From positions 186,001 to 250,000 of the forward strand of contig NZ_BJYT01000006.1 of the NCBI RefSeq assembly GCF_007991655.1: a DNA stretch of 64,000 nt, read 5' to 3'. How positions within the stretch are numbered: position 1 is the stretch's first letter; each line of letters begins with the position of its first letter. Origin of the DNA: Segetibacter aerophilus (GTDB taxonomy: Bacteria; Bacteroidota; Bacteroidia; Chitinophagales; Chitinophagaceae). Below, piece after piece: positions 1 to 64,000 of the stretch. The notes under the pieces are model-generated. The model was not told where the DNA came from and did not search any database. It saw only the letters and a program-made list of their open reading frames with translations. A program made the position numbers and the translations under genes.

Positions 1-1090
1 GCAGGTTGAACTGCGCCTGTTGTACTTTATACCTCCGTTGAAAACCATCGAAAATGGGGATGTTGAGGTTTAAACCTATTACGGCACTTTTAAACCAAAT
101 GAAATTATTGTTGGTAATAAATTGCTGCCCCATACCTGAGATGGTATAACCGCCAATGGCAGACAGGGTTGGTAAATAGCCCATCTTATACCTTTTAACG
201 TCCAGCTCCTGCAATCGCCTTGAATAACCTATCGCCTGGATCTCTTTTCTGTCTTCATATTTGAATTGAGCGTCTAGTGCGTTACGCTTAATGTCCTCAT
301 TTGTCAGTCCTTCTCTTAAAACAACCGTATCATTTTGGCTGATACCAATTGAATATTTAAGTGCAGCATAAGCAAGCTTTATTGAATTATCTAAAACACT
401 CTGTGATGTTTGAAGGTTGGTTAATTGTACCTGTACTTTATCCAGGTCTAGCCTCTCTGCAAACCCGTTTACAAACATGATAGAGTCGTCGTGATACAAC
501 TTCTGAAGCCGCTCAATTCCGCCTCTTAAAAAGTCTGATTGCTTTTGCGCAATCAGTATTGCGTAATACCTTCTATAAGCAGAGTCTTTTACTCTTTCTT
601 TTACTAATTCCAAATTCGCCTGTGATAGGTTTAATGCAGTTTTTCTTGCCTTTAAGCCTACAAACACATCCGGTTGAAAAAGCAATTGTGATAGGCTGGC
701 ACCTATACTCGTGTTCCAGGGTTGTTGAAAGCTAAAGGACGTGAAGGTGGGAGGTGGAGCTTTTGTTGTAGGAGCAACCAATCCATTTTCTTTTAAAACT
801 TTATAGATGCCTTCTTCTGACGACGGAAAAAGAACTTGCGGCAACTTTATATAGCGGTTGATAGATCCTGCGCCTGATACTTGTGGAAGTGCCTGCCCTG
901 TTATTTCTTTGTTTTGTGCATTTTGAATCTCATAGTCCAGCTCTGCATTTTTTACTTCTGTTACATTTTTGAATGCTAGTTCTACAGCCTCTTTCACTGA
1001 CAAGTCATAGCGCTTCTGAGAAAAAGCATTGCTGAGACACAGTAACAACAAAAAGGTAAACATTAGTTTCACTAAAGTCTGTTTACTCAT
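1..1090 (-). CDS. TolC-family outer membrane efflux protein (3' part beyond the window)
   Basis: Reading the minus strand from the ATG at 1088-1090 gives an open frame to the window edge (363 codons). The N-terminus is a signal peptide with hydrophobic run FTFLLLLCLSNAF and probable cleavage after FSQ. It is followed by LSVKEAVELAFKNVTEVKNA, the usual start of the first helical half of TolC-like outer membrane factors. Long amphipathic Gln/Leu-rich helices follow, and the last visible residues (IPIFDGFQRRYKVQQAQ) match the middle of this family. Such proteins form the outer-membrane channel of tripartite RND/ABC exporters. The TetR regulator ends one base upstream, so the two are cotranscribed; pump and adaptor genes would be expected beyond position 1. 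Family call is firm; substrate unknown. Confidence 0.9.
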   Translation of the reverse strand, partial: MSKQTLVKLMFTFLLLLCLSNAFSQKRYDLSVKEAVELAFKNVTEVKNAELDYEIQNAQNKEITGQALPQVSGAGSINRYIKLPQVLFPSSEEGIYKVLKENGLVAPTTKAPPPTFTSFSFQQPWNTSIGASLSQLLFQPDVFVGLKARKTALNLSQANLELVKERVKDSAYRRYYAILIAQKQSDFLRGGIERLQKLYHDDSIMFVNGFAERLDLDKVQVQLTNLQTSQSVLDNSIKLAYAALKYSIGISQNDTVVLREGLTNEDIKRNALDAQFKYEDRKEIQAIGYSRRLQELDVKRYKMGYLPTLSAIGGYTISGMGQQFITNNNFIWFKSAVIGLNLNIPIFDGFQRRYKVQQAQFNL

Positions 1091-1091
1091 A

Positions 1092-1709
1092 TCAATTAGT
1101 TTTAGTTCTTAATTTTTCGTATTTCTTAATTAGTTTCTGCCCTTCCGGCGTACACAAGCCGTAGAGGTAATGCTCCAATATTTCCTTCTGAACTTCTACC
1201 ATACTAAATTTTCCAAAAGGAAAAATGTCTTGTCTAAAAGGCAGAAAAACATTTTCTATTCTTACTTTAGTAATGATATCAATATTCAGCTCTTTCCTGT
1301 AAAAGCCCTCTTTAATACCTGTAAGCAGGTTGTCTTTAACCTTTTTTGCCAGGTACTCATTCTTATGTTGATATAATTTTATAAACACCGCCGGGAAAAA
1401 TTTTTCGAGGTCCTCAAAAACGGTTGGGTTCATTTCTCCAACCAACTCCTGGATAGTTTCAATGTTTAAAAAGATTTCATGGACAGCGTTTTCTGCATTT
1501 GCACAATGAGCCTCGCATATTCCGCAACTCCGGTTGATATGTTCTTCAACAACAGCATTTACTATCTCGTCCTTGTTCTCGAATGACTGGTAAATTGTTT
1601 TTTTACTCATCCCGGTTTTTAGAGCAATCTCATCCATCGTAACCCTGCGAAAACCGAAACGGTTGAAGAGCTCATGGGCCTTAACTAATATTCTTTCTCT
1701 TGCTTCCAT
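1092..1709 (-). CDS. TetR/AcrR-family transcriptional repressor
   Basis: 205 residues starting at the ATG at 1707-1709 (MEARERILVKAHELFNRFG). A longer frame reaches 1751, but the N-terminal helix of TetR proteins fits this start. The helix-turn-helix covers about residues 20-45 (VTMDEIALKTGMSKKTIYQS). The C-terminal ligand-binding/dimer region is helical and carries a Cys-containing stretch CGICEAHC near residues 60-68. It lies one base before the TolC-like gene on the same strand, the normal arrangement for a repressor controlling its own efflux operon. An inverted repeat over its promoter (1730-1757) is a candidate operator. The inducer cannot be inferred. Confidence 0.9.
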   Translation of the reverse strand: MEARERILVKAHELFNRFGFRRVTMDEIALKTGMSKKTIYQSFENKDEIVNAVVEEHINRSCGICEAHCANAENAVHEIFLNIETIQELVGEMNPTVFEDLEKFFPAVFIKLYQHKNEYLAKKVKDNLLTGIKEGFYRKELNIDIITKVRIENVFLPFRQDIFPFGKFSMVEVQKEILEHYLYGLCTPEGQKLIKKYEKLRTKTN

Positions 1710-1720
1710 AATAGAGATTG

Positions 1721-1757
1721 CAAAACTAGGGAAACTTTTTCCACAATACAAGTTTCC
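1721..1757 (-). promoter_or_regulatory. Promoter of the TetR-tolC operon with candidate TetR operator
   Basis: On the minus strand TAGTTTTG (1721-1728) matches the Bacteroidota -7 element TAnnTTTG, and a TTG at 1749-1751 lies 20 bases upstream, within the usual spacing. A perfect 8-bp inverted repeat, GGAAACTT at 1730-1737 and AAGTTTCC at 1750-1757 with a 12-bp spacer, sits between and over these elements. That is the right size and place for a TetR-dimer operator. Binding by the adjacent regulator is inference. Confidence 0.5.
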
Positions 1758-1965
1758 TCAGTTCTAATTGTAGTTATTTTAAAATCCGTGATGCTTCAGA
1801 GGCCTCTTCATCCATTATTTTCTACAACTTTTTCGTTGTATTAGGTATTTGTCATACTTGTTTAACCTTAGTGGCCAAGCTGTTTTGTATAATTACACAA
1901 TATTGATATCCCTTTTGGCACGGTTCTTTAATTACCCTTTTCTATAACAGAAAAACAGAAAGATT

Positions 1966-2544
1966 ATGAAAAGAATGAAATTTTTACTCGTAGCGTTATC
2001 ATTTGTTGGGGCTGCAAATACATTTGCCCAAGAGACTCCGGCAGCAAGAGGATTACAATTAAGTATAGGTGCAGAAGCGGCTTTACCAATTGGATCATTT
2101 CACAACGACAGCCGGTACAAGTTCGGTGGCGGTGGAAGTGCTAAGTTGGCAATTCCGGTAGCAACAGTATTAGATTTTACTGTTTCTGCAGGATACATAG
2201 CTTTTGGATCTTCTAAGTTGAGGGAACTGGATCCTGATAGAGGTACATTTACTGCTATTCCTTTTAAGGCGGGGTTGCAGGTTCACACACCAGGAGGATT
2301 GTATTTTGAACCTCAAGTAGGTTTCACCCAAACGAAAATTTCGAAACTTGAAGGTGCGGGTGTATTTACTTATGCAGGAAACATAGGTTTTTTGATTAGC
2401 AAAGCGGTCGATATTGCAGTGCGTTATGAAGCAATGGCATCAAGAAAAGGTACGTCTATAACTGGTGCAACAAATAGTGATGTTAGTGCAAAATTTTTAG
2501 GTTTGAGACTTGCTTATAACATTCCGTTTGCAAGGTCAAAATAA
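1966..2544 (+). CDS. Outer membrane beta-barrel protein (porin-like), exported
   Basis: 192 residues. The signal peptide (MKRMKFLLVALSFVGAANTFAQ, shown in part: KFLLVALSFVGAANTFA) has an AFA-like cleavage site before Q. The mature part alternates hydrophobic and polar residues with many Gly and aromatic residues (GLQLSIGAEAALPIGSF, AGLQVHTPGGLYFEPQVGF) and ends in a barrel-like strand (FLGLRLAYNIPFARSK), typical of small Bacteroidota outer-membrane beta-barrel proteins. It is transcribed alone and followed by a strong terminator. Function is not recognisable beyond the fold. Confidence 0.75.
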   Translation: MKRMKFLLVALSFVGAANTFAQETPAARGLQLSIGAEAALPIGSFHNDSRYKFGGGGSAKLAIPVATVLDFTVSAGYIAFGSSKLRELDPDRGTFTAIPFKAGLQVHTPGGLYFEPQVGFTQTKISKLEGAGVFTYAGNIGFLISKAVDIAVRYEAMASRKGTSITGATNSDVSAKFLGLRLAYNIPFARSK

Positions 2545-2578
2545 TTTGAGGTTTTTATGGAAAAGAATTGAAAAAAAG

Positions 2579-2604
2579 AAAGGCCGGTTTTTACCGGCCT
2601 TTTT
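2579..2604. terminator. Rho-independent terminator between convergent genes
   Basis: Perfect 10-bp stem AAAGGCCGGT / ACCGGCCTTT with a TTTT loop, A-rich before and T-rich after. It lies 35 bases after the barrel-protein stop and before the convergent DUF4870 gene, so it can serve both directions. Confidence 0.9.
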
Positions 2605-2654
2605 CGTGTTATCTCTTGTGTGTAAACTTTACGTAAATAGTGTTTTCCCAAAAA

Positions 2655-3014
2655 CTACTTGATTAGCCTTAAAGTAAAAGGATACTTATAAAGCGTTCCT
2701 TCGCTGGCGCGGATAGTAGCTACGATAACCAACACAAAGGCGGCGATGGCTATAATCCAAATAAACAAAATGCCGATGACGGTGATAAGGAGACCAATAA
2801 TAGCTATCATCAGGGTTATTTGAAAATTGAGAGACTCTTTTGCGTGGTACGCTACGTATTTTGATTCGTCTTTCTTCACAAGGTAAATAATCAAGGGAGC
2901 AAGAATTGGTGCTACAAGTGTCAGAACATGAGATAATATAGCGAGTGTTTTTTCATCACTTGTTGGAGTATAATTCGGCTGATACTCATCTTGAACGTAA
3001 GAATTGCTTTGCAT
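2655..3014 (-). CDS. DUF4870 / Tic20-like small membrane protein
   Basis: 119 residues with a Gln/Pro/Tyr-rich soluble head (about residues 1-20), then TSDEKTLAILSHVLTLVAP and IIYLVKKDESKYVAYHAKES, the signature of DUF4870 proteins, and two further hydrophobic segments (LMIAIIGLLITVIGILFIWI and IAAFVLVIVATI). Three to four membrane helices are predicted. The family is widespread and of unproved function. It lies downstream of mfd on the same strand but 195 bases away, with a dispersed repeat between them. Confidence 0.85.
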   Translation of the reverse strand: MQSNSYVQDEYQPNYTPTSDEKTLAILSHVLTLVAPILAPLIIYLVKKDESKYVAYHAKESLNFQITLMIAIIGLLITVIGILFIWIIAIAAFVLVIVATIRASEGTLYKYPFTLRLIK

Positions 3015-3150
3015 GTTTCTAAATTTTTATCTTTTAAAATAAATCAATAGTTCTTACAATTCATAGCGGAAAAGTGATGACGGGTAAAATAAAGCGAACC
3101 TTAGTTTGACGCTTTTTTATAGACAATTTGAAAACGGGGAAATACGATTA

Positions 3151-3209
3151 GAAGTACAAGAGTGCGACGCAAGAAAGTTTGATAGTAGCAATAACGCCGG
3201 AAACAAAAA
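3151..3209 (+). repeat. Dispersed intergenic element, copy 1
   Basis: Contains GTACAAGAGTGCGACGCAAG with the GCGACGC box at 3164 and a GGAAAC box at 3199, 35 bases later. It abuts the mfd stop codon. One of nine intergenic copies in the window. Confidence 0.7.
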
Positions 3210-6200
3210 TTACACTTCTACAGCTTCTTCAGACTTTATCACCTCTTTATGCATACGCTTTAAGAAACGATGCATTTCTTCCATGTTCTTAACGGCGTCG
3301 ACAACTAGTAAGAACATTTTACCTGCCTGCTTTAGTTTGGCTTTATTTGTACCTGTTTGTAGAAAAGCCAAAACATTTTTAAAAGTCTCTGACTCAAAGT
3401 AAGGGGAGTCGGGGCGATTAATGAAGTAACATCTTAGGGTATCGTCTTTTAAAGTCATTTTTTCGAAGCCTAGATCAACACCCATTCTACGACAACGAAC
3501 GGTGGTAAACAAATCGTCAACAGGTTGAGGTATCGGACCAAACCGGTCTAACATTTCGGTTTTAAAATCTTCGAGTTCTTTGTCGGTTTCACAATTATCT
3601 AAACGCGTATATAAAGAGAGCCGTTCGGTAATGCTATCAACATAACGGTCAGGTATTAAGATTTCAAGATCAGTATCAATCGTACAATCTGAAACGAAAT
3701 CGTCTTGTTTTTGAATTTCTTCTTTGAACAGTTCCTTAAACTTGCTCCGTTTTAGTTCGCTAATGGCTTCGTTTAAAATCTTCTGGTACATTTCGAAACC
3801 GATTTCCGCCATAAAACCAGTTTGTTCACCTCCCAGCATGTTTCCTGCACCTCGAATATCAAGGTCACGCATAGCGATTTGGAAACCGCTTCCCAACTCG
3901 CTGTGCTGCTCTAACGTTTGTAACCGTTTACGGCTATCATTTGGCAAAGTGCTCATAGGCGGAGCAAGCAAATAACAAAAAGCTTTTTTGTTTCCACGAC
4001 CTACGCGACCACGTAACTGGTGCAAATCACTCAAACCAAAGTGATGGGCATTATTGATCATGATCGTATTTACGTTCGGAATATCAACGCCACTTTCTAC
4101 GATGTTAGTACAAACCAGCACGTCATATTTCTTATCAATGAAATCTAAGATTCGCTCTTCAAGTTCATGACCTTCCAACTGCCCGTGAGCATAACCGATA
4201 CTTAAATCAGGACAAAGCCCTTGTATTAAACCAGCCATTTCATGCAGACCATGAACCCGGTTATGAATGAAGAAAACCTGACCGCCTCTTTCGGTTTCAT
4301 AATAGATAGAGTCACGAATAGCGTCTTCATTGAAGACAAGAACTTCTGTTTGAATAGGCTGACGATTGGGCGGTGGAGTGTTAATAATGCTAAGATCTCT
4401 AGCCCCCATCAGGCTAAACTGTAGTGTTCGGGGAATTGGAGTTGCCGTTAAGGTTAAGCAGTCGACGTTTGTTTTTAGAGTCTTCAATTTCTCCTTCGCA
4501 CCTACGCCAAACTTTTGCTCTTCGTCAATTACCATTAATCCAAGATCCTTGAACTTTACTTCTTTGCCTAAAATAGAATGTGTGCCTATAATGATGTCAA
4601 CCTTGCCTTCCTGTAATCTTTGTAGGGTTTCTTTTTTCTCTTTAGAAGATTTGAAGCGATTTACAAAATCGACAGTTACGGGAAAGTCCTTCAAGCGATC
4701 CTGGAAAGTTTTATAGTGTTGAAACGCAAGAATAGTTGTAGGAACAAGTATGGCTGCCTGCTTGCCATCAACCACAGCTTTAAATGCCGCACGAATAGCC
4801 ACCTCGGTTTTACCAAAACCAACATCTCCGCACACTAGGCGATCCATTGGTGCCAGGCTTTCCATGTCTTTTTTTACATCTGCGGTGGCCTTGCTTTGAT
4901 CAGGTGTGTCCTCATAAATAAATGAAGCTTCCAGTTCGGTCTGCATATAATTGTCAGGACTAAATTGAAAACCCTGTTGAGCTTTTCTTTCAGCATACAG
5001 TTGAATGAGGTCGAAAGCAATTTCCTTAACCTTGGTCTTGGTTTTTTCCTTGAGCTTTTGCCATGCATCGCTCCCGATTTTATTAACCTTCGGTATGCTG
5101 CCTTCCTTACCTGTGTACTTACTTATTTTATGGAGCGAGTTGATGTTTACATAGAGGATATCATTGTCTTTGTAAATGATCCTAACAGCTTCCTGCAATC
5201 GACCATTTACTTCAATTTTTTGTAAACCGCTATAAGTGCCAACGCCGTGATCAATGTGCGTTACATAATCTCCCGGCTGTAACTCGCGAAGTGTACGAAG
5301 CGTAAGGGCCTTATTCTTATTATAAGCCTGTTTTACCTTGTATTTGTGATATCGTTGAAATACCTGGTGATCGGTATAGCAAACCACTTTCAGGTCTTCG
5401 TCGATAAAACCACGATGTATATTATTTGCAAGCGGAGTAAAAGTTATCTCTGCTTTAAGGTCTTCGAAAATACTGTGAAGCCTTTCAAGTTGTTTCGGGT
5501 TGTCAGCAAAAATGAACAACTCAAAGCCCTTGCTTTCCCATTGCTTCAAATCTTTTATAAGCAGATCAAACTGCCTGTTAAAAGAAGGTTGCTCTTTTGT
5601 ATTAAAGTCAATCTCTAACCCTTTAAAATAATTACCTCGGTCAAACTCTATAATATGCCTTGATGCAAGTTGACGCTCTATCACATCCGCTCTTACAAAA
5701 TCTGCATGTTTTACATCTTTTAAGACTTTGCTGTCATCATCCTCTTCGACCTGCTGCTTTTTACCCTGGGTATCTTTTTGTAGCTGAAGAAAAAAATCAA
5801 GGTCTTCTTCCTGCGTTAGAATTCGCTCTTTAGCAAACTGCCAATCCTGGATCCAAACAACGGTGTTCTCAGGAAGAAATTCTAACAGCGAAACCTTGTC
5901 ACCAGTGTCGAATTGAGTATCTACGTTTGGAATAATACTCACCTGCATCAGCTTCCTTTCACTCAACTGGGTTTCAGGATCGAAGATGCGAATGCTATCA
6001 ACATCGTTCCCAAACAATTCAACACGATAAGGCTTTTCATTACCGAAGGAGTAAATGTCGAGAATGCCGCCGCGAAGCGCAAACTGCCCTGGCTCGTATA
6101 CAAAATCTGTACGTTCAAAACCGTACATCACAAACAACTCCATCAACCCGTCAAGGTTGATTGTATCGTTTGTTTTAAGCTGAATAATATTGCCCGAAAG

Positions 6201-6623
6201 TGTTTTAGGAAGTACAACTTTTTCAAACAATGCTTCAGGATGTGTTATGATCAGTTTTTTATTTCCTCCATTTGAAAGTCGCATCAATGCCTCTGCACGA
6301 AGCATAACGTGGCTGCTATTGAGCAGTTTAAAATTCTTCCTGTTTTTAAATGAGGAGGGAAAATAAAAAAGGTCTAAAGCGTTGGTAAGACTTTCTAAAG
6401 TGTTGTGAAAGTAAGCAGCTTCTTCAGCATCATTTAAAATCACAAGGTGATTTAAGCCTTCTGTTGATGCATGGTTAAAAATCGCCGCAACAGTAAACTC
6501 AGGACTGCTGCCATGAAGATTTTTAAGATAAAGATGGTTAGGTTGGGACGAAGTAATCCTGTCCGCAATTTGAAAAAGGCGGGGGTTACTTTGAAATTTA
6601 TCTGTTAAATGCTGCAGGTTCAT
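3210..6623 (-). CDS. mfd: Transcription-repair coupling factor
   Basis: 1137 residues, the usual length. Mfd removes RNA polymerase stalled at DNA lesions and recruits UvrA. The N-terminal UvrB-homology modules (about 1-330) include GFERTDFVYEPGQFALRGGI. The CarD-like RNA-polymerase-interacting domain is at about 448-510 (LQPGDYVTHIDHGVGTYSGL). The RecG-type helicase has Walker A GDVGFGKT at 599-606, a DEEQ Walker B box, TATPIPRTLQ, and QLRGRVGRG as motif VI; the TRCF C-terminal domain follows. The ATG is at 6621-6623. A TATCTTTG promoter element lies upstream, and a 9-bp inverted repeat sits in the leader. All catalytic motifs are intact. Confidence 0.97.
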   Translation of the reverse strand: MNLQHLTDKFQSNPRLFQIADRITSSQPNHLYLKNLHGSSPEFTVAAIFNHASTEGLNHLVILNDAEEAAYFHNTLESLTNALDLFYFPSSFKNRKNFKLLNSSHVMLRAEALMRLSNGGNKKLIITHPEALFEKVVLPKTLSGNIIQLKTNDTINLDGLMELFVMYGFERTDFVYEPGQFALRGGILDIYSFGNEKPYRVELFGNDVDSIRIFDPETQLSERKLMQVSIIPNVDTQFDTGDKVSLLEFLPENTVVWIQDWQFAKERILTQEEDLDFFLQLQKDTQGKKQQVEEDDDSKVLKDVKHADFVRADVIERQLASRHIIEFDRGNYFKGLEIDFNTKEQPSFNRQFDLLIKDLKQWESKGFELFIFADNPKQLERLHSIFEDLKAEITFTPLANNIHRGFIDEDLKVVCYTDHQVFQRYHKYKVKQAYNKNKALTLRTLRELQPGDYVTHIDHGVGTYSGLQKIEVNGRLQEAVRIIYKDNDILYVNINSLHKISKYTGKEGSIPKVNKIGSDAWQKLKEKTKTKVKEIAFDLIQLYAERKAQQGFQFSPDNYMQTELEASFIYEDTPDQSKATADVKKDMESLAPMDRLVCGDVGFGKTEVAIRAAFKAVVDGKQAAILVPTTILAFQHYKTFQDRLKDFPVTVDFVNRFKSSKEKKETLQRLQEGKVDIIIGTHSILGKEVKFKDLGLMVIDEEQKFGVGAKEKLKTLKTNVDCLTLTATPIPRTLQFSLMGARDLSIINTPPPNRQPIQTEVLVFNEDAIRDSIYYETERGGQVFFIHNRVHGLHEMAGLIQGLCPDLSIGYAHGQLEGHELEERILDFIDKKYDVLVCTNIVESGVDIPNVNTIMINNAHHFGLSDLHQLRGRVGRGNKKAFCYLLAPPMSTLPNDSRKRLQTLEQHSELGSGFQIAMRDLDIRGAGNMLGGEQTGFMAEIGFEMYQKILNEAISELKRSKFKELFKEEIQKQDDFVSDCTIDTDLEILIPDRYVDSITERLSLYTRLDNCETDKELEDFKTEMLDRFGPIPQPVDDLFTTVRCRRMGVDLGFEKMTLKDDTLRCYFINRPDSPYFESETFKNVLAFLQTGTNKAKLKQAGKMFLLVVDAVKNMEEMHRFLKRMHKEVIKSEEAVEV

Positions 6624-6635
6624 TCGCTCTACGAT

Positions 6636-6681
6636 ACCTTAATAGTATAACGGTTGTTATTTATTAAGGTTCGCAAAGATA
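6636..6681 (-). promoter_or_regulatory. mfd promoter element and leader inverted repeat
   Basis: On the minus strand TATCTTTG (6674-6681) matches TAnnTTTG. Just downstream a perfect 9-bp inverted repeat, ACCTTAATA at 6636-6644 and TATTAAGGT at 6662-6670, would overlap the transcription start and 5' leader. It could be an operator or an RNA hairpin. Confidence 0.4.
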
Positions 6682-6821
6682 GACACTGGGGTTGAGAATT
6701 AGTCTACGAGTTATTGTTAAGATTGATCGACACCTAGCTACAACTTGTGACCATTCTTTGTCGGCTGAAATAGTGCTTCGAATGTTTATAGCAGCATATT
6801 TTGTATTTTGTAAAAAAAATT

Positions 6822-7550
6822 ATGCTCGAGCCCTGGCGGACAGGAATTGTAGTTCAGATAAAAGAGGAAACCCCTTTAACCCGTCGTTTTTGGATACAAA
6901 TTCCTGAAGTAGAGTCTTTCAATTTTATCCCCGGACAATTTGTAACGCTTGACCTGCCCATCCATGAAAAGAAGAATAAAAGATGGCGCAGCTATTCAAT
7001 AGCTTCTTCTCCTGATGGAACCAATGTAATAGAACTGGTAATTGTATTTTTGGAAGGAGGGGCCGGAACTACTTACATATTCAACGAAGTAAAGGAAGGT
7101 TCTGAATTACTTTTAAGAGGTCCACAGGGCGTCTTTGTTTTACCTCAAACTATTGATCGAGATTTGTTTCTTATCTGCACCGGTACTGGCGTGGCACCGT
7201 ACAGAAGTATGCTTCATAATATCAAACGAAATAAAATCCCGCATAAAAACGTTTATCTCATTTTTGGCACCCGCCTCTTTAAGGATTGTTTGTATTATGA
7301 AGAATTAAGGGAGCTACAAAACGACATTGAAGGATATGTTTATTTGCCAACCTTTTCCAGAGAAGCCGAAGAAAATAGTTCTATACGGAAGGGTTATGTA
7401 CACTCAGTTTATGAAGAAATTGTTTCTAAGAATAAACCGAATGCCTACTTCTATTTGTGCGGATGGAAGAATATGATAGATGAAGCCAAAGAAAGAATAC
7501 TTGCACTAGGTTACGATAAAAAAGATATTCATCTGGAGTTATACGGTTAG
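6822..7550 (+). CDS. FAD/NAD(P)-binding oxidoreductase (ferredoxin-NADP reductase type)
   Basis: 242 residues from the ATG at 6822 (MLEPWRTGIVVQIKEETP). An upstream in-frame TTG at 6801 is less likely. The FAD-binding barrel has RWRSYSIASSPDG, matching the RxYS motif that holds the flavin, and a GGAGTTYIF segment. The NAD(P)-binding half has LICTGTGVAPYRSML (GTGxAP) and YFYLCGWKNMIDEAK near the C-terminus (CGxxxM). This is the ferredoxin-NADP(+) reductase/flavohaemoprotein reductase fold without a fused ferredoxin domain. The redox partner is not shown by context. A membrane protein gene follows after 20 bases. Confidence 0.85.
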   Translation: MLEPWRTGIVVQIKEETPLTRRFWIQIPEVESFNFIPGQFVTLDLPIHEKKNKRWRSYSIASSPDGTNVIELVIVFLEGGAGTTYIFNEVKEGSELLLRGPQGVFVLPQTIDRDLFLICTGTGVAPYRSMLHNIKRNKIPHKNVYLIFGTRLFKDCLYYEELRELQNDIEGYVYLPTFSREAEENSSIRKGYVHSVYEEIVSKNKPNAYFYLCGWKNMIDEAKERILALGYDKKDIHLELYG

Positions 7551-7570
7551 AACGAAATTATGAGGGTTTT

Positions 7571-7993
7571 ATGAAAAGAGAAAAACTACAACAACTGGTG
7601 CACCTGGTAGCCGGCAGCATCACCATCGGTTATGGATTTGAGGCTTTCGAAAAAGCCAATTTCGAGTCTGCCTCGTACTACCTGGCGTTGGCTATTTTGT
7701 TTCTGATCGTTTCCGGTGCACATAAATGGATAGGAGAAAAATTTATAAGAGGTGATGTTGCTATTAATTTTTTGGAAGCAGTTACTATTATATATGCAGC
7801 ATATAACTACAAAAATAGGGCACATGAAGTTTTCTATTACCTAATGACGATGGTTGGAGTGGGGTACCTGGGGTTAGCGATTGTAAACCTGTTTATATCA
7901 ACAGAAACAAAAAGGGGTAGCTCGAAAAGAAAGAAAAAGAGGAGACGTTCTTCGCAGTTGTTTAGTGAACAGAAGTTGGCAGAAAGCCATTAA
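7571..7993 (+). CDS. Hypothetical membrane protein with a basic tail
   Basis: 140 residues, not recognised. Hydrophobic segments at about residues 35-53 (SYYLALAILFLIVSGAHKW) and in the second half (FYYLMTMVGVGYLGLAIVNL) predict an inner-membrane protein with three or four helices. The C-terminus is strongly basic (KRGSSKRKKKRRRSSQ), as in a cytoplasmic nucleic-acid- or lipid-facing tail. It starts 20 bases after the oxidoreductase and is probably cotranscribed with it. The codon pattern looks like that of neighbouring genes. No function assigned. Confidence 0.65.
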   Translation: MKREKLQQLVHLVAGSITIGYGFEAFEKANFESASYYLALAILFLIVSGAHKWIGEKFIRGDVAINFLEAVTIIYAAYNYKNRAHEVFYYLMTMVGVGYLGLAIVNLFISTETKRGSSKRKKKRRRSSQLFSEQKLAESH

Positions 7994-8120
7994 AAAAATT
8001 TTTAAGATTTATAACCAGGAGTGTTTGTGCGGGTAAAGATGGGCTACAGAAACTTCCATTTAAAGAAAACAGGATCAGAACCAACATTAATGCATAAGAA
8101 ACAAAGGCTGTAATTAAAAT

Positions 8121-8156
8121 AAAAAAACCAAAGCAATGGGCTTTGGTTTTTTTATT
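8121..8156. terminator. Bidirectional terminator between 7571-7993 and glyS
   Basis: Perfect 14-bp stem AAAAAAACCAAAGC / GCTTTGGTTTTTTT with a five-base loop, lying between convergent genes. The A and T tracts make it work on either strand. Confidence 0.9.
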
Positions 8157-8168
8157 TTATAGACATTT

Positions 8169-9632
8169 TTATAAGAGGTTTTTTAGAACCATTTCCTTAA
8201 CGTCTTTTAAAGAAATTCGTTCTTGCAGCATACTATCACGATGACGAACGGTAACCGTTTGATCCTCCTTCGTCTGGTGATCGATCGTTACACAGAAAGG
8301 CGTACCGATAGCATCTTGACGGCGGTATCTTTTACCGATAGCGTCTTTTTCCTCGTAAAAACATCGAAAGTGAGGCTTGCAATCATTCATTAATTCTCTT
8401 GCAATTTCAGGCAAACCATCTTTTTTAACCAATGGCAAAACAGCTAATTTAACAGGGGCAATTTTTGCAGGAATATGCATAACAACACGGTTGTCAGTAC
8501 TGCCATCATCTTTGGTTAGCGTCTCTACCTCATAGCTTTCACTTAGTATAAGTAAAAACATTCTGTCTAGTCCGATGGATGTCTCAACTACGTAGGGAAT
8601 GTAGTTGCCATAAGGCTTGCCGGTAGCAGGGTCAACATCATTATCAAAATACTGCATCTTCTTTTTACTGAATAATTGATGCTGAGTCAGATCAAAATCG
8701 CTGCGAGAGTGTATTCCCTCAACTTCTTTAAAACCAATTGGGAATTCGAATTCTATATCGCACGCTTCTTTTGCATAATGGGCAAGCTTCACGTGATCGT
8801 GATAACGATACTTGTCTGCAGAAATACCCAAACTTAAATGCCATTGTAATCTCGCTTCTTTCCAGTAGCGGTACCATTCACCTTCAGTGCCCGGACGAAC
8901 GAAAAACTGCATTTCCATTTGTTCAAACTCGCGCATTCTAAAAATAAATTGCCGGGCAACAATTTCGTTTCTGAAAGCTTTACCCGTTTGAGCAATACCA
9001 AACGGTATTCTCATTCTTGAAGTTTTTTGAACATTAAGGAAATTGACAAAAATACCTTGTGCAGTTTCAGGGCGGAGATAAATGGTATCAGCGTCTTCGG
9101 CAACACTTCCAAGCTGGGTAGAAAACATGAGGTTGAATTGACGAATGTCTGTCCAATTGCCAGTTCCGCTGATAGAGCATACAATATTATTAGTTGCGAT
9201 TAATTCTTTTAAACCTGCATAATCTTCAGCTGCAAGCAAACGATCCATCTCCGAAATCAAGGCTTCAGCTTCCTGGTTTTTGCCTTCATCTTCCAATTTA
9301 TCTGCAAGTCCTTCTATCAAGTGATCGACCCTGTAGCGCTTATTGCTATCGCGGTTGTCAATCATGGGGTCGCTAAAATTATCGACGTGTCCACTTGCCT
9401 TCCAGGTAGTAGGGTGCATAAAAATGGCGGCATCAATACCTACAATGTTCTCATTTAACTGAGTCATCGATTTCCACCAATAGTCTCGAATATTTTTTTT
9501 GAGTTCACTACCGTACGGGCCGTAATCATACACGGCACTCAGTCCATCATAAATTTCGCTGCTAGGAAAAACAAAACCATATTCTTTAGCGTGAGAAATA
9601 ATCTCTTGAAATTTATTTTCGTTTGTCGTCAT
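8169..9632 (-). CDS. glyS: Glycyl-tRNA synthetase, single-chain dimeric type
   Basis: 487 residues. It charges tRNA-Gly and is the alpha2 (eukaryote/archaea-like) enzyme rather than the bacterial alpha2beta2 form. Evidence: SSEIYDGLSAVYDYGPYGSE near the N-terminus; class II motif 2 FRNEIVARQFIFRMREFEQM; motif 3 region SIGLDRMFLLIL; C-terminal anticodon-binding domain with APVKLAVLPLVKKDGL and YRRQDAIGTPFCVTID. The start ATG (9630-9632) lies 7 bases after a TAGGTTTG promoter element at 9640-9647, so the leader is very short. Complete. Confidence 0.97.
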   Translation of the reverse strand: MTTNENKFQEIISHAKEYGFVFPSSEIYDGLSAVYDYGPYGSELKKNIRDYWWKSMTQLNENIVGIDAAIFMHPTTWKASGHVDNFSDPMIDNRDSNKRYRVDHLIEGLADKLEDEGKNQEAEALISEMDRLLAAEDYAGLKELIATNNIVCSISGTGNWTDIRQFNLMFSTQLGSVAEDADTIYLRPETAQGIFVNFLNVQKTSRMRIPFGIAQTGKAFRNEIVARQFIFRMREFEQMEMQFFVRPGTEGEWYRYWKEARLQWHLSLGISADKYRYHDHVKLAHYAKEACDIEFEFPIGFKEVEGIHSRSDFDLTQHQLFSKKKMQYFDNDVDPATGKPYGNYIPYVVETSIGLDRMFLLILSESYEVETLTKDDGSTDNRVVMHIPAKIAPVKLAVLPLVKKDGLPEIARELMNDCKPHFRCFYEEKDAIGKRYRRQDAIGTPFCVTIDHQTKEDQTVTVRHRDSMLQERISLKDVKEMVLKNLL

Positions 9633-9639
9633 AATGCGG

Positions 9640-9647
9640 CAAACCTA
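9640..9647 (-). promoter_or_regulatory. glyS -7 promoter element
   Basis: TAGGTTTG on the minus strand matches TAnnTTTG and ends seven bases before the glyS ATG, implying a leaderless or nearly leaderless message. No clear -33 element was found. Confidence 0.45.
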
Positions 9648-9780
9648 CAGAAAATACAGTAAAATGCTTTTGAGAAAGTGTCGGAAATAAGCAGGGATCA
9701 GGCGGGTGCTGAAGAAGTGGCAGGTTGAATAATTGAAAGATCAGAGAGATCTTTAAGTTCGTTTTTACAGTACAATTTTA

Positions 9781-10026
9781 TTAATTCATAAAAAGCCTGT
9801 CTTTAACAAAGGTGCCTTCGAGTTCTTTAATTCGCTTTTCCAACTTGTCGTTTCTTGCGTCTAGTTCAAGAATTCTTGAGTGACTTTTTACGATGTCACT
9901 TTGATAACCCCGTATTTTACTTTGCATCTGAGCCGCAAAATAGGCTTTGCAAATAAGCCCTACAGCGATACCGGCCACCACTGAACCTGCGTATTGCATT
10001 ACAATATTTAATAAGGGGGAAAACAT
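9781..10026 (-). CDS. Small membrane-anchored coiled-coil protein, unknown function
   Basis: 81 residues from the ATG at 10024-10026. One hydrophobic segment (about 8-27: IVMQYAGSVVAGIAVGLICK) is followed by a charged heptad-like region (ILELDARNDKLEKRIKELEG), so a single-pass protein with a cytoplasmic coiled coil is predicted. It is in the minus-strand run dtd, mazG-like, this gene, glyS. Not recognised; a real gene is likely because the frame fills the gap and has sensible composition. Confidence 0.55.
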   Translation of the reverse strand: MFSPLLNIVMQYAGSVVAGIAVGLICKAYFAAQMQSKIRGYQSDIVKSHSRILELDARNDKLEKRIKELEGTFVKDRLFMN

Positions 10027-10148
10027 ACTCTATTGTGTTTGTTTGTAATAATTCGTATTCTTCTTTAAAGATGTTGGCCGTGGATATTTGGTTGCACAAT
10101 AAGTACCATTTTAAGCTTATTCCCTTTCTGAGACAATTATTACTCCTG

Positions 10149-10481
10149 CTAATTAAGTTTTTTATTATCCTGGTGACGCTTCAAATCCCGGGACGTCTTT
10201 TTCTCCATGTTTTTTTTAAGGGCAGCAGTTAAGTCTACCCCTGTCTGGTTTGCAAGACATATCAAAACCCATAACACATCTGCCATCTCATCCCCTAATT
10301 CGCGGTCTTTATCTGAATCCTTAAATGACTGCTCCCCGTATGTTCTAACCATTAACCGGCTTAACTCGCCCACTTCTTCCATCAGAATTCCAAGGTTGGT
10401 TAGTTCATTAAAGTAGCGAACACCGACTGTTTTTATCCAATCATCAACTTTCTGTTGCGCCTCTTTTAGGGTTATTTCCAT
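10149..10481 (-). CDS. MazG-like nucleotide pyrophosphohydrolase
   Basis: 110 residues. The all-alpha NTP pyrophosphatase motifs are present: LMEEVGELSRLMVR (ExxE) at about 33-46 and DRELGDEMADVLWVLICLA (ExxD) at about 59-77; these acidic residues bind Mg2+. The family hydrolyses non-canonical or excess (d)NTPs to monophosphates. The C-terminus is basic (KKTSRDLKRHQDNKK). It lies 70 bases downstream of dtd on the same strand. The exact substrate is not predictable. Confidence 0.85.
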   Translation of the reverse strand: MEITLKEAQQKVDDWIKTVGVRYFNELTNLGILMEEVGELSRLMVRTYGEQSFKDSDKDRELGDEMADVLWVLICLANQTGVDLTAALKKNMEKKTSRDLKRHQDNKKLN

Positions 10482-10551
10482 TAATGTTTTTTTAAGATTT
10501 GTACTTCGGTTTCATCTCCAGGAAAGAAAAGCTTTCCCAATACTGGAATTC

Positions 10552-11004
10552 TTACTCTTTATTCTTGCTGTCTATCACAATCGTTACCGGCCCGTTATTC
10601 GACAACTCAACCAGCATATCAGCCCCAAAAATACCTGTGGAAATTTTCTTTCCTAAATCAGCTTCTAACTGCGCTATCACTTTTTCATACATAGGTATTG
10701 CAAATTCACTTTTAGCAGCTTTAATGTAGGATGGCCTGTTTCCTTTTTTTGTGCTTGCATGTAAAGTAAACTGACTGACCAGTAATATTTCTCCGTCTAC
10801 TTCTTTCACGCTTTTGTTCATTACCCCATTTTCATCACCAAATATTCTCAGGTTCACTATTTTATTGCTAAGCCACGCAATGTCTTCGTCAGTGTCGGCA
10901 TCCTCTACTCCAATCAATATTAGCAAGCCTTTGGTTATCTCGCCTGTTACTGTACTATCAACCTTAACCGAAGCTTTATTTACCCGTTGAATAACCACCC
11001 TCAT
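10552..11004 (-). CDS. dtd: D-aminoacyl-tRNA deacylase
   Basis: 150 residues from the ATG at 11002-11004 (MRVVIQRVNKASVKVD), the standard length and start of DTD; the longer upstream frame is not coding. The two defining motifs are present: SQFTLHASTKKGNRPSY (SQFTL with GNRPS) and NNGPVTIVID, which carries the Gly-cisPro chiral-selector motif. It removes D-amino acids mischarged onto tRNA. It is divergent from an ArfB-like rescue factor whose start lies about 30 bases away, so the two share one control region. Confidence 0.96.
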   Translation of the reverse strand: MRVVIQRVNKASVKVDSTVTGEITKGLLILIGVEDADTDEDIAWLSNKIVNLRIFGDENGVMNKSVKEVDGEILLVSQFTLHASTKKGNRPSYIKAAKSEFAIPMYEKVIAQLEADLGKKISTGIFGADMLVELSNNGPVTIVIDSKNKE

Positions 11005-11034
11005 ACAAACCTTTTTACCAGTAATTTTATGTTT

Positions 11035-11433
11035 ATGAAGGTAGATGTTTACAACGAAATCGTTTTTAGTACAGCAAGAAGTGGCGGTAAGGGAGGCCAG
11101 AATGTAAATAAAGTAGAGACAATGGTAGAAGGACGATGGAACATCGCTGAGTCTGTTCTTTTTACTTTGGAGCAAAAACATGCTCTTTTGGAAAAACTCA
11201 AAAACCGTATTACCTCTGAAGGATTCTTATTGGTAAAGTCTCAAACAGCAAGAACCCAGTTAGGAAACAGGGACGAAGTGGTGAAAAAGTTAAACATCCT
11301 AATAGAGCATGCCTTAGTTAAAAAGAAAGCGCGGATCGCTACAAAACCGTCAAAGGCAAGCAAGGAAAAAAGAATAGAGTCTAAAAAAATAACTTCGGAG
11401 GTTAAAAGCAACCGAAGGAAGATTCGTTTCTAG
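11035..11433 (+). CDS. arfB: ArfB/YaeJ-like peptidyl-tRNA hydrolase (GGQ domain)
   Basis: About 132 residues. The catalytic GGQ sits in TARSGGKGGQNVNKVET near the N-terminus, and a Lys/Arg-rich C-terminal tail (KKKARIATKPSKASKEKRIE) follows. That combination without codon-recognition domains is the ArfB pattern: the enzyme enters ribosomes stalled without a stop codon, with its tail in the mRNA channel, and releases the peptide. Two ATGs are possible, at 11029 and 11035; the second fits the family N-terminus better. It shares a very short intergenic region with dtd. Confidence 0.85.
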   Translation: MKVDVYNEIVFSTARSGGKGGQNVNKVETMVEGRWNIAESVLFTLEQKHALLEKLKNRITSEGFLLVKSQTARTQLGNRDEVVKKLNILIEHALVKKKARIATKPSKASKEKRIESKKITSEVKSNRRKIRF

Positions 11434-11495
11434 GAATGAATAATAAATGAGGCATGTTACCAGACATGTTATTTTTGTTTAAATAATAGAATCAA

Positions 11496-13007
11496 TTGAG
11501 TGGATTAAAAAAATTGGCGGGTCAGACGATGTGGTACGGAGTGAGTTCTATTGCTGCCCGCTTTATGAGTTACCTGCTAACCCCTTATTTAACGCGAACT
11601 TCTGTCTTAAAAATAGCAGACTACGGAAAGATGAGTCTCGTGTTTGCAGCTATCCCACTGCTGAACGTACTTTTTACATACGGCTTTGAAACTGCCTACT
11701 TCCGTTTTTCGCAGCGCAAAGAATATGAGAACAGCATTTATAGCACAGCAAGCATTTCTCTTTTTCTTACTACCATTCTTTTTTCTGCCTTTTTGTGGAT
11801 TTTCAGAAACTCCCTTGCAAGCTTTGCGGGTGTGGCTGATGACCCGCAGCTGATTGACTTAACTATTATCATAATTGCCTTAGACGCACTAGCCGCAATT
11901 CCGTTCGCTAAACTGCGGCAGGAGGGACGACCTATTCAATATGCCGTTATTCGCATTTGCAGTATTGTCTTAAATATTCTTGCTACCGTTTTCTTTCTCT
12001 CTTATTGCCCCAAAATTCTTGAAGACAATCCTAACAGTTGGGTCGGTCTGCTTTATCGTACCGATGTTAACCGCGTTACTTATGTTATTCTCGCAAACGT
12101 CATGTCTTCAGGTCTCACCTTGCTTTTGTTGTCAGGTCAAATTGGTTCTATAAAACTTCATTTCAATGCGAAGCTTTGGAAGGAAATGATGCTGTATGCG
12201 CTGCCGCTCATAATTGTGGGCATGGGTGGAATGATCAATGAAACCTTTGACAGGCTAATGCTCAATTGGTGGGTTCCGGGAAGTCCTACTTTTAAGCAGG
12301 AGCAGGTTGCGATTTACAGCGCCTGCTATAAATTATCGCTCCTGATAAGCCTGTTTATCCAGGCTTTCCGAATGGGTGCGGAGCCGTTTTTCTTTAAACA
12401 AGCCGAAGGGTTGAACCCTCAGAAAACCTATGCCAGGGTAATGAAGTTTTTCGTAATTACCGTGACCACCATGTTTCTCGTAGTAAGTCTATACATTCCT
12501 GTCATCAGCTATTTTTTTATAGGAAACAAAACCTACTGGGCCGGTTTGGGAGTTGTGCCTATTTTACTGCTTGCAAACATCTTCCTAGGTATTTACTATA
12601 ACCTAAGTATCTGGTATAAACTAAGCAATAAAACGCACGCCGGTGCAGTTATTACCTTAACCGGGGCGGCTATCACAATTCTAATCAACAGGCTTTTTAT
12701 CCCATCATTTGGTTACATGGCTTGTGCTTGGGCCACCTTTTTCTGCTATGGAAGCATGATGGTGATGAGCTATCTGTGGGGGCAAAAAGAGTATCGGATT
12801 CCCTACGCATCTAAAAAGCTGGTTGCCTATGTCGTAATAGTAGTAACGCTGTTTTTCATCCATAAAGGCTTGATTGCCTTATTGCCTTACACCGTATTCA
12901 GTCTTATAGTAGCTTCCACCTTACTATTCATTTATGTCTGGTTCATACTGTTGGTTGAAAGAAAGGAATTTCAAAAAATGCCGGTAATAGGTAAATACCT
13001 GAAATAA
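11496..13007 (+). CDS. Polysaccharide flippase of the MOP/MATE superfamily
   Basis: 503 residues with about 12-14 hydrophobic segments over the whole length, as in Wzx-type O-antigen/lipid-linked oligosaccharide exporters. The protein opens LSGLKKLAGQTMWYGVSSI, and the internal YGFETAYFRFSQ and central MGGMINETFDRLML are typical of this Bacteroidota group. The start is a TTG at 11496; the next in-frame ATG is at codon 12 and would cut into the first helix region, so TTG initiation is preferred. No glycosyltransferases lie beside it, so its lipid-linked substrate is unknown. Confidence 0.85.
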   Translation: MSGLKKLAGQTMWYGVSSIAARFMSYLLTPYLTRTSVLKIADYGKMSLVFAAIPLLNVLFTYGFETAYFRFSQRKEYENSIYSTASISLFLTTILFSAFLWIFRNSLASFAGVADDPQLIDLTIIIIALDALAAIPFAKLRQEGRPIQYAVIRICSIVLNILATVFFLSYCPKILEDNPNSWVGLLYRTDVNRVTYVILANVMSSGLTLLLLSGQIGSIKLHFNAKLWKEMMLYALPLIIVGMGGMINETFDRLMLNWWVPGSPTFKQEQVAIYSACYKLSLLISLFIQAFRMGAEPFFFKQAEGLNPQKTYARVMKFFVITVTTMFLVVSLYIPVISYFFIGNKTYWAGLGVVPILLLANIFLGIYYNLSIWYKLSNKTHAGAVITLTGAAITILINRLFIPSFGYMACAWATFFCYGSMMVMSYLWGQKEYRIPYASKKLVAYVVIVVTLFFIHKGLIALLPYTVFSLIVASTLLFIYVWFILLVERKEFQKMPVIGKYLK

Positions 13008-13008
13008 C

Positions 13009-13066
13009 TTTTTTCAACGGGCTACCGTACTCCTATTAAACATTGTTGCGACGCTCCGTTTGTCTC
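13009..13066 (-). repeat. Dispersed intergenic element, copy 2
   Basis: On the minus strand ACGGAGCGTCGCAACAATG with its GCGTCGC box starting at 13054, and CCGTTGAAAAAA aligned to the second box 34 bases later. Lies directly after the flippase stop. Confidence 0.6.
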
Positions 13067-13142
13067 TTGTAATGCTGTCTGGCCGTGGGCATTTTACAAC
13101 TTATTAAGCTTTTAGTTCAACTGAAGGGCGGTGTACTTTCCT

Positions 13143-13150
13143 TACCTTTG
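13143..13150 (+). promoter_or_regulatory. ileS -7 promoter element
   Basis: TACCTTTG matches TAnnTTTG and lies 38 bases before the ileS ATG. No convincing -33 element. Confidence 0.45.
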
Positions 13151-13188
13151 CGCACCTTTTTATTATCATTTGAGCAGTTTCTATAACT

Positions 13189-16100
13189 ATGAGCGTTAAA
13201 TACAGAGAATTTTCAGGTTTAAACCTTCCTACCATTGAAAAAGAAATTTTACAAAAGTGGGAAGAAAGCAATGCTTTCGAAAAGAGCATTGACTTGCGAG
13301 AAGGAGCGGAACCTTTTGTTTTTTACGAGGGACCTCCAAGTGCCAATGGTTTGCCCGGAATTCACCACGTTATTTCACGTACGTTGAAAGACTTGGTTTG
13401 TCGCTATAAAACAATGCAGGGCTTCCAGGTAAAACGCAAAGGGGGTTGGGATACTCATGGTCTGCCGGTAGAATTGGGTGTTGAAAAGGAATTAGGCATT
13501 ACAAAAGAAGATATCGGTAAAAAAATAAGCGTTGAAGACTACAACCAAAAATGTCGCGAAGCCGTACTTCGCTACAAAGACAAATGGGACGAGATAACCA
13601 AAAAAATGGGTTATTGGGTCGATTTGAACGACCCCTACATCACTTTCGAAAACAACTACATTGAGACTCTTTGGTGGATGCTAAAGAGGTTATACGACAA
13701 AGGTTTGCTGTACGAAAGCGTCAGCATTCAACCTTATAGCCCCGGAGCCGGTACCGGTTTAAGTTCCCACGAGTTGAACCAACCCGGAACCTACAAAAAT
13801 GTAAAGGATACATCGGTAGTTGCGATGTTTAAGGCAGTAGAAAACGAAAAAAGCAAATTCCTGTTTGACACTGTTGGTGATCAACAGTCAGCAGAAGTTT
13901 TCTTCCTCGCATGGACGACAACACCCTGGACACTTCCTTCAAACCTCGGCCTCACTGCCGGACCAAACATTGACTATGTTTTGGTCAAAACTTTCAGTCC
14001 CTACACCCACCTTCCGGTTAATGTAATTCTTGCAAAAGCACTGCTAGGTAAATATTTTAAGCCCGAAGGAGAAAACGCAGGATTTGAAAACTATAGCGAA
14101 GGCGACAAATTACTTCCGTGGCAGATATTGGCAGAGTTCAAAGGATCGGATTTAGAGGGAATAGAATATGAGCAGTTACTGCCGTATGAAGCAAATAGCC
14201 TCAAAAACATTCAAAGTATAGGCGATGATGAAGCGATAAAACCTTTCCGGGTAATTTTAGGAGATTTCGTTACTACTGAAGATGGTACTGGTATCGTGCA
14301 TACCTCTCCCGCCTTTGGTGCGGATGATTATAAGGTTGGTAAAAAATACAACATTGGAATTCTCACAATGGTTGATCGCCAGGGAAAATTCGTGGATGGA
14401 TTAGGTGAGTTTAGCAATCGCTTTGTAAAAAATTACAAAGACGATAAATCCTACGAAGATGTGAATGTCGATATCTGTGTGAAGCTAAAGAAAGAGAACA
14501 GGGCTTTTAAAGTTGAGAAATACGAACACACCTATCCCCATTGCTGGCGAACTGACAAGCCAATACTTTACTATCCGCTAGATGCATGGTTTATAAAGAC
14601 AACTGCGCTAAAAGACAGGATGGTTGAATTGAATAAAACAATCAACTGGAAGCCGAAGTCCACCGGCGAAGGCCGTTTTGGCAACTGGCTGGAAAATATG
14701 GTGGATTGGAACCTGAGTCGGAGTCGCTTTTGGGGCACTCCTTTACCAGTCTGGAAAACTGAAGATGGAAGCGAACAAATTTGCATTGGAAGTATTGAAG
14801 AATTAAACTCAGGCATCCGCAAGGCCAACGAAGTTTTAGGTGGAAATGTAAACGAGAATTATTTGCATGAAGGGATTCTTGACCTGCATAAACCATACGT
14901 TGATGAAATCGTTTTGGTTAGTCCTACGGGCAAGCCAATGAAACGTGTACCTGATCTTGTAGACGTGTGGTTTGACAGTGGTGCTATGCCATACGCGCAA
15001 TGGCACTACCCGTTTGAAAACAAGGATTTGGTGGATGGTAAAAAAACCTTTCCTGCAGACTTTATCTGCGAAGGAGTAGACCAAACTCGTGGCTGGTTTT
15101 ATACCCTTCATGCTTTAGGTGTTTTGCTATTTGATAATGTTGCTTACAAAACCGTGGTTTCTAACGGACTTGTTCTTGACAAGAATGGCAATAAAATGAG
15201 TAAGCGGCTTGGTAATGTTGTTGACCCATTTCAAACAATCGATAAGTTTGGAGCTGATGCTACCCGTTGGTACTTAATTACGAATGCCAGTCCGTGGGAC
15301 AATTTGAAATTTGACATTGGCGGAATACAGGAAGTTCAAAGAAAGTTTTTTGGCACCTTATATAACACTTACCAGTTCTTTTCACTATACAGTAACCTTG
15401 ACGGATTTGCTTTTAAAGAAGTATATATACCACTTGAACAACGTTCCGAGATTGATCGTTGGATCTTGTCTTCTTTAAATACCTTAGTGAAGACTGTTAC
15501 CGAAAGCATGGACGACTATGAGCCAACCCAAGCCGGTAGAGCTGTGGAAGAATTCGTAGACGAACACCTCAGTAACTGGTATGTCCGTTTGTGCCGTCGC
15601 CGCTTTTGGAAAGGCGAATATGAGCAGGACAAAATTGCTGCTTACCAGACTTTATATGAGTGTTTAGAAACGGTAGTTAGATTAATCGCACCCATTTCAC
15701 CGTTTTTTAGCGATGCTGTTTTTCAAAACCTCAACGCAGTAACAAACCGTTTTAAGGTGGAAAGCGTTCACCATGCTAACTTCCCCAAGTCCAATGCCGA
15801 TGCAATTGATATCGCCCTGGAAGAACGAATGCAATTGGCCCAGGACGCTTCATCTTTAATTTTAAGTATTCGCAAGAAAGTGAATATTAAGGTTCGGCAG
15901 CCCCTTCAAAAAGTACTGATACCAGTTTTAAATTCTACTATGAAAGAACAACTTTCTAAAGTGGAAGATTTGATAAAAAGTGAAGTGAATGTAAAAGAAA
16001 TAGAGTACCTGACAGCTACTGAAGGTTTTATAAACAAAAGAATAAAACCAAATTTTATAGCTCTTGGTAAAAGGCTTGGATCGAAAATGAAAACAGTTTC

Positions 16101-16557
16101 CGCTGAGATCGGAAAGCTAAGCCAGCAGGACATTTCACGGTTCGAAAAGGAGGAAAAATTTATTTTGGAGGTTGATGGCGAACCTCTTATCTTGCGATTG
16201 GCTGATGTAGAGATTTCTGCTGAAGACATTCCGGGATGGAGTGTAGCAAGCAAAGGTACCCTCACTGTAGCGCTTGACATAACGATTTCGAACGAATTAA
16301 GAAAAGAAGGTGAAGCCCGGGAATTTGTCAACCGTATCCAAAATCTAAGAAAAGACAGCGGTTTCGAAGTTACTGACCGAATTAACATTAATATAGTTGA
16401 AAACGAAAGGTTAGTACATTCTATAAATGATTATAAAAACTATATTTGCGCCGAAATTTTAGCAGATTCAATTGATTTTGTTCCTGAAATAAGTGATGGA
16501 ACTCAAATCGAGGTCAACGATATATTATTAAAAGTCAGTGTAATTAAAAAAGCTTAG
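13189..16557 (+). CDS. ileS: Isoleucyl-tRNA synthetase
   Basis: 1122 residues. The class I HIGH motif appears as GLPGIHHVISRTLKD at about residues 55-70, and KMSKRLGN at about 668-675. Other markers are GWDTHGLPVE, the editing-domain segments TTTPWTLPSNLGL and DGTGIVHTSPAFGADD, and VDVWFDSGAMPYAQW. Length and the KMSKR form match the long, eukaryote-like IleS type common in Bacteroidota rather than the roughly 940-residue E. coli type; that form is often less sensitive to mupirocin (family knowledge, not tested here). The stop is two bases before the DksA-like gene, which is likely cotranscribed. Confidence 0.97.
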   Translation: MSVKYREFSGLNLPTIEKEILQKWEESNAFEKSIDLREGAEPFVFYEGPPSANGLPGIHHVISRTLKDLVCRYKTMQGFQVKRKGGWDTHGLPVELGVEKELGITKEDIGKKISVEDYNQKCREAVLRYKDKWDEITKKMGYWVDLNDPYITFENNYIETLWWMLKRLYDKGLLYESVSIQPYSPGAGTGLSSHELNQPGTYKNVKDTSVVAMFKAVENEKSKFLFDTVGDQQSAEVFFLAWTTTPWTLPSNLGLTAGPNIDYVLVKTFSPYTHLPVNVILAKALLGKYFKPEGENAGFENYSEGDKLLPWQILAEFKGSDLEGIEYEQLLPYEANSLKNIQSIGDDEAIKPFRVILGDFVTTEDGTGIVHTSPAFGADDYKVGKKYNIGILTMVDRQGKFVDGLGEFSNRFVKNYKDDKSYEDVNVDICVKLKKENRAFKVEKYEHTYPHCWRTDKPILYYPLDAWFIKTTALKDRMVELNKTINWKPKSTGEGRFGNWLENMVDWNLSRSRFWGTPLPVWKTEDGSEQICIGSIEELNSGIRKANEVLGGNVNENYLHEGILDLHKPYVDEIVLVSPTGKPMKRVPDLVDVWFDSGAMPYAQWHYPFENKDLVDGKKTFPADFICEGVDQTRGWFYTLHALGVLLFDNVAYKTVVSNGLVLDKNGNKMSKRLGNVVDPFQTIDKFGADATRWYLITNASPWDNLKFDIGGIQEVQRKFFGTLYNTYQFFSLYSNLDGFAFKEVYIPLEQRSEIDRWILSSLNTLVKTVTESMDDYEPTQAGRAVEEFVDEHLSNWYVRLCRRRFWKGEYEQDKIAAYQTLYECLETVVRLIAPISPFFSDAVFQNLNAVTNRFKVESVHHANFPKSNADAIDIALEERMQLAQDASSLILSIRKKVNIKVRQPLQKVLIPVLNSTMKEQLSKVEDLIKSEVNVKEIEYLTATEGFINKRIKPNFIALGKRLGSKMKTVSAEIGKLSQQDISRFEKEEKFILEVDGEPLILRLADVEISAEDIPGWSVASKGTLTVALDITISNELRKEGEAREFVNRIQNLRKDSGFEVTDRININIVENERLVHSINDYKNYICAEILADSIDFVPEISDGTQIEVNDILLKVSVIKKA

Positions 16558-16559
16558 CC

Positions 16560-17477
16560 ATGGCTGCACAAAAACCAGTTAAAGAAGTAAAAAAAGCTTC
16601 TAAAGCATCTGCATCTGCTTCTTCAAAGAAAGCGCCGCAAAAAATAGCGCCTAAACCTGCAAAGGGAGCGACTTCAAAAGGTGTGACTGTCGCAGCCACT
16701 AAGACACCAGTCAAAAAAGGAACAACTGATCAAACAAAAACAGCAAAAGCGCCGTTAAAGAAAACTGCAAAAATTGCGAAACCGTCATCTCTTCCTTCTA
16801 TTGTGAAAAACGTAGTAAAGGCAGTTGAAAAAAAATTAAAAGAACCAGTGAAAAAAACACCAGAAGTAGATAAAAAAGAAACGAAACCAGTTTCATCAAA
16901 AAAAGAGTTAACCGCTGAGAAGAAACCTAAGGCAGACGTTTCAGTACAGAAGGAAGCTAAGCCGGTTAAACAGGCAAAATCTGAAAGCGAAAAGCCTCCT
17001 AAACCTGTGGTCATCCCTAAAACTTCTACCGATAAGAAAGTGGACTATGAGCCCGACTTTTTGAAAAGTGTTTTGGATGCGCCTGCTACTGTTCCTCAAG
17101 GTCCTACCATGCGCTACAGTGACTCTGAATTGCAGGAGTTTAGAGAATTAATTGGCAAGAAACTGGATGCTGCAAAAAAAGAATTGGCATACCTCCAAGG
17201 CCTTATTACACGCCGGGATGAAATGGGTGGCGACGAGACCGACAACCGATATATGACAATGGAAGACGGCGGTATGAGTATGGAAAGAGAGCAGCTTAGT
17301 CAAATGGCGAGCCGCCAGATCACTTTTATTGATCATTTGGAAAAAGCTATCATGAGGATCGAGAACAAGACTTACGGTATTTGTCGTGTTACAGGTAAGT
17401 TGATTGATAAAGCTCGTCTTCGTGCCGTTCCTCATGCTACCTTGAGCATGGAGGCTAAATTAGGAATAACAAAATAA
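16560..17477 (+). CDS. DksA/TraR-like protein with long Lys/Ala/Pro-rich N-terminal tail
   Basis: 305 residues in two parts. Residues 1-about 150 are low-complexity Lys/Ala/Pro/Ser (for example KKAPQKIAPKPAKG, KTAKAPLKKTAKIAKP), resembling the tails of histone-H1-like bacterial proteins. Residues about 180-305 form a DksA/TraR-type domain: a coiled coil (ELQEFRELIGKKLDAAKKEL, LITRRDEMGGDETDNR) followed by YGICRVTGKLIDKARLRAVP. The usual four-Cys zinc site is degenerate, with only one Cys visible. DksA proteins act in the RNA polymerase secondary channel. The tail probably adds DNA or RNA binding (inference). It is two bases after ileS and closed by a terminator. Confidence 0.85.
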   Translation: MAAQKPVKEVKKASKASASASSKKAPQKIAPKPAKGATSKGVTVAATKTPVKKGTTDQTKTAKAPLKKTAKIAKPSSLPSIVKNVVKAVEKKLKEPVKKTPEVDKKETKPVSSKKELTAEKKPKADVSVQKEAKPVKQAKSESEKPPKPVVIPKTSTDKKVDYEPDFLKSVLDAPATVPQGPTMRYSDSELQEFRELIGKKLDAAKKELAYLQGLITRRDEMGGDETDNRYMTMEDGGMSMEREQLSQMASRQITFIDHLEKAIMRIENKTYGICRVTGKLIDKARLRAVPHATLSMEAKLGITK

Positions 17478-17500
17478 GTCATTGAAATATAAGTATTTAC

Positions 17501-17535
17501 AAGAGGGAAGCACTGCTTCCCTCTTTCTTTTTTGG
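17501..17535 (+). terminator. Terminator after ileS-dksA-like operon
   Basis: AAGAGGGAAGCA / TGCTTCCCTCTT inverted repeat around one central base (in practice a stem of about 10 bp with a small loop), followed by TCTTTCTTTTTT-like T-rich sequence. Confidence 0.9.
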
Positions 17536-17660
17536 TAGATTTTCAGTTCTGTTTGTAAAACAACTTCAAATACCTGTTTTCTATTTTGTTCCGTTTGAGG
17601 GTGCAGGAAGGAATAGAGCTTTTTGAGCAAATTTTCTAATTCTGCATAAAAGGCTAATAG

Positions 17661-17714
17661 CTGAACGGAGCGTCGCAACGATGTTAAGTAATGGACGAAT
17701 GTTAGGTATAAAGA
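17661..17714 (+). repeat. Dispersed intergenic element, copy 3
   Basis: AACGGAGCGTCGCAACGATG with the GCGTCGC box at 17670; the second box is degenerate (TTAGGTATAAAG near 17702). Lies between the convergent DksA-like and ABC exporter genes. Confidence 0.55.
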
Positions 17715-17733
17715 AAAAACAAAAAGGATAACG

Positions 17734-19563
17734 TTACTTAACCTCCTGCATATCTACCAGCCTTTTATAGATCCCCCCTTTTAACAGAAGTTCGTCGTGA
17801 GTGCCGCGCTCAGCTATTTCACCTTTCTGCATTACAGCTATTTCATCTGCATGCCTAATGGTACTTAGGCGATGAGCAATTACAATGGAGGTCCTATTTT
17901 GCATCATATTATTGATAGCATCTTGTACCAGTCTTTCGCTCTCAGTGTCGAGGGCCGAAGTTGCTTCATCTAATATCAATATTGGAGGGTTTTTTAATAT
18001 TGCACGGGCAATGGTAAGACGTTGTCTTTCCCCCCCGCTTAATTTACCTCCCCGATCGCCAATATTAGTCTCGTATCCCGCTTCTTTTTGCGAAATATAA
18101 TTATGTGCATTAGCAATTTTTGCCGCCGTTTCCACTTCATTCGCTGGAGCACTTTCAACGCCTAAGGCAATATTATTTGCAATGGTATCATTAAATAAAA
18201 TGGGTTCCTGCGTTACAATACCCATTTGCTTTCTGACAGAAAACAATGAATAATCCTTTATATTAACTCCATCAATCAAGAGCTCGCCTTCCGTAACGTC
18301 ATGAAAACGGGGGATCAAATCTGCTAGAGTACTTTTCCCGGCGCCGGACGAACCTACCAGTGCTAACGTTTTTCCTTTTTCAACTTTCAGATTAATATTT
18401 TTAAGAATCACCTTATCGTCATACGAAAAGCTAACATTCTTAAACTCAATAGAATTTGCGAAGGTGGTAAGCTGTAAGCCACTTATATTTTCATCTACTT
18501 TAACCGGGGCATTGAGTATTTCTTCTATCCTGGTTATAGCAGCAGTTCCTTTCTGCATATTGTAAAACGAAGAAGAAAGCGCTTTAGCGGGATTGATGAT
18601 TTGAGTAAAAATTCCTACGTACATAATGAAACCTTCGGCTTCTAAACCTGCTGTGCCTGCCAGCACAAGCTTACCTCCGAACCAAAGAATTCCACAAAGA
18701 ACCATTACGCCCAAAAGCTCGCTGAGTGGTGATGCTAAATCACGGCGGTACTGCATCTTGTTTCTTAAATGAAAAAGCCTGTTATTGGTATTATTGAATT
18801 TACCTTGTAAGATTCTTTCGGCATTAAAAGCTTTAATCACGCGTAAGCCGCCAAGCGTTTCGTCTAATACAGAAAGCGCTTCCCCCAGCATAATTGCTGC
18901 AGAGTTTGACTGTTTCTTCAGCGAACGGCTTACACGCCCGATAATAATTCCCGTTAATGGGAGAAAGATTAATAGAAATAACGAGAGGGTTGGGCTGATA
19001 TAGATAAGGGTTGCCAGAATAATGATGATATTCAACGGATCCTTTATAAATCCTTCCAGCGTTCCTACAACAGAACCTTCCAGTTCACCTATATCGTTCG
19101 TCATCCTGCTCATAACATCCCCTTTTCTTTGTTCTGTAAAATACCCAATTGGTAATTGAAGTAGTTTATCATAAAGTTCTGCTCTTAGCCTGGTCATCAC
19201 CGAATTTTTTATTGGGGCAAGCACGTAGAAAGACAAATAAAGAAATAGATTTTTTAAAAGAACGGAAACGATAACAGTAATGCATATCAGTGCCAATGCA
19301 AGCACAGGCCCATTTACTCCATTTGTAACAATCAGGTGACTAATTTGATAATTGATATAAGCAATAAGATCGCGAGATCCATGAATACCTTCGGGCTTAG
19401 AGAGAACAAGCTTTTCCTGAGAGAAAATCAATCTTAGAAAAAAAGGTAATGTACCCAAAGAGACAAGCGAAAAAACAATAGAGAAAATGGTAAAAAGAAA
19501 GTAAAGAACAATGTTGCCTTTGTAAAAACGCAGGTATTTAAAAAGCCTGGAGTATTTTTTCAT
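17734..19563 (-). CDS. ABC exporter, fused permease-ATPase (MsbA type)
   Basis: 609 residues. The N-terminal half has six hydrophobic segments in the order of an exporter transmembrane domain. The C-terminal nucleotide-binding domain has Walker A LVGSSGAGKSTL, signature LSGGERQRL, Walker B ILILDEATSALDTES and the switch His in VIAHRLSTIRHAD. These half-transporters dimerise and export lipids, drugs or peptides; MsbA-like lipid A flipping is a common role, but nothing nearby proves the substrate. It is a paralogue of the gene at 37983-39794, with different flanks. Complete and intact. Confidence 0.92.
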   Translation of the reverse strand: MKKYSRLFKYLRFYKGNIVLYFLFTIFSIVFSLVSLGTLPFFLRLIFSQEKLVLSKPEGIHGSRDLIAYINYQISHLIVTNGVNGPVLALALICITVIVSVLLKNLFLYLSFYVLAPIKNSVMTRLRAELYDKLLQLPIGYFTEQRKGDVMSRMTNDIGELEGSVVGTLEGFIKDPLNIIIILATLIYISPTLSLFLLIFLPLTGIIIGRVSRSLKKQSNSAAIMLGEALSVLDETLGGLRVIKAFNAERILQGKFNNTNNRLFHLRNKMQYRRDLASPLSELLGVMVLCGILWFGGKLVLAGTAGLEAEGFIMYVGIFTQIINPAKALSSSFYNMQKGTAAITRIEEILNAPVKVDENISGLQLTTFANSIEFKNVSFSYDDKVILKNINLKVEKGKTLALVGSSGAGKSTLADLIPRFHDVTEGELLIDGVNIKDYSLFSVRKQMGIVTQEPILFNDTIANNIALGVESAPANEVETAAKIANAHNYISQKEAGYETNIGDRGGKLSGGERQRLTIARAILKNPPILILDEATSALDTESERLVQDAINNMMQNRTSIVIAHRLSTIRHADEIAVMQKGEIAERGTHDELLLKGGIYKRLVDMQEVK

Positions 19564-19628
19564 TAGTGTTTTAAATCGATCAAATCGCTACAAAGTAACT
19601 AATTTTACCTCCATTAAAAATGTGAATA

Positions 19629-20009
19629 ATGCAAGAAGGGAAACGACAAAAACAAATAGCAGCCGTTATTCAACAGGAAATGAACGACATTTTTGTACGG
19701 CTGGGTTTAAATATGATAGATGGGGGCATGGTATCCATATCATCCATTAAGGTGACGCCTGATTTGCTTGAAGCAAGAATTTACCTCAGCTTATTTAAAG
19801 TAGCGGATTCAAAAGCTACAATGAAAAAGATACAGGCGCAGGCATGGGAAATAAAAAAAGAGTTGAGTGAGCGTGTAAAGCATCAATTAAGACGCATCCC
19901 GGTACTGCACTTCTACCTCGATGATACGTTAGATTATGTATTCAAGATGGAAGATATTTTTAAGCAGATTAATTCAGGTGAAAACACAAAAACTAGTACG
20001 GAAGAGTAA
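19629..20009 (+). CDS. rbfA: Ribosome-binding factor A
   Basis: 126 residues. The N-terminus EGKRQKQIAAVIQQEMNDIF and the KH-like fold segments VSISSIKVTPDLLEARIYLS and LSERVKHQLRRIPVLHFYLD are diagnostic. RbfA binds the 30S subunit precursor and helps mature the 5' end of 16S rRNA. It is divergent from the ABC exporter, and a permease gene follows 31 bases later on the same strand, so the two are probably cotranscribed. Confidence 0.95.
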   Translation: MQEGKRQKQIAAVIQQEMNDIFVRLGLNMIDGGMVSISSIKVTPDLLEARIYLSLFKVADSKATMKKIQAQAWEIKKELSERVKHQLRRIPVLHFYLDDTLDYVFKMEDIFKQINSGENTKTSTEE

Positions 20010-20040
20010 CCGAAATAAGGCTGGAGAAAGCATACTTTAA

Positions 20041-21258
20041 ATGACGATATTATTTGCGTGGAGATATTTTGTCGGAAAAAAAACTACCAATGCTATAAAT
20101 CTTATTGCATGGATCAGCATCCTTGCCATTGCAGTCGGCGCCGCTGCATTAATTCTGGTGCTAAGTGTGTTTAACGGGTTCGAGGATTTGGTTAAAGGCT
20201 TGTACGCAGATTTTTATACCGATGTACGAATAGCGCCCGCGAAGGGAAAATTTATAACGCTTACACCAAAGCAACTACAGCAAATAAAAGGAACTTCTGG
20301 CGTAAAGCAGCTTTGCACAATTGTGGAAGAAAAAGCTGTTTTAGTCAATAACGAGTATCAAAGCATAATATATCTTAAAGGTGTTGACTCAAATTATACG
20401 ACTGTAAGTGGTTTGGCCCACCATATAAAAAATGGAAGATATAGTATCGGGCAAGCCGACAAACCAGAACTGATTTTGGGTGGTGGCATTGAAAACGCAG
20501 TAGGGTCAGTGGCCGGAATGAATTTAAATCAATTAACTGTCTACTTGCCAAATGTAAAAGCTACCAACTTTTCGGGTTTGGACGCCCTCAATTCCTACAA
20601 TGTCGACGTTAGCGGAAGTTTTAATTTGCAACAAGACTTCGATAACAAATATGCAATAACCAATATTGGATTTGTAAAGTTCATGCTCGATTTAAACGAG
20701 GATCAATATAGTGCGGTGGAGGTTGCGTTAAACAGTACCGAACAAAGCGAGCAATTAAAAAGTACGCTACAAAATTTATTAGGCAAAGATTTTAGGGTAG
20801 AAACGAGATACCAGCAAAATCAAAGTCTCTATACTGTCATGCAAGTGGAGAAGTGGGTGATTTATGCTATTTTATCGCTGATACTTGTAGTGGCAGCTTT
20901 CAATATGATTGGCGCTCTTACTATGTTAGTGTTGGAAAAGCAAAAAGACATTGCCGTTTTAAAATCTATGGGAGCAGACGAAAGTTATATCCAACGAATA
21001 TTCTTAAATGAAGGTTTTGTACTATCAGTCGTTGGAGGAGGTTCGGGTATTTTTATAGCTATAATTATATGTGCACTTCAGATAAAGTATAAACTGGTGA
21101 AATTATCCGGGAGCAGTTTCATTATCGACTATTATCCTGTAAAGATGGTTCCTACTGATTTTTTAATGGTTATATCAACGGTTATGTTTATCTCACTACT
21201 AGCTGCATGGATACCTTCAAAAAAAGCAAGTAAGCAGCAGTTTTCTTTAAAAAGCTGA
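20041..21258 (+). CDS. LolC/LolE-type FtsX-family ABC permease
   Basis: 405 residues. An N-terminal helix (NAINLIAWISILAIAVGAAA), a long periplasmic MacB-like domain (about 45-265), then three helices (VIYAILSLILVVAAFNMIGA, FVLSVVGGGSGIFIAIIICA and a C-terminal segment) with KQKDIAVLKSMGA, the FtsX cytoplasmic loop. This is the LolC/E/MacB architecture used to release lipoproteins from, or do mechanical work at, the inner membrane. The matching ATPase (LolD-like) is not adjacent, so it would have to be encoded elsewhere. Confidence 0.85.
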   Translation: MTILFAWRYFVGKKTTNAINLIAWISILAIAVGAAALILVLSVFNGFEDLVKGLYADFYTDVRIAPAKGKFITLTPKQLQQIKGTSGVKQLCTIVEEKAVLVNNEYQSIIYLKGVDSNYTTVSGLAHHIKNGRYSIGQADKPELILGGGIENAVGSVAGMNLNQLTVYLPNVKATNFSGLDALNSYNVDVSGSFNLQQDFDNKYAITNIGFVKFMLDLNEDQYSAVEVALNSTEQSEQLKSTLQNLLGKDFRVETRYQQNQSLYTVMQVEKWVIYAILSLILVVAAFNMIGALTMLVLEKQKDIAVLKSMGADESYIQRIFLNEGFVLSVVGGGSGIFIAIIICALQIKYKLVKLSGSSFIIDYYPVKMVPTDFLMVISTVMFISLLAAWIPSKKASKQQFSLKS

Positions 21259-21587
21259 TATTCAATAACTTAAGTCCAGAAGGTTAGTTATTACGTTTCT
21301 TATTAAAAATTTGTGCTTCCTAAAATTTCTCTTAGTCAAGTTGTAATATTTATAACAAAAATTCGTTCAACAAGACTGATGTTCTCTTTCAAATTCGATT
21401 TGAAATTTCGTCGCAATATAAAGCAGCTTAAAACCTAAAAGAATGTCTTAAAAACTAAAGGTTAGAAGTATTGGTTAAGAACTTTTTAATGCTCAAATAA
21501 TAACAAAAATTTTACTATGAGCATTAAATACATTTAATTTGCTACCCGGTTATCAGGGTAGCACTGTAATTTAAAATGGCTAATTGA
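21259..21587. other. 329-base gap with a leader region for the WecA-type gene
   Basis: AT-rich, no credible coding frame. Two inverted repeats stand out near the 3' end: TTTAATGCTCA at 21485-21495 with TGAGCATTAAA at 21518-21528, and GCTACCC at 21541-21547 with GGGTAGC at 21556-21562. The second is a compact hairpin ending 25 bases before the next ATG. Confidence 0.5.
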
Positions 21588-22727
21588 ATGCAACAAGTTA
21601 TACTGGGATCAATAATAGCTTTTATAATAACCTTACTCATAATACCCGTAATCATTGTTATTGCAAAAAAGAAAAAGCTTTACGATGAACCTGACGATAA
21701 AAGAAAATTTCACAAGCAGCCAATACCTTCCTTAGGTGGTTTGGGGATGTTTGTTGGCTTCATTCTTAGCATACTTCTTACGTTGAATTTCGCCGTTGAT
21801 GCACCCGAGTTTCAGTTTTACATTGCGGCCTTCCTGCTTATCTTCTTCCTGGGAATTAAAGATGATATTATGGTACTTTCTGCTACCAAAAAATTTGCAG
21901 GTCAACTGCTGGTGGCAGGAATTCTAATATATAAGTCGAATCTTGTTATTTCAGACATGAACGGTCTGTTTGGTGTTTATGCCATGAATCCTTTCTGCAG
22001 TTACACGCTTACAATTTTTGCCATAGTTGTTATTATCAATGCCTTCAATTTAATTGACGGGGTCGATGGCCTTGCCGGAGCATTAGGATTAATCTCTTCG
22101 CTTGTTTTTGCCATATTTTTCCTCGTTAATCAAAATATACCATATGCTGTTTTAGGCTTCAGCTTCGCTGGATGTCTTCTTGCTTTTTTATACTATAATT
22201 TTCATCCTGCCCGAATTTTCATGGGCGATACGGGATCTCTACTAATTGGATTGGTAAACAGTATCCTGGTAATTAAATTTATCCAGGAAGGAAGTACTTA
22301 CACTTCTTACCCTGTTACTGCTGCTCCTGCAGTAGGTTTCGGTATTCTTTTGTTACCCCTAATGGATACTCTACGAGTATTTACTATAAGAGTTATGCAA
22401 GGCCGCTCTCCTTTCAGCCCCGATCGAAACCATATACATCACCTGTTTTTAAGCAGAGGATTTAACCACAAAAGTGTTACGCTCATTTGTGCCCTTACTA
22501 CAATTTTAGTGTCTGTCGCTTCTTTTACCTTCCAGGGTATTGGAACAGGTGTTTTAATAGGGGCCTTGATGGCTACCTTTTTAATCATGGTGTATGTACT
22601 TACCTACAAGAAGTCGAAATATAAGTTAAGGGCTATTAAAGGTGACGTAAAGTCGCTTCTAAATGAAGAAAATGTACGTCTCGTACCGTTGTTCGACAAA
22701 AAAGCAGCAGTTGTAGAAGAAGATTAA
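21588..22727 (+). CDS. WecA/MraY-family undecaprenyl-phosphate sugar-1-phosphate transferase
   Basis: 379 residues with about 10-11 membrane helices. Active-site loops are present: DDKRKFHKQPIPSLGG near residues 35-50, FFLGIKDDIM, NAFNLIDGVDGLAG (the Asp-rich NxxNxxDGxDGL box), FHPARIFMGDTGSL, and DRNHIHHLFL (the HxH pocket). This set matches the WecA/TagO branch, which loads a HexNAc-1-phosphate onto undecaprenyl phosphate to start surface glycan synthesis. It is preceded by a structured leader. No other glycan genes are adjacent. Confidence 0.9.
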   Translation: MQQVILGSIIAFIITLLIIPVIIVIAKKKKLYDEPDDKRKFHKQPIPSLGGLGMFVGFILSILLTLNFAVDAPEFQFYIAAFLLIFFLGIKDDIMVLSATKKFAGQLLVAGILIYKSNLVISDMNGLFGVYAMNPFCSYTLTIFAIVVIINAFNLIDGVDGLAGALGLISSLVFAIFFLVNQNIPYAVLGFSFAGCLLAFLYYNFHPARIFMGDTGSLLIGLVNSILVIKFIQEGSTYTSYPVTAAPAVGFGILLLPLMDTLRVFTIRVMQGRSPFSPDRNHIHHLFLSRGFNHKSVTLICALTTILVSVASFTFQGIGTGVLIGALMATFLIMVYVLTYKKSKYKLRAIKGDVKSLLNEENVRLVPLFDKKAAVVEED

Positions 22728-22823
22728 ACTGCAGCGAAACTCTGTCTAGGTTTAAAAGTTTTTCCCCCTATTTTTTATAAACCGAAAAGTAAACAGTAGC
22801 CTCGCTGGTATTACCGTAATCCT

Positions 22824-22831
22824 TAGTTTTG
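22824..22831 (+). promoter_or_regulatory. frr -7 promoter element
   Basis: TAGTTTTG matches TAnnTTTG, 18 bases before the frr ATG. Confidence 0.45.
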
Positions 22832-22849
22832 CGTTAGAAAATTCGTACA

Positions 22850-23413
22850 ATGTCAGAAGAATTGGAGTTTATAATAGAAGATGCGGAAGATTCAATGAAG
22901 AAAGCAATAGGTTTTCTTGAAGTAGAACTTGGCAAGATCAGGGCAGGGAAAGCGAATCCCCAAATGTTGGATGGTATATTGGTTGATTACTATGGCTCAC
23001 CTACCCCAATCAACCAGGTTGCTAATATCAACATTATGGATGCTCGCACAATTAGCATTCAGCCTTGGGAAAAAAAGACCCTTCAAACAATTGAACGTGC
23101 AATTATAGCTGCTAACATCGGTTTAAATCCACAAAATGATGGCGTTAATATTCGCCTTTTTTTACCTCCTCTAACTGAAGAAAGAAGAAAGGAACTGGTA
23201 AAAAAATCTGCTGCGGAGGCTGAACAGTCAAAGGTGGCTATCAGAAATATCAGGCGCGAGGCAATTGAAGAAATAAAGAGACTCCAAAAAGAAGGATTAA
23301 GTGAGGACATTGCAAAAGACTCTGAAAAAGAAGTGCAGGACATAACTGACAAATATATTTCCCTGGTCGAAAAACATCTTGCCGCTAAGGAAAGAGATGT
23401 AATGGCTATTTAA
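22850..23413 (+). CDS. frr: Ribosome recycling factor
   Basis: 187 residues, the standard length. The motifs KIRAGKANPQMLDGILVDYYG, INQVANINIMDARTISIQPW and TEERRKELVKKSAAEAEQ are diagnostic of RRF, which with EF-G splits the post-termination 70S ribosome. The usual upstream pyrH is absent here; the gene appears to have its own promoter. The stop codon is followed by a hairpin at 23437-23470. Confidence 0.97.
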   Translation: MSEELEFIIEDAEDSMKKAIGFLEVELGKIRAGKANPQMLDGILVDYYGSPTPINQVANINIMDARTISIQPWEKKTLQTIERAIIAANIGLNPQNDGVNIRLFLPPLTEERRKELVKKSAAEAEQSKVAIRNIRREAIEEIKRLQKEGLSEDIAKDSEKEVQDITDKYISLVEKHLAAKERDVMAI

Positions 23414-23436
23414 TCCACAAGTAATCTCCCAATTGA

Positions 23437-23470
23437 AAATCCCAGTGCTTTCCCACTGGATTTTTGTTTT
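23437..23470 (+). terminator. Terminator after frr
   Basis: Hairpin AAAATCCCAGTG - CTTTCC - CACTGGATTTTT with one bulged base, followed by GTTTT. It lies 24 bases after the frr stop. Confidence 0.75.
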
Positions 23471-23528
23471 AATCTATTACCAGCTTAAAGTAATAAGATG
23501 GCTAAAGCAAATTTTCTTTTGAATAACT

Positions 23529-23593
23529 AATCCACATGTGGATTTCGTGTTTATTCTTCTGAATCATTCCCTCCACTCTTAACAATACATTTG
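23529..23593 (+). promoter_or_regulatory. scpA control region: perfect palindrome plus -7 element
   Basis: AATCCACATGTGGATT at 23529-23544 is a perfect 16-bp palindrome. Its halves resemble DnaA boxes (TAATCCACA against TTATCCACA). TACATTTG at 23586-23593 matches TAnnTTTG and lies 40 bases before the scpA ATG. Confidence 0.45.
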
Positions 23594-23633
23594 TTGTTGC
23601 CGGGAGATTAAATACGACTTATAAAGTGAGCAA

Positions 23634-24437
23634 ATGACAGCAACAGAAACATACCAAATTAAACTACCTCAATTTGAAGGTCCTTTTGATCTGTTGCTAT
23701 TTTTTATTGAGAGAGATGAACTAGACATCTATAACATTCCCATTACTAAGATTACCAAAGATTTCCTACACTATATTCATTCCCAAGAAGCATTGAATAT
23801 AGAATTGAGCAGCGAGTTTATTTTGTTCATATCTACCTTGATGAGAATTAAAGCGAAGTTGTTATTGCCAAGAAAAGAAGTCGACCCTCAAGGAAATGAA
23901 ATTGATCCAAGGCAAGAATTGATTGATAAAATTCTTGAATACAAAAGGTTTAAACAAGCTGCGGCAGAAATGGCAGAAATGGAAGCTATGCGACTATTAA
24001 TGCTGAAAAGAGGTAACCTGCAGAAGGAAATGGCAGTGATAGGAGAGCAGTCGGGAGAAGGGACGGAAATTCAAAACATTACTTTGTTTAAGCTGATGAA
24101 GTCGTTTGAAAAGGTGATGCAGAAAGTGCATGACAGGCAAAACAAGCCTGTACACACAGTCGTAGCCTACAATTACACCATGGAAGAGACAAGGGAATTT
24201 GTATTGAAATTAGCCAGCAAAGAAAAAACAGTTTCTTTTGAAAAAGTGTTCGAAAAATGCAGAGACCGCATACAGGCTATTTTCTTTTTCTTATCGATGC
24301 TTGAACTTATTCAACTTGATTACATGAGTATTATAGTGGGGGAGGGAAGAAATAACTTTATAGTCGAGTGGAATGATAACAGGACAGAGACTGACACCTT
24401 TGGAACTGCTGCAGCTTTCGACCCAAGCTTAAATTAA
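23634..24437 (+). CDS. scpA: Segregation and condensation protein A
   Basis: 267 residues. The kleisin N-terminus is recognisable (LPQFEGPFDLLLFFIERDEL, DIYNIPITKITKDFL), as is IELSSEFILFISTLMRIKAK; the C-terminal winged-helix region has CRDRIQAIFFFLSMLELIQL. ScpA bridges the SMC heads in the SMC-ScpAB condensin complex for chromosome compaction and segregation. scpB is not adjacent. The gene has its own promoter and a striking palindrome upstream. Confidence 0.95.
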   Translation: MTATETYQIKLPQFEGPFDLLLFFIERDELDIYNIPITKITKDFLHYIHSQEALNIELSSEFILFISTLMRIKAKLLLPRKEVDPQGNEIDPRQELIDKILEYKRFKQAAAEMAEMEAMRLLMLKRGNLQKEMAVIGEQSGEGTEIQNITLFKLMKSFEKVMQKVHDRQNKPVHTVVAYNYTMEETREFVLKLASKEKTVSFEKVFEKCRDRIQAIFFFLSMLELIQLDYMSIIVGEGRNNFIVEWNDNRTETDTFGTAAAFDPSLN

Positions 24438-24471
24438 CATTACAGTCGCCCTGCTGCATGGGGTGAGAAAG

Positions 24472-24527
24472 ATGAAAAGTGCGACGCAAGTAAAGCTGAT
24501 AGAAGTACACATGCGGGAAACACAAAT
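24472..24527 (+). repeat. Dispersed intergenic element, copy 4
   Basis: AAAAGTGCGACGCAAGTAAAG with the GCGACGC box at 24481 and GGAAAC at 24516, spacing 35. Lies between convergent scpA and dxs. Confidence 0.7.
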
Positions 24528-24587
24528 ACTTCTATAAATGAAATAAGCTGCCTATTAGCAGCTCATTTCATTTATACCAATTATCAA

Positions 24588-26525
24588 TTATCCTCCAATA
24601 AATGTCGAAACCCGCACTTTATCTTTCAACATTTCTCTTACGGTTTCTGCTATTCCCTGGGCATCATAGCCGCACTCGCGGTGCAATTCTTTTGGTGTTC
24701 CGTGTTCAACAATCCTGTCAGGAATTCCGAGCATTTTCACATCAGCTCTATATTCGTTAGCTACCATAAATTCAAGAATAGCACTTCCAAAGCCTCCGAC
24801 GATTGTTCCATCTTCTACGGTAATTACTTTATCAAACTTCGCAAAAACCTCGTGTAATAGTTCTTCATCTAAAGGCTTCACAAAACGTATATCATAGTGA
24901 GCTGGATTAATTCCTTGTGTTTTAAGTTCACGAATAGCGGAAGTAGCAAAGTTACCCGGATGGCCAAACGTTAGTATGGCAACATCTTCACCGTCTTTTA
25001 TCTTACGACCTTTGCCTATTTGTATTTCTTCGAAAGGAGTTTGCCAGTTGGTCATTACGCCTTCGCCCCGTGGATAACGAATAACAAATGGAGACGTTGT
25101 ACTTTCAAGCTGAGCAGTAAACATTAAGTTTCGTAGCTCAGACTCGTTCATTGGTGCACTGATAACCATATTTGGGATACAGCGGAAATAAGCAATATCA
25201 TAAGCGCCATGATGTGTGGGTCCGTCTTCGCCGACCAGACCTGCACGATCAAGACAAAGTACAACCGGTAACTTTTGGATGGCTACATCGTGTACGACCT
25301 GGTCAAAAGCCCTTTGCATAAATGAAGAGTAAATGTTGCAAAACACCCTTAACCCTTGCGTTGCAAGGCCGGCACTTAACGTGACTGCATGTTGTTCGCA
25401 AATACCTACGTCGAAGGAGCGGTGAGGCATTTTATCCATCATAAACTTGAGAGAAGAACCGCTTGGCATTGCCGGCGTCACACCCATTATTTTATCATTC
25501 TTTTCTGCCAGCTCTATAATGCTATGCCCAAAAACGTCCTGGTACTTTGGAGGTTGTGGTGCAGTAAATTTCTTTTTTACAATTTCCCCGGTTATTTTAT
25601 CAAATAGTCCGGGTGCATGCCACTTTGTTTGGTCTTTTTCTGCGAGTGAATATCCCTTTCCTTTCACGGTAATGATATGCAAAATTTTAGGGCCGGGAAT
25701 TTCGCGAAGATCTTTTAAAGTATCTACAAGTTTGGTAATGTTGTGGCCATCAATCGGGCCGAAATACCTCAACTTTAAAGCTTCAAACAAATTTGCACTA
25801 CTGCTTACCATTCCTTTTAAGCTTTCAGCCACCTTATGTGCCATAGATCTTGTAAAACCTTTGCCAACAGGTAGTTTGCCTAAAGCTTTCCAAACATCAT
25901 CTTTTAATTTATTATAAGTGGGAGATAAGGAGATATCTGTAAGGTATTCTTTGAGAGCACCGACATTAGGGTCGATGCTCATACAGTTATCATTTAGAAT
26001 AATCAGGAGATCGCTGTCAGCAACACCGGCGTGGTTCATTGCTTCGAATGCCATCCCCGCTGTCATTGCACCGTCGCCGATTACTGCTACGGATTTACGG
26101 TCAGTTTCACCTTTGTATTTAGCAGCCATCGCCATTCCTAAAGCGGCAGAAATAGAGGTGGAAGAATGGCCTACACCAAAGGTATCATATTCACTTTCGC
26201 CTCTTTTTGGAAATCCACTAAGGCCGTGATATTTGCGATTAGTGTAAAAATTATCTCTCCGGCCGGTTAGAATTTTATGTCCGTAAGCCTGGTGACCCAC
26301 GTCCCAAACCAACTGATCGTAAGGAGTATTGTAGATATAGTGAAGTGCAACAGAAAGTTCAACAACGCCAAGACTTGCAGCAAAATGACCACCGTGAACG
26401 CTTACGACATCAATAATATATTGCCTTAATTCGTCGCACACTTTATGCAACTGCTCTCGACTTAATTTTTTAAGATCAGCGGGACTATCAATTCCCTTTA
26501 ACAAATGTCCCGGCGTAATTTCCAT
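24588..26525 (-). CDS. dxs: 1-deoxy-D-xylulose-5-phosphate synthase
   Basis: 645 residues from the ATG at 26523-26525 (MEITPGHLLKGIDSPADLKK), which has GGAAAGG just upstream; an in-frame TTG at 26534 is less likely. It condenses pyruvate and glyceraldehyde 3-phosphate in the first step of the MEP isoprenoid pathway. Evidence: thiamine-diphosphate site VAVIGDGAMTAGMAFEAMNH, VWDVGHQAYGHKILTGR, the transketolase central segment DRAGLVGEDGPTHHGAYD, and C-terminal ITVEDGTIVGGFGSAILEF. Divergent from the sensor kinase gene. Isoprenoids link it loosely to the GGGP-synthase-like gene at 30040. Confidence 0.97.
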   Translation of the reverse strand: MEITPGHLLKGIDSPADLKKLSREQLHKVCDELRQYIIDVVSVHGGHFAASLGVVELSVALHYIYNTPYDQLVWDVGHQAYGHKILTGRRDNFYTNRKYHGLSGFPKRGESEYDTFGVGHSSTSISAALGMAMAAKYKGETDRKSVAVIGDGAMTAGMAFEAMNHAGVADSDLLIILNDNCMSIDPNVGALKEYLTDISLSPTYNKLKDDVWKALGKLPVGKGFTRSMAHKVAESLKGMVSSSANLFEALKLRYFGPIDGHNITKLVDTLKDLREIPGPKILHIITVKGKGYSLAEKDQTKWHAPGLFDKITGEIVKKKFTAPQPPKYQDVFGHSIIELAEKNDKIMGVTPAMPSGSSLKFMMDKMPHRSFDVGICEQHAVTLSAGLATQGLRVFCNIYSSFMQRAFDQVVHDVAIQKLPVVLCLDRAGLVGEDGPTHHGAYDIAYFRCIPNMVISAPMNESELRNLMFTAQLESTTSPFVIRYPRGEGVMTNWQTPFEEIQIGKGRKIKDGEDVAILTFGHPGNFATSAIRELKTQGINPAHYDIRFVKPLDEELLHEVFAKFDKVITVEDGTIVGGFGSAILEFMVANEYRADVKMLGIPDRIVEHGTPKELHRECGYDAQGIAETVREMLKDKVRVSTFIGG

Positions 26526-26700
26526 CCTTTCCAATTTTTGTAAAATTAAGGTATAATTGCAACTCCTCTGTTTTCAAAACCTCTTACATAACGGATATTG
26601 TTAATTGAAAGTTTAAAATAGATCATAAAATATTATTCCACCAGTTAACCCTTTAATTCACCTTTAATCAAAAGAACTGCGCATTGACAGTTATTATTTT

Positions 26701-26708
26701 TATTTTTG
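26701..26708 (+). promoter_or_regulatory. -7 promoter element of the sensor kinase gene
   Basis: TATTTTTG matches TAnnTTTG and ends seven bases before the ATG at 26716, so transcription would start at or near the start codon. Confidence 0.45.
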
Positions 26709-26715
26709 GTAACGT

Positions 26716-27765
26716 ATGAATAAAACTCTATCGAAATACTGGCTTTGTCAGATCGGCGGCTGGAGCACTTACATAATCGTTTTTACTTTCTTCTACCTAA
26801 CCCTCCGAACAAAAGAAGACCCCAACTTTTTCAAAGTTCTTTTTCTTGATGCATTCTTAGGTATTGGCATCACTCACTTAATGAGGTCGTTCATACAACG
26901 TGTTGGTCTTTTAAAATTGCGATTGGATAACCAGATCACCTACATGATCTTGACGACGGTAGGATTTTCTTTTTTCCTCACTTTCGCCAGCATTTACCTT
27001 GAGGACACCTTTAACCTTACCAATGAAACTTTCCGGCAGCATACGCTAGTCTATCAAACTATAAAAGCGTCTTTCTCCAGTTTCATATTTTTAATCATCT
27101 GGAACCTTATCTATTTCACCTACCACTACGTCATTAAGAGCCAGCAGGAACAGCTGGACAAAGTGAAGCTGCAGAGCCTGGTGAAAGAATTGGAACTCAA
27201 AACCATCAAAGCTCATATAAATCCTCATTTCATTTTCAATGCATTAAACAGTATTCGCGCCTTGGTCGATGAAAACCCACAAAGAGCACGGCAGGCTATT
27301 ACTGAGCTAAGCAATTTGCTGAGAAGCAGTATGCAGGCTGAAAAGGTTGAAACTACGCCGTTATCTAAAGAGCTAAATATTGTGCGCGATTACCTCGCCT
27401 TAGAGCATATTAGATTTGAAGACCGGCTTAATATAGAGTACGATATCGACGAGGATACTCTTGGTCAGCCTGTGCCGCCAATGATGTTGCAAACGTTGGT
27501 AGAGAATGCCATTAAGCATGGTATAAGTAAGAAAATGGAAGGCGGCGTAATTAAGATCATTTCCGATTTTAAAGACAATCATCACGAATTGATTGTTACT
27601 AATACGGGTCACTTGAACGGCGATTTTAATCCCGATGGCTTTGGCTTGTACAGCACCCAAAGCAGGCTTATGTTACTGTATGGAGATAAAGCGCATTTTG
27701 AAATCAAAAACAAAAGTGAGAATATGGTAGAAGCAACGGTTAAGATGCCGGTGCTTACTGTCTGA
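26716..27765 (+). CDS. LytS/YpdA-type sensor histidine kinase
   Basis: 349 residues. Four hydrophobic segments in residues 9-140, then the His_kinase domain: phosphoacceptor His171 in KAHINPHFIFNALNSI, then an HATPase_c domain with the N-box LQTLVENAIKHGI (Asn264) and GFGLYSTQSRL. This is the short LytS/AlgZ-like class with an integral membrane sensor and no PAS or HAMP domain. It is paired with the LytTR response regulator that starts 126 bases downstream. The signal is unknown. Confidence 0.93.
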   Translation: MNKTLSKYWLCQIGGWSTYIIVFTFFYLTLRTKEDPNFFKVLFLDAFLGIGITHLMRSFIQRVGLLKLRLDNQITYMILTTVGFSFFLTFASIYLEDTFNLTNETFRQHTLVYQTIKASFSSFIFLIIWNLIYFTYHYVIKSQQEQLDKVKLQSLVKELELKTIKAHINPHFIFNALNSIRALVDENPQRARQAITELSNLLRSSMQAEKVETTPLSKELNIVRDYLALEHIRFEDRLNIEYDIDEDTLGQPVPPMMLQTLVENAIKHGISKKMEGGVIKIISDFKDNHHELIVTNTGHLNGDFNPDGFGLYSTQSRLMLLYGDKAHFEIKNKSENMVEATVKMPVLTV

Positions 27766-27785
27766 TTTTTTATTTGAGGGCCTTG

Positions 27786-27831
27786 CTTTAGTTCCCTGAT
27801 CAAGCTTTTGTTGCGTCGCACTCTTGTACAG
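27786..27831 (-). repeat. Dispersed intergenic element, copy 5 (short form)
   Basis: On the minus strand TGTACAAGAGTGCGACGCAA, with GGAACT only 24 bases after the box start, so about 10 bases shorter than other copies. It separates the two genes of the two-component pair. Confidence 0.6.
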
Positions 27832-27890
27832 TTAATATTCTTTTCAACTTAAACTAACAATACGGTAAACCTAAAAAAAACGAGGAAACT

Positions 27891-28640
27891 ATGTCTGTCA
27901 GAACAATTATAATTGATGACGAAAGGTTAGCGAGAAATGAGTTAAAAAAACTATTACAAGATTTTGGAGAAATTGAAATAATCGACGAAGCATCTAACGT
28001 GCAGGAAGGACTTGAAAAAATAGAGCAACACAACCCCGATCTTATATTTCTTGATATTCAAATGCCCGGCAAAACAGGGTTCGATTTGCTGGAAGAATTA
28101 GAGCGTGCTCCCAAAGTAATTTTTACTACAGCTTATGACGAATTTGCCCTAAAAGCATTTGAAGTAAACGCCCTTGACTACCTACTAAAGCCGGTTGAGC
28201 CTAAGCGTCTCTCTGACGCTATTCAGAAAATAAAGCAGGAGGAAAGTCACAGCTCAAATCACTCCAACGGAAGCAGCAATGGTACTGCTGCAAGAGAAGG
28301 GTTATTGACTGAAGAAGACCAGGTGTTTGTAAAAGACGGTGAGCGCTGCTGGTTTGTGAAGCTTAACGAGATCCGCTTATTCGAAAGTGTCGGTAATTAT
28401 GCTAAAGTCTTCTTTGGACCAAATAAGCCCCTTATTTTAAAATCGCTTAATTCCCTGGAAGACAGGTTAGACGATAAAGTTTTCTTTAGGGCAAATCGTA
28501 AGCACATCATTAATATGAGGTGGATAGAAAAAATTGAACCTTATTTTAATGGTGGCTTGCTGCTTGAATTAAAAGGAGGTGAAAAAATTGAAGTTAGCCG
28601 TAGGCAAACTGTTAAGTTTAAGGAGATGATGAGCCTATAA
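27891..28640 (+). CDS. LytR/AlgR-type response regulator with LytTR DNA-binding domain
   Basis: 249 residues. The receiver domain (1-about 120) has TIIIDDERLARNELKKLL, phosphoacceptor Asp55 in LIFLDIQMPGKTGF, the Thr of IFTTAYDEFA and the Lys of LLKPVEP. A Ser/Asn-rich linker (SHSSNHSNGSSNG) leads to a LytTR domain (about 144-249) with FESVGNYAKVFF and FFRANRKHIINMRWIEKIEP. It is the partner of the upstream kinase and should bind paired direct repeats in target promoters. Targets not identified. Confidence 0.94.
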   Translation: MSVRTIIIDDERLARNELKKLLQDFGEIEIIDEASNVQEGLEKIEQHNPDLIFLDIQMPGKTGFDLLEELERAPKVIFTTAYDEFALKAFEVNALDYLLKPVEPKRLSDAIQKIKQEESHSSNHSNGSSNGTAAREGLLTEEDQVFVKDGERCWFVKLNEIRLFESVGNYAKVFFGPNKPLILKSLNSLEDRLDDKVFFRANRKHIINMRWIEKIEPYFNGGLLLELKGGEKIEVSRRQTVKFKEMMSL

Positions 28641-28654
28641 GTTACTTTTGATAA

Positions 28655-29941
28655 ATGAAGAAATTAAGCCTTTCCCTTTTATTTATACCTATAGCTTTTG
28701 TTTCAATCGGTCAGTCGATCGATAATATTATAAAGCCTGCAGAAGTACAAAGAATCGAAACAGCCCTCTCAGGCGACGACATGCAGGGAAGAAGGGCTTT
28801 TACTCCTGGTGCAGAAAAAGCGGCTGATTTTATTAGCAATGAATTTAAGAAAATCGGCTTAGCTCCCCTAAAAGGTACTACTGGTTTCAAACAGACTTTT
28901 ACAATGGTGAGCCCTAAGAACACAAGGGTCACCGCTTCCATTGATGGCAATGTCATGGATACAAAGAATGTTGTTCCGTTTACTACCTCTTCTGACTTAA
29001 AGGTTACAGAAACTTCGGGTTTTGCTAAGGCTTCCATTAAACAAGGTGCGCCATTTAGAAAAGAGATAGGCGAATATTTGAAGCTTAAAGAAAACTACAT
29101 CGTTTTTATTGATACCTCTTTCGCTCAAAACTTTACCCGCTTAAATCGTATGCGACAGATGCTTTTCAAATCAGAGAAGAGCGTTGTTTTTATATTGGGG
29201 AGTTATACGGCAGACAAGTTTGACATAAATGTAAAGCAAGACCTGGTAGAACAACAAGGTTCAAATGTAGTAGGCGTTATACCGGGCAAAAGTAAAAAAG
29301 AAGAAGTGGTGGTATTCTCAGGGCACTACGATCATTTAGGTATTGGTAAAGAAAATAACAGCGACTCTATATACAACGGCGCTAATGATGATGCTTCAGG
29401 TATTACTGCCATCATTGCTATGGCCAAATATTATAAAGCAGCAAAAAACAATGAAAGAACGCTGGTATTTGCAGCCTTTACGGCTGAGGAAATTGGCGGG
29501 TTTGGCTCACAGTATTTCTCTACCCAACAAGATGCTGATAAGGTGGTAGCGATGTTTAATATGGAAATGATAGGAACCGAAAGTAAGTGGGGTAAAAACA
29601 GTGCTTACATAACCGGTTTCGAAAAATCGAACCTGGGCGAAATACTGCAAAAAAACTTAAAAGGAAGCCAGTTCACTTTTTATCCTGACCCATATACTGC
29701 AGAGAATTTATTTTATAGATCTGATAACGCTACACTTGCCAGGTTGGGTGTTCCTGCACATACGATCTCCACGTCTAAAATGGATAACGAGGCGAACTAC
29801 CATAAACTCAGCGACGAAATAAAGACTCTGGACTTGAACAATATGACCGAGGTTATTAAGTCGGTCATTATAAGTGCCAAAAGCATTGTTAGCGGAAACG
29901 ACACACCTTCTCGTGTGAAGGCCGATGAGTTAACGAGATAA
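28655..29941 (+). CDS. Exported M28-family zinc aminopeptidase
   Basis: 428 residues with a signal peptide (KKLSLSLLFIPIAFVSIGQS). The M28 metal site is visible: VVVFSGHYDHLGIG (His/Asp), GANDDASGITAIIAMA (bridging Asp), FAAFTAEEIGGFGSQYF (Glu-Glu) and VAMFNMEMIG (Asp replaced by Glu, frequent in the family). A PA-domain-like N-terminal region precedes it. Probably periplasmic or secreted peptide scavenging. It starts 14 bases after the response regulator and is likely read through from that operon. Confidence 0.88.
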   Translation: MKKLSLSLLFIPIAFVSIGQSIDNIIKPAEVQRIETALSGDDMQGRRAFTPGAEKAADFISNEFKKIGLAPLKGTTGFKQTFTMVSPKNTRVTASIDGNVMDTKNVVPFTTSSDLKVTETSGFAKASIKQGAPFRKEIGEYLKLKENYIVFIDTSFAQNFTRLNRMRQMLFKSEKSVVFILGSYTADKFDINVKQDLVEQQGSNVVGVIPGKSKKEEVVVFSGHYDHLGIGKENNSDSIYNGANDDASGITAIIAMAKYYKAAKNNERTLVFAAFTAEEIGGFGSQYFSTQQDADKVVAMFNMEMIGTESKWGKNSAYITGFEKSNLGEILQKNLKGSQFTFYPDPYTAENLFYRSDNATLARLGVPAHTISTSKMDNEANYHKLSDEIKTLDLNNMTEVIKSVIISAKSIVSGNDTPSRVKADELTR

Positions 29942-29982
29942 TGGAAAAGGTTTGAATGTTATTTCGTGGCAAATTGATTTTC

Positions 29983-30039
29983 AGTAAAAGAGTGCGACGC
30001 AACGATGTTGCCACTAAACCCTATGTTGGAACTCAAAAA
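29983..30039 (+). repeat. Dispersed intergenic element, copy 6
   Basis: TAAAAGAGTGCGACGCAACG with the GCGACGC box at 29994 and GGAACTCAAAAA at 30028, spacing 34. It touches the stop of the convergent PcrB-like gene. Confidence 0.7.
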
Positions 30040-30795
30040 TTAAGCAGTAATTGCGAGGCTGTGAACTGCAGTAGCCATTTCCTTTATAAGTGCAGGATCT
30101 TTTTCGATTGCATTGCCGATAACAATTACATCCGCTCCGGCTTTACAGTTGCGATAGGCTTTTTCGGGGTCAGTAATGCCCCCGCCGACAATCAGCGGGA
30201 TTTCAATATTTGCTGATACCATCGCAATCATACTTTCTGTGATGGCTCTTTTTGCTCCAGAGCCGGCGTCCATATAAATCAACTTCATACCGAGCATTTC
30301 GCTTGCCATAGCCGTACAAAGAGCGATCTCATTTTTATCTGAGGGTATGGGGGTAGCATTTGAGATATAAGAGACGGTTGTGGGCGCACCACCATCAATA
30401 ACCATATAACCCGTTGGCATAATCTCTAAACCGCTTTTCTTAACGAAGGGAGCGCTTACCACATGCTGTCCAATTAACAGTTCTGCATTACGTCCTGATA
30501 CTAAAGAGAGATACAAAAGAGCATCAGCGAATTTGCTAATCTGCGCTGGGCTGCCAGGAAAAAGAACCACAGGAATATTACAAGAGGATTTAATCTGCTG
30601 AATGCATTCGTCAAGGTAGTTTGATATGATTAAGCTGCCACCAACAAAAAAATAATCAACTTTAGAATCTGTTCCCAAGGTAACCAACTGTTCTATTTTA
30701 TCTCCGTCAACCTTGTCTGGATCAATTAAGACCGCAAGCGACTTTTGGCCTTGCTGTTTATTCTTTAAAAAATGCTGGTAAAGCTTGTTCTTCAT
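30040..30795 (-). CDS. PcrB/GGGPS-family prenylglyceryl phosphate synthase
   Basis: 251 residues from the ATG at 30793-30795; an upstream TTG at 30819 is less likely. The TIM-barrel signature segments are SLAVLIDPDKVDGDKIEQL, DYFFVGGSLIISNYLDEC, VVLFPGSPAQIS, GYMVIDGGAPTTV and LIVGGGITDPEKAYRNCKAG. The family joins a polyprenyl diphosphate to glycerol 1-phosphate; Bacteroidota carry group II enzymes close to the archaeal geranylgeranyl form. The chain length used cannot be read from sequence. The role of ether-type lipids in these bacteria is not settled. Confidence 0.88.
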   Translation of the reverse strand: MKNKLYQHFLKNKQQGQKSLAVLIDPDKVDGDKIEQLVTLGTDSKVDYFFVGGSLIISNYLDECIQQIKSSCNIPVVLFPGSPAQISKFADALLYLSLVSGRNAELLIGQHVVSAPFVKKSGLEIMPTGYMVIDGGAPTTVSYISNATPIPSDKNEIALCTAMASEMLGMKLIYMDAGSGAKRAITESMIAMVSANIEIPLIVGGGITDPEKAYRNCKAGADVIVIGNAIEKDPALIKEMATAVHSLAITA

Positions 30796-31266
30796 GCAAC
30801 TGGTATCGAGTTCTTGCAAAAATGCTGAAAAAATTTTATTTATTCATTTTTGATTTCAACAATAACCTGTGTAAAATGCTGAAACTTATTTGAATAGTTG
30901 AGTTATTAATAAAAATGTTATGCCATTAGTTAAGAGCGCATCTAACACTTTAGAAATGGTCGCGCACGCTTGTAAAAGTGATGGAAGTAAGGTGCGAACG
31001 ATTACCAGTAAGGGGAATTAGGCGTGACCTTATAAAACAAAATAAAGTAGTAAAAAGGGCAGTCGTTTTATTAAAAGTTGTCAACATTTATGTGGACATT
31101 TCCTACAACTCAATGCAGTATTGACGCTCATTAATATGCACAATAATTATCCACATCAGGGGATATTATAGACTCCTTTTTATCAGAAAAGCCTGATATT
31201 TTCGTTGGCCCTACAATTTCCAGGGGGTATTTTTCTGATCTGCTCACCTCATAATACATTTTGCCA
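30796..31266. other. 471-base gap upstream of nrdJ
   Basis: No credible coding frame. Notable items: a possible long-range stem GGTC(GCGC)ACGC at 30958-30969 pairing with GCGTGACC at 31022-31029; a perfect DnaA-box consensus TTATCCACA at 31147-31155; a small hairpin TATCAG/CTGATA at 31181-31198; and a near-match promoter TACATTTTG at 31255-31263. I looked for a cobalamin riboswitch B12 box, which would suit this gene, and did not see one. Confidence 0.5.
31147..31155 (+). promoter_or_regulatory. DnaA-box consensus upstream of nrdJ
   Basis: TTATCCACA, identical to the high-affinity DnaA box, 112 bases before the nrdJ start. DnaA control of ribonucleotide reductase is known in E. coli (nrdAB); here it is only suggested. 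Confidence 0.35.
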
Positions 31267-34200
31267 ATGGCCGCCACACAAACCACTAAAGGACTACAGT
31301 TTCAACGCCGCTTTACAAAAGAAGGCGTATCTCCATTCGATATGTTTACTTACGACTATCGAACAAGCATTATCCGCAACCCGAGCGGAGAAGTTGTTTT
31401 TGAAATGAAGAATTGCGAAGTACCGGCACAATGGAGCCAGATCGCAACTGATATCATTGCTCAGAAGTATTTTAGAAAAGCGGGTGTGCCTCAACCCGAC
31501 GGAACACTAGGTAGAGAGACATCAGCAAAGCAGGTTGCACATCGGATGGCTAATTGCTGGAGAGTTTGGGGTGAGAAATACAATTACTTCAACAGTGCGA
31601 AAGATGAGCAGGTTTTTTATGAAGAGTTGGTGTATAGCATTTTGAACCAGGCATGTGTGCCAAACAGCCCTCAGTGGTTTAATACCGGCTTGTATGAGAG
31701 TTATGGCATTAGTGGAAAACCACAGGGACATTACTATGTTGACCAAAATGATGGCCATTTGAAAAAGTCAACCTCTGCATACGAAAGGCCTCAGCCGCAC
31801 GCATGTTTTATATTAAGCGTTGAAGACGATCTGGTAAGTGATGGTGGTATCATGGATTTGTGGGTTCGTGAAGCAAGAATTTTTAAATACGGTTCAGGGG
31901 TTGGAACGAATTTCTCTAACATTCGCGGAGAAGGTGAAAGGCTAAGTGGTGGTGGCACTTCAAGTGGTTTGATGAGTTTCTTGAAAATCGGCGATCGTTC
32001 TGCAGGTGCAATAAAGAGTGGCGGTACTACCCGTCGTGCTGCTAAAATGGTTTGCCTCGATTTAGACCATCCTGAGATTATTGATTTCATCGATTGGAAA
32101 GTTGAAGAAGAAAAGAAAGTAGGTGCGTTAATAGCTGCAGGTTATTCAAGTGATTATGAAGGTGATGCTTACCGCACCGTATCAGGTCAAAACTCTAATA
32201 ACTCTGTTCGTATTCCGAACGAGTTTTTCGAGAAATTGGAGAAGGGTGAAGATTGGCACCTGAAGGCAAGAACAGATGGCCGTACCATGAAAACTATTCC
32301 TGCAAAGGAACTATGGAATAAAATTGCTTATGCAGCATGGAGATGTGCTGATCCAGGAGCTCAATATAATACTACCATTAACGAATGGCACACTTGTCCA
32401 AAGGGTGGTGAGATCAGAGCTTCTAATCCTTGCTCAGAATATATGTTCCTCGACAATACTGCCTGTAACCTTGCTTCGGTAAATCTCAGGCAGTTTCATG
32501 ATAATGACACGAACATATTTGATGTAGAAGGTTTTGAATATACCTGTCGTCTATGGACTGTTGTATTAGAGATATCGGTTTTAATGGCCCAGTTTCCCAG
32601 CAAAGAAGTGGCACAACTTTCATACGAATACAGAACCTTGGGTCTTGGCTTCGCTAACCTTGGAAGTATGTTGATGGTAAGTGGTATTGCTTATGACAGT
32701 GAAGAAGCACGTGGTATTGCCGGTGCAGTTTCAGCTATCATGACTGGCGTAGCTTACCGTACCAGTGCAGAGATAGCAAAGTATCAAGGCGCTTTTGTGA
32801 AATACGAAGAAAATAAGGAAGACATGATGCGTGTAATGCGCAACCATCGTGTAGCCGCTTATGATGCCGACAGCTATGAGAAATTAAGTATCAGACCTCA
32901 GGGTATTAAAGCAAAATATTGTCCTGATTATATGCTTTCTGCTGCGTGCAAAGCATGGGATGAAGCTGTAGAAATGGGAGAGAAGTATGGTTATCGCAAT
33001 GCCCAAACAACCGTAATTGCTCCAACCGGAACAATCGGCCTGGTAATGGATTGCGACACTACCGGTGTTGAACCTGATTTTGCTTTGGTGAAGTTTAAAA
33101 AGCTGAGCGGTGGTGGTTATTTCAAAATCATTAATCAATCTGTTCCGCAGGCTTTGAAAAATCTGAAGTATTCAGAAAAAGAAGCTGATGCAATTATCAA
33201 ATACGCGGTAGGTAGTGCTTCGTTTGAAGGCGCCCCTTTCATCAACGCCCAAACTTTAAGCGAAAAAGGATTTATTGCCGAAGAAATCAAAAAACTAGGC
33301 GACGCACTGAAATCGGCTTTTGAGATCAGCTTCGTTTTCAACAGATTTACTTTAGGGGAAGCTTGTCTTGAAAGATTGGGCTTTAAGCCGGCTGAATACA
33401 TGGATTGGAACTTTAACCTGCTGGAAGCATTAGGATTTACAGACGAGCAAATAGATGCAGCAAACGATTATATCTGCGGAACAATGACTGTGGAAGGTGC
33501 CCCTTTCCTTAAGCCCGAGCATCTGTCAGTTTTCGATTGTGCGAATAAGTGTGGTAAAAAGGGTGAAAGGTATATTCATGCACATGGGCATATTCGTATG
33601 ATGGGTGCAACTCAACCATTCATCAGCGGTGCGATTTCTAAAACAATCAATCTGCCACATGAGGCGGCTGTTGAAGAAATTGCAGACTGCTATATGCTTA
33701 GCTGGCAGCTGGGGTTGAAAGCAAATGCCTTGTATCGTGACGGTTCTAAAATGTCTCAACCGTTAAGCAATAAAAGCGACAAGAAAAAGAAAACAGAAGA
33801 AACAAAGGAAGAAGTTGCGAACGCAGAAACGCGAGAATTGCAGCCCGAGTCCAATATTGTCGACTTGAGCAAGTTAACAGTTGAAGAGCTTTTGGAAGAA
33901 GTGACCAAGCGTATGCATGCTTCTACCGATACCCAGCTGAAGCGTAAGCTTAGCGATATTGTACAGCGCAAATCATTACCCGGCAAACGCCGTGGGTTTA
34001 CTCAAAAAGCAAAAATTGGCGGACAAGTTATCTTCTTACGCACCGGTGAATACAGCGACAATACTTTAGGAGAAATCTTTATTGATCTTGCAAAAGAAGG
34101 TTCAACACTTCGTAGCCTGATGAACTGTTTTGCGATAGCAGTTTCAGTTGGCCTTCAATACGGTGTGCCGTTGGAAGAGTTTGTCGAGAAATTTGTGTTT

Positions 34201-34614
34201 ACCAAGTTTGAACCGGCAGGTATGGTCGACCATCCAAACATTAAGACTACGACTTCAATCGTCGACTTTATATTCCGTTGTCTTGCCTATGAATATATGG
34301 GGCGTACTGATTTGGTGCATGTGTTAGACAAGCCAGAACTTAGCAACCTGGGCGACGATGCGGAAGTAAAGCAAGAATTAAGTAGTGTGAGGGTTACACC
34401 TTCCGCCCCTGTAAATGGTTCTCAAGGTACGCAGCCGCAGAAACAGCAAAAGCTGGTTGCAGCAAAAGCAGATGTTGGTCTTGATGCAGTAAATGCAGCA
34501 GCCAAAAATATGCAAAGCGACGCGCCGGCTTGTAACACTTGCGGACATATCACTTTAAGAAGTGGCACTTGTTACAAATGCCTGAATTGCGGTAATAGTA
34601 TGGGATGTAGCTAA
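31267..34614 (+). CDS. nrdJ: Adenosylcobalamin-dependent (class II) ribonucleotide reductase
   Basis: 1115 residues from the ATG at 31267 (MAATQTTKGLQFQRRFTK); the TTG at 31261 is in frame but less likely. It reduces ribonucleotides to deoxyribonucleotides using B12 and needs no separate radical subunit. Markers: CVPNSPQWFNTGL, GSGVGTNFSNIRGEGERLSG, ASNPCSEYMFLDNTACNLAS (active-site Asn-Cys-Glu region), TTVIAPTGTIGLVMDCDTTG, a TSCPD-type domain (about 900-1020), and a C-terminal zinc/thioredoxin-interacting tail CNTCGHITLRSG followed by CYKCLNCGNSMGCS. Strong terminator after it. Confidence 0.96.
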   Translation: MAATQTTKGLQFQRRFTKEGVSPFDMFTYDYRTSIIRNPSGEVVFEMKNCEVPAQWSQIATDIIAQKYFRKAGVPQPDGTLGRETSAKQVAHRMANCWRVWGEKYNYFNSAKDEQVFYEELVYSILNQACVPNSPQWFNTGLYESYGISGKPQGHYYVDQNDGHLKKSTSAYERPQPHACFILSVEDDLVSDGGIMDLWVREARIFKYGSGVGTNFSNIRGEGERLSGGGTSSGLMSFLKIGDRSAGAIKSGGTTRRAAKMVCLDLDHPEIIDFIDWKVEEEKKVGALIAAGYSSDYEGDAYRTVSGQNSNNSVRIPNEFFEKLEKGEDWHLKARTDGRTMKTIPAKELWNKIAYAAWRCADPGAQYNTTINEWHTCPKGGEIRASNPCSEYMFLDNTACNLASVNLRQFHDNDTNIFDVEGFEYTCRLWTVVLEISVLMAQFPSKEVAQLSYEYRTLGLGFANLGSMLMVSGIAYDSEEARGIAGAVSAIMTGVAYRTSAEIAKYQGAFVKYEENKEDMMRVMRNHRVAAYDADSYEKLSIRPQGIKAKYCPDYMLSAACKAWDEAVEMGEKYGYRNAQTTVIAPTGTIGLVMDCDTTGVEPDFALVKFKKLSGGGYFKIINQSVPQALKNLKYSEKEADAIIKYAVGSASFEGAPFINAQTLSEKGFIAEEIKKLGDALKSAFEISFVFNRFTLGEACLERLGFKPAEYMDWNFNLLEALGFTDEQIDAANDYICGTMTVEGAPFLKPEHLSVFDCANKCGKKGERYIHAHGHIRMMGATQPFISGAISKTINLPHEAAVEEIADCYMLSWQLGLKANALYRDGSKMSQPLSNKSDKKKKTEETKEEVANAETRELQPESNIVDLSKLTVEELLEEVTKRMHASTDTQLKRKLSDIVQRKSLPGKRRGFTQKAKIGGQVIFLRTGEYSDNTLGEIFIDLAKEGSTLRSLMNCFAIAVSVGLQYGVPLEEFVEKFVFTKFEPAGMVDHPNIKTTTSIVDFIFRCLAYEYMGRTDLVHVLDKPELSNLGDDAEVKQELSSVRVTPSAPVNGSQGTQPQKQQKLVAAKADVGLDAVNAAAKNMQSDAPACNTCGHITLRSGTCYKCLNCGNSMGCS

Positions 34615-34647
34615 ATTGGCAATTATAAAAGCGTTATTTAAAAAAGG

Positions 34648-34676
34648 ACCCTGAATTCAATTCAGGGTTTTTTTAT
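34648..34676 (+). terminator. Terminator after nrdJ
   Basis: Perfect 9-bp stem ACCCTGAAT / ATTCAGGGT with a TCA loop, then seven Ts. Confidence 0.92.
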
Positions 34677-34832
34677 TTAAATTCTACTTTTAAGATCAGC
34701 CCTGGTAGTATGAATGTTTTTGCTTCGATTTTTTAATTGCTTCGAATTTCCTGTAAGCACGTTCCTTTCAACTTCTGCCCGATTGTTGCGCTCACCTCTT
34801 TTTACCTACTTTTAATTTCACAAATTCTTTTC

Positions 34833-35315
34833 ATGCAAATACTTTTTTCTTACGATAAAAAATTAGTGATCCAGGCGCTCCGCTACCACTTTATAAATAG
34901 GTTTGAAGTAAGAATACTAATGATACTAGTGAATGTATTTGCGATATTTTCTGCTGCTCTGTTTTATTTCCGCAAGGTTTCGCCCCTTGCATTTTTACTT
35001 AGCTCCATCCTTTGGATAGCCATCATGATTTCTTTCTGGTATTTTTTACCAAATACGGTGTATAAAAAAGCATCGACTTTTAAAGACAATTTTAAAATGA
35101 CTTTTGGAGAATACCGTGTTCGGGTAGAAAACGAGCGAGGATACACAGAATGGAACTGGGAGAAATTCATCTCTTACCTTGAAAGCCCGCACTTCATCCA
35201 TTTGTATTTTGACAGCAAATCATTCTTTCTGGTGCCGAAAGCAGCAATCGAAAAAGAAGGAACACTTGAAGATGTTCGCAGCCTATTAAGGGAGAAAATA
35301 AAATCGAAGAAATAG
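34833..35315 (+). CDS. YcxB-like membrane protein
   Basis: 160 residues from the ATG at 34833 (MQILFSYDKKLVIQALRYHF); the upstream extension to 34737 starts with a non-ATG codon and looks non-coding. Two hydrophobic segments (about 25-75: ILMILVNVFAIFSAALFYF and LLSSILWIAIMISFWYF) precede a soluble domain containing FKMTFGEYRVRVENERGYTE, WNWEKFISYLESPHFIHLYF and SKSFFLVPKAA, which is the YcxB C-terminal domain pattern. Family function is unknown. Convergent with the GNAT gene nine bases away, with no terminator between them. Confidence 0.75.
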   Translation: MQILFSYDKKLVIQALRYHFINRFEVRILMILVNVFAIFSAALFYFRKVSPLAFLLSSILWIAIMISFWYFLPNTVYKKASTFKDNFKMTFGEYRVRVENERGYTEWNWEKFISYLESPHFIHLYFDSKSFFLVPKAAIEKEGTLEDVRSLLREKIKSKK

Positions 35316-35323
35316 AGTCCGTA

Positions 35324-35752
35324 CTATAAAAGCTTTTCCATGTTATAGTGCGGTATCGTAACTTCTGTGAACTCTTCACCAGTCACAGTATACCCGAGCC
35401 TTTCGTAAAATCCTGCGGCTGTTTTTCGCGCATGCATGCAGAGTTTTTTATAACCTCTGTCTCGGGCGATATTTTCCGCAAATTGCATTAGTACCCTGCC
35501 GATCCCTTTACCTTGAAGGCCTGCTTTTACTGCCATTTGCCGAAGCCTTACCGTAGTAGGATTAATTTGTGTAAGTATACAACAGCCCAACATCTGATCA
35601 TCTTCATACGCAGCAATTAATAAATCATTCTTTTCCTTCTCAAGTTCTTCAGCTGAAAAGTCAAGTCCGAGCGGCTTGCGCAAAATTTGTTTGCGTAGCT
35701 CAACCATTTGTTTGTACTCTTTGCTACTATGATCGATGATTTTTAAAGGCAT
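35324..35752 (-). CDS. GNAT-family N-acetyltransferase
   Basis: 142 residues. The acetyl-CoA-binding motif A is RLRQMAVKAGLQGKGIGRVL (Q-x-x-G-x-G at GLQGKGIG), followed by KLCMHARKTAAGFYERLGY, the motif B region. The N-terminus (DHSSKEYKQMVELRKQILRK) resembles the ElaA/YitI-like subgroup. The substrate is unknown. It is alone on the minus strand. Confidence 0.88.
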   Translation of the reverse strand: MPLKIIDHSSKEYKQMVELRKQILRKPLGLDFSAEELEKEKNDLLIAAYEDDQMLGCCILTQINPTTVRLRQMAVKAGLQGKGIGRVLMQFAENIARDRGYKKLCMHARKTAAGFYERLGYTVTGEEFTEVTIPHYNMEKLL

Positions 35753-36235
35753 ATCAGTAATTGGTTACAAAATAATCATTAAGTGCAAAAATATCATTTA
35801 TAGTGCGCTAAACATTGCAGGGGATAGGAAAAGTACTTTTTTAATTTTCAACCGTTCTAACGCTTTTGTTTTAGATTTTGTGAGGGAGGAAGACGTTGCC
35901 CGATTGTATACTATTGATGTTTTTAATAGGTATTTCAATAAAGAGTTAAGCACTAAGGAACGAAAAAGACAAGATAGGTAGTGTTGCTTTTTTTTTATTA
36001 AAAAAATTTTTAATAAACGTTCTCCTTCAATTATTTAAGGTCATAATATTCCCCTAAGGATAGAATGTTTTCCCCAACTGTTTCAATAAACGCTAGCTAA
36101 CTATAAATGCTTTTCTCCTTACCAGCTGAGGTTCAAGTGTTTAAAATCTTGCATATGATTTGTGGTTAAAGTAGGAGGAATTAGAGACGAATTTTAATTC
36201 TTTACAAACCATCTATTAATTAAAAACGAAAATTT
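35753..36235. other. 483-base gap, no supported gene
   Basis: AT-rich. An 81-codon frame at 35736-35981 lacks family resemblance and overlaps the GNAT start, so I do not call it. A 22-bp AT palindrome lies at 35995-36016 (TTATTAAAAA / TTTTTAATAA). The segment before 36236 is the long leader of the DUF4142 gene; no clear promoter motif was seen. Confidence 0.4.
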
Positions 36236-37843
36236 ATGAAAAAGCCTATTTGTAATTTACCACGGCTAATTCTGACGGCATCAGCGTTCATTGGATGCAC
36301 AATGGCAGAAGCACAAAGCGGTACATCTTCCAACAGGTCGTCAACTTCTTCAACCAATAGAATGAGTGATACTGCTTTTATTAGTAAAAACATTATAGAC
36401 AACATGATGGAAATACAACTGTCTGAAATGGGCAGAACAAAAGCGACTGATTCTAAGATAAAGACTTTGGCTCAGCAGATGATCACTGACCACACTGCCA
36501 TGCTAAATGATTTGCAGCGGGCCGCTAAAACCAGGAATATTTCGGCGATGAACATGGGAAGTGGCAACTGGAGTTCGGGGAGTGGAAGCGGTACAACCGG
36601 ATCTAGTGTAGGAACAGGCGGTTCAGGTTCAGGAAGTACTACTTCTGGTTCTACCGGCTCTGGTAGTTCAAGCTCCGGTGTAGGTACTTCGGGTAATACT
36701 ACTTCTGGCTCGGGCATGGGAAGTACAGGTTCCGGAAGTGGAACTACTGGTTCAGGTACAGGTACGACCGGAAGCGGTAGTACAGGAGCCGGCGTAGGTA
36801 CCGGTAGTGGGACAGGAACTACAGGTTCTGGAATGGGAACAACAGGATCAGGCACAGGTACAACCGGAAGCGGTAGCACAGGTTCTGGCGTAGGTGCAGG
36901 AAGTGGAACAGGAACAACTGGCTCAGGAATGGGAACTACAGGTTCAGGAACTGGTACAACTGGAGGCGGCAGTGTGGGAACATCAGGAAGTGGTTCAACT
37001 TCAGGTAGTGGAACAACAGGAAGCGGAACAACAGGAAGAAATAATAGGGGAAACAGAAATGGAAACAGCGGAAGTGGCACAGGAACAACAGGATCCGGAG
37101 TAGGAACTTCAGGTAGCACAGGTACGACTGGCACTGGTACTTCAGGATCAGGAGTAGGTACCGGTAGTGGAACAGGAACTACAGGATCAGGAATGGGTAC
37201 CAGTGGTTCAGGTTCAACAGGAAGCGGTAATACAGTTTCAGGAGTAGGAACTACTGGTAGCGGTACAGGAACAACAGGCTCGGGAACTGGTACCTCAGGT
37301 TCAGGAGTAGGCGCTGGTAGCGGCACAGGAACTACAGGTTCTGGAATGGGTACTTCTGGTAGTACCGGAACAACCGGAAGTGGTACTACAGGATCAGGAG
37401 TAGGTACTGGTAGCGGTACAGGAACTACAGGTTCTGGAATGGGTAATTCTGGTAGTACTGGCACAACAGGAAGTGGTACTACAGGATCAGGAGTAGGTAC
37501 CGGTAGCACTACAGGATCAGGAATGGGTACTTCAGGTTCTGGTAGTGGTATGACAGGTGGAAACGGTATGGCAATGCATGGAATGTCTGGTGATGGAATG
37601 GCGGCAATGCAAGCTCTTCAAAATGCTACAGGCACTCAGTTTAATACAACTTTTGTAACTCAAATGCTTGCAATGCATGAAGCAAAGCTAACAGAACTTC
37701 AGGCTGCATCAACTACACTAACTGATCCTGAATTAAAGGCACTGGTGACAAAAGCAATTCCTAAAATAAGAATGCACCGGGATATGTTGTCAAAGATGAA
37801 TAACGGAGGAACAAGCGGAACAAGTGGATCAACACAACAATAA
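36236..37843 (+). CDS. Exported DUF4142 protein split by a long Gly/Ser/Thr repeat
   Basis: 535 residues. A signal peptide (h-region [11 protein letters not shown], cleavage probably after AEA at residue 26) is followed by the first DUF4142 helices (about 46-105: [37 protein letters not shown]). About 340 residues of Gly/Ser/Thr repeat follow, and then the remaining DUF4142 helices (about 455-525: [36 protein letters not shown]). Normal DUF4142 domains are about 140 residues and uninterrupted. The domain is a ferritin-like helical bundle of unknown, possibly envelope-stress, function. The repeat lies where a loop would be, so the bundle may still fold (inference). Ends in a strong terminator. 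Confidence 0.88.
36575..37560 (+). repeat. In-frame Gly/Ser/Thr low-complexity repeat array
   Basis: Nearly 1 kb of degenerate repeats coding for [10 protein letters not shown] and [15 protein letters not shown] units. Longer units of roughly 100 bases recur several times with mostly synonymous changes (GGA/GGT/GGC, ACA/ACT/ACC), showing duplication followed by drift under selection for the peptide. An Asn/Arg-rich interruption ([10 protein letters not shown]) lies near 37040. Confidence 0.9.
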
Positions 37844-37860
37844 GAGTTTATACACTTATA

Positions 37861-37893
37861 AAAAAAGAGCGGCTGTTTGCCGCTCTTTTTTGT
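37861..37893. terminator. Terminator after the DUF4142 gene
   Basis: Perfect 13-bp stem AAAAAAGAGCGGC / GCCGCTCTTTTTT with a five-base loop; usable in both directions, between convergent genes. Confidence 0.93.
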
Positions 37894-37982
37894 CCCGTCT
37901 TTTTTAGTTGATTTACTTAATCAAACTTTCACTTCGATTATAGCTGATAGCATTTAGAAAGATAAGTGCCTCAAAAATCACT

Positions 37983-39794
37983 TTACACTAATACAGCCTT
38001 GCGCTTTTCTAACTGCATATTGTAAAGGTTGGCATAATGACCTCCCAGCGTAAGCAACTCCTCATGTGTCCCCATTTCTTTCAGTTCACCCTTATCCATT
38101 ACTAATATTTTACTGGCTTTTCTTATCGTCGATAAACGATGGGCAATAACTATTGAAGTTCGTCCTGCGATTAACTTGTCGATTGCTTGTTGTATTAGAG
38201 CCTCGCTTTCTGTATCAATGGACGAGGTCGCTTCATCCAAAATAAGGATCGACGGGTTATACAGTAGAGCCCGGATAAAGCTAAGAAGCTGCCGCTGACC
38301 AAGGCTTAAAGTACTGCCTCGTTCCATAACGTTGTAGTCGTATCCACCAGGAAGGCTCATAATGAAATCATGTACTCCGATCATTTTCGCTGCCTGAACA
38401 ACTTGCTCTTTTGCGATCGCAGGGTTTCTTAAAGTAATGTTCTCGAGAACCGTACCCGAAAAAAGAAAGACGTCTTGTAATACAACTCCAATACGACTCC
38501 GTAATACGTCTAACTTGTAATCTTCGATATTTACATCGTCTATTTTGATTGCACCTTTTTGGATGTGATAAAGGCGATTTAAAAGACTTATGATAGAAGT
38601 TTTTCCGCTACCGGTATGACCAACCAAGGCAATGGTTTCACCAGGTTGAGCTGTAAAAGAGATGTTTTTTAAAACATATTGATCCTTTACATACGCGAAC
38701 CAGACATTTTCTAATTCCACTTTTCCTTTTATGGAGGTAGGCGCATAAGAACCTTCGGATTGAATTACGTCAGCATTATCAAGAACTTTAAAAACGCGCT
38801 CACTTGACACCATCCCCATTTGTATCACGTTAAACTTGTCTGCAATTACCCTTAATGGCCGGAAAATCTGGTTTAAATAAAGAATAAAGGCAACCAGCAA
38901 GCCTGCGTCTAACTCGTTACCTGCAATCCACCAAACCAGTAGGCCCATACTTACAGCCAGTACAACTTCCACCACCGGGAAAAATATTGAATAGGCGAAG
39001 ATTGCATGAATATTAGCATCACGGTGTTCTTTATTAATCTTCTTGAATTTCTTGAACTCCCTATCTTCTGCAGCAAAAGCCTGTACGATTTGCATACCTG
39101 TAATATGTTCCTGCACAAAGGCGTTCAACGCTGAAACTGCATTTCGCACTTTCATAAAAGAACGGTTTACACTTTCTTTAAAATAATAGGTAGCGATTAT
39201 TAAAATTGGGAATGGAATAAGGCTGATCAAGGTTAGCTTCCAATCCATATAAAACATAATAGCAAGCGTAAAAATGATCGAAAGCAAATCTGAAATAATC
39301 GGTATCAAACCGTCTGCAAAAATATCGTTGATGCTTTCGATATCGTTAATAGTTCGGGTAGTTAATGTGCCGATCGGAGTTTTATCAAACTGGGAAAGGT
39401 TTAAGTTCATCACCTTTTTATACACTGTTACCCGCATGTCTTTTACTACACTTTGCCCAAGCCATGAAGTAATAAACGAAAAATAAAACCTGAAAGCAGT
39501 TTCAATAAAAAGAAAAACAATCTGAAAAACAGTGATAGCTATAATAAATCGTGTGGCATCAGATAGATCCGCATTAAACATGAAGACCTTCAGCCAGACA
39601 GGCATATGAGCTGCTTTGCCGGTAGCTACATCAACTGTAAGATTAATAAGATAAGGTCTTACCGGTGCGAATACAGCTAGTAGAATAGAAAGAACAATGC
39701 TTATAATCAGGTAACGGTTATAGGGCCTTACAAACTGAAAAACTCTTCTTAATAATGAAAAATCAAAAACCTTCTTTTTTACCGCATCAGACAT
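37983..39794 (-). CDS. ABC exporter, fused permease-ATPase
   Basis: 603 residues. Six-helix exporter domain in the first half (RYLIISIVLSILLAVFAPV onward), then an ATPase domain with Walker A LVGHTGSGKTSI, the signature replaced by LSLGQRQLLSF (LSxGQ form), Walker B LILDEATSSIDTES and IAHRLSTIRKASK. It is the type that dimerises, often as a heterodimer with a second half-transporter; no partner is adjacent. Its TACTTTTG promoter element ends seven bases before the ATG. The upstream minus-strand gene is closed by its own terminator, so this is a separate unit. Confidence 0.92.
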   Translation of the reverse strand: MSDAVKKKVFDFSLLRRVFQFVRPYNRYLIISIVLSILLAVFAPVRPYLINLTVDVATGKAAHMPVWLKVFMFNADLSDATRFIIAITVFQIVFLFIETAFRFYFSFITSWLGQSVVKDMRVTVYKKVMNLNLSQFDKTPIGTLTTRTINDIESINDIFADGLIPIISDLLSIIFTLAIMFYMDWKLTLISLIPFPILIIATYYFKESVNRSFMKVRNAVSALNAFVQEHITGMQIVQAFAAEDREFKKFKKINKEHRDANIHAIFAYSIFFPVVEVVLAVSMGLLVWWIAGNELDAGLLVAFILYLNQIFRPLRVIADKFNVIQMGMVSSERVFKVLDNADVIQSEGSYAPTSIKGKVELENVWFAYVKDQYVLKNISFTAQPGETIALVGHTGSGKTSIISLLNRLYHIQKGAIKIDDVNIEDYKLDVLRSRIGVVLQDVFLFSGTVLENITLRNPAIAKEQVVQAAKMIGVHDFIMSLPGGYDYNVMERGSTLSLGQRQLLSFIRALLYNPSILILDEATSSIDTESEALIQQAIDKLIAGRTSIVIAHRLSTIRKASKILVMDKGELKEMGTHEELLTLGGHYANLYNMQLEKRKAVLV

Positions 39795-39801
39795 ATGATT
39801 G

Positions 39802-39809
39802 CAAAAGTA
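39802..39809 (-). promoter_or_regulatory. -7 promoter element of the second ABC exporter
   Basis: TACTTTTG on the minus strand, seven bases upstream of the ATG at 39794; implies a nearly leaderless mRNA. Confidence 0.45.
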
Positions 39810-39834
39810 TTTATTACACTGTTATAATGTGCTT

Positions 39835-39871
39835 AAAGAAAAAGAGCTGCAATGCGCAGCTCTTTTTCTTT
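39835..39871 (-). terminator. Terminator after the caspase-like gene
   Basis: Perfect 16-bp stem AAAGAAAAAGAGCTGC / GCAGCTCTTTTTCTTT with a five-base loop, 12 bases after the minus-strand stop. Confidence 0.9.
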
Positions 39872-39883
39872 AAGGCAGTTTTC

Positions 39884-42037
39884 TTAACCTAACATCACCT
39901 TATTGTAAGCCATAATAAAAAGGGCTCCAAGGTTTTTGTAGGGAGGCACATAGTCCTCAAACATATTGTTGTCTTTTAATTTCTTACCTAAGTCTTTCCA
40001 CATCTCAGGCCAGTTTAAATCTTTCCCTTGCCGGAGGGTTTCAGTTATACTCATAATCATTGGTCCATTTACTGCGCCTGTTCCAGTCTGCTTGCTTGCA
40101 ATGATATGGGCGTAAGGAGATATCTCTAACACACGATTGATATTTTGATAACCTCCACAACTTCCCAGGAAAACAACTTTTGTTGTTCTAACCAGTTGTT
40201 TTATTGTTGATGTAACGTGATAACTATGGCCTCGATGGATGACGACAGTCGGAGTTAAGTTATTATCGCTGAGATAATCTCCTAAGTTTTCCTGTGCCTT
40301 ATCGTCTAATCCTTCTTTTTCGTCCAAAGGTTTGTTCGCATAAATGATTACAGGTATTCCTTTGGTTGAGCTTACCTCAATCCAGTCAGTCTTATTAACT
40401 ATTTTCCAACCCGGAGTGTTATACAAACTTTTGAATTGGCTATAAGAATACAAACCGTCTTTATCTCCAAAAAAGAATTGCTGAATAACAATTCTTCCTT
40501 TGCTATCTTTTAATGAGTTGTTATTGACTATATAAATTGGAGGGATGCCAAATTTTTGAGAGATATCTATTTTACTAGTCGAGTCAAGACTTAAAAAGAT
40601 ATTGTTTAGAAGGTCATAAATTGCCAACCCTCTCTTGTTCTCGTTTCTGTTCTGTTGATTTAGATTCGATTGAACTTCATCCAAAATCAACTTCCGTAGG
40701 GTGGGATCAGAAATGCTCGCATAACTGTCGGCGACGTCCACTGCATCTTCGAGGCTTCCCGTTTTTTCCAGACCGCCTGCAAAGGATCGCATTAAAATTT
40801 CAGCATTTCCTTTTTCCATCCTTTTCAAAAAGTTGTCAAGCGTATTATAATTTGCAGCCATTTTAATAAACTTTTTAAAATGGTCAAAATTCACACTTAT
40901 TAAAAGAGAGTCACTGTTAGGATTTTTCATCCTTTGAAATATCCTCTCATAAACCTTCAAATAGCTACTCGTATAAATCTCCGTCTCTGCCATAACGCAC
41001 AGGTAGTACAACTCCTGCGGGGTAAGGGTCTCTACCTTTTTCATCCGAATATTATCCGGCTCGTCGTGCAAGCCATTAATAACATTGATAAAACTTTCAA
41101 TGGCTTTCCGCCTCAACATTTCCGTTAGCGCTTCCATTGCCATGGGCGTATCACGTTGCCTTAAGCGTTCAGTATATTCAATCTGGGTATTAACTAAAAG
41201 CTTGTAATATTTGAATTCATCATTTTTATTCTTGTCAATTTCTTCGATTGACACTTTTCCTCTGTACAGATTATCAAGGAAGGGAAAATATAAACGACCT
41301 TCTTTCAAATTTGCTAATCCGGCAATTGTTTTAATCAGTGGATCGCTATTGTTTTGGATCTTTTTACCAATCACCGTATTTGACTGAGCATAAGTATACA
41401 CGTCTTCCTGGTGGGTATGAGCCGCTACTTTCAAGAGGCTGTCAGCGAATAAAGCGTTAGGATTTGCTTTTAAAATCTGGAAAATCCTGTCAGGATGTTT
41501 TTGAGAGTTTTTTAAAAGTAGCACTTCCTTGCCTTCGGTAATTCCAACATTTTTTTGGAAAGCAATACATTTTACAAGAATGTCTCCTATTTCAAACTCG
41601 TTGTCAACTAGCACAGGTTTTATAGACTGCTTTTTCTTTTCCAAGGCCATAGCCTCTTCGTAAGCATTAAGAAGATCTGGCAGTTGATCACCTTTTAATT
41701 CCCTGTTTCTGTAACTGCTCTCAAAAAGAGCTAAAGCTTCGTTTAAGCTTCTGATAAATTTGACTTTTTGATTTGCGTCCAGCGAGTTGTCTGCTTCGAT
41801 GTTGTCTTGAAGCTGATCTATTTTATTGTATAAAGCGTAGGTGATCTGCTGATTTACTTCGGAGTCGTTTGTTGCGTTGAAAAAGTGATCGTCCTTTTTA
41901 TCAAGTTTGTCGATGGCTTTTTGAGATTTGTCAACACTTTCATGAAAAATTTTTCTCATCAAAGGAACAACAGGTTTTTGGGCAGAGGAGGTCAGCGAGA
42001 GTAATACAAGAAATAGAAACAATAAATGTTTAGACAT
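39884..42037 (-). CDS. Exported protein with caspase-fold-like (clan CD) C-terminus
   Basis: 717 residues from the ATG at 42035-42037; this start gives a clean signal peptide (KHLLFLFLVLLSLTSSAQ). In-frame ATGs at 42046 and 42076 are further upstream. Residues about 20-500 are helical and not recognised. The last 200 residues alternate strands and helices and contain VVIHRGHSYH, then about 20 residues later VVFLGSCGGY. This His followed by a strand ending in Ser-Cys is the catalytic dyad layout of clan CD cysteine peptidases (caspase, gingipain, C11). The family assignment is inference from motif order; the nucleophile would be the Cys of GSCGG. Transcribed alone, with a terminator. Confidence 0.6.
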   Translation of the reverse strand: MSKHLLFLFLVLLSLTSSAQKPVVPLMRKIFHESVDKSQKAIDKLDKKDDHFFNATNDSEVNQQITYALYNKIDQLQDNIEADNSLDANQKVKFIRSLNEALALFESSYRNRELKGDQLPDLLNAYEEAMALEKKKQSIKPVLVDNEFEIGDILVKCIAFQKNVGITEGKEVLLLKNSQKHPDRIFQILKANPNALFADSLLKVAAHTHQEDVYTYAQSNTVIGKKIQNNSDPLIKTIAGLANLKEGRLYFPFLDNLYRGKVSIEEIDKNKNDEFKYYKLLVNTQIEYTERLRQRDTPMAMEALTEMLRRKAIESFINVINGLHDEPDNIRMKKVETLTPQELYYLCVMAETEIYTSSYLKVYERIFQRMKNPNSDSLLISVNFDHFKKFIKMAANYNTLDNFLKRMEKGNAEILMRSFAGGLEKTGSLEDAVDVADSYASISDPTLRKLILDEVQSNLNQQNRNENKRGLAIYDLLNNIFLSLDSTSKIDISQKFGIPPIYIVNNNSLKDSKGRIVIQQFFFGDKDGLYSYSQFKSLYNTPGWKIVNKTDWIEVSSTKGIPVIIYANKPLDEKEGLDDKAQENLGDYLSDNNLTPTVVIHRGHSYHVTSTIKQLVRTTKVVFLGSCGGYQNINRVLEISPYAHIIASKQTGTGAVNGPMIMSITETLRQGKDLNWPEMWKDLGKKLKDNNMFEDYVPPYKNLGALFIMAYNKVMLG

Positions 42038-42411
42038 ATGATACATAGGTATCGCAAAAATACTACCAAAGGACATCCCACATTTGATGCTACAGGTTTT
42101 TAGGTTTTTATTAGTGCTATTCTTGCCTCAATAATATTAGTGGTTGGAAAGCCGTTTTTCTCCAGCTAACAATCTCTAGATCCTTTTTTTAAAAATTTTT
42201 TAGGGCATGAATTGATACGCAAAAGAGTTTGTTGCCTGCAAAAAATTGGACTGTTTTTATTTAAAGTACAGAAAAAAAATAAAGGATAAAATAAATTCTT
42301 AGCGGCTGAATATCTAACTTCATAATCCTAAAAAGTAGCAGGTAACGCTTATGGAATAGAAATGTACACTTTAGTTCTTTATTTATTTATTCACATAAAA
42401 ACAGAAATGTT
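42038..42411. other. 374-base gap before hpf
   Basis: AT-rich, with no credible frame on either strand. It contains an AT palindrome-like run near 42185-42200. It presumably carries divergent promoters for the caspase-like gene and hpf, but no clean TAnnTTTG match was found. A xerC-type recombinase often lies here in relatives; it is absent. Confidence 0.4.
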
Positions 42412-42711
42412 ATGGACGTAAAAATTCAAACAGTGCATTTTGAAAGCGATGAAAAACTTATTGAATTTGTAAGGAAAAAACTTGACAAGCTAAATACCTT
42501 CCATGACCGAATAACAAAAGTTGATGTGTTTTTAAAACTTGATAATGTAGTTCATACGTTAAAGGATAAGATTGTAGAACTTCGGGTTCACGTTCCTAAG
42601 CGTGATTTTTTTGTAAAAGCATCTTCTAAATCCTTCGAAGAATCATTCGATAATGCTTATTTATCATTGATCAATCAGTTGAAAAGACAGAAAGAAAAAC
42701 AAGCAGCATAA
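42412..42711 (+). CDS. hpf: Ribosome hibernation-promoting factor (HPF/RaiA, short form)
   Basis: 99 residues beginning MDVKIQTVHFESDEKLIEFV, with KLDKLNTFHDRITKVDVFLK and FFVKASSKSFEESFDNAYLS, the beta-alpha-beta-beta-beta-alpha fold of HPF/YfiA. It lacks the C-terminal dimerisation domain, so it is the short form. It occupies the decoding centre of idle ribosomes in stationary phase. Upstream of the tRNA-tuf-secE-nusG block, as usual in Bacteroidota. Confidence 0.93.
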   Translation: MDVKIQTVHFESDEKLIEFVRKKLDKLNTFHDRITKVDVFLKLDNVVHTLKDKIVELRVHVPKRDFFVKASSKSFEESFDNAYLSLINQLKRQKEKQAA

Positions 42712-42731
42712 TACTTTAAATATAACCGAAT

Positions 42732-42757
42732 AAAAGGCCTCCGACGAGGCCTTTTTT
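42732..42757 (+). terminator. Terminator after hpf
   Basis: Perfect 10-bp stem AAAAGGCCTC / GAGGCCTTTT with loop CGAC, then further Ts; 20 bases after the hpf stop. Confidence 0.93.
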
Positions 42758-42774
42758 ATTGCACCTTTACGACT

Positions 42775-43032
42775 ATGAAATATACTGTTGCTTTTATTCT
42801 AACCATCTGTGTGTTGATAGGGTGTGGTCAGCAAGAACAGCTTAAAGCAAAAATTTTCGAAAGAAGAGATATCAAGGGAAATAGACTTGTGATCCGGTAT
42901 AGATACACAGTAGACGATAAAGTTTACATAGACAGTGCTACTGTTCGAAACATCGTGATTAATAGTGATTCTATAACTGTAGTCATTGATCCATCCAATC
43001 CTGGTAAGTCCATTCCTGATATAAAAAACTAA
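42775..43032 (+). CDS. Small lipoprotein of unknown function
   Basis: 85 residues. The signal peptide ends in the lipobox VLIGC (Cys17), so the mature protein would be lipidated. The mature part (about 68 residues) is beta-rich and charged (GNRLVIRYRYTVDDKVYI, ITVVIDPSNPGKS). No family recognised. The gene starts 18 bases after the hpf terminator, so it must have its own promoter or rely on read-through. Confidence 0.7.
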   Translation: MKYTVAFILTICVLIGCGQQEQLKAKIFERRDIKGNRLVIRYRYTVDDKVYIDSATVRNIVINSDSITVVIDPSNPGKSIPDIKN

Positions 43033-43077
43033 GAGATATTAGAGATTTGAAAAAAAATGAAAAAACATTTTCAAAAT

Positions 43078-43107
43078 TTTGGTATTTCAAGTTTTCCCTT
43101 ACCTTTG
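43078..43107 (+). promoter_or_regulatory. Strong promoter of the tRNA-tuf block
   Basis: TTTG at 43078-43081, an 18-base spacer, and TACCTTTG at 43100-43107: both elements of the Bacteroidota sigma-A-type promoter (TTTG ... TAnnTTTG). Start of transcription expected near 43113, about 135 bases before the first tRNA. Confidence 0.7.
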
Positions 43108-43247
43108 CCATCCCGAAAATAAATGGGATGTATTTGAGGGGAAGAAGTTCTTATTTTAGTTCAATTTCAAGATGCTAGATATTTAATAACTGTACTACAA
43201 AAATTAAAAAGTTGTTTGCTGGTATTTAAATAACTTCTTAGTTATAA

Positions 43248-43320
43248 GCCGAAGTAGCTCAGTTGGTAGAGCAGCTGATTTGTAATCAGCAGGTCGGGGG
43301 TTCGACTCCCTTCTTCGGCT
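43248..43320 (+). tRNA. tRNA-Thr (anticodon TGT)
   Basis: Full cloverleaf: acceptor GCCGAAG/CTTCGGC, D-arm GCTCAGTTGGTAGAGC, anticodon arm GCTGA-TTTGTAA-TCAGC, T-arm with GGTTCGACTCC, discriminator T. The CCA end is not encoded. Confidence 0.97.
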
Positions 43321-43333
43321 CATGTAACAATTT

Positions 43334-43416
<83 letters not shown>

Positions 43417-43493
43417 CGGTTCTTTGATTGACGATTACTGATTGCAAATCTTTGTAATTAAGATTTCAGAGTTAGAAATTTAGGATTTTACAA

Positions 43494-43566
43494 GCGGAAG
43501 TAGCTCAATTGGTAGAGCGATAGCCTTCCAAGCTATAGGTCGCGAGTTCGAGACTCGTCTTCCGCT
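43494..43566 (+). tRNA. tRNA-Gly (anticodon TCC)
   Basis: Acceptor GCGGAAG/CTTCCGC, anticodon arm ATAGC-CTTCCAA-GCTAT, T-arm CGAGTTCGAGACTCG, discriminator T. CCA not encoded. Confidence 0.97.
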
Positions 43567-43657
43567 CAAGTATTGAGATGACAGATGTCAAATGACGGTT
43601 GACAGTTGCTTTGTTCTACTGTCAACAAACAAGCGTCGGCCGTTACTTTTATGACAA

Positions 43658-43729
<72 letters not shown>

Positions 43730-43810
43730 CTGCAAAAATTATTAAGTCAATAAGTCATCAAGCGTTTTCTTCTTGACTTACTGACTTTGTTGATTATAAC
43801 TATTAACTGT

Positions 43811-43864
43811 TTAAGAGTGCGACGCAGAATGATTAGTTACACCTTAACTGTTGGAAACAAAAAG
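43811..43864 (+). repeat. Dispersed intergenic element, copy 7
   Basis: TTAAGAGTGCGACGCAGAAT with GCGACGC at 43819 and GGAAACAAAAAG at 43853, spacing 34. It lies in the transcribed region between tRNA-Thr and tuf. Confidence 0.65.
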
Positions 43865-43942
43865 AATAACAATAAAACCTTACATTCGCGCTCCGAAAGC
43901 AGGTTTAATATTTAAAAAAACCACAATCTAAAAACAAATAAA

Positions 43943-45130
43943 ATGGCAAAAGAGAACTTCAAGAGGGATAAACCTCACGTTAACGTTGGTACCATTGGTC
44001 ACGTTGACCACGGTAAAACAACTTTAACTGCCGCTATAACCGATATTTTGTCAAAAAGAGGTTTAGCGGAAAAAAAGAATTACGATGAAATCGACGGTGC
44101 ACCTGAAGAAAAAGAAAGGGGTATTACAATTAATACTGCACACGTAGAATATGCAACTGCAACTCGTCACTATGCACACGTTGACTGTCCTGGTCACGCT
44201 GACTATGTAAAAAATATGATTACAGGTGCTGCTCAGATGGACGGTGCTATCCTTGTGGTGGCTGCTACTGACGGACCTATGCCTCAAACAAAAGAGCACA
44301 TCCTTCTTGCACGCCAGGTAGGTGTACCTCAGATTGTGGTTTTCATGAACAAGGTTGACCTTGTTGATGATCCTGAATTGTTAGAGCTTGTTGAAATGGA
44401 AATTCGTGATTTGTTAAGCTCTTACGGTTTTGATGGTGACAACACTCCAATTATACAAGGTTCTGCTACCGGCGCTTTAGCTGGTGAAGACAAATGGGTT
44501 GCTAAAATTAACGAATTAATGGATGCTGTGGATAGCTATATTCCTCTTCCTCCTCGTCCGGTTGATCTTCCATTCCTAATGTCAGTTGAGGACGTATTCT
44601 CTATTACTGGTCGTGGTACTGTTGCTACCGGTCGTATTGAGCGTGGTGTAATTAAAGTAGGTGAGGCTATTGAAATCGTCGGTCTGATGGAAGCTCCTTT
44701 GTCTTCTACCGTTACAGGTGTTGAGATGTTCAAGAAGCTATTAGATCGCGGTGAGGCTGGGGACAACGCAGGTCTTTTATTACGTGGTATTGAGAAAACT
44801 CAAATCCGTCGTGGTATGGTACTTTGCGCTCCTAAAAGCATCACTCCGCACACTGAATTCAAAGGTGAGGTTTATGTACTTAGCAAAGAAGAAGGTGGAC
44901 GTCATACTCCATTTTTCAACAAATACCGTCCTCAGTTCTACTTCCGTACTACAGACGTAACAGGAGAGTGTACTCTTCCTGAAGGAACTGAAATGGTTAT
45001 GCCTGGTGATAATACCAATCTTACTGTTAAATTAATCCAGCCAATTGCGATGGAGAAAGGTCTTAAATTCGCTATTCGTGAAGGTGGACGTACAGTAGGT
45101 GCTGGTCAGGTTACTGAAATTCTAAAATAA
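43943..45130 (+). CDS. tuf: Translation elongation factor Tu
   Basis: 395 residues, the standard length. It delivers aminoacyl-tRNA to the ribosome. GTPase motifs: [14 protein letters not shown] (G1), [12 protein letters not shown] (G2), [16 protein letters not shown] (G3), [11 protein letters not shown] (G4); domain 2 and 3 markers [19 protein letters not shown] and [15 protein letters not shown]. Codon use is strongly biased, as expected for a highly expressed gene. It follows four tRNA genes in one transcript and is separated from tRNA-Trp by a long hairpin. Confidence 0.98.
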
Positions 45131-45173
45131 ACCACACTCCCTCAAGGGGCTTTGGAAACGGTTTTATATATTT

Positions 45174-45208
45174 ACAAAGTACTTAGGCCGAAAGCTTAAG
45201 TACTTTGT
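45174..45208 (+). terminator. Long hairpin between tuf and tRNA-Trp
   Basis: ACAAAGTACTTA / TAAGTACTTTGT (12 bp) extended by G.T, G-C and C-G pairs to loop CGAAA, about 15 bp in all. It is followed only by TCTTAATA, a weak T-tract, eight bases before tRNA-Trp. It may be a partial terminator or a processing hairpin. Confidence 0.6.
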
Positions 45209-45215
45209 TCTTAAT

Positions 45216-45289
45216 ACGGGAATAGTTCAACGGTAGAATAGAGGTCTCCAAAACCTTTGATCAGGGTTCGAATCCTTGTTCCCGTGCCA
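45216..45289 (+). tRNA. tRNA-Trp (anticodon CCA), CCA end encoded
   Basis: Acceptor ACGGGAA/TTCCCGT, anticodon loop CTCCAAA, T-arm CAGGGTTCGAATCCTTG, discriminator G at 45286 followed directly by CCA (45287-45289), unlike the four other tRNAs here. Placed between tuf and secE as in many Bacteroidota. Confidence 0.96.
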
Positions 45290-45331
45290 ACGAATGGGAA
45301 TTGCAAAATGTCAATTTTCTAAAGTAAACAA

Positions 45332-45526
45332 ATGAATAAGATTTCAGCATACTTTCGGGACAGTTATACAGAGCTAACGGAGAAAGTTACATGGCCATCG
45401 TGGTTGCAGTTACAGCAATCTACAGTAATCGTATTGGTTGCAACAATTATAATCACAGCGCTAGTGTGGGTAATGGACTTTGCGTCTCAAAACTTATTGA
45501 AGGCTATTTACTCATTATTTAAGTAA
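45332..45526 (+). CDS. secE: Preprotein translocase subunit SecE
   Basis: 64 residues, the short single-helix form. NKISAYFRDSYTELTEKVTW contains the conserved amphipathic EL..KVTWPS segment (EKVTWPSWLQLQQS), followed by one membrane helix (VIVLVATIIITALVWVMDF). It clamps SecY in the SecYEG channel. Its stop TAA overlaps the nusG ATG by one base, so the two are translationally coupled. Confidence 0.96.
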   Translation: MNKISAYFRDSYTELTEKVTWPSWLQLQQSTVIVLVATIIITALVWVMDFASQNLLKAIYSLFK

Positions 45527-46131
45527 TGGAAGAAACAACATCAAATATAAATGCAGCTCCTCCTGCTGAACAGGAACTTACCAAATATTACGCGTTGCGT
45601 GTAGTAAGTGGTAAAGAGCGTAAGGTTAAGGAATATTTAGATAAGGAAGTAGTACGGAGCGGTTGGACGGAAACTATTAAACAAGTTTTCTTGCCCATGG
45701 AAAAGGTGTATAAAGTGCAGAACGGAAAGAAAGTAATGCGTGAGAAAAACCTGTATCCCGGTTATCTTTTTTTGGAAGCTTTTGAAGGCAAGCTTACCGA
45801 TGACATGGTTCAGGTTATTAGTAATGTTAGTAATGTAATGCACTTTTTAACTGATGGTAAGGGCGCTAAGGGAAACATTATTTCTTTGCGTAAAAGCGAA
45901 GTAAATAAAATGCTCGGTAAAGTGGATGAGATGAACGACCAGGGCATTGTAATGAACGAACCTTTTATTGTAGGTGAAACTATTAAGATTATAGAAGGTC
46001 CTTTCAATGACTTTAATGGTGTAATAGAAGAGGTAAATGACGAGAAGAAAAAATTGAAAGTAACAGTAAAAATATTTGGACGATCTACACCTGTAGAATT
46101 GAACTATATGCAGGTTGAGAAACTTGGATAG
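45526..46131 (+). CDS. nusG: Transcription termination/antitermination factor NusG
   Basis: 201 residues. The NGN domain (KYYALRVVSGKERKVKEYLD, KNLYPGYLFLEAF) is followed by a KOW domain (FIVGETIKIIEGPFNDFNGV). It binds RNA polymerase to modulate pausing and couples to ribosomes or Rho. It overlaps secE by one base. A clear terminator follows; the usual downstream rplK-rplA-rplJ-rplL-rpoBC genes are not here. Confidence 0.97.
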   Translation: MEETTSNINAAPPAEQELTKYYALRVVSGKERKVKEYLDKEVVRSGWTETIKQVFLPMEKVYKVQNGKKVMREKNLYPGYLFLEAFEGKLTDDMVQVISNVSNVMHFLTDGKGAKGNIISLRKSEVNKMLGKVDEMNDQGIVMNEPFIVGETIKIIEGPFNDFNGVIEEVNDEKKKLKVTVKIFGRSTPVELNYMQVEKLG

Positions 46132-46153
46132 TTTTTGAGAAATTTGTTAGATG

Positions 46154-46181
46154 AGCCACAGTTAATAGCTGTGGCTTTTTT
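46154..46181 (+). terminator. Terminator after nusG
   Basis: 8-bp stem AGCCACAG / CTGTGGCT with a seven-base loop and six Ts, 22 bases after the nusG stop. Confidence 0.88.
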
Positions 46182-46349
46182 GTGTGTTTTATTAAGGTTC
46201 TGCAGTTTTACAGTATTAAGTTTTTTGCCTTTAATTTCTTCAAACTAGCAAAGCCCGGCTACTCTTAGTTTTTCCATTGTAGTTTTTTTCGATTAAGCAT
46301 TTACAACTATATTCATGTTTGAAGCACCTAAAGGGTATATTGATTTGAA

Positions 46350-48293
46350 ATGATTGTAACAAAAACTTCTCTTTTATTTATCGTTCTGTTAGTATGCGTA
46401 AAACTACCTGCTCAACTTTGCCAAGGCAGTCTCGGTGACCCTATCGTCAATATCACTTTTGGAAGCGGTAGTAATCCAGGTCCGGTCCTTACCACCACTA
46501 AAAACTTAAACTTCTTTTATAATGATTGTCCTCAAGATGGTCTTTATACAGTAAGAAATAGTACGTCCCAGTGCCACTTCAATACATGGCATACCTTAAA
46601 CAATGACCATACAGGTGATCCAAACGGATATTTTATGCTCATTAATGCTTCCCTGCAAAAAAGTGAGTTTTATGTTGATACCTTGAAGAGTTTGTGTCCA
46701 AATACAACTTATGAATTTGCTGCATGGATCACCAATGTTATACTTCCTTCCGCCTGTTCCGGAAATCCGAAAACACCCAACCTTACATTCAATATTGAAA
46801 AGACTGATGGAACAGTCTTACAAACCTATACTACAGGCGACATTGTTGCCACTCAAAGTCCAATATGGAAGCAATACGGGTCTTTCTTTACAACACCTGC
46901 AAACGTGACGAATGTTGTATTACGTCTTATCAATAATTCTGTTGGCGGCTGCGGAAACGACCTGGCAATTGATGACATTACATTTCGGCCATGCGGACCG
47001 CAACTAATCCCTTCAATTAAGGGGGTGTCTGATAATGTAAAAACTTTATGCGCCGGCGACAATACAGATGTAACTTTTGAATGCAAGGTTTCAGCGGGAT
47101 ATAGTAACCCTGCTTATATATGGCAACAAAGTAAAGATGGCGGTAGTACCTGGACAAACCTTCCGGGTGAAACCTCGAACACTATGACAAGAAGTTTCAA
47201 CTCTACAACTGCAGCAGGTCAGTACTTGTACAGGCTGAGTGTGGGGGAGGCAAGTAATGCCGGCCTGGCAACTTGTAGGGTCGCTTCAAAGGCTCTTACT
47301 GTAAATATTAAGAGTAAGCCGGCAACTTCGATATCGAGCAATAGTCCTGCTTGCGAGGGGAGCAACATTTCTTTGTCTGCCACTGGTGGTGCATCAGGAA
47401 CGCAATATGCGTGGTCTGGAGCAAACTCTTTTTCGTCTACGACGCAGAATGTATCTATTAGTAATGCACGTTCAATAAATGCTGGTAAGTATTATGTTCA
47501 GGTTACGAACTCGGACGGATGCAAACAACTAGACTCAACAACAGTGTCTGTTACGCCTGCTCCCATTGCAGCAGTTGGTTTTACAACCAAAACTATTTGC
47601 AAGGGTGACAGTGTTTTCTTGTCCAGTTCAGGAGGTACGTCTTATGCATGGTCACCCAATGTAAGTTTGTCGTCTGCTACAATCCCTAATCCTACAGCAA
47701 AGCCGGCAGATAGTACCGTCTATACTGTTGTAGTTTCAAACGATCAATCATGCAAAGACAGTGCAAGGGTAACCATTAATGTTTTACAGAAACCTGTCGC
47801 AGATGCGGGGCCAGACCAGGTGATGATTGAAGGCCAATCAGTACAATTAGACGGGAGTGTGACAGGTGGTAATACAGGCTTTACCTGGTATCCTTCTTTG
47901 TTTATTGATAATATAAATACACTTCATCCGGTTGTAAATCCTGCCGTTAGTACGAGTTATATTTTAACTGCAACTTCCAATAATGGATGTGGTAGTTCAA
48001 GCGATACCGCTTTTGTGCAGGTGTATAAAAATGTGATTGTACCAAACGCATTTTCACCAAATGGAGATGGCGTCAATGATACCTGGAATATAAAGGCGTT
48101 AGCGAGTTATGATAGCTACGAATTATCTGTCTTCAACAGGTATGGGCAAAAGGTTTTGAGCACTAAAAATTATAGTACTCCCTGGGATGGAACATTTAAT
48201 GGAAAGCCTTTACCTGTTGGAACCTACTACTACTTGTTGGATTTACAGCTAGGACTGCCTAAGCTTAAAGGATATGTAGTAATTCTTAGATAA
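46350..48293 (+). CDS. Secreted multidomain protein with gliding-motility/T9SS type B C-terminal domain
   Basis: 647 residues with a signal peptide (LLFIVLLVCVKLPAQ). The N-terminal domain (about 20-220) is Cys-containing and jelly-roll-like (YEFAAWITNVILPSACSGNP). Ig/PKD-like domains follow (YIWQQSKDGGSTWTNLPGE; YAWSGANSFSSTTQNVSI; AGPDQVMIEGQSVQLDGSV). The last 85 residues are the gliding-motility-associated C-terminal (CHU_C) domain: VPNAFSPNGDGVNDTWNIKA, LSVFNRYGQKV, WDGTFNGKPLPVGTYYYL. That domain directs export by the type IX system and attachment to the surface. The ligand is unknown. Confidence 0.9.
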   Translation: MIVTKTSLLFIVLLVCVKLPAQLCQGSLGDPIVNITFGSGSNPGPVLTTTKNLNFFYNDCPQDGLYTVRNSTSQCHFNTWHTLNNDHTGDPNGYFMLINASLQKSEFYVDTLKSLCPNTTYEFAAWITNVILPSACSGNPKTPNLTFNIEKTDGTVLQTYTTGDIVATQSPIWKQYGSFFTTPANVTNVVLRLINNSVGGCGNDLAIDDITFRPCGPQLIPSIKGVSDNVKTLCAGDNTDVTFECKVSAGYSNPAYIWQQSKDGGSTWTNLPGETSNTMTRSFNSTTAAGQYLYRLSVGEASNAGLATCRVASKALTVNIKSKPATSISSNSPACEGSNISLSATGGASGTQYAWSGANSFSSTTQNVSISNARSINAGKYYVQVTNSDGCKQLDSTTVSVTPAPIAAVGFTTKTICKGDSVFLSSSGGTSYAWSPNVSLSSATIPNPTAKPADSTVYTVVVSNDQSCKDSARVTINVLQKPVADAGPDQVMIEGQSVQLDGSVTGGNTGFTWYPSLFIDNINTLHPVVNPAVSTSYILTATSNNGCGSSSDTAFVQVYKNVIVPNAFSPNGDGVNDTWNIKALASYDSYELSVFNRYGQKVLSTKNYSTPWDGTFNGKPLPVGTYYYLLDLQLGLPKLKGYVVILR

Positions 48294-48361
48294 AATCTCC
48301 CACTGCCTTACAAATTGCTTTTGGTGCAATAGTAGTTTCAAAGATTTTCGGTACTATTTTT

Positions 48362-48538
48362 CTAAACAGCTAAATCTTCCTGGTAAAAGCCGTCAATTAA
48401 ATTTTTCTTTTGAAGAAACTGAAGGATATCTGAAGCAGCAGCTTTGCTGTCGATTAGGAATCTTTCTTCCTGGTGTCGCGATCTTTCTATTATCTGCGCA
48501 ATTTTTAACTGGATTTCCGATTGCTCGAGGTTTGACAT
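48362..48538 (-). CDS. Small hypothetical protein, 58 residues
   Basis: ATG at 48536-48538 on the minus strand, TAG at 48362-48364. The product begins MSNLEQSEIQLKIAQIIERS and continues with HQEERFLIDSKAAASDILQF and a C-terminus rich in Lys, Leu and Asp. It is soluble, charged, predicted almost wholly helical, and has the amino-acid balance of a real protein, unlike the other frames in this gap. No family recognised. It is convergent with the gliding-type gene. Confidence 0.5.
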   Translation of the reverse strand: MSNLEQSEIQLKIAQIIERSRHQEERFLIDSKAAASDILQFLQKKNLIDGFYQEDLAV

Positions 48539-48976
48539 TTTCTTTTGGATTTCGATTTTTTATGTAAGTAGTAATTAACGTAACTGTTTTTTAAATAGTA
48601 TGAACAGGATAAGAATTTGCTTCTTTTAGTTGAATTTGTCTTTCTGTGGGTCAAAGGTTTAAACCTTTTGCAGCCAGTAATGGCGCTCATTTGAATGCAG
48701 AAAAAAATACAAATTGTACAAGGGTGTGACACAAAAATGTTCATAAATAGATAAAGTCGGCTCCAAAATTCTTCTAACCTACCAACACAAATTTCTGCAC
48801 AGCTTTGAAAGTTTTTTAAAAGCTTTTTCCTCCTTAGTAAAAAGGGGCTGGGGCTTATAGGCGGCAGCGTTATTGAGAATAAAAAAGAACTTTAAAGTGC
48901 AGAATAGTTTAAGTAACGGCCTGAAACAAAATTGTTTATGGAATGGTCTTTGAATAGTTAAAGACAAAAAAGCAGT
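48539..48976. other. 438-base gap
   Basis: Holds a degenerate dispersed element (48713-48770) and otherwise nothing recognisable. Minus-strand frames of 79 and 62 codons in it have implausible Cys/Lys/Ser-rich composition and are not called. Confidence 0.4.
48713..48770 (+). repeat. Dispersed intergenic element, copy 8 (degenerate)
   Basis: TTGTACAAGGGTGTGACACAA aligned to the usual GTACAAGAGTGCGACGCAA, and GGCTCCAAAATT aligned to GGAACTCAAAAATT 33 bases after the box start. Confidence 0.5.
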
Positions 48977-49444
48977 ATGCTTGCAGGTGTGTATACGGGT
49001 AGGATTTTGAGCATTCTGTTATTTTTTAACGTGGCTTGTATTAGCAATAGAGCAAAGGAGCAACACCAGTATTATTATTACCCGCAGAAGAATGTGTATT
49101 ATGACCCGGTGAAAAAGAATTTTTGGTATTCGTTGAATGGCGCCAGGAGTTGGAATAAATTTTCAGATAGCAACGCCGTAGAACCAGTAGCCTTAGGAGC
49201 AAAAGTTTTAATTAGTAGTACAGATAGCGAGGTGTATAAAAATAATGAGAGCCATCGAAAGCTATATTCCGGAGCATTGTTAGCTATAAATGTAACCGAC
49301 ACAACCGGCGCTTCTCCCGGACCGGAAGTAGCTGGACGTACAGTGGTTCAAAAGAAAAAGATAACTGCGCGAAAAAAGCCGGTCGAACAAAAACCCAAGA
49401 AGGGTTTAGGTAAATTTATTAATAAGATTTTTGGAAAGCATTGA
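48977..49444 (+). CDS. Exported hypothetical protein with basic C-terminus
   Basis: 155 residues. The hydrophobic N-terminus (ILSILLFFNVACIS) could be a signal peptide or a lipoprotein signal with Cys21, though the -3 residue (Asn) does not fit a good lipobox. The mature part contains YYYYPQKNVYYDPVKKNFWY, an aromatic motif I associate with small exported Bacteroidota proteins (not a defined family). The C-terminus is rich in Lys and Arg (KKKITARKKPVEQKPKKGLG). It lies 64 bases before the FhaA-N-like gene and may be the first gene of that operon. Confidence 0.6.
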   Translation: MLAGVYTGRILSILLFFNVACISNRAKEQHQYYYYPQKNVYYDPVKKNFWYSLNGARSWNKFSDSNAVEPVALGAKVLISSTDSEVYKNNESHRKLYSGALLAINVTDTTGASPGPEVAGRTVVQKKKITARKKPVEQKPKKGLGKFINKIFGKH

Positions 49445-49508
49445 TAAAAAAAGAGCAATTTCATATTGTTCAACTGCTTTTGATGAACCTATAACTAAGA
49501 CATTTTAA

Positions 49509-50462
49509 ATGAAATCGAAAACGACGTTATGGCAACGTATGGGTTTACATGATTGGTTTCTTAAAAAAGAAGTAACCAGTGTTACACAACAAATTCCAAC
49601 GCTAACTCCTGATGACGTATATAAGTATATCGTGCAGAAGTTTAACGAGTCAATTGCACAGCTATCTTTTGCCAACCGCGTTGTTTTTTTTCATGAATAC
49701 ATCATCTGTTTTAACCCTGCAGATTATAATCAGTTCATGGATAATAAGCGAGGCATTTTCGGACTGATCATCCAGGAGTCAGTCAAGCAATTTTATGATA
49801 CCTTAAAAACCTATAGGCTGCAGGGCAAAACCGTGGAGCCTTCCAGTAATAAATGGGTTTTTAGGTTTGTTTCGCACCCGGATTATAAAAGAGGCGATAA
49901 AAGTTTTATTGGCAAATTACTTCCGGGCAGCAACGTACATAAGGAGGAGAATTTGAGGGTAACGTTTATTCCAAGACAAACGGGGATTGCCGAGACTTAC
50001 GATATCAACGATGAGATTTTGAAAGGCTTTACATTCTATAGCGAAGGGTATTACGAAGTGCCATACCAGGAAGACCTTGTGTTGGATGAAAAGAAAATCA
50101 TGAACTCCGAGACTTCTGTGTTGGCCCGTTTTGAAACGATTGTTCCAGACCGCGAATATGCAGGAAAGAAGATTGAGTTTTTGATGAAGGAGGAAGAAAT
50201 AATTGTTACGGGAAAAGAAGAGCAACGGGATAATGCAAACATTTTTAAAATTCCATCTGATTGGGTAAATGCCCCTCACCTGCGAATTCGTTTCGATAAA
50301 AACAATGGAAAATTTTTTCTTGCTTCTTTTGGAGAAAAGACAATATTGAATGAAAACGAAGTTAAGCTCAGTGACATGCAAAACATTACGTGGGTAGAGC
50401 TGCCACTAAACTCGCGGATCGTTTTAAACGGAATAGTCGGTATCAACATTTTTAAATCTTAG
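49509..50462 (+). CDS. FhaA-N-like protein, phosphosignalling island
   Basis: 317 residues, soluble, no signal peptide. Residues about 25-130 (LTPDDVYKYIVQKFNESIAQ, VVFFHEYIICFNPADYNQFM, IQESVKQFYDTLKTYRLQGK) recall the N-terminal DUF3662-type domain of actinobacterial FhaA. This is only a pattern-level resemblance. The C-terminal 90 residues are beta-rich (IFKIPSDWVNAPHLRIRFDK, GEKTILNENEVKLSD), with the strand order of an FHA domain but without the conserved GR...SRxH residues. Therefore it is either a degenerate FHA or something else. It overlaps the 33-residue gene region closely and sits upstream of PP2C. Confidence 0.5.
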   Translation: MKSKTTLWQRMGLHDWFLKKEVTSVTQQIPTLTPDDVYKYIVQKFNESIAQLSFANRVVFFHEYIICFNPADYNQFMDNKRGIFGLIIQESVKQFYDTLKTYRLQGKTVEPSSNKWVFRFVSHPDYKRGDKSFIGKLLPGSNVHKEENLRVTFIPRQTGIAETYDINDEILKGFTFYSEGYYEVPYQEDLVLDEKKIMNSETSVLARFETIVPDREYAGKKIEFLMKEEEIIVTGKEEQRDNANIFKIPSDWVNAPHLRIRFDKNNGKFFLASFGEKTILNENEVKLSDMQNITWVELPLNSRIVLNGIVGINIFKS

Positions 50463-50466
50463 ATGA

Positions 50467-50568
50467 ATGGTCAGTTCAGTATTATCTATCACCTTATTAG
50501 TCATCTGCATTCTGCTGCTTGTTGCAAACTTCAGGGATATAAAAAATACACACAATAACAATGGCTGA
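50467..50568 (+). CDS. 33-residue single-pass membrane miniprotein
   Basis: ATG at 50467, TGA at 50566-50568. The product starts MVSSVLSITLLVICILLLVA and ends NFRDIKNTHNNNG: one 19-20 residue hydrophobic helix and a short polar tail. It begins four bases after the stop of the preceding gene and overlaps the start of the PP2C gene by eight bases, a layout typical of translational coupling. A pure membrane helix filling an otherwise 98-base gap is unlikely by chance. A competing 31-codon frame from 50463 has no such character. The role is unknown; it may be a partner of the neighbouring membrane proteins. Confidence 0.55.
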   Translation: MVSSVLSITLLVICILLLVANFRDIKNTHNNNG

Positions 50569-51982
50569 AAATTATTTTGGAATAACCGACACCGGTAAAA
50601 TGCGGACTAACAATGAAGACACCTTCATTGCCCAACCCGTCTTAAATGATCAATTTATTGCTGCCTGTGTAATTGATGGAGTAGGAGGCTACGAAGGTGG
50701 CGAGGTTGCGGCCCGACTTGCGCATGATGCCATACTGGAACGCTTTGGAGGTAAATCGGATGACTATATAAAACTGATGAAAGATGCGATAGCTGCTGCA
50801 AACGAAGCTATCTATACTGAGAAGAAGGTCAGCAGGGCAAATGAGCAAATGGCATGTGTGCTTACAGTAGCGCTGGCAGATATTCCAAATAATAAATTTT
50901 ACTATTGTCATGTCGGTGACACCCGGCTTTATCTGTTTCGAGACAACTCGCTGGTAAAAATTACGCGAGATCATTCTTTTGTTGGTTTTCTGGAGGATAG
51001 TGGTCGGTTGTCTGAAGAGGCAGCTATGCGTCATCCAAAACGCAATGAGATTAATAAAGCTTTGGGCTTTGATGCCGCCATTAAGGGCGACGATTATATA
51101 GAAACAGGCGAATCTCCTTTTCTTCCGGGTGATACTATTCTTTTATGTAGCGACGGACTTTCTGATATGATCGGCAATAGTGCTATAACCGCTATTTTAG
51201 GTACAACCAAAAGCCTTTCTTTTAAAGCCAAAGCACTGGTGGATGCTGCTAACGAAGCTGGGGGAAAAGACAACATTACTGTTGTGCTTGTTCAAAATAA
51301 CAAAAGTCCTTTAAAGCAGATTGCGACCAAGCCGGCAGTCAGTTTAAAAAAAAATGAAAGCCAGGACGGCTATGATGTTTTGAAAGAGTCCAATTCCAAC
51401 TCGCACGAAAAAACAGTTTTGAAAAATAAAAAGAGAAGGAGCATAATTCCTTTCCTCATCTTTCTATCCATTTTAATCGTTGCAGCTTTTCTATGGATAA
51501 TATATTCAAACTATAAAAATAAGCGAGCCCACGAGGAAGAGCTAAAAAACGCTGTTGTTGTAAAAGAGCGAAATCCCGAAGAACAAAAGTTTATTGACAG
51601 TATTAATGGAAATACGACCAAGGAAGTTTTTGTGCTTAATACTCCTGAAACTACGTCCATCACTATAACAGATTCTATTCCCGTTACAAACGATTCTTTG
51701 CATATTATCGGTAACGGCGTAACGCTCATTAGTGACTCTACCTACAAAGGGCCTGCGTTTATAATGTCACCCGGTTCAAGGTATCTTCTACTTGATAGCC
51801 TGACCCTTGAAAATTTTGATATAGGAGTTCTCACAAGAACCTCAGGACTACATCTGAAAAACGTACAGTTTAAAAACTGTCGCGTTCCGGTTCAGTATAA
51901 CTTTTTGTTTAAAGATCGTCCTGTCATCAATGGTCGTTTTGCTGACACTGTTTTTTACAATTCAAATTCAATACACCTATAA
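50561..51982 (+). CDS. Membrane-anchored PP2C-family Ser/Thr phosphatase
   Basis: 473 residues. The PP2C domain (about 1-247) has all the metal-site motifs: MRTNNEDTF (Asp20), CVIDGVGGYEGGEVAA (Asp39), CHVGDTRLYLF, ILLCSDGLSDMI (Asp198) and GGKDNITVVLV (Asp237). A basic juxtamembrane stretch (LKNKKRRS) and one membrane helix (294-316, IIPFLIFLSILIVAAFLWI) lead to an extracytoplasmic domain of about 155 residues of unknown fold. This is the PstP architecture, except that the outer domain is larger. It should oppose the three kinases downstream. It is 16 bases from the SEDS-PBP fusion gene. Confidence 0.93.
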   Translation: MAENYFGITDTGKMRTNNEDTFIAQPVLNDQFIAACVIDGVGGYEGGEVAARLAHDAILERFGGKSDDYIKLMKDAIAAANEAIYTEKKVSRANEQMACVLTVALADIPNNKFYYCHVGDTRLYLFRDNSLVKITRDHSFVGFLEDSGRLSEEAAMRHPKRNEINKALGFDAAIKGDDYIETGESPFLPGDTILLCSDGLSDMIGNSAITAILGTTKSLSFKAKALVDAANEAGGKDNITVVLVQNNKSPLKQIATKPAVSLKKNESQDGYDVLKESNSNSHEKTVLKNKKRRSIIPFLIFLSILIVAAFLWIIYSNYKNKRAHEEELKNAVVVKERNPEEQKFIDSINGNTTKEVFVLNTPETTSITITDSIPVTNDSLHIIGNGVTLISDSTYKGPAFIMSPGSRYLLLDSLTLENFDIGVLTRTSGLHLKNVQFKNCRVPVQYNFLFKDRPVINGRFADTVFYNSNSIHL

Positions 51983-51998
51983 TAACTACTGATTTAAG

Positions 51999-54900
51999 AT
52001 GGTTTCCAATACCTCCCGTTTTGGTTCAAGAAATGTCGAGCGCCTCTTTTTATTTCTGCTAAGCATCGTAATGTTAGTGCTATTTTACCAGTTGTTTACA
52101 GTGTTGAAAAATGACCAGGCTGACGTTCAAAAACGACTTGCAAACGGAACGATGATGAACCTGAACGATAGTAAACCTGGCGAGCGAATAAAAATATTGC
52201 TTCAGAAAGGTTTTTATTTTAGTGATAAAAGAGACATTGACTTCATTGGCAAGGTGGTCGAAAACGGCAAAAGAAATCTCCCGGATGTAATTGATAACAT
52301 TGGTGAATTAAATAAGAGCAACTTTAATGTCAACTCAGAGGCTGCTTACGCTCAAGGAGGGGAAGTATTTAGAAGAAGGGTTCAGGTGGAAAGAGCTTTG
52401 CTTGGTTTTTCGGATGAAGACTCTGCGCTCTTTCAACAGGAGCGAAGAAAACCGGTTCAACTTCCCTCTGTCAATAGTTTGAACATGGGGAGTGGGTCGA
52501 TAAACGGAGTAGTTCAAAAAGGAGAAAAAATACCGGTGCAAGGTGTCCTGGTGCGGTTGCAGGTTATCTTGCCAGAGGATAGTTTGTACAGCGAGAATGT
52601 AGGAGACGTAGAACAAAGAATTGCCGTAAATACAAAAGGCGTACGAAGAGTATTTGTAGTAGACTCCTTGCACCACAGGCAACTACAGTCGCTTACAGCT
52701 TTTGCAAGAACGGATGCAAACGGTCATTTCTCTTTTACAGGTTTACCTGCTAACCGGTCATTCGCTGTTTTACCTCTTCAGCCTGGTTATGAATTTGGCC
52801 GCTCTCAAGGAGTTGAAAATTTAGAAGATAACGAGGAGTTTACTTTTGTCCAGGCTCCAAATACCATTAAGCTTTTTTCAAACCGCGATTTTAGCAACTT
52901 GAAAAAAGAGCGATCTTTTATTGTTCGCACTCCGGGCGAAGCAGCAAGGTGGTTTTGGATAATTGTAGGATGTTTCATTGTATCGTTCTGGCTGCTTCAC
53001 CTGCTTTTATCTTTCAGGTTTCCCCAGGCCGACCAACTTATTCTGCCGGTAATGATGATTTTGACGGGGTTATCATTTGTCACGTTATTCAGTTTACAAG
53101 ATCCATTGCGAGACCGCTTCTTCTCAAAAAGCACCCTTTTTTATTTTGAAGGCGGGATTTTAGGAATCGTTGTCTTAATGCTCTTTAACCTTCGGTACTT
53201 TACAACCGACTCGCTGATTTACCGCTTATTTGTTTTTAAAGGAAATCGTAAGGCGGCCAACGGATGGCCATGGGCTGTGGTAGCAATGGGTTTATTACTT
53301 CTTACCATCATTTTTGGAACAGGCCCGGAAGGCAGCGGAGTAAAAGTGAACCTTTTTGGCTTTCAACCAAGCGAAATTGTCAAGTACTTAGTTATTATGT
53401 TTTTGGCAGGTTTTTTTGCAGCGAACGAAAAATTCATTTCAGAATACACCTCTTTAAACAAACGCTTTTACTTTTTCTTCTTTGCCCTGTTTGCTATTCT
53501 TACAACTATATTCTTATTTCTTATACTTGGTGATCTCGGCCCTGCGATGGTTTGCTGTTTTACTTTCATCATTCTCTTTTCTTTCTCTCGGGGAGATTTT
53601 GCAGATATGGTAGGGGCCGTAGTAGTATATGTGCTTTCAATCTGGCTCAGTAAAAACGTATGGATAGGAACGGCTATTACTGCAGCTACTCTCACACTGT
53701 ATACCCTTTTCAAAAGAAGACAGTTAAGCGAATCTGCAGTGATGGCTTTGGTTGTTATTGCGGGCTTTTTGCTCCTTGATCAAATTCCTTATTTAGACAA
53801 ACTAATCCCTGGCCCGGTTCATAGGTTAACCGATAGAAAAGCAATCTGGCAAAATGCATGGAACAATGAAGTGTTCGGTGGCGACCAGGTAGCAAACGGT
53901 ATCTGGGCCATGTCGAGTGGGGGAGTCACAGGGCAGGGTGTGGGAGAAGGTTTTGCCAAAACTATTCCTGAAGCGCATACAGATATGATACTTCCATCAA
54001 TGGGTGAGGAGTTTGGATGGGCAGGAATTATCTGCATATTTATTCTTTTTCTTATTTACCTACATCGCTCCTTCATAATTGGTCGACAGACGGGAACTCC
54101 TTTTCTATTTTATGTCTGTGCGGGAATTGGGGTAAGCACATTTGTACAGTTTTTACTAATTGCCGGTGGTTCAACCGGTGCCTTGCCGCTTTCAGGAGTT
54201 GCGTTGCCCTTTATGAGCTACGGAGGATCGTCCCTGCTTTGCAATATGCTTGCGGCCGGCTTTTTATTATCCGCTTCGCATCTGCAAGGGTCTGCAGTTC
54301 AAATGAAGTTCATCACGCGCCAGCAGGATAAAAACCTAATGCCTGCTCTTGTTGCTGCTTGCGTTGGGATCGTGTTGTTAGGCGTAAATGTGTCAAAATA
54401 TTTGTTTAATAATAAGAGGTGGGTCGTTGAACCTGCATTGGTTGCTGATAGGTCCGGAGCAAGAATGTTTAGCTATAATCCGCGGATTTCTATTCTCATG
54501 AGTAAGTTACAGGCAGGTAATCTTCTTGATCGAAAAGGATTGATACTTGCTACCAGCCACCAGGATCAAATAAACAAACAGTACGACTCACTGCTGTCAG
54601 TGGGCATTCCAAAAGAAAACCTGGAGGCTTTTGCCTACAAGCGTCTCGACCGGTATTATCCTTTCGGAGAGCAAATGTTTTTTTGGACAGGTGATGCTAA
54701 TACCGGTGTTTTTAACGGCTCAACGAATGGTTATTTTGCGGAGTACGAACATGCAGCTGAGTTGAGAGGTTTTCCAACCCCCACTTCCAAATTCCAGGTA
54801 AGTGCTACCCGGTTTAAAGAAGATAGATTTTTACCACGAACGTCTACCGAGATGACTGTTAACCGACGTGATTATGGGGCAATTGCACCACTGCTATTAG

Positions 54901-56276
54901 CAGGAATTAATAGCCCTGAAGTAGCAGCCTTCAAACAGAGAAACAGGGACGTACAGTTGACAATGGATGCAGGCCTGCAAACCCATTTGAATAGGATTTT
55001 GGCCACGGATGATAGTGTGAGGATCAAAAGGGTTTCAGTAGTCATTATGGAAGACAATACAGGCGATGTACTTGCCTCTGCTTCGTATCCCTTACCGCCC
55101 GTAAACGATTGGGATCGCCTTACACTTACAGAGGGGGAATTAAACAGGCTACCCGGATGGAACTTGAACAGCGATATTGGTTTCACTTATGCAACCCAGC
55201 CGGGGTCTACTGCAAAATTGGTAACTGCGTTGGCAGCTTTTAATAAATTAGGAGAAAAAGCAGCTACCAAAACAATTCGTGTATTGCCACAGGATCTTAT
55301 ACGGATCAAAAGTGCAGAGCCTGATGAAGCTGGAAATATTTCGATCGAAAGGGCGATTGTAAAATCCAACAACTCTTTTTTTATAAGACTTGCAAACGAA
55401 GAACATCTGCAGGAAGAAATGGGAACGCTGTATTTGCAAACCGGGATGTTTCTACATGGAGTCGGAGGTTATTTCTACGAGAGCGAACCGAACAACAACG
55501 ATCAGCAAAACACATGGCGCGAGCTGTGGCGAAAGACAGAATTTAGGAGTGCAAAAAGTTATAACCCAAACAACATAAAGCGCACACGTGGTAAAGGTAT
55601 CTCGGGTATGGCCTGGGGACAGGGAGAATTAATCGCAACTCCTGCGGCGGTTGCAAGAGTTGCTTCAGGGATTGCTAATAATGGAATGTTGGTTCCTAAC
55701 CGGTATGTCTTAAGCATAAGCGGAGTACAAACACCTGTGAAACCTGGAGTGGCGATAGCAAAGAGCCCTGAATTTGCAGCTTACATGACCGATTATATGT
55801 TGAAACAGAGTGCTGGAAAAGCAGAGCGGTTAAAGTTAAATGTGGCAGGAAAAACGGGAACGCCGGAAAGGATCTGGAAAAGCGAAAGAATTAACGATGG
55901 CTGGTATGTCTTTTTTGCCCCAAAAGCAAAAGGCCCGGGGCATATTGTTACTTGTATCAGGCTGGAGGCTGCGAAAGGTTCAAGTGAAGCTGTTAGACTT
56001 GCAGGCACTTATGTTGTCCCTGCTTTGGTTGAAAGAGGCTACATTAAAAGTTTTGAAAACAATCAAAATCAGCGTATCGCTCCCGCTGCGCCGGTCGCGC
56101 AAGTGGCTGAACAAGATCAGGCAGAGAATAACGGCGACGACAACGAGGCGTTGCCAGACAGCCAGGCCCAGCAATTATTGGTAAATAAGAAATCTGCAGG
56201 TAAAAAGTCTCAACCTGTAAAACCGGCTGTCACGGTAAAAAAGCCTGACGAGGAGCCTGGCGACACCGCTCAATAA
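51999..56276 (+). CDS. SEDS (FtsW/RodA) glycosyltransferase fused to a penicillin-binding transpeptidase
   Basis: 1425 residues. Helix 1 (15-33) is followed by an extracytoplasmic region (34-310) with a carboxypeptidase-regulatory-like module (GVVQKGEKIPVQGVLVRLQ, TDANGHFSFTGLP). The SEDS domain (about 316-800) has GDLGPAMVCC, GGVTGQGVGEG, PEAHTDMILPSMGEEFGW (Asp662 aligns with the essential SEDS Asp) and LPFMSYGGSSLLCNM. The transpeptidase (about 950-1345) has STAK (Ser1070-Lys1073), SNN (1123-1125) and KTGT (1285-1288). A charged tail ends the chain. Both peptidoglycan polymerisation and cross-linking sites are intact in one chain; normally these are two proteins (RodA+PBP2, FtsW+PBP3). No frameshift lies at the junction. 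Confidence 0.95.
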   Translation: MVSNTSRFGSRNVERLFLFLLSIVMLVLFYQLFTVLKNDQADVQKRLANGTMMNLNDSKPGERIKILLQKGFYFSDKRDIDFIGKVVENGKRNLPDVIDNIGELNKSNFNVNSEAAYAQGGEVFRRRVQVERALLGFSDEDSALFQQERRKPVQLPSVNSLNMGSGSINGVVQKGEKIPVQGVLVRLQVILPEDSLYSENVGDVEQRIAVNTKGVRRVFVVDSLHHRQLQSLTAFARTDANGHFSFTGLPANRSFAVLPLQPGYEFGRSQGVENLEDNEEFTFVQAPNTIKLFSNRDFSNLKKERSFIVRTPGEAARWFWIIVGCFIVSFWLLHLLLSFRFPQADQLILPVMMILTGLSFVTLFSLQDPLRDRFFSKSTLFYFEGGILGIVVLMLFNLRYFTTDSLIYRLFVFKGNRKAANGWPWAVVAMGLLLLTIIFGTGPEGSGVKVNLFGFQPSEIVKYLVIMFLAGFFAANEKFISEYTSLNKRFYFFFFALFAILTTIFLFLILGDLGPAMVCCFTFIILFSFSRGDFADMVGAVVVYVLSIWLSKNVWIGTAITAATLTLYTLFKRRQLSESAVMALVVIAGFLLLDQIPYLDKLIPGPVHRLTDRKAIWQNAWNNEVFGGDQVANGIWAMSSGGVTGQGVGEGFAKTIPEAHTDMILPSMGEEFGWAGIICIFILFLIYLHRSFIIGRQTGTPFLFYVCAGIGVSTFVQFLLIAGGSTGALPLSGVALPFMSYGGSSLLCNMLAAGFLLSASHLQGSAVQMKFITRQQDKNLMPALVAACVGIVLLGVNVSKYLFNNKRWVVEPALVADRSGARMFSYNPRISILMSKLQAGNLLDRKGLILATSHQDQINKQYDSLLSVGIPKENLEAFAYKRLDRYYPFGEQMFFWTGDANTGVFNGSTNGYFAEYEHAAELRGFPTPTSKFQVSATRFKEDRFLPRTSTEMTVNRRDYGAIAPLLLAGINSPEVAAFKQRNRDVQLTMDAGLQTHLNRILATDDSVRIKRVSVVIMEDNTGDVLASASYPLPPVNDWDRLTLTEGELNRLPGWNLNSDIGFTYATQPGSTAKLVTALAAFNKLGEKAATKTIRVLPQDLIRIKSAEPDEAGNISIERAIVKSNNSFFIRLANEEHLQEEMGTLYLQTGMFLHGVGGYFYESEPNNNDQQNTWRELWRKTEFRSAKSYNPNNIKRTRGKGISGMAWGQGELIATPAAVARVASGIANNGMLVPNRYVLSISGVQTPVKPGVAIAKSPEFAAYMTDYMLKQSAGKAERLKLNVAGKTGTPERIWKSERINDGWYVFFAPKAKGPGHIVTCIRLEAAKGSSEAVRLAGTYVVPALVERGYIKSFENNQNQRIAPAAPVAQVAEQDQAENNGDDNEALPDSQAQQLLVNKKSAGKKSQPVKPAVTVKKPDEEPGDTAQ

Positions 56277-56280
56277 AGAT

Positions 56281-56344
56281 GAAAAGTACAAGGGAGCGTC
56301 GCAAGAAAAGTTAAATAGTAGTACAGGTGTTTGTCGCAAAAAAA
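56281..56344 (+). repeat. Dispersed intergenic element, copy 9
   Basis: AAAAGTACAAGGGAGCGTCGC with the GCGTCGC box at 56296, then TAGTAGTACAGGTG shared with copies 1 and 4; the second box reads TTTGTCGCAAAA. Lies five bases after the SEDS-PBP stop, within the 249-base gap before the FHA gene. Confidence 0.6.
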
Positions 56345-56525
56345 ATTGCTTGATACTTTGAATATATTGCCTCGTCTTTTTTGTTGTAGGCATAACCCAC
56401 ATTGATGTAAAAAACCAAGGATGTACATTGCAACAAGAACCACATACAAGAGTACATTTTAGTACACCTTTTGTGCTTTTTCAATATTCTATAAAATTTC
56501 ATTTAAAGTAAAACCAGCCGATAAA

Positions 56526-57305
56526 ATGTTCGACATATTTAAGAGCCGCCCAACAGATATAAAGGGAATTCGTGCTTCTTTGCTCCAGTTTATAAAAGAA
56601 CAGTTTCAGAAAGTTGAAGGTGGAGAGGGCTCAAATATCAAGGGGCTTTGCCTTTACATAAATTGTTCTGACGAAGAAAAACATTTGTATGAAGGAGCAG
56701 TATATGCAGATGAAGAAAACCGGTTTAAAGAAGAAGAAGTACAAAGGATAGCCGATGATTATGCGATCGCGCTTCCTGCGTCGTGGACTTTTCAAATAGA
56801 GTTCGTCGATGAAATTCCTGTTGAAGCATTAAAGGCTCCTGGGTTAAATGCGGGTTTATTTATATCGACAAAGAAAAAACCAAAAGTTTCGCAGGATGCA
56901 ACGGCATACATAAGAGTACTGGTTGGTGAAGCTGAAAAAGAGGTTTATACTATTTCTTCGTCCCGTGGTAAAATAAATATAGGGCGCGAAAAAAGAGCGC
57001 AAACTGCAGACGGATTTATGAGGGAAAATCACATTGCTTTTCCTGATAACAGCAAAGATGAGAGTAACCGATCAGTGAGCCGCCAACATGCACATATAGA
57101 ATGGGATGCAGAAAATGCTGCCTTTTATTTATATGCAGACGAAGGGGGAATACCACCTAACAACAAAATGAAAGTAAGAACAGAGGGAGGCGTACCTATA
57201 AAATTGCAGACTACCGAAATAGGTCATCGGCTGCAGGAGGGCGACCAAATAATATTAGGAGAGTCGGCACTATTGGAATTCAGAACTTCTCCCGTTGATA
57301 ATTAA
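56526..57305 (+). CDS. FHA-domain phosphothreonine-binding protein
   Basis: 259 residues, cytoplasmic. The N-terminal domain (1-about 115) starts FDIFKSRPTDIKGIRASLLQ and is not firmly recognised; it loosely resembles FhaA N-terminal domains. The C-terminal FHA domain (about 125-257) has INIGRE (153-155 GRE), SVSRQHAHIEW (185-193) and LQEGDQIILGESALLEF, including the Arg, Ser and His expected to contact phosphothreonine. It is likely to recruit phosphorylated kinase or substrate tails. It is nine bases before the first kinase and must be cotranscribed with it. Confidence 0.92.
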   Translation: MFDIFKSRPTDIKGIRASLLQFIKEQFQKVEGGEGSNIKGLCLYINCSDEEKHLYEGAVYADEENRFKEEEVQRIADDYAIALPASWTFQIEFVDEIPVEALKAPGLNAGLFISTKKKPKVSQDATAYIRVLVGEAEKEVYTISSSRGKINIGREKRAQTADGFMRENHIAFPDNSKDESNRSVSRQHAHIEWDAENAAFYLYADEGGIPPNNKMKVRTEGGVPIKLQTTEIGHRLQEGDQIILGESALLEFRTSPVDN

Positions 57306-57314
57306 GAATAATTA

Positions 57315-59078
57315 ATGGCAAGGGTTTTTACAATAACACCAGGTTTAGAAAATATGGGTGGCCTTAAAACAGGAGGCCAGGGTTCGATCTATAAAGGAAG
57401 AAGAATAGGAGAAATTATAACTGCGGTGAAAATCCTGCCTACTCCTATTTATAGTGAAACAGGTGACGATGCTAATTATTCAGCTTTTAAAAATGAGGTA
57501 GCAAAGCTTAAAAAGGTCAACGAAATTTCAAATCCCAACGTCGTCAAGATCTTAAGTTCAGGACTTTCTGAGCAAGGCAATTTCCCTTTCATTGAAATGG
57601 AATACATAGAAGGTCCTGACCTAGAGGAGATACTTCATACTCCCGACCATTCCGTTTTTACAATCAATGAGGCTTTAAAAGTTGCCGAGCAATTATCAAA
57701 TGCAATCGCCCATTGCCATAGAATGGATGTGAGGCATGGGGATATAAAAAGTAATAATGTAAAATATAATACGGCTTCGGGTAATTATATCCTGCTTGAT
57801 TTCGGACTGGCAATGATGTCTGATGAAGAAAGGCGAAGCAATATTGATAGGCTAGGTGCGATAGAATTTATGGCTCCTGAACAGAATTCCGGGCAGATGT
57901 TGTTTCAGACCGACGTCTATAGTTTTGGCGTTGTTCTATTCGAGCTACTTGCGGGTACAGTTCCATTTCCATTGAAAGATAAAGGAGAGACTGCGCGTAA
58001 CGAAGTAAGGCTTGCCCATATGACATCTCCTGTTCCTAACTTGTTAGAATTAAGGAAAGCAGCGTTACCATCAACCTGGAGTACAGAAAAAAAAGCGCGT
58101 GAAATACAGGTGCCTGGGTGGGTAATAAAGATGATCGAAAAATGTGTCGAGAAAAAACCTGAGAAACGCTTTCTAAACGGGGGCGAACTATACAACTTTA
58201 TCATTCAACAACTCACCTCAAGGCCGGCTACTCCTGCTGCCGGGGCAAAGACGGTATCTATTAAGCCCCTGGCAAAACAAGATTTTATTGTATATCATCA
58301 ACAACTAAAAAAGCAGCTTTCTCAATACCAAAAGGAATTAACCGAAAAAGAGAGTGAATTGGCGGAATTAAAAGTACTGTTGGGTGGAGAGGAAAATGCA
58401 AACGGTACAGGCGAAACGAAGAGGATGGGTACACCTAAAAAGAATAGGGTGTCAAGTGCTTCGTTTGTTGCATTACTGTTTTTAACTCTTGGCTTAGGTG
58501 CTTTTGCTATGTACCCGATTATCAAAAACAGTTTTTTTGCGGGCAAGGCTAAGACGGGTGGTGCAACTGAACCGATAAATACTCCGACGGAAGAAAAAGC
58601 GATCTCGGAACCAGTATTTAGGGAGAAGAAAGACGCATCGAAAAAGAACGAAGAAACTATGGTGCGATTGGGCGATGAAGACTCCGCAAGCGCGAACGGC
58701 AGCAATGGTTTACACGATCAACCGGAAACGAACGATGCCTCTACGGTTGATGGAACAAATGAACGTTCCGCTAATGCTGCCAATGCTGCTAATCGAACGG
58801 CTGACCAAAATGATCAATCTGCAAACGGTGATGAAGACAGTTATACCAAACCAGGAAAAGTCTCAAAAAAATATGCTGTGGTTGCTAAGGCTTATTTCTA
58901 TAACCAGCCCAATGAAGACACGAAGCGTGATGAATTTATAAGTCCCGAGGAAAAAGCTGTAGTTCTTGCTTTGAATGAAAGGTATGGTTTTATATATGTA
59001 GTAATTACGACGCCGGAGGGTCAGGTATTTAAGGGATGGTTACGTAAGAGAGATGTGAAACTGTATGCTGACGAGTAA
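57315..59078 (+). CDS. Transmembrane Ser/Thr protein kinase 1
   Basis: 587 residues. Kinase domain about 5-300: Gly-rich loop GGQGSIYKG (20-28), Lys39 in ITAVKILPT, catalytic loop RHGDIKSNN (Asp143, Asn148), DFG at 162-164, APE at 187-189, and DVYSFGVVLFELLAG. The catalytic loop reads HGD instead of HRD. A coiled-coil juxtamembrane part (LKKQLSQYQKELTEKESELA), one membrane helix (about 382-404), an Asn/Ala/Thr-rich spacer, and a C-terminal SH3-like domain (about 515-587: VAKAYFYNQPNEDTKRDEF, GFIYVVITTPEGQ) follow. PASTA domains are absent. First of three tandem paralogues. Confidence 0.94.
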   Translation: MARVFTITPGLENMGGLKTGGQGSIYKGRRIGEIITAVKILPTPIYSETGDDANYSAFKNEVAKLKKVNEISNPNVVKILSSGLSEQGNFPFIEMEYIEGPDLEEILHTPDHSVFTINEALKVAEQLSNAIAHCHRMDVRHGDIKSNNVKYNTASGNYILLDFGLAMMSDEERRSNIDRLGAIEFMAPEQNSGQMLFQTDVYSFGVVLFELLAGTVPFPLKDKGETARNEVRLAHMTSPVPNLLELRKAALPSTWSTEKKAREIQVPGWVIKMIEKCVEKKPEKRFLNGGELYNFIIQQLTSRPATPAAGAKTVSIKPLAKQDFIVYHQQLKKQLSQYQKELTEKESELAELKVLLGGEENANGTGETKRMGTPKKNRVSSASFVALLFLTLGLGAFAMYPIIKNSFFAGKAKTGGATEPINTPTEEKAISEPVFREKKDASKKNEETMVRLGDEDSASANGSNGLHDQPETNDASTVDGTNERSANAANAANRTADQNDQSANGDEDSYTKPGKVSKKYAVVAKAYFYNQPNEDTKRDEFISPEEKAVVLALNERYGFIYVVITTPEGQVFKGWLRKRDVKLYADE

Positions 59079-59112
59079 TCTCATAGATTTAAAGTAAAAA
59101 ATTGCACTACTT

Positions 59113-59139
59113 CATCCACATCTCTTAAAAATGTGGATG
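59113..59139 (+). repeat. Inverted repeat between kinase genes 1 and 2
   Basis: CATCCACAT (59113-59121) and ATGTGGATG (59131-59139), perfect 9-bp arms with a nine-base spacer, ending 20 bases before the second kinase ATG. There is no T-tract, so it is more likely a leader hairpin or binding site than a terminator. Confidence 0.6.
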
Positions 59140-59159
59140 GCAAAACCAGGTACAAATAA

Positions 59160-60866
59160 ATGGCAAAGGTCTTTACAATAGCACCAGGTTTAGAAAATAT
59201 GGGCGCCCTAAGAAGCGGTGGCCAGGGATCGGTATATAAAGGAAGAAGAGTTGGAGAAATCATTACGGCTATCAAATTATTGCCTACTCCAATTTATAGC
59301 GAGAGCGAGGATGATAAAAATTATCGGGATTTTCAGAATGAGGTGCAGAAATTAAAAAAGGTTAACGAAGAGCCCAATCCTAATGTAGTCAAGATTCTTA
59401 GTTTCGGTTTATCTGAAACCGGAAACTTTCCTTTTATTGAGATGGCCTATATCGAGGGGCCTGACCTCGAGGAATTATTAAAACCTCCTCACGACCCGAT
59501 CTTTTCTGTAAAAGAAGTAATAAAAGTCGCAGAGCAGTTGTCCAATGCTTTGTCGCACTGCCACAGACTTGATGTAAGGCACGGAGACATTAAAAGCAAT
59601 AATGTAAAATATAACCTTCATACAGGAAACTACGTATTGCTCGATTTTGGACTTGCCATCATGTCTGATGAACAGCGTCGGACAAGCCTGAGAAGGGCAG
59701 GTGCAGTAGAATTTATGGCGCCGGAACAGAATGAAGGGTTGATGCTTTTTCATACAGATGTCTACAGTTTTGGGGTAGTAATATTTGAACTGTTAGCAGG
59801 CCGCGTACCTTTTCCTTTGGAGGATAAAGGCGAGACTGCAAGGAACAACGTGCGTTTGTCACATCTCGAGACTCCGCCTCCCGATGTACTTGCTCTAAGA
59901 AGAGAAAATTTACCCGCGAGTTGGACTGCGGAGAAGAAAGAAAGGGAGATGTCGGTGCCTGATTGGCTGGTTACGCTCATTTACAAATGCCTCGAAAAAA
60001 GGCCCGAAGACCGGTTTAAAAACGGGATGGAGCTGCATGAATTTATTGCCCACAATAGTATTCATGCCGGTCCTAATATCGATCCTGTTCAAACCGCTGC
60101 ATTGCAGGAGGAAAGTGAGAGGCTGCAAAAAGAAAGCGATCAGCTTCAACGTCAACTTTTGCAGTATAAGGATCAGCTAAGCATCAGGGACAAGGAGTTA
60201 AGCGAACTCAGGTCGATATTGAAAAGAAGGGAAAGTGAGTTGCAAAATGTAGCGGAAACAGATCAAAATGGTGGAGGATCCAGGGGCGTATCAAGAACAG
60301 CTTTCCTTGCATTGCTTCTGCTCACCATCGGACTTGCTGCATTTTCTGCGTATACACTGATGAAAAAGAACGGTTTGGTAAATAAGCAAAGTGCTACTAC
60401 AGATAGTACTGTTACAATTGATAGTAAAGATACAGGGAACACTACACTAATGCCAAGCCCCATTAAGACTTCAACGCAAAGAAGAAAAGACTCTTTATCC
60501 CGCGTAAAGCATATTGCTGATTCTATAAAACGGGTAAATAAGAAGCGGTTAATGCAGGCTGACTCAAGTATTAATGAGGATACAAATGATAACGGTCAGG
60601 ACAATAATGGCGATGATAGCAAAGAGCAAACTGATCCGCCAACTGCCACTAATAAGTTTGGAAGATATAAAGCTGCCTCAATTGCTTATTTCTACAACGA
60701 GCCTGACGAGGATACCAAGCGGGAAGGTGTATTTATTAATAAATGGAATGCGCCTGTAACCGCTTCAGATGATATGAACGGGTTTATTTATGTGGTATAT
60801 ACCAATGAAAAGAAGCAGACGACCCGCGGTTGGCTGCTAAAAAAAGACTTGGTACGAGTGAAGTAA
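59160..60866 (+). CDS. Transmembrane Ser/Thr protein kinase 2
   Basis: 568 residues. The first 300 align without gaps to kinase 1: GGQGSVYKG (20-28), Lys39, RHGDIKSNN (Asp143), LLDFGLAIM, FMAPEQNEG. The coiled coil (EESERLQKESDQLQRQLLQY) is longer. Membrane helix about 380-402. The outer part is a basic/acidic spacer and the same C-terminal SH3-like domain type (about 500-568: IAYFYNEPDEDTKREGVFIN, MNGFIYVVYTNEKKQTTRGW). It is 81 bases after kinase 1, with an inverted repeat between. All catalytic residues are present, with Gly in the HRD arginine position. Confidence 0.94.
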   Translation: MAKVFTIAPGLENMGALRSGGQGSVYKGRRVGEIITAIKLLPTPIYSESEDDKNYRDFQNEVQKLKKVNEEPNPNVVKILSFGLSETGNFPFIEMAYIEGPDLEELLKPPHDPIFSVKEVIKVAEQLSNALSHCHRLDVRHGDIKSNNVKYNLHTGNYVLLDFGLAIMSDEQRRTSLRRAGAVEFMAPEQNEGLMLFHTDVYSFGVVIFELLAGRVPFPLEDKGETARNNVRLSHLETPPPDVLALRRENLPASWTAEKKEREMSVPDWLVTLIYKCLEKRPEDRFKNGMELHEFIAHNSIHAGPNIDPVQTAALQEESERLQKESDQLQRQLLQYKDQLSIRDKELSELRSILKRRESELQNVAETDQNGGGSRGVSRTAFLALLLLTIGLAAFSAYTLMKKNGLVNKQSATTDSTVTIDSKDTGNTTLMPSPIKTSTQRRKDSLSRVKHIADSIKRVNKKRLMQADSSINEDTNDNGQDNNGDDSKEQTDPPTATNKFGRYKAASIAYFYNEPDEDTKREGVFINKWNAPVTASDDMNGFIYVVYTNEKKQTTRGWLLKKDLVRVK

Positions 60867-60994
60867 CATCGAAGCAAACCCTTTATTGTTGCAATAAAAT
60901 TTTCGTTTAGGTGAGCAGTGAACGACTCTTCTCCACCTTTCACCGGGAAATGCTGTCTTAATATTACTTGCAAGGTCAAAATTAAAAATTATAG

Positions 60995-62668
60995 ATGGCT
61001 AAGGTGTTTACGATAACTGAGGGTTTGGAAAATATGGGGGCAATAAAAACCGGCGGCCAGGGATCAGTTTACAAAGGCCGGAGGTTTGGTGAAATCATTA
61101 CAGCTATCAAAATACTACCTACACCTATTTCGAGCGAAAGTGAGGAAGATAAGAATTATACTGCTTTTCAAAATGAGGTTCAAAAACTTAAAAAGGTAAA
61201 TGAGGACGCAAATCCAAATGTTGTAAAAATTCTTAATTCCGGCATAACCGACTCCGGAAACTTTCCATTTATCGAAATGGAGTATATCGAGGGACCCGAT
61301 TTGGAAGAGTTATTGCAGCCGCCTCATCCCCGCTTATTCACGTTAAAAGAAATTCTGAAGGTGGCAGATCAGCTTTCTTGCGCTTTGGCTCACTGCCACA
61401 AGGTGGGTGTAAGACATGGTGATATTAAAAGCAATAATGTAAAATTCAACACAAAGACCGGCAACTATGTTTTGCTTGATTTCGGTTTGGCAATGATGTC
61501 AGATGAACAGCGAAGAACGAGCTTACGTCATGCCGGTGCTATTGAATTTATGGCTCCTGAACAGAACGAAGGCGCCATGCTTTTTCAAACAGACGTTTAC
61601 AGCTTTGGGGTGATATTATTTGAGCTTCTTGCCGGCTCTGTTCCATTTCCTTTAAACAATAAAAGCGAGACTGCACGGAATGCAGTAATGATAGCTCACC
61701 AGGAAGCACCACCTCCTGATGCACTCAACCTTCGCCGCCAATCGCTACCCCATAATTGGAATGACGAAAAGAAAGAGCAGGAAATGAATGTGCCGGATTG
61801 GCTTATTACAATGATTTATAAATGTCTTGAGAAAAAGCCTGAGAACCGGTTTACTAACGGCATGGAGTTGCACGAATATGCATGGCAAAACCACGTGCGA
61901 ACCGCTAACAGCAATCAACTGACGCACGAACGTATTGCATTTCTTGAGAATGAGAACAACAGGTTACGCAAGGAAAGAGAACATTTGCAACAGCAGCTAT
62001 TAAAATTTCAACACCGTGAAACTAGCAGAAATAGCAATAGTTCAGTTACTAAAGGATTAACTGGAAACACCGAAGTAACGAGAAATAAAATTGCTAACTC
62101 CCCTGTCAATAGCAGCTCTGCTTATACCAAGTATGGCCTTTTATTTCTTATATTTTTGCTCGTAGGCACCGCCATTATTTATTTTTTATCTACTGGTAAG
62201 AAAGATCAACCGGACACTAATGCGAGGGTTAATTCTCCTTTAGCTAGTCCAACTACTGAACCTCCGGGAATTCGAGGACAACTACAGAATGCGAAACAAT
62301 TTTTGACAGAAGGAAAAATGGCCGAAGCCTTCATCATTTATGGTACTTTGTCTCGGCAACAGGTACCTGAAGCAATGTATTTTTATGGCAAACTAGCGCT
62401 GCAGAATAAGAACGCAAACTTAGGATGTGCTGAAGCTTTTGAACTACTTAAAAAGGCGAGTGATAAAGGTTATGCTCCTGCAAAACGAACCCTGGGTTTT
62501 TTATACTCTTTTGCAGACGACAAAGAAATACTCTCCCAGGGTAACTATTTCGAACGATGCACTTTTCGCAAAGACGTTGCAAAAGGGTCTACACTATTGA
62601 TGGAAGCGACGCTACAAGGAGACACAACTGCAAGCAGGCTTTTAAATATGCTTACTGCAAGCCGTTGA
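60995..62668 (+). CDS. Transmembrane Ser/Thr protein kinase 3 with Sel1-like outer domain
   Basis: 557 residues. The kinase domain matches kinases 1 and 2 (GGQGSVYKG, Lys39, VRHGDIKSNN, LLDFGLAMM, FMAPEQNEG). A short coiled coil (RLRKEREHLQQQLLKFQ) and a membrane helix (about 375-397, YGLLFLIFLLVGTAIIYFL) precede an outer domain of about 150 residues with Sel1/TPR-like helical repeats (AFIIYGTLSRQQVPEAMYFY, AFELLKKASDKGYAPAKRTL) in place of the SH3-like domain. Hence the catalytic half is conserved while the sensor half was exchanged. Probably the last gene of the island. Confidence 0.93.
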   Translation: MAKVFTITEGLENMGAIKTGGQGSVYKGRRFGEIITAIKILPTPISSESEEDKNYTAFQNEVQKLKKVNEDANPNVVKILNSGITDSGNFPFIEMEYIEGPDLEELLQPPHPRLFTLKEILKVADQLSCALAHCHKVGVRHGDIKSNNVKFNTKTGNYVLLDFGLAMMSDEQRRTSLRHAGAIEFMAPEQNEGAMLFQTDVYSFGVILFELLAGSVPFPLNNKSETARNAVMIAHQEAPPPDALNLRRQSLPHNWNDEKKEQEMNVPDWLITMIYKCLEKKPENRFTNGMELHEYAWQNHVRTANSNQLTHERIAFLENENNRLRKEREHLQQQLLKFQHRETSRNSNSSVTKGLTGNTEVTRNKIANSPVNSSSAYTKYGLLFLIFLLVGTAIIYFLSTGKKDQPDTNARVNSPLASPTTEPPGIRGQLQNAKQFLTEGKMAEAFIIYGTLSRQQVPEAMYFYGKLALQNKNANLGCAEAFELLKKASDKGYAPAKRTLGFLYSFADDKEILSQGNYFERCTFRKDVAKGSTLLMEATLQGDTTASRLLNMLTASR

Positions 62669-63023
62669 ACTTATATGCTAATTTTAAGACCATCACAGCT
62701 ATTACTTCCTCTTCATGTAATTCATACCCCGCGGTGGACTGGCATTTTTTTCGCACCGTCTTTTTGGTTTTACAGAAAAAACAGCTTAAAACATTCATTC
62801 CTTTTCGCGGGTAATAATCACTTAGGCATTATCGTCCCATGTTAACTGTTTGAAAAACAGCGAGCAAGATGACATGAAGAATTGTTAGAAAAAAAAGTTA
62901 AAACTTTTTGACTTTTTTAAAACTATAGCGATCAACTCTCCGTATCTACCGATTGCTTACCCGATTTATTTGGATTCCTTTTAGTCACGTCCCTCAAATT
63001 TTTTAATTAAAAAATTTTTAGTT
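62669..63023. other. 355-base gap before the DUF4331 gene
   Basis: No credible coding frame. Contains a small hairpin CTGTTT/AAACAG near 62850, which is not a convincing terminator, and an AT-rich leader. No clear TAnnTTTG element. Confidence 0.4.
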
Positions 63024-64000
63024 ATGAGAAAAAAAATTATACACTTTAAAGGTTGGAAACTATGCCTGGTGCTAGCCATGATAGTATGTCTTTCAACCAA
63101 CGTAAAAGCTTCCTCACATCGGGAAGCGCCTTTAATTGCGTTTGACCCACTAGTTGACAACACCGATGTTTACGCTTTCCGTAGTCCCGATGATCCAAAC
63201 ACGGTGACTATTATTGCCAACTATATTCCTCTCGAATTACCTGAAGGGGGACCCAACTACTACAACTTTGGACAAAACATTCGCTACGAAATCCACATTA
63301 AGAATAAAGCGACCACAACGACCGATGATATCACCTATCGTTTCACTTTTTCTTTGGTAAACGAAGATCCTACCACATTCTTCAATATTCGTTTGGGTAA
63401 GCAAAATCAGAAAACAACTTATACCTGTGAAAAGAGTGTAAATGGCGGTGCTTTCATAGCCATCGTTACCAACGGGGTAGTACCTCCACCGAACATTGGC
63501 CCTATCTCAATTGAAAATGCCGTTGGACTAGGGCAACCTAGCTATGAGAGTATTATGACTTCTGCTATTGCGACCACTGCAAATAATGAAAAAGTGTTTT
63601 GTGGTCCTGTAGATGATCCCTTTTTTGTTGATTTAGCAGGTGTAATGGATCTTGGAAACTTCAGGCCTGAAGGCAACACGGTAAATCCTCCTAAAGACAA
63701 ACTGGCCCGTTTCAATGTACACAGTATTGCTCTAAAAATACCTATTGCGCTTTTGCAGAAAGATGGTAAGAGCGTTGATATGGCGTCCAACATATTGGAC
63801 CCAGATTTCGTAATTGGTGTGTGGGCAAGTGCAAGCAGGCAACAAGTGAAAACGCTTGCCGCCGATGGAACACTGAGTTACAGCGGCAATTGGGTGCAGG
63901 TATCACGTTTAGGGATGCCATTAACCAATGAGGCAGTTATTCCTTTAGGAATGAAAGATAAATGGAACACTATTCCTTCAAACGCTTCAGGTGAAGGGCA
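63024..64000 (+). CDS. Exported DUF4331 protein (3' end beyond the window)
   Basis: 325 complete codons from the ATG at 63024, open to the window edge. The signal peptide has hydrophobic core LCLVLAMIVCLSTNVKA. The mature start SSHREAPLIAFDPLVDNTDV and YAFRSPDDPNTVTIIANYIP are the hallmark of DUF4331, and a conserved DPFFVDLAGVMDLGNF segment follows. Members are exported proteins of unknown role, frequently beside TPR or cytochrome-type exported proteins; the next gene is outside the window. It follows the kinase island but is separated by a 355-base gap, so membership is doubtful. Confidence 0.88.
   Translation, partial: MRKKIIHFKGWKLCLVLAMIVCLSTNVKASSHREAPLIAFDPLVDNTDVYAFRSPDDPNTVTIIANYIPLELPEGGPNYYNFGQNIRYEIHIKNKATTTTDDITYRFTFSLVNEDPTTFFNIRLGKQNQKTTYTCEKSVNGGAFIAIVTNGVVPPPNIGPISIENAVGLGQPSYESIMTSAIATTANNEKVFCGPVDDPFFVDLAGVMDLGNFRPEGNTVNPPKDKLARFNVHSIALKIPIALLQKDGKSVDMASNILDPDFVIGVWASASRQQVKTLAADGTLSYSGNWVQVSRLGMPLTNEAVIPLGMKDKWNTIPSNASGEG

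Follow-up and report, generated by a model that had tools for sequence, protein, structure and literature searches.

Gene content of the locus

The window, that is the whole 64,000-nucleotide stretch of Segetibacter aerophilus DNA that was analysed, carries seven open reading frames in the order fhaA, PP2C phosphatase, SEDS-PBP fusion, fhaB and three Ser/Thr kinases, all of them on the + strand, as the initial annotation had described. The spacings of 16, 9 and 81 bases given there agree with the coordinates of the open reading frames, and the remaining intergenic gaps between the module genes measure 98, 249 and 128 bases. A scan for terminator-like sites, which has little power in this DNA, returned 14 against 13.0 expected by chance and none on the + strand in the gaps between the module genes; since the scan stays at chance level, co-transcription of the module is putative. 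Promoter-like sites number 39 against 27.5 expected. Comparison with the nearest relative gives dN/dS values of 0.03-0.18, which means purifying selection on the module genes. Ahead of fhaA, an open reading frame (48977..49444, +) encodes a small protein of 155 amino acids with a lipobox-like start. Nine of 11 stretches from relatives, including all 7 of the same genus, encode a homologue of it, as do some of the 80 named loci (the best 80 of 232), where it may lie before or after the core; the gene is loosely linked and probably outside the module core.

The first module gene, fhaA (49509..50462, +), encodes a soluble protein of 317 amino acids for which an N-terminal alpha/beta domain and a C-terminal FHA fold are predicted. 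In its AlphaFold2 model (m30418c4ab093; alignment of the window protein with 49 out of 51 script-selected homologues) the C-terminal blocks lie mostly at pLDDT ~90. The C-terminal third has 6ar0 as its best Foldseek match (E 4.9e-6, probability 1.00), which points to an FHA fold, and the model also matches the FHA domain of Mycobacterium FhaA (2lc1, E 2.4e-5). The window protein gave no Pfam match over the cut-off, whereas an orthologue from Cytophagales (L125) exceeds the Pfam FHA cut-off (22 against 20.7 bits). The protein had been called 'FhaA-N-like', which its sequence does not confirm: FhaA_N (PF12401) had no match in the window protein, in the whole genome at E 1 or in 11 FhaA rows, and hhalign against five actinobacterial FhaA sequences aligned the expected stretch and register at a level that is not significant (P 0.027, probability 1.8%). 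Read by eye, the order of elements in the model is similar to that of FhaA_N. GR and SxxH are absent at the aligned places of the FhaA FHA domain (11-row alignment, by eye), and judged from this alignment its phosphothreonine-binding motif is degenerate. The conserved T33 was weighed as a possible phosphosite but not retained, because in the model, inspected by eye, it resembles a helix cap.

The second FHA protein is encoded after the synthase by fhaB (56526..57305, +) and comprises 259 amino acids with an N-terminal domain and a C-terminal FHA domain, which matches PF00498 at 20.9 bits (cut-off 20.7) and is matched in 11 of 11 rows. G153, R154, S185, R186 and H188 are invariant in all 45 sequences (44 of 55 homologues entered the model alignment), and the GR and SxxH of this domain, which we take to be the phosphothreonine-binding motif, are intact at the level of sequence. 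Homology of the N-terminal domains of FhaA and FhaB was considered and dropped, with hhalign pairing the FHA region alone, and sequence searches for solved-structure relatives of the two proteins returned nothing significant.

Upstream of fhaB, a single open reading frame (51999..56276, +) encodes the fusion of 1425 amino acids, and the proposal that a SEDS polymerase is joined here to a PBP holds, the PBP being of class B: Pfam finds FTSW_RODA_SPOVE (PF01098, 1.2e-44) at residues 351-761 and Transpeptidase (PF00905, 1.9e-22) at residues 1013-1319 (55035..55955, +), where the domain is also marked by conservation. The SEDS domain, delimited by Foldseek and by alignment to FtsW and RodA chains (residues ~345-762; 53031..54284, +), is predicted in a fragment model built on 43 of 49 homologues to share the fold of FtsW (8p1u, E 1.1e-9, TMt 0.74), and RodA (8tj3) was matched too. 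S1070, K1073, S1123, N1125, K1285 and G1287 of the transpeptidase domain are invariant in 44 of 44 fusions, with residue 1286 being T in 40 and S in 4 of them (KTG to KSG); in the window fusion we take S1070-K1073, S1123-N1125 and 1285-1287 to be the SxxK, SxN and KTG motifs of the PBP domain. Equally invariant (44/44) is D662 of the SEDS domain (53982-53984, +), a putative catalytic aspartate in a PEAHTD motif located by alignment to FtsW and RodA chains. By the PExHTD motif it would correspond to FtsW D297, the role of which is described in PMC8765783.

The fusion lies below the NCBIfam equivalog cut-offs for FtsW, RodA and SpoVE (156, 135 and 105 bits against 337-449); against the curated models it reaches 156 for ftsW (cut-off 337.5) and 79.5 for pbp2_mrdA (cut-off 455). 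Two further SEDS genes are located elsewhere in the host genome and group with FtsW and RodA, and the fusion is thus a third SEDS gene beside an ordinary FtsW and RodA. Its N-terminal extracytoplasmic domain (residues ~40-305; 52116..52913, +) is placed between two transmembrane helices in the predicted model m69af649fad32, and the beta-sandwich part of this domain is presumably CNA-B/pilin-like. The fusion model matches 5faa (Foldseek E 5.2e-3, probability 1.00, ranked behind the SEDS matches), a match that we infer by position to fall in the N-terminal domain, and Pfam reports a weak CarboxypepD_reg match (0.015) at residues 232-272.

The phosphatase gene (50561..51982, +) encodes a PP2C-type Ser/Thr phosphatase of 473 amino acids that matches PF13672 (1e-11) and scores 207.7 bits with NCBIfam Stp1_PP2C_phos (cut-off 230). 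Hydropathy places a single transmembrane segment at residues ~295-313, ahead of an extracytoplasmic C-terminal domain, which agrees with the membrane phosphatase first proposed. D20, D39, D120, D198 and D237, which presumably form the metal site, are invariant in 11 of 11 sequences. The enzyme matches five actinobacterial PstP sequences (best E 5e-35, identity 32-34%) but not the other PP2C of the genome. Kinship with a vWA-PP2C-kinase triad at another place in the genome was also weighed, and the module PP2C did not match it at E 0.01.

The three kinases (kinase 1, 587 amino acids, 57315..59078, +, PF00069 4.6e-33, with HGDIKSNN and DFG; kinase 2, 568 amino acids, 59160..60866, +, PF00069 4.6e-33; kinase 3, 557 amino acids, 60995..62668, +, PF00069 5.5e-36) each have one transmembrane segment by hydropathy. 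As had been noted, they are without PASTA domains according to Pfam, which also found none in two other module kinases scanned, and their scores with PknB_PASTA_kin are 137-144 bits against a cut-off of 450. Across loci, DFG is present in 131 of 131 module kinases, and 130 of 131 have exactly one transmembrane segment after the kinase domain. Assigned by eye, the extracytoplasmic tails of kinases 1 and 2 appear SH3-like and that of kinase 3 Sel1/TPR-like; among loci the outer tails are unconserved and many are short. Kinases 1 and 3 are 25-32% identical to PknA/PknB. The module accounts for 3 of the 4 Pkinase matches and 1 of the 2 PP2C matches in the genome.

Conservation and spread in Bacteroidota

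The order fhaA-PP2C-fusion-fhaB is kept in all 11 relatives. Named loci were obtained by scanning 84,980 named species with two exact fusion peptides, an approach with poor reach into other phyla, and among the best 80 of 232 relatives the four genes are complete and in order in 75, the other 5 being short contigs that end inside the core. Twenty further stretches, drawn from 18 of 125 positive genomes (others of the 125 were already covered), all contain the fusion together with a PP2C and a kinase, and 19 of the 20 contain fhaA, as do 19 for fhaB; one stretch (L177) has no fhaB beside the fusion, and in another (L173) fhaB and the kinases lie on the opposite strand. The sets overlap, since a fusion already present in a named locus recurs in 4 relatives out of the 11 and in 2 stretches out of the 20; all sets plus four more stretches add up to 115 loci with 109 distinct fusions. 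The kinase genes are variably placed, flanking the core or lying between PP2C and fusion, and number one to three, and a kinase is present wherever the stretch covers both sides of the core. The PP2C gene directly adjoins or overlaps the fusion gene, with a median gap of -1 over 79 loci, and the module order is conserved across three Bacteroidota families. At these frequencies of the core order and of the fusion-PP2C-kinase combination the arrangement exceeds chance, and the data support a conserved module in which FHA proteins, PP2C and kinases stay by the synthase despite relocation of the kinases.

Most of the relatives sampled lack the module, and one copy, a complete set with the synthase, resides on a Spirosoma plasmid, the one record at E 1e-20 in a plasmid collection search. 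Since the host has separate FtsW and RodA genes and most sampled relatives are without the module, it is accessory. Among the titles listed in a literature search none concerns an FHA-PP2C-SEDS/PBP module in Bacteroidota, which is weak evidence given that subscription papers lay mostly outside the search.

Relationship to the actinobacterial cluster

An fhaA-fhaB-pstP-rodA-pbpA-pknA-pknB cluster of actinobacteria is described in PMC6554272 and was seen in the sequences of Tsukamurella (with pstP identified by blastp) and Actinomyces oris. The parallel in gene content drawn by the initial annotation is real. Common to both are two FHA proteins, a membrane PP2C, SEDS, class B PBP and transmembrane kinases on one strand, with FHA followed by PP2C, then SEDS, then PBP; moreover, the SEDS parts group in a tree and the module PP2C matches PstP. 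Unlike the actinobacterial cluster, the Bacteroidota module has a single-chain synthase to which an extracytoplasmic N-terminal domain is added, a second FHA gene downstream of the synthase, an FhaA with degenerate FHA motif and without detected FhaA_N, and one to three kinases in variable positions and without PASTA, while its host retains ordinary RodA and FtsW and the module itself is accessory and patchy. In a clostridial cluster of Monoglobus (L132), an FHA gene likewise adjoins SEDS and PBP genes, and the cluster SEDS groups with the fusion and the actinobacterial SEDS, unlike the FtsW and RodA of this species; the placement is unsure, as the tree shows a long row for the cluster SEDS. 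There, however, SEDS and PBP are separate and no kinase or PP2C is annotated within the fetched stretch. A natural SEDS-PBP fusion has already been noted in print, in an actinobacterium, in passages that mention neither a Bacteroidota example nor a linked FHA-PP2C-kinase set. With RodA-PBP2 and FtsW-FtsI the fusion shares the catalytic motifs and the predicted SEDS fold and would share both activities, but these pairs are encoded by separate genes elsewhere in the same genome.

In the SEDS tree, the fusion and the actinobacterial and Monoglobus cluster SEDS fall on one side of a branch supported at 100/98.8, and FtsW and RodA of such lineages, serving as controls, fall on the other; the group was named post hoc, after the first tree. 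Six actinobacterial rows are contained in the main tree, four of them in full FHA-PP2C-kinase clusters (the Embleya row has a kinase only in the fetched stretch and Streptantibioticus no FHA, PP2C or kinase there), and a tree with only the four rows from proven full clusters gave the same split (100/98.4). Neither stricter columns nor the removal of long rows upsets the split, support over the four row and column sets being 100/98.8, 100/98.9, 99/98.9 and 100/98.4. The trees are without the Arthrobacter SEDS (broken frame), the Ilyobacter FtsW was dropped in the course of the analysis, and the Bacteroidota FtsW and RodA rows are named by best blastp match. A Nonomuraea row labelled actinobacterial FtsW falls among RodA-like rows.

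The fusion stem in the SEDS tree is long (~1.8). AU tests reject a union of the fusion with Bacteroidota RodA (p 8.7e-5, 0.0013, 0.0007) and leave its union with Bacteroidota FtsW unrejected (p 0.0747, 0.202, 0.085, 0.0728, 0.0669). For the PBP part, with rows found by blastp minus the partial FtsW-side PBP of the window genome, the best tree keeps the fusion apart from the cluster PBPs, forcing their union costs 2.2 log units, and none of the topologies is rejected (p 0.178 for the union, 0.268 and 0.193 for the alternatives). Convergence and shared ancestry had initially been rated equally likely. In the case of the SEDS part the balance shifts towards the latter, given the tree support and the match of PP2C to PstP, and descent shared with the RodA of the actinobacterial cluster is most likely, that is favoured, not proved, with the FtsW union unrejected and the PBP tree unhelpful.

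Proposed function and alternative readings

The conserved accessory module probably encodes an extra, conditional peptidoglycan synthase gated by Ser/Thr phosphorylation, with a SEDS part related to the RodA of the actinobacterial cluster. Its parts are evident from sequence and models, and it is from the gene neighbourhood that we infer regulation of the synthase: the gene set resembles the growth-control cluster of Mycobacterium and its relatives, which suggests wall building that can be switched by protein phosphorylation. Through their variable outer tails the kinases would sense a signal from the envelope, upon which they would phosphorylate a target in the cytoplasm that is probably FhaA, a partner protein or one of their own number. 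FhaB may read the phosphothreonine and bring the complex to the fused synthase or switch the synthase, and the PP2C would reset the phosphorylation state. As ordinary FtsW and RodA genes are present, the module most likely contributes wall synthesis under particular conditions, such as stress, shape change or repair, and not basic growth.

The module might instead have been assembled convergently from local Bacteroidota genes, its likeness to the actinobacterial cluster reflecting repeated selection and not descent. The missing PASTA domains, the undetected FhaA_N, the different order of the FHA genes and the low identity of kinases 1 and 3 to PknA/PknB would fit such an origin, as would the AU tests that tolerate a union with Bacteroidota FtsW (p 0.07-0.20) and the best PBP tree. 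We nevertheless consider it rather unlikely, since the SEDS link to the cluster (100/98, with FtsW and RodA controls) is robust to columns and rows, union with Bacteroidota RodA is rejected, and the PP2C resembles PstP and not the other PP2C of its own genome.

The genes could also be associated without control, the fusion being an accessory wall enzyme and the signalling genes acting on other targets, for example transcription or transport. FHA proteins, PP2C and kinases are general signalling parts, and kinases that make up most of the Pkinase matches of the genome could serve the whole cell; yet the set stays together in three sampled families, with kinases that relocate and do not leave, the PP2C gene abuts or overlaps that of the fusion, and the Spirosoma plasmid holds the whole set plus the synthase, so that mere association appears improbable. 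Least probable is that the fusion makes or ligates a polymer other than peptidoglycan, or is a catalytically altered regulator. Its unusual added N-terminal domain and the scores of its SEDS and PBP domains far under the FtsW, RodA and PBP2 cut-offs would be in line with this, but the SEDS aspartate and the transpeptidase motifs are kept in all 44 fusions (with KTG as KSG in four), the predicted SEDS fold matches FtsW and RodA structures, and the presence of a transpeptidase within the same polypeptide speaks for peptidoglycan.

If the reading as a phosphorylation-gated synthase is right, control of a dedicated SEDS-bPBP synthase by Ser/Thr phosphorylation extends beyond Gram-positives, as an accessory cassette in many Bacteroidota. 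The module is convenient for testing, with a one-chain synthase and with kinases, phosphatase and phospho-readers adjacent, and since the host has other RodA and FtsW genes it should be deletable; it lets one ask how FHA proteins link kinases to wall polymerases when PASTA sensing is absent, and also if a phospho-coupled SEDS lineage predates the split of these phyla. More tentatively, besides FtsW and RodA there may be a third SEDS lineage of ancient origin to which the fusion belongs, and whose members have kept company for a long time with FHA proteins, a PstP-like phosphatase and Hanks-type kinases, as separate genes in Actinomycetota and some Clostridia and as a fused, transferable and even plasmid-borne cassette in Bacteroidota. 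Were this true, phosphorylation-gated wall synthesis would be portable as a unit and would not be peculiar to the control of growth in Gram-positives.

Parts of the module and their active sites

The module spans window positions 49509-62668 on the forward strand, where ORF reading recovered all seven ORFs at the places the initial annotation had assigned to them, every one on the same strand. Pfam also bore out two of its further claims: that a SEDS polymerase is joined to a PBP, since a single chain of 1425 amino acids carries FTSW_RODA_SPOVE (1.2e-44) followed by Transpeptidase (1.9e-22), and that the kinases lack PASTA domains, as Pkinase was matched in kinases 1, 2 and 3 and PASTA in none of them. 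The named records closest to the fusion, among the best 80 of 232 relatives and with records of the window's own genome possibly excluded, come from Segetibacter, a member of the Chitinophagaceae, at 88% identity. Our reading of hydropathy and of an AlphaFold2 model of residues 1-780 (alignment of 44 sequences, mean pLDDT 78.5) suggests the order TM helix, extracytoplasmic domain of about 270 residues, return TM, SEDS domain, another TM and class B PBP. In Foldseek searches with this model, the SEDS part resembled the FtsW/RodA structures 8p1u (TMt 0.74), 8tj3 and 6pl6, followed in rank by CNA-B type pilin domains (5faa, E 5e-3), which presumably correspond to the added N-terminal domain. Across an alignment of 44 fusions, D662, S1070, K1073, S1123, N1125, K1285 and G1287 are invariant, while position 1286 carries T in 40 of them and S in the other 4. 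Based on PBP motifs we take the transpeptidase residues to be catalytic; D662 is called catalytic on the basis of FtsW D297 (PMC8765783, excerpt). In genome G009 (locus L024, 9519-13811) a single TGA splits the fusion ORF into two pieces; either this copy is decaying or the assembly is wrong here.

The phosphatase ORF matched PF13672 (1e-11) and reached 207.7 bits for Stp1_PP2C_phos, slightly below the cut-off of 230 (Pfam, NCBIfam). It has a single TM plus an outer domain, and D20, D39, D120, D198 and D237 are unchanged in all 11 sequences. FhaB (259 aa) contains an FHA domain according to Pfam and in 45 of 45 rows retains the GR and SxxH residues that a functional FHA domain has. The 317-aa FhaA yielded no family above cut-off in Pfam or NCBIfam. 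Its C-terminal end adopts an FHA fold according to Foldseek. The earlier description as FhaA-N-like concerns the N-terminal half, which may be FhaA_N but was not matched to that family by Pfam. The majority of the 50 listed Foldseek matches are named FHA domains, the remainder being taken as chains containing one; the best listed is 6ar0 (E 4.9e-6), and the FHA domain of Mycobacterium FhaA (2lc1) is 13th. When its profile was compared with that of five FhaA proteins from actinobacteria, the expected stretch aligned at P 0.027 and a probability of 1.8%. Because the binding motif in its FHA domain is degenerate, a structural or substrate role of FhaA is more likely than phospho-reading.

Among 131 kinases from 85 loci, the catalytic loop reads HGD in 124, HRD in 5 and neither in 2, DFG is present in all, and 130 have exactly one TM C-terminal to the kinase domain as judged by hydropathy. 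The outer tails, many of them short, show no conservation in blast clustering; the biggest cluster has 39 members, an example of which appears SH3-like by eye. A basic stretch plus FLGIF or similar closes 33 of the 131 kinases, on the side of the membrane predicted to face outwards. These ends come from 33 loci among L034-L113 and L124-L127, every one downstream of the fusion, and none was found in the 54 kinases upstream of it.

Conservation of the module as a unit

The gene order noted initially recurs in relatives: fhaA, PP2C, fusion and fhaB are complete and in order in 75 of the 80 named loci that ranked best among 232 relatives. The 75 include L035, where the fusion reads as two pieces; in the other five the module is cut off by the end of its contig, which measures 3.6 to 9.7 kb. 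A kinase lies within the stretch in 71 of the 75 complete loci, while the other four sit on contigs that stop close to the core at one or both ends. All five gene kinds were present in each of 11 stretches of 20 kb from relatives and in four more that represent other orders within the class. Twenty further stretches were picked across the three family searches, many weaker matches among them; all hold fusion, PP2C and kinase, 19 hold fhaA (in L175 only 103 bases of the stretch remain beyond the PP2C) and 19 hold fhaB, none adjoining the fusion in L177. The 115 loci contain 109 distinct fusions, with 4 of the 11 relatives and 2 of the 20 further stretches repeating a named locus. The median gap between PP2C and fusion is -1 (79 loci), so these genes abut or overlap. 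Compared with the nearest relative, six genes have a dN/dS of 0.031-0.055 and kinase 1 has one of 0.178; saturation of synonymous sites precluded a value for more distant relatives. Judged by gene neighbourhood, the module forms one unit, and its parts, active sites and linkage are directly observed.

The arrangement varies in places. In two Cytophagales stretches the kinases are placed between PP2C and fusion. At L173 (G1163:C1:1091000-1109400), a third and more divergent module type, two kinases and fhaB are encoded on the opposite strand, and a second module, of Cytophagales type, is present in that genome.

The module is flanked by a CHU_C (type IX secretion signal) protein that bears Ig-like domains (46350-48293, Pfam) and by a DUF4331 protein (63024-63998, Pfam) that extends past the window end. 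A 155-aa protein with a lipobox-like FNVAC and a basic C-terminus (48977-49444) has homologues in 9 of the 11 stretches of relatives and in some named loci, on either side of the module. Further 5' lies an ordinary translation block (43248-46131), comprising by eye a Thr-Tyr-Gly-Thr tRNA cluster, an EF-Tu-like ORF, tRNA-Trp and a NusG-like ORF.

Distribution and mobility

The module is accessory and patchy in its presence. The window's genome has two further SEDS genes, which in the tree fall with the FtsW and RodA rows of Bacteroidota, and the module provides three of its four Pkinase matches (E 1e-8) and one of its two PP2C matches (E 1e-3). The sole matches outside the module come from L141 (G000:C9:170000-182000), where a vWA protein, a PP2C and a kinase-like protein adjoin on one strand (5199-9076), a set that we take to resemble the TerY-P triad. 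Among relatives the module was found in 12 of 58 other genomes, namely in 8 of 9 congeners (the genome of the ninth being 71% complete), 4 of 26 other family members and none of 23 genomes from the order outside the family. A phylum-wide sample contained it in 10 of 395 genomes, the window's own counted, and the order of genome G304 in 4 of 148. Family samples gave 30 of 244 for the window's family (own genome counted), 58 of 251 for a second and 37 of 150 for a third, which we take from the names of matching records to be the Sphingobacteriaceae and the family of Spirosoma, respectively.

The Spirosoma oryzicola plasmid NZ_CP089545.1 (L130), typed as non-mobilizable, carries the entire module. 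Genome G1153, from the family of G304, bears two copies (L170, L171), one of 2078 bits, arranged as in the first two families, and another of 1202 bits, arranged as in Cytophagales, and the presence of two differing module types in one genome suggests horizontal gain.

Relationship to the actinobacterial cluster

The actinobacterial cluster was seen directly in Tsukamurella and Actinomyces oris. A maximum likelihood SEDS tree of 42 rows included 12 fusions, six actinobacterial RodA-like rows, four of which have demonstrated full clusters, and one Monoglobus SEDS from an FHA cluster. These three kinds lie on one side of a branch (support 100/98.8), the other side holding Bacteroidota FtsW/RodA, actinobacterial FtsW, that Monoglobus species' own FtsW/RodA and further rows. 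Support was 100/98.4 once the two actinobacterial rows lacking a demonstrated full cluster were removed, 100/98.9 with stricter columns and 99/98.9 with long rows removed; the group was defined after the first tree had been seen. The AU test rejected a grouping of the fusions with Bacteroidota RodA (p 8.7e-5, 0.0013, 0.0007) and with both Bacteroidota groups jointly (p 0.00045), and left a grouping with Bacteroidota FtsW unrejected (p 0.0747, 0.202, 0.085, 0.0728, 0.0669). The fusion stem is long, so long-branch attraction is possible. Fusion and cluster PBPs stand apart in the best PBP tree, where nothing was rejected (p 0.178-0.268). The module PP2C matches PstP at 32-34% identity and gave no match to the second PP2C of the window's genome at E 0.01. 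Given the SEDS tree, the AU tests and the PP2C-PstP match, we favour, with moderate confidence, shared descent with the actinobacterial cluster for at least the SEDS part.

In actinobacteria PknB regulates wall synthesis and PstP has an effect (PMC6554272, excerpt). That SEDS-PBP ORFs occur naturally has been noted before, citing the Rhodococcus RHA1 genome (PMC10449877, excerpt). Our literature search found no account of an FHA-PP2C-fused SEDS/PBP-kinase set in Bacteroidota. While this kind of module is already known in Actinomycetota, what is new relative to the literature searched is a set in Bacteroidota that, compared with the actinobacterial cluster, is accessory, fused, PASTA-free and sometimes plasmid-borne. 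By analogy with the protein families and the actinobacterial system, its kinases would sense the envelope and FhaB would dock a phosphothreonine, and the two together would gate the synthase.
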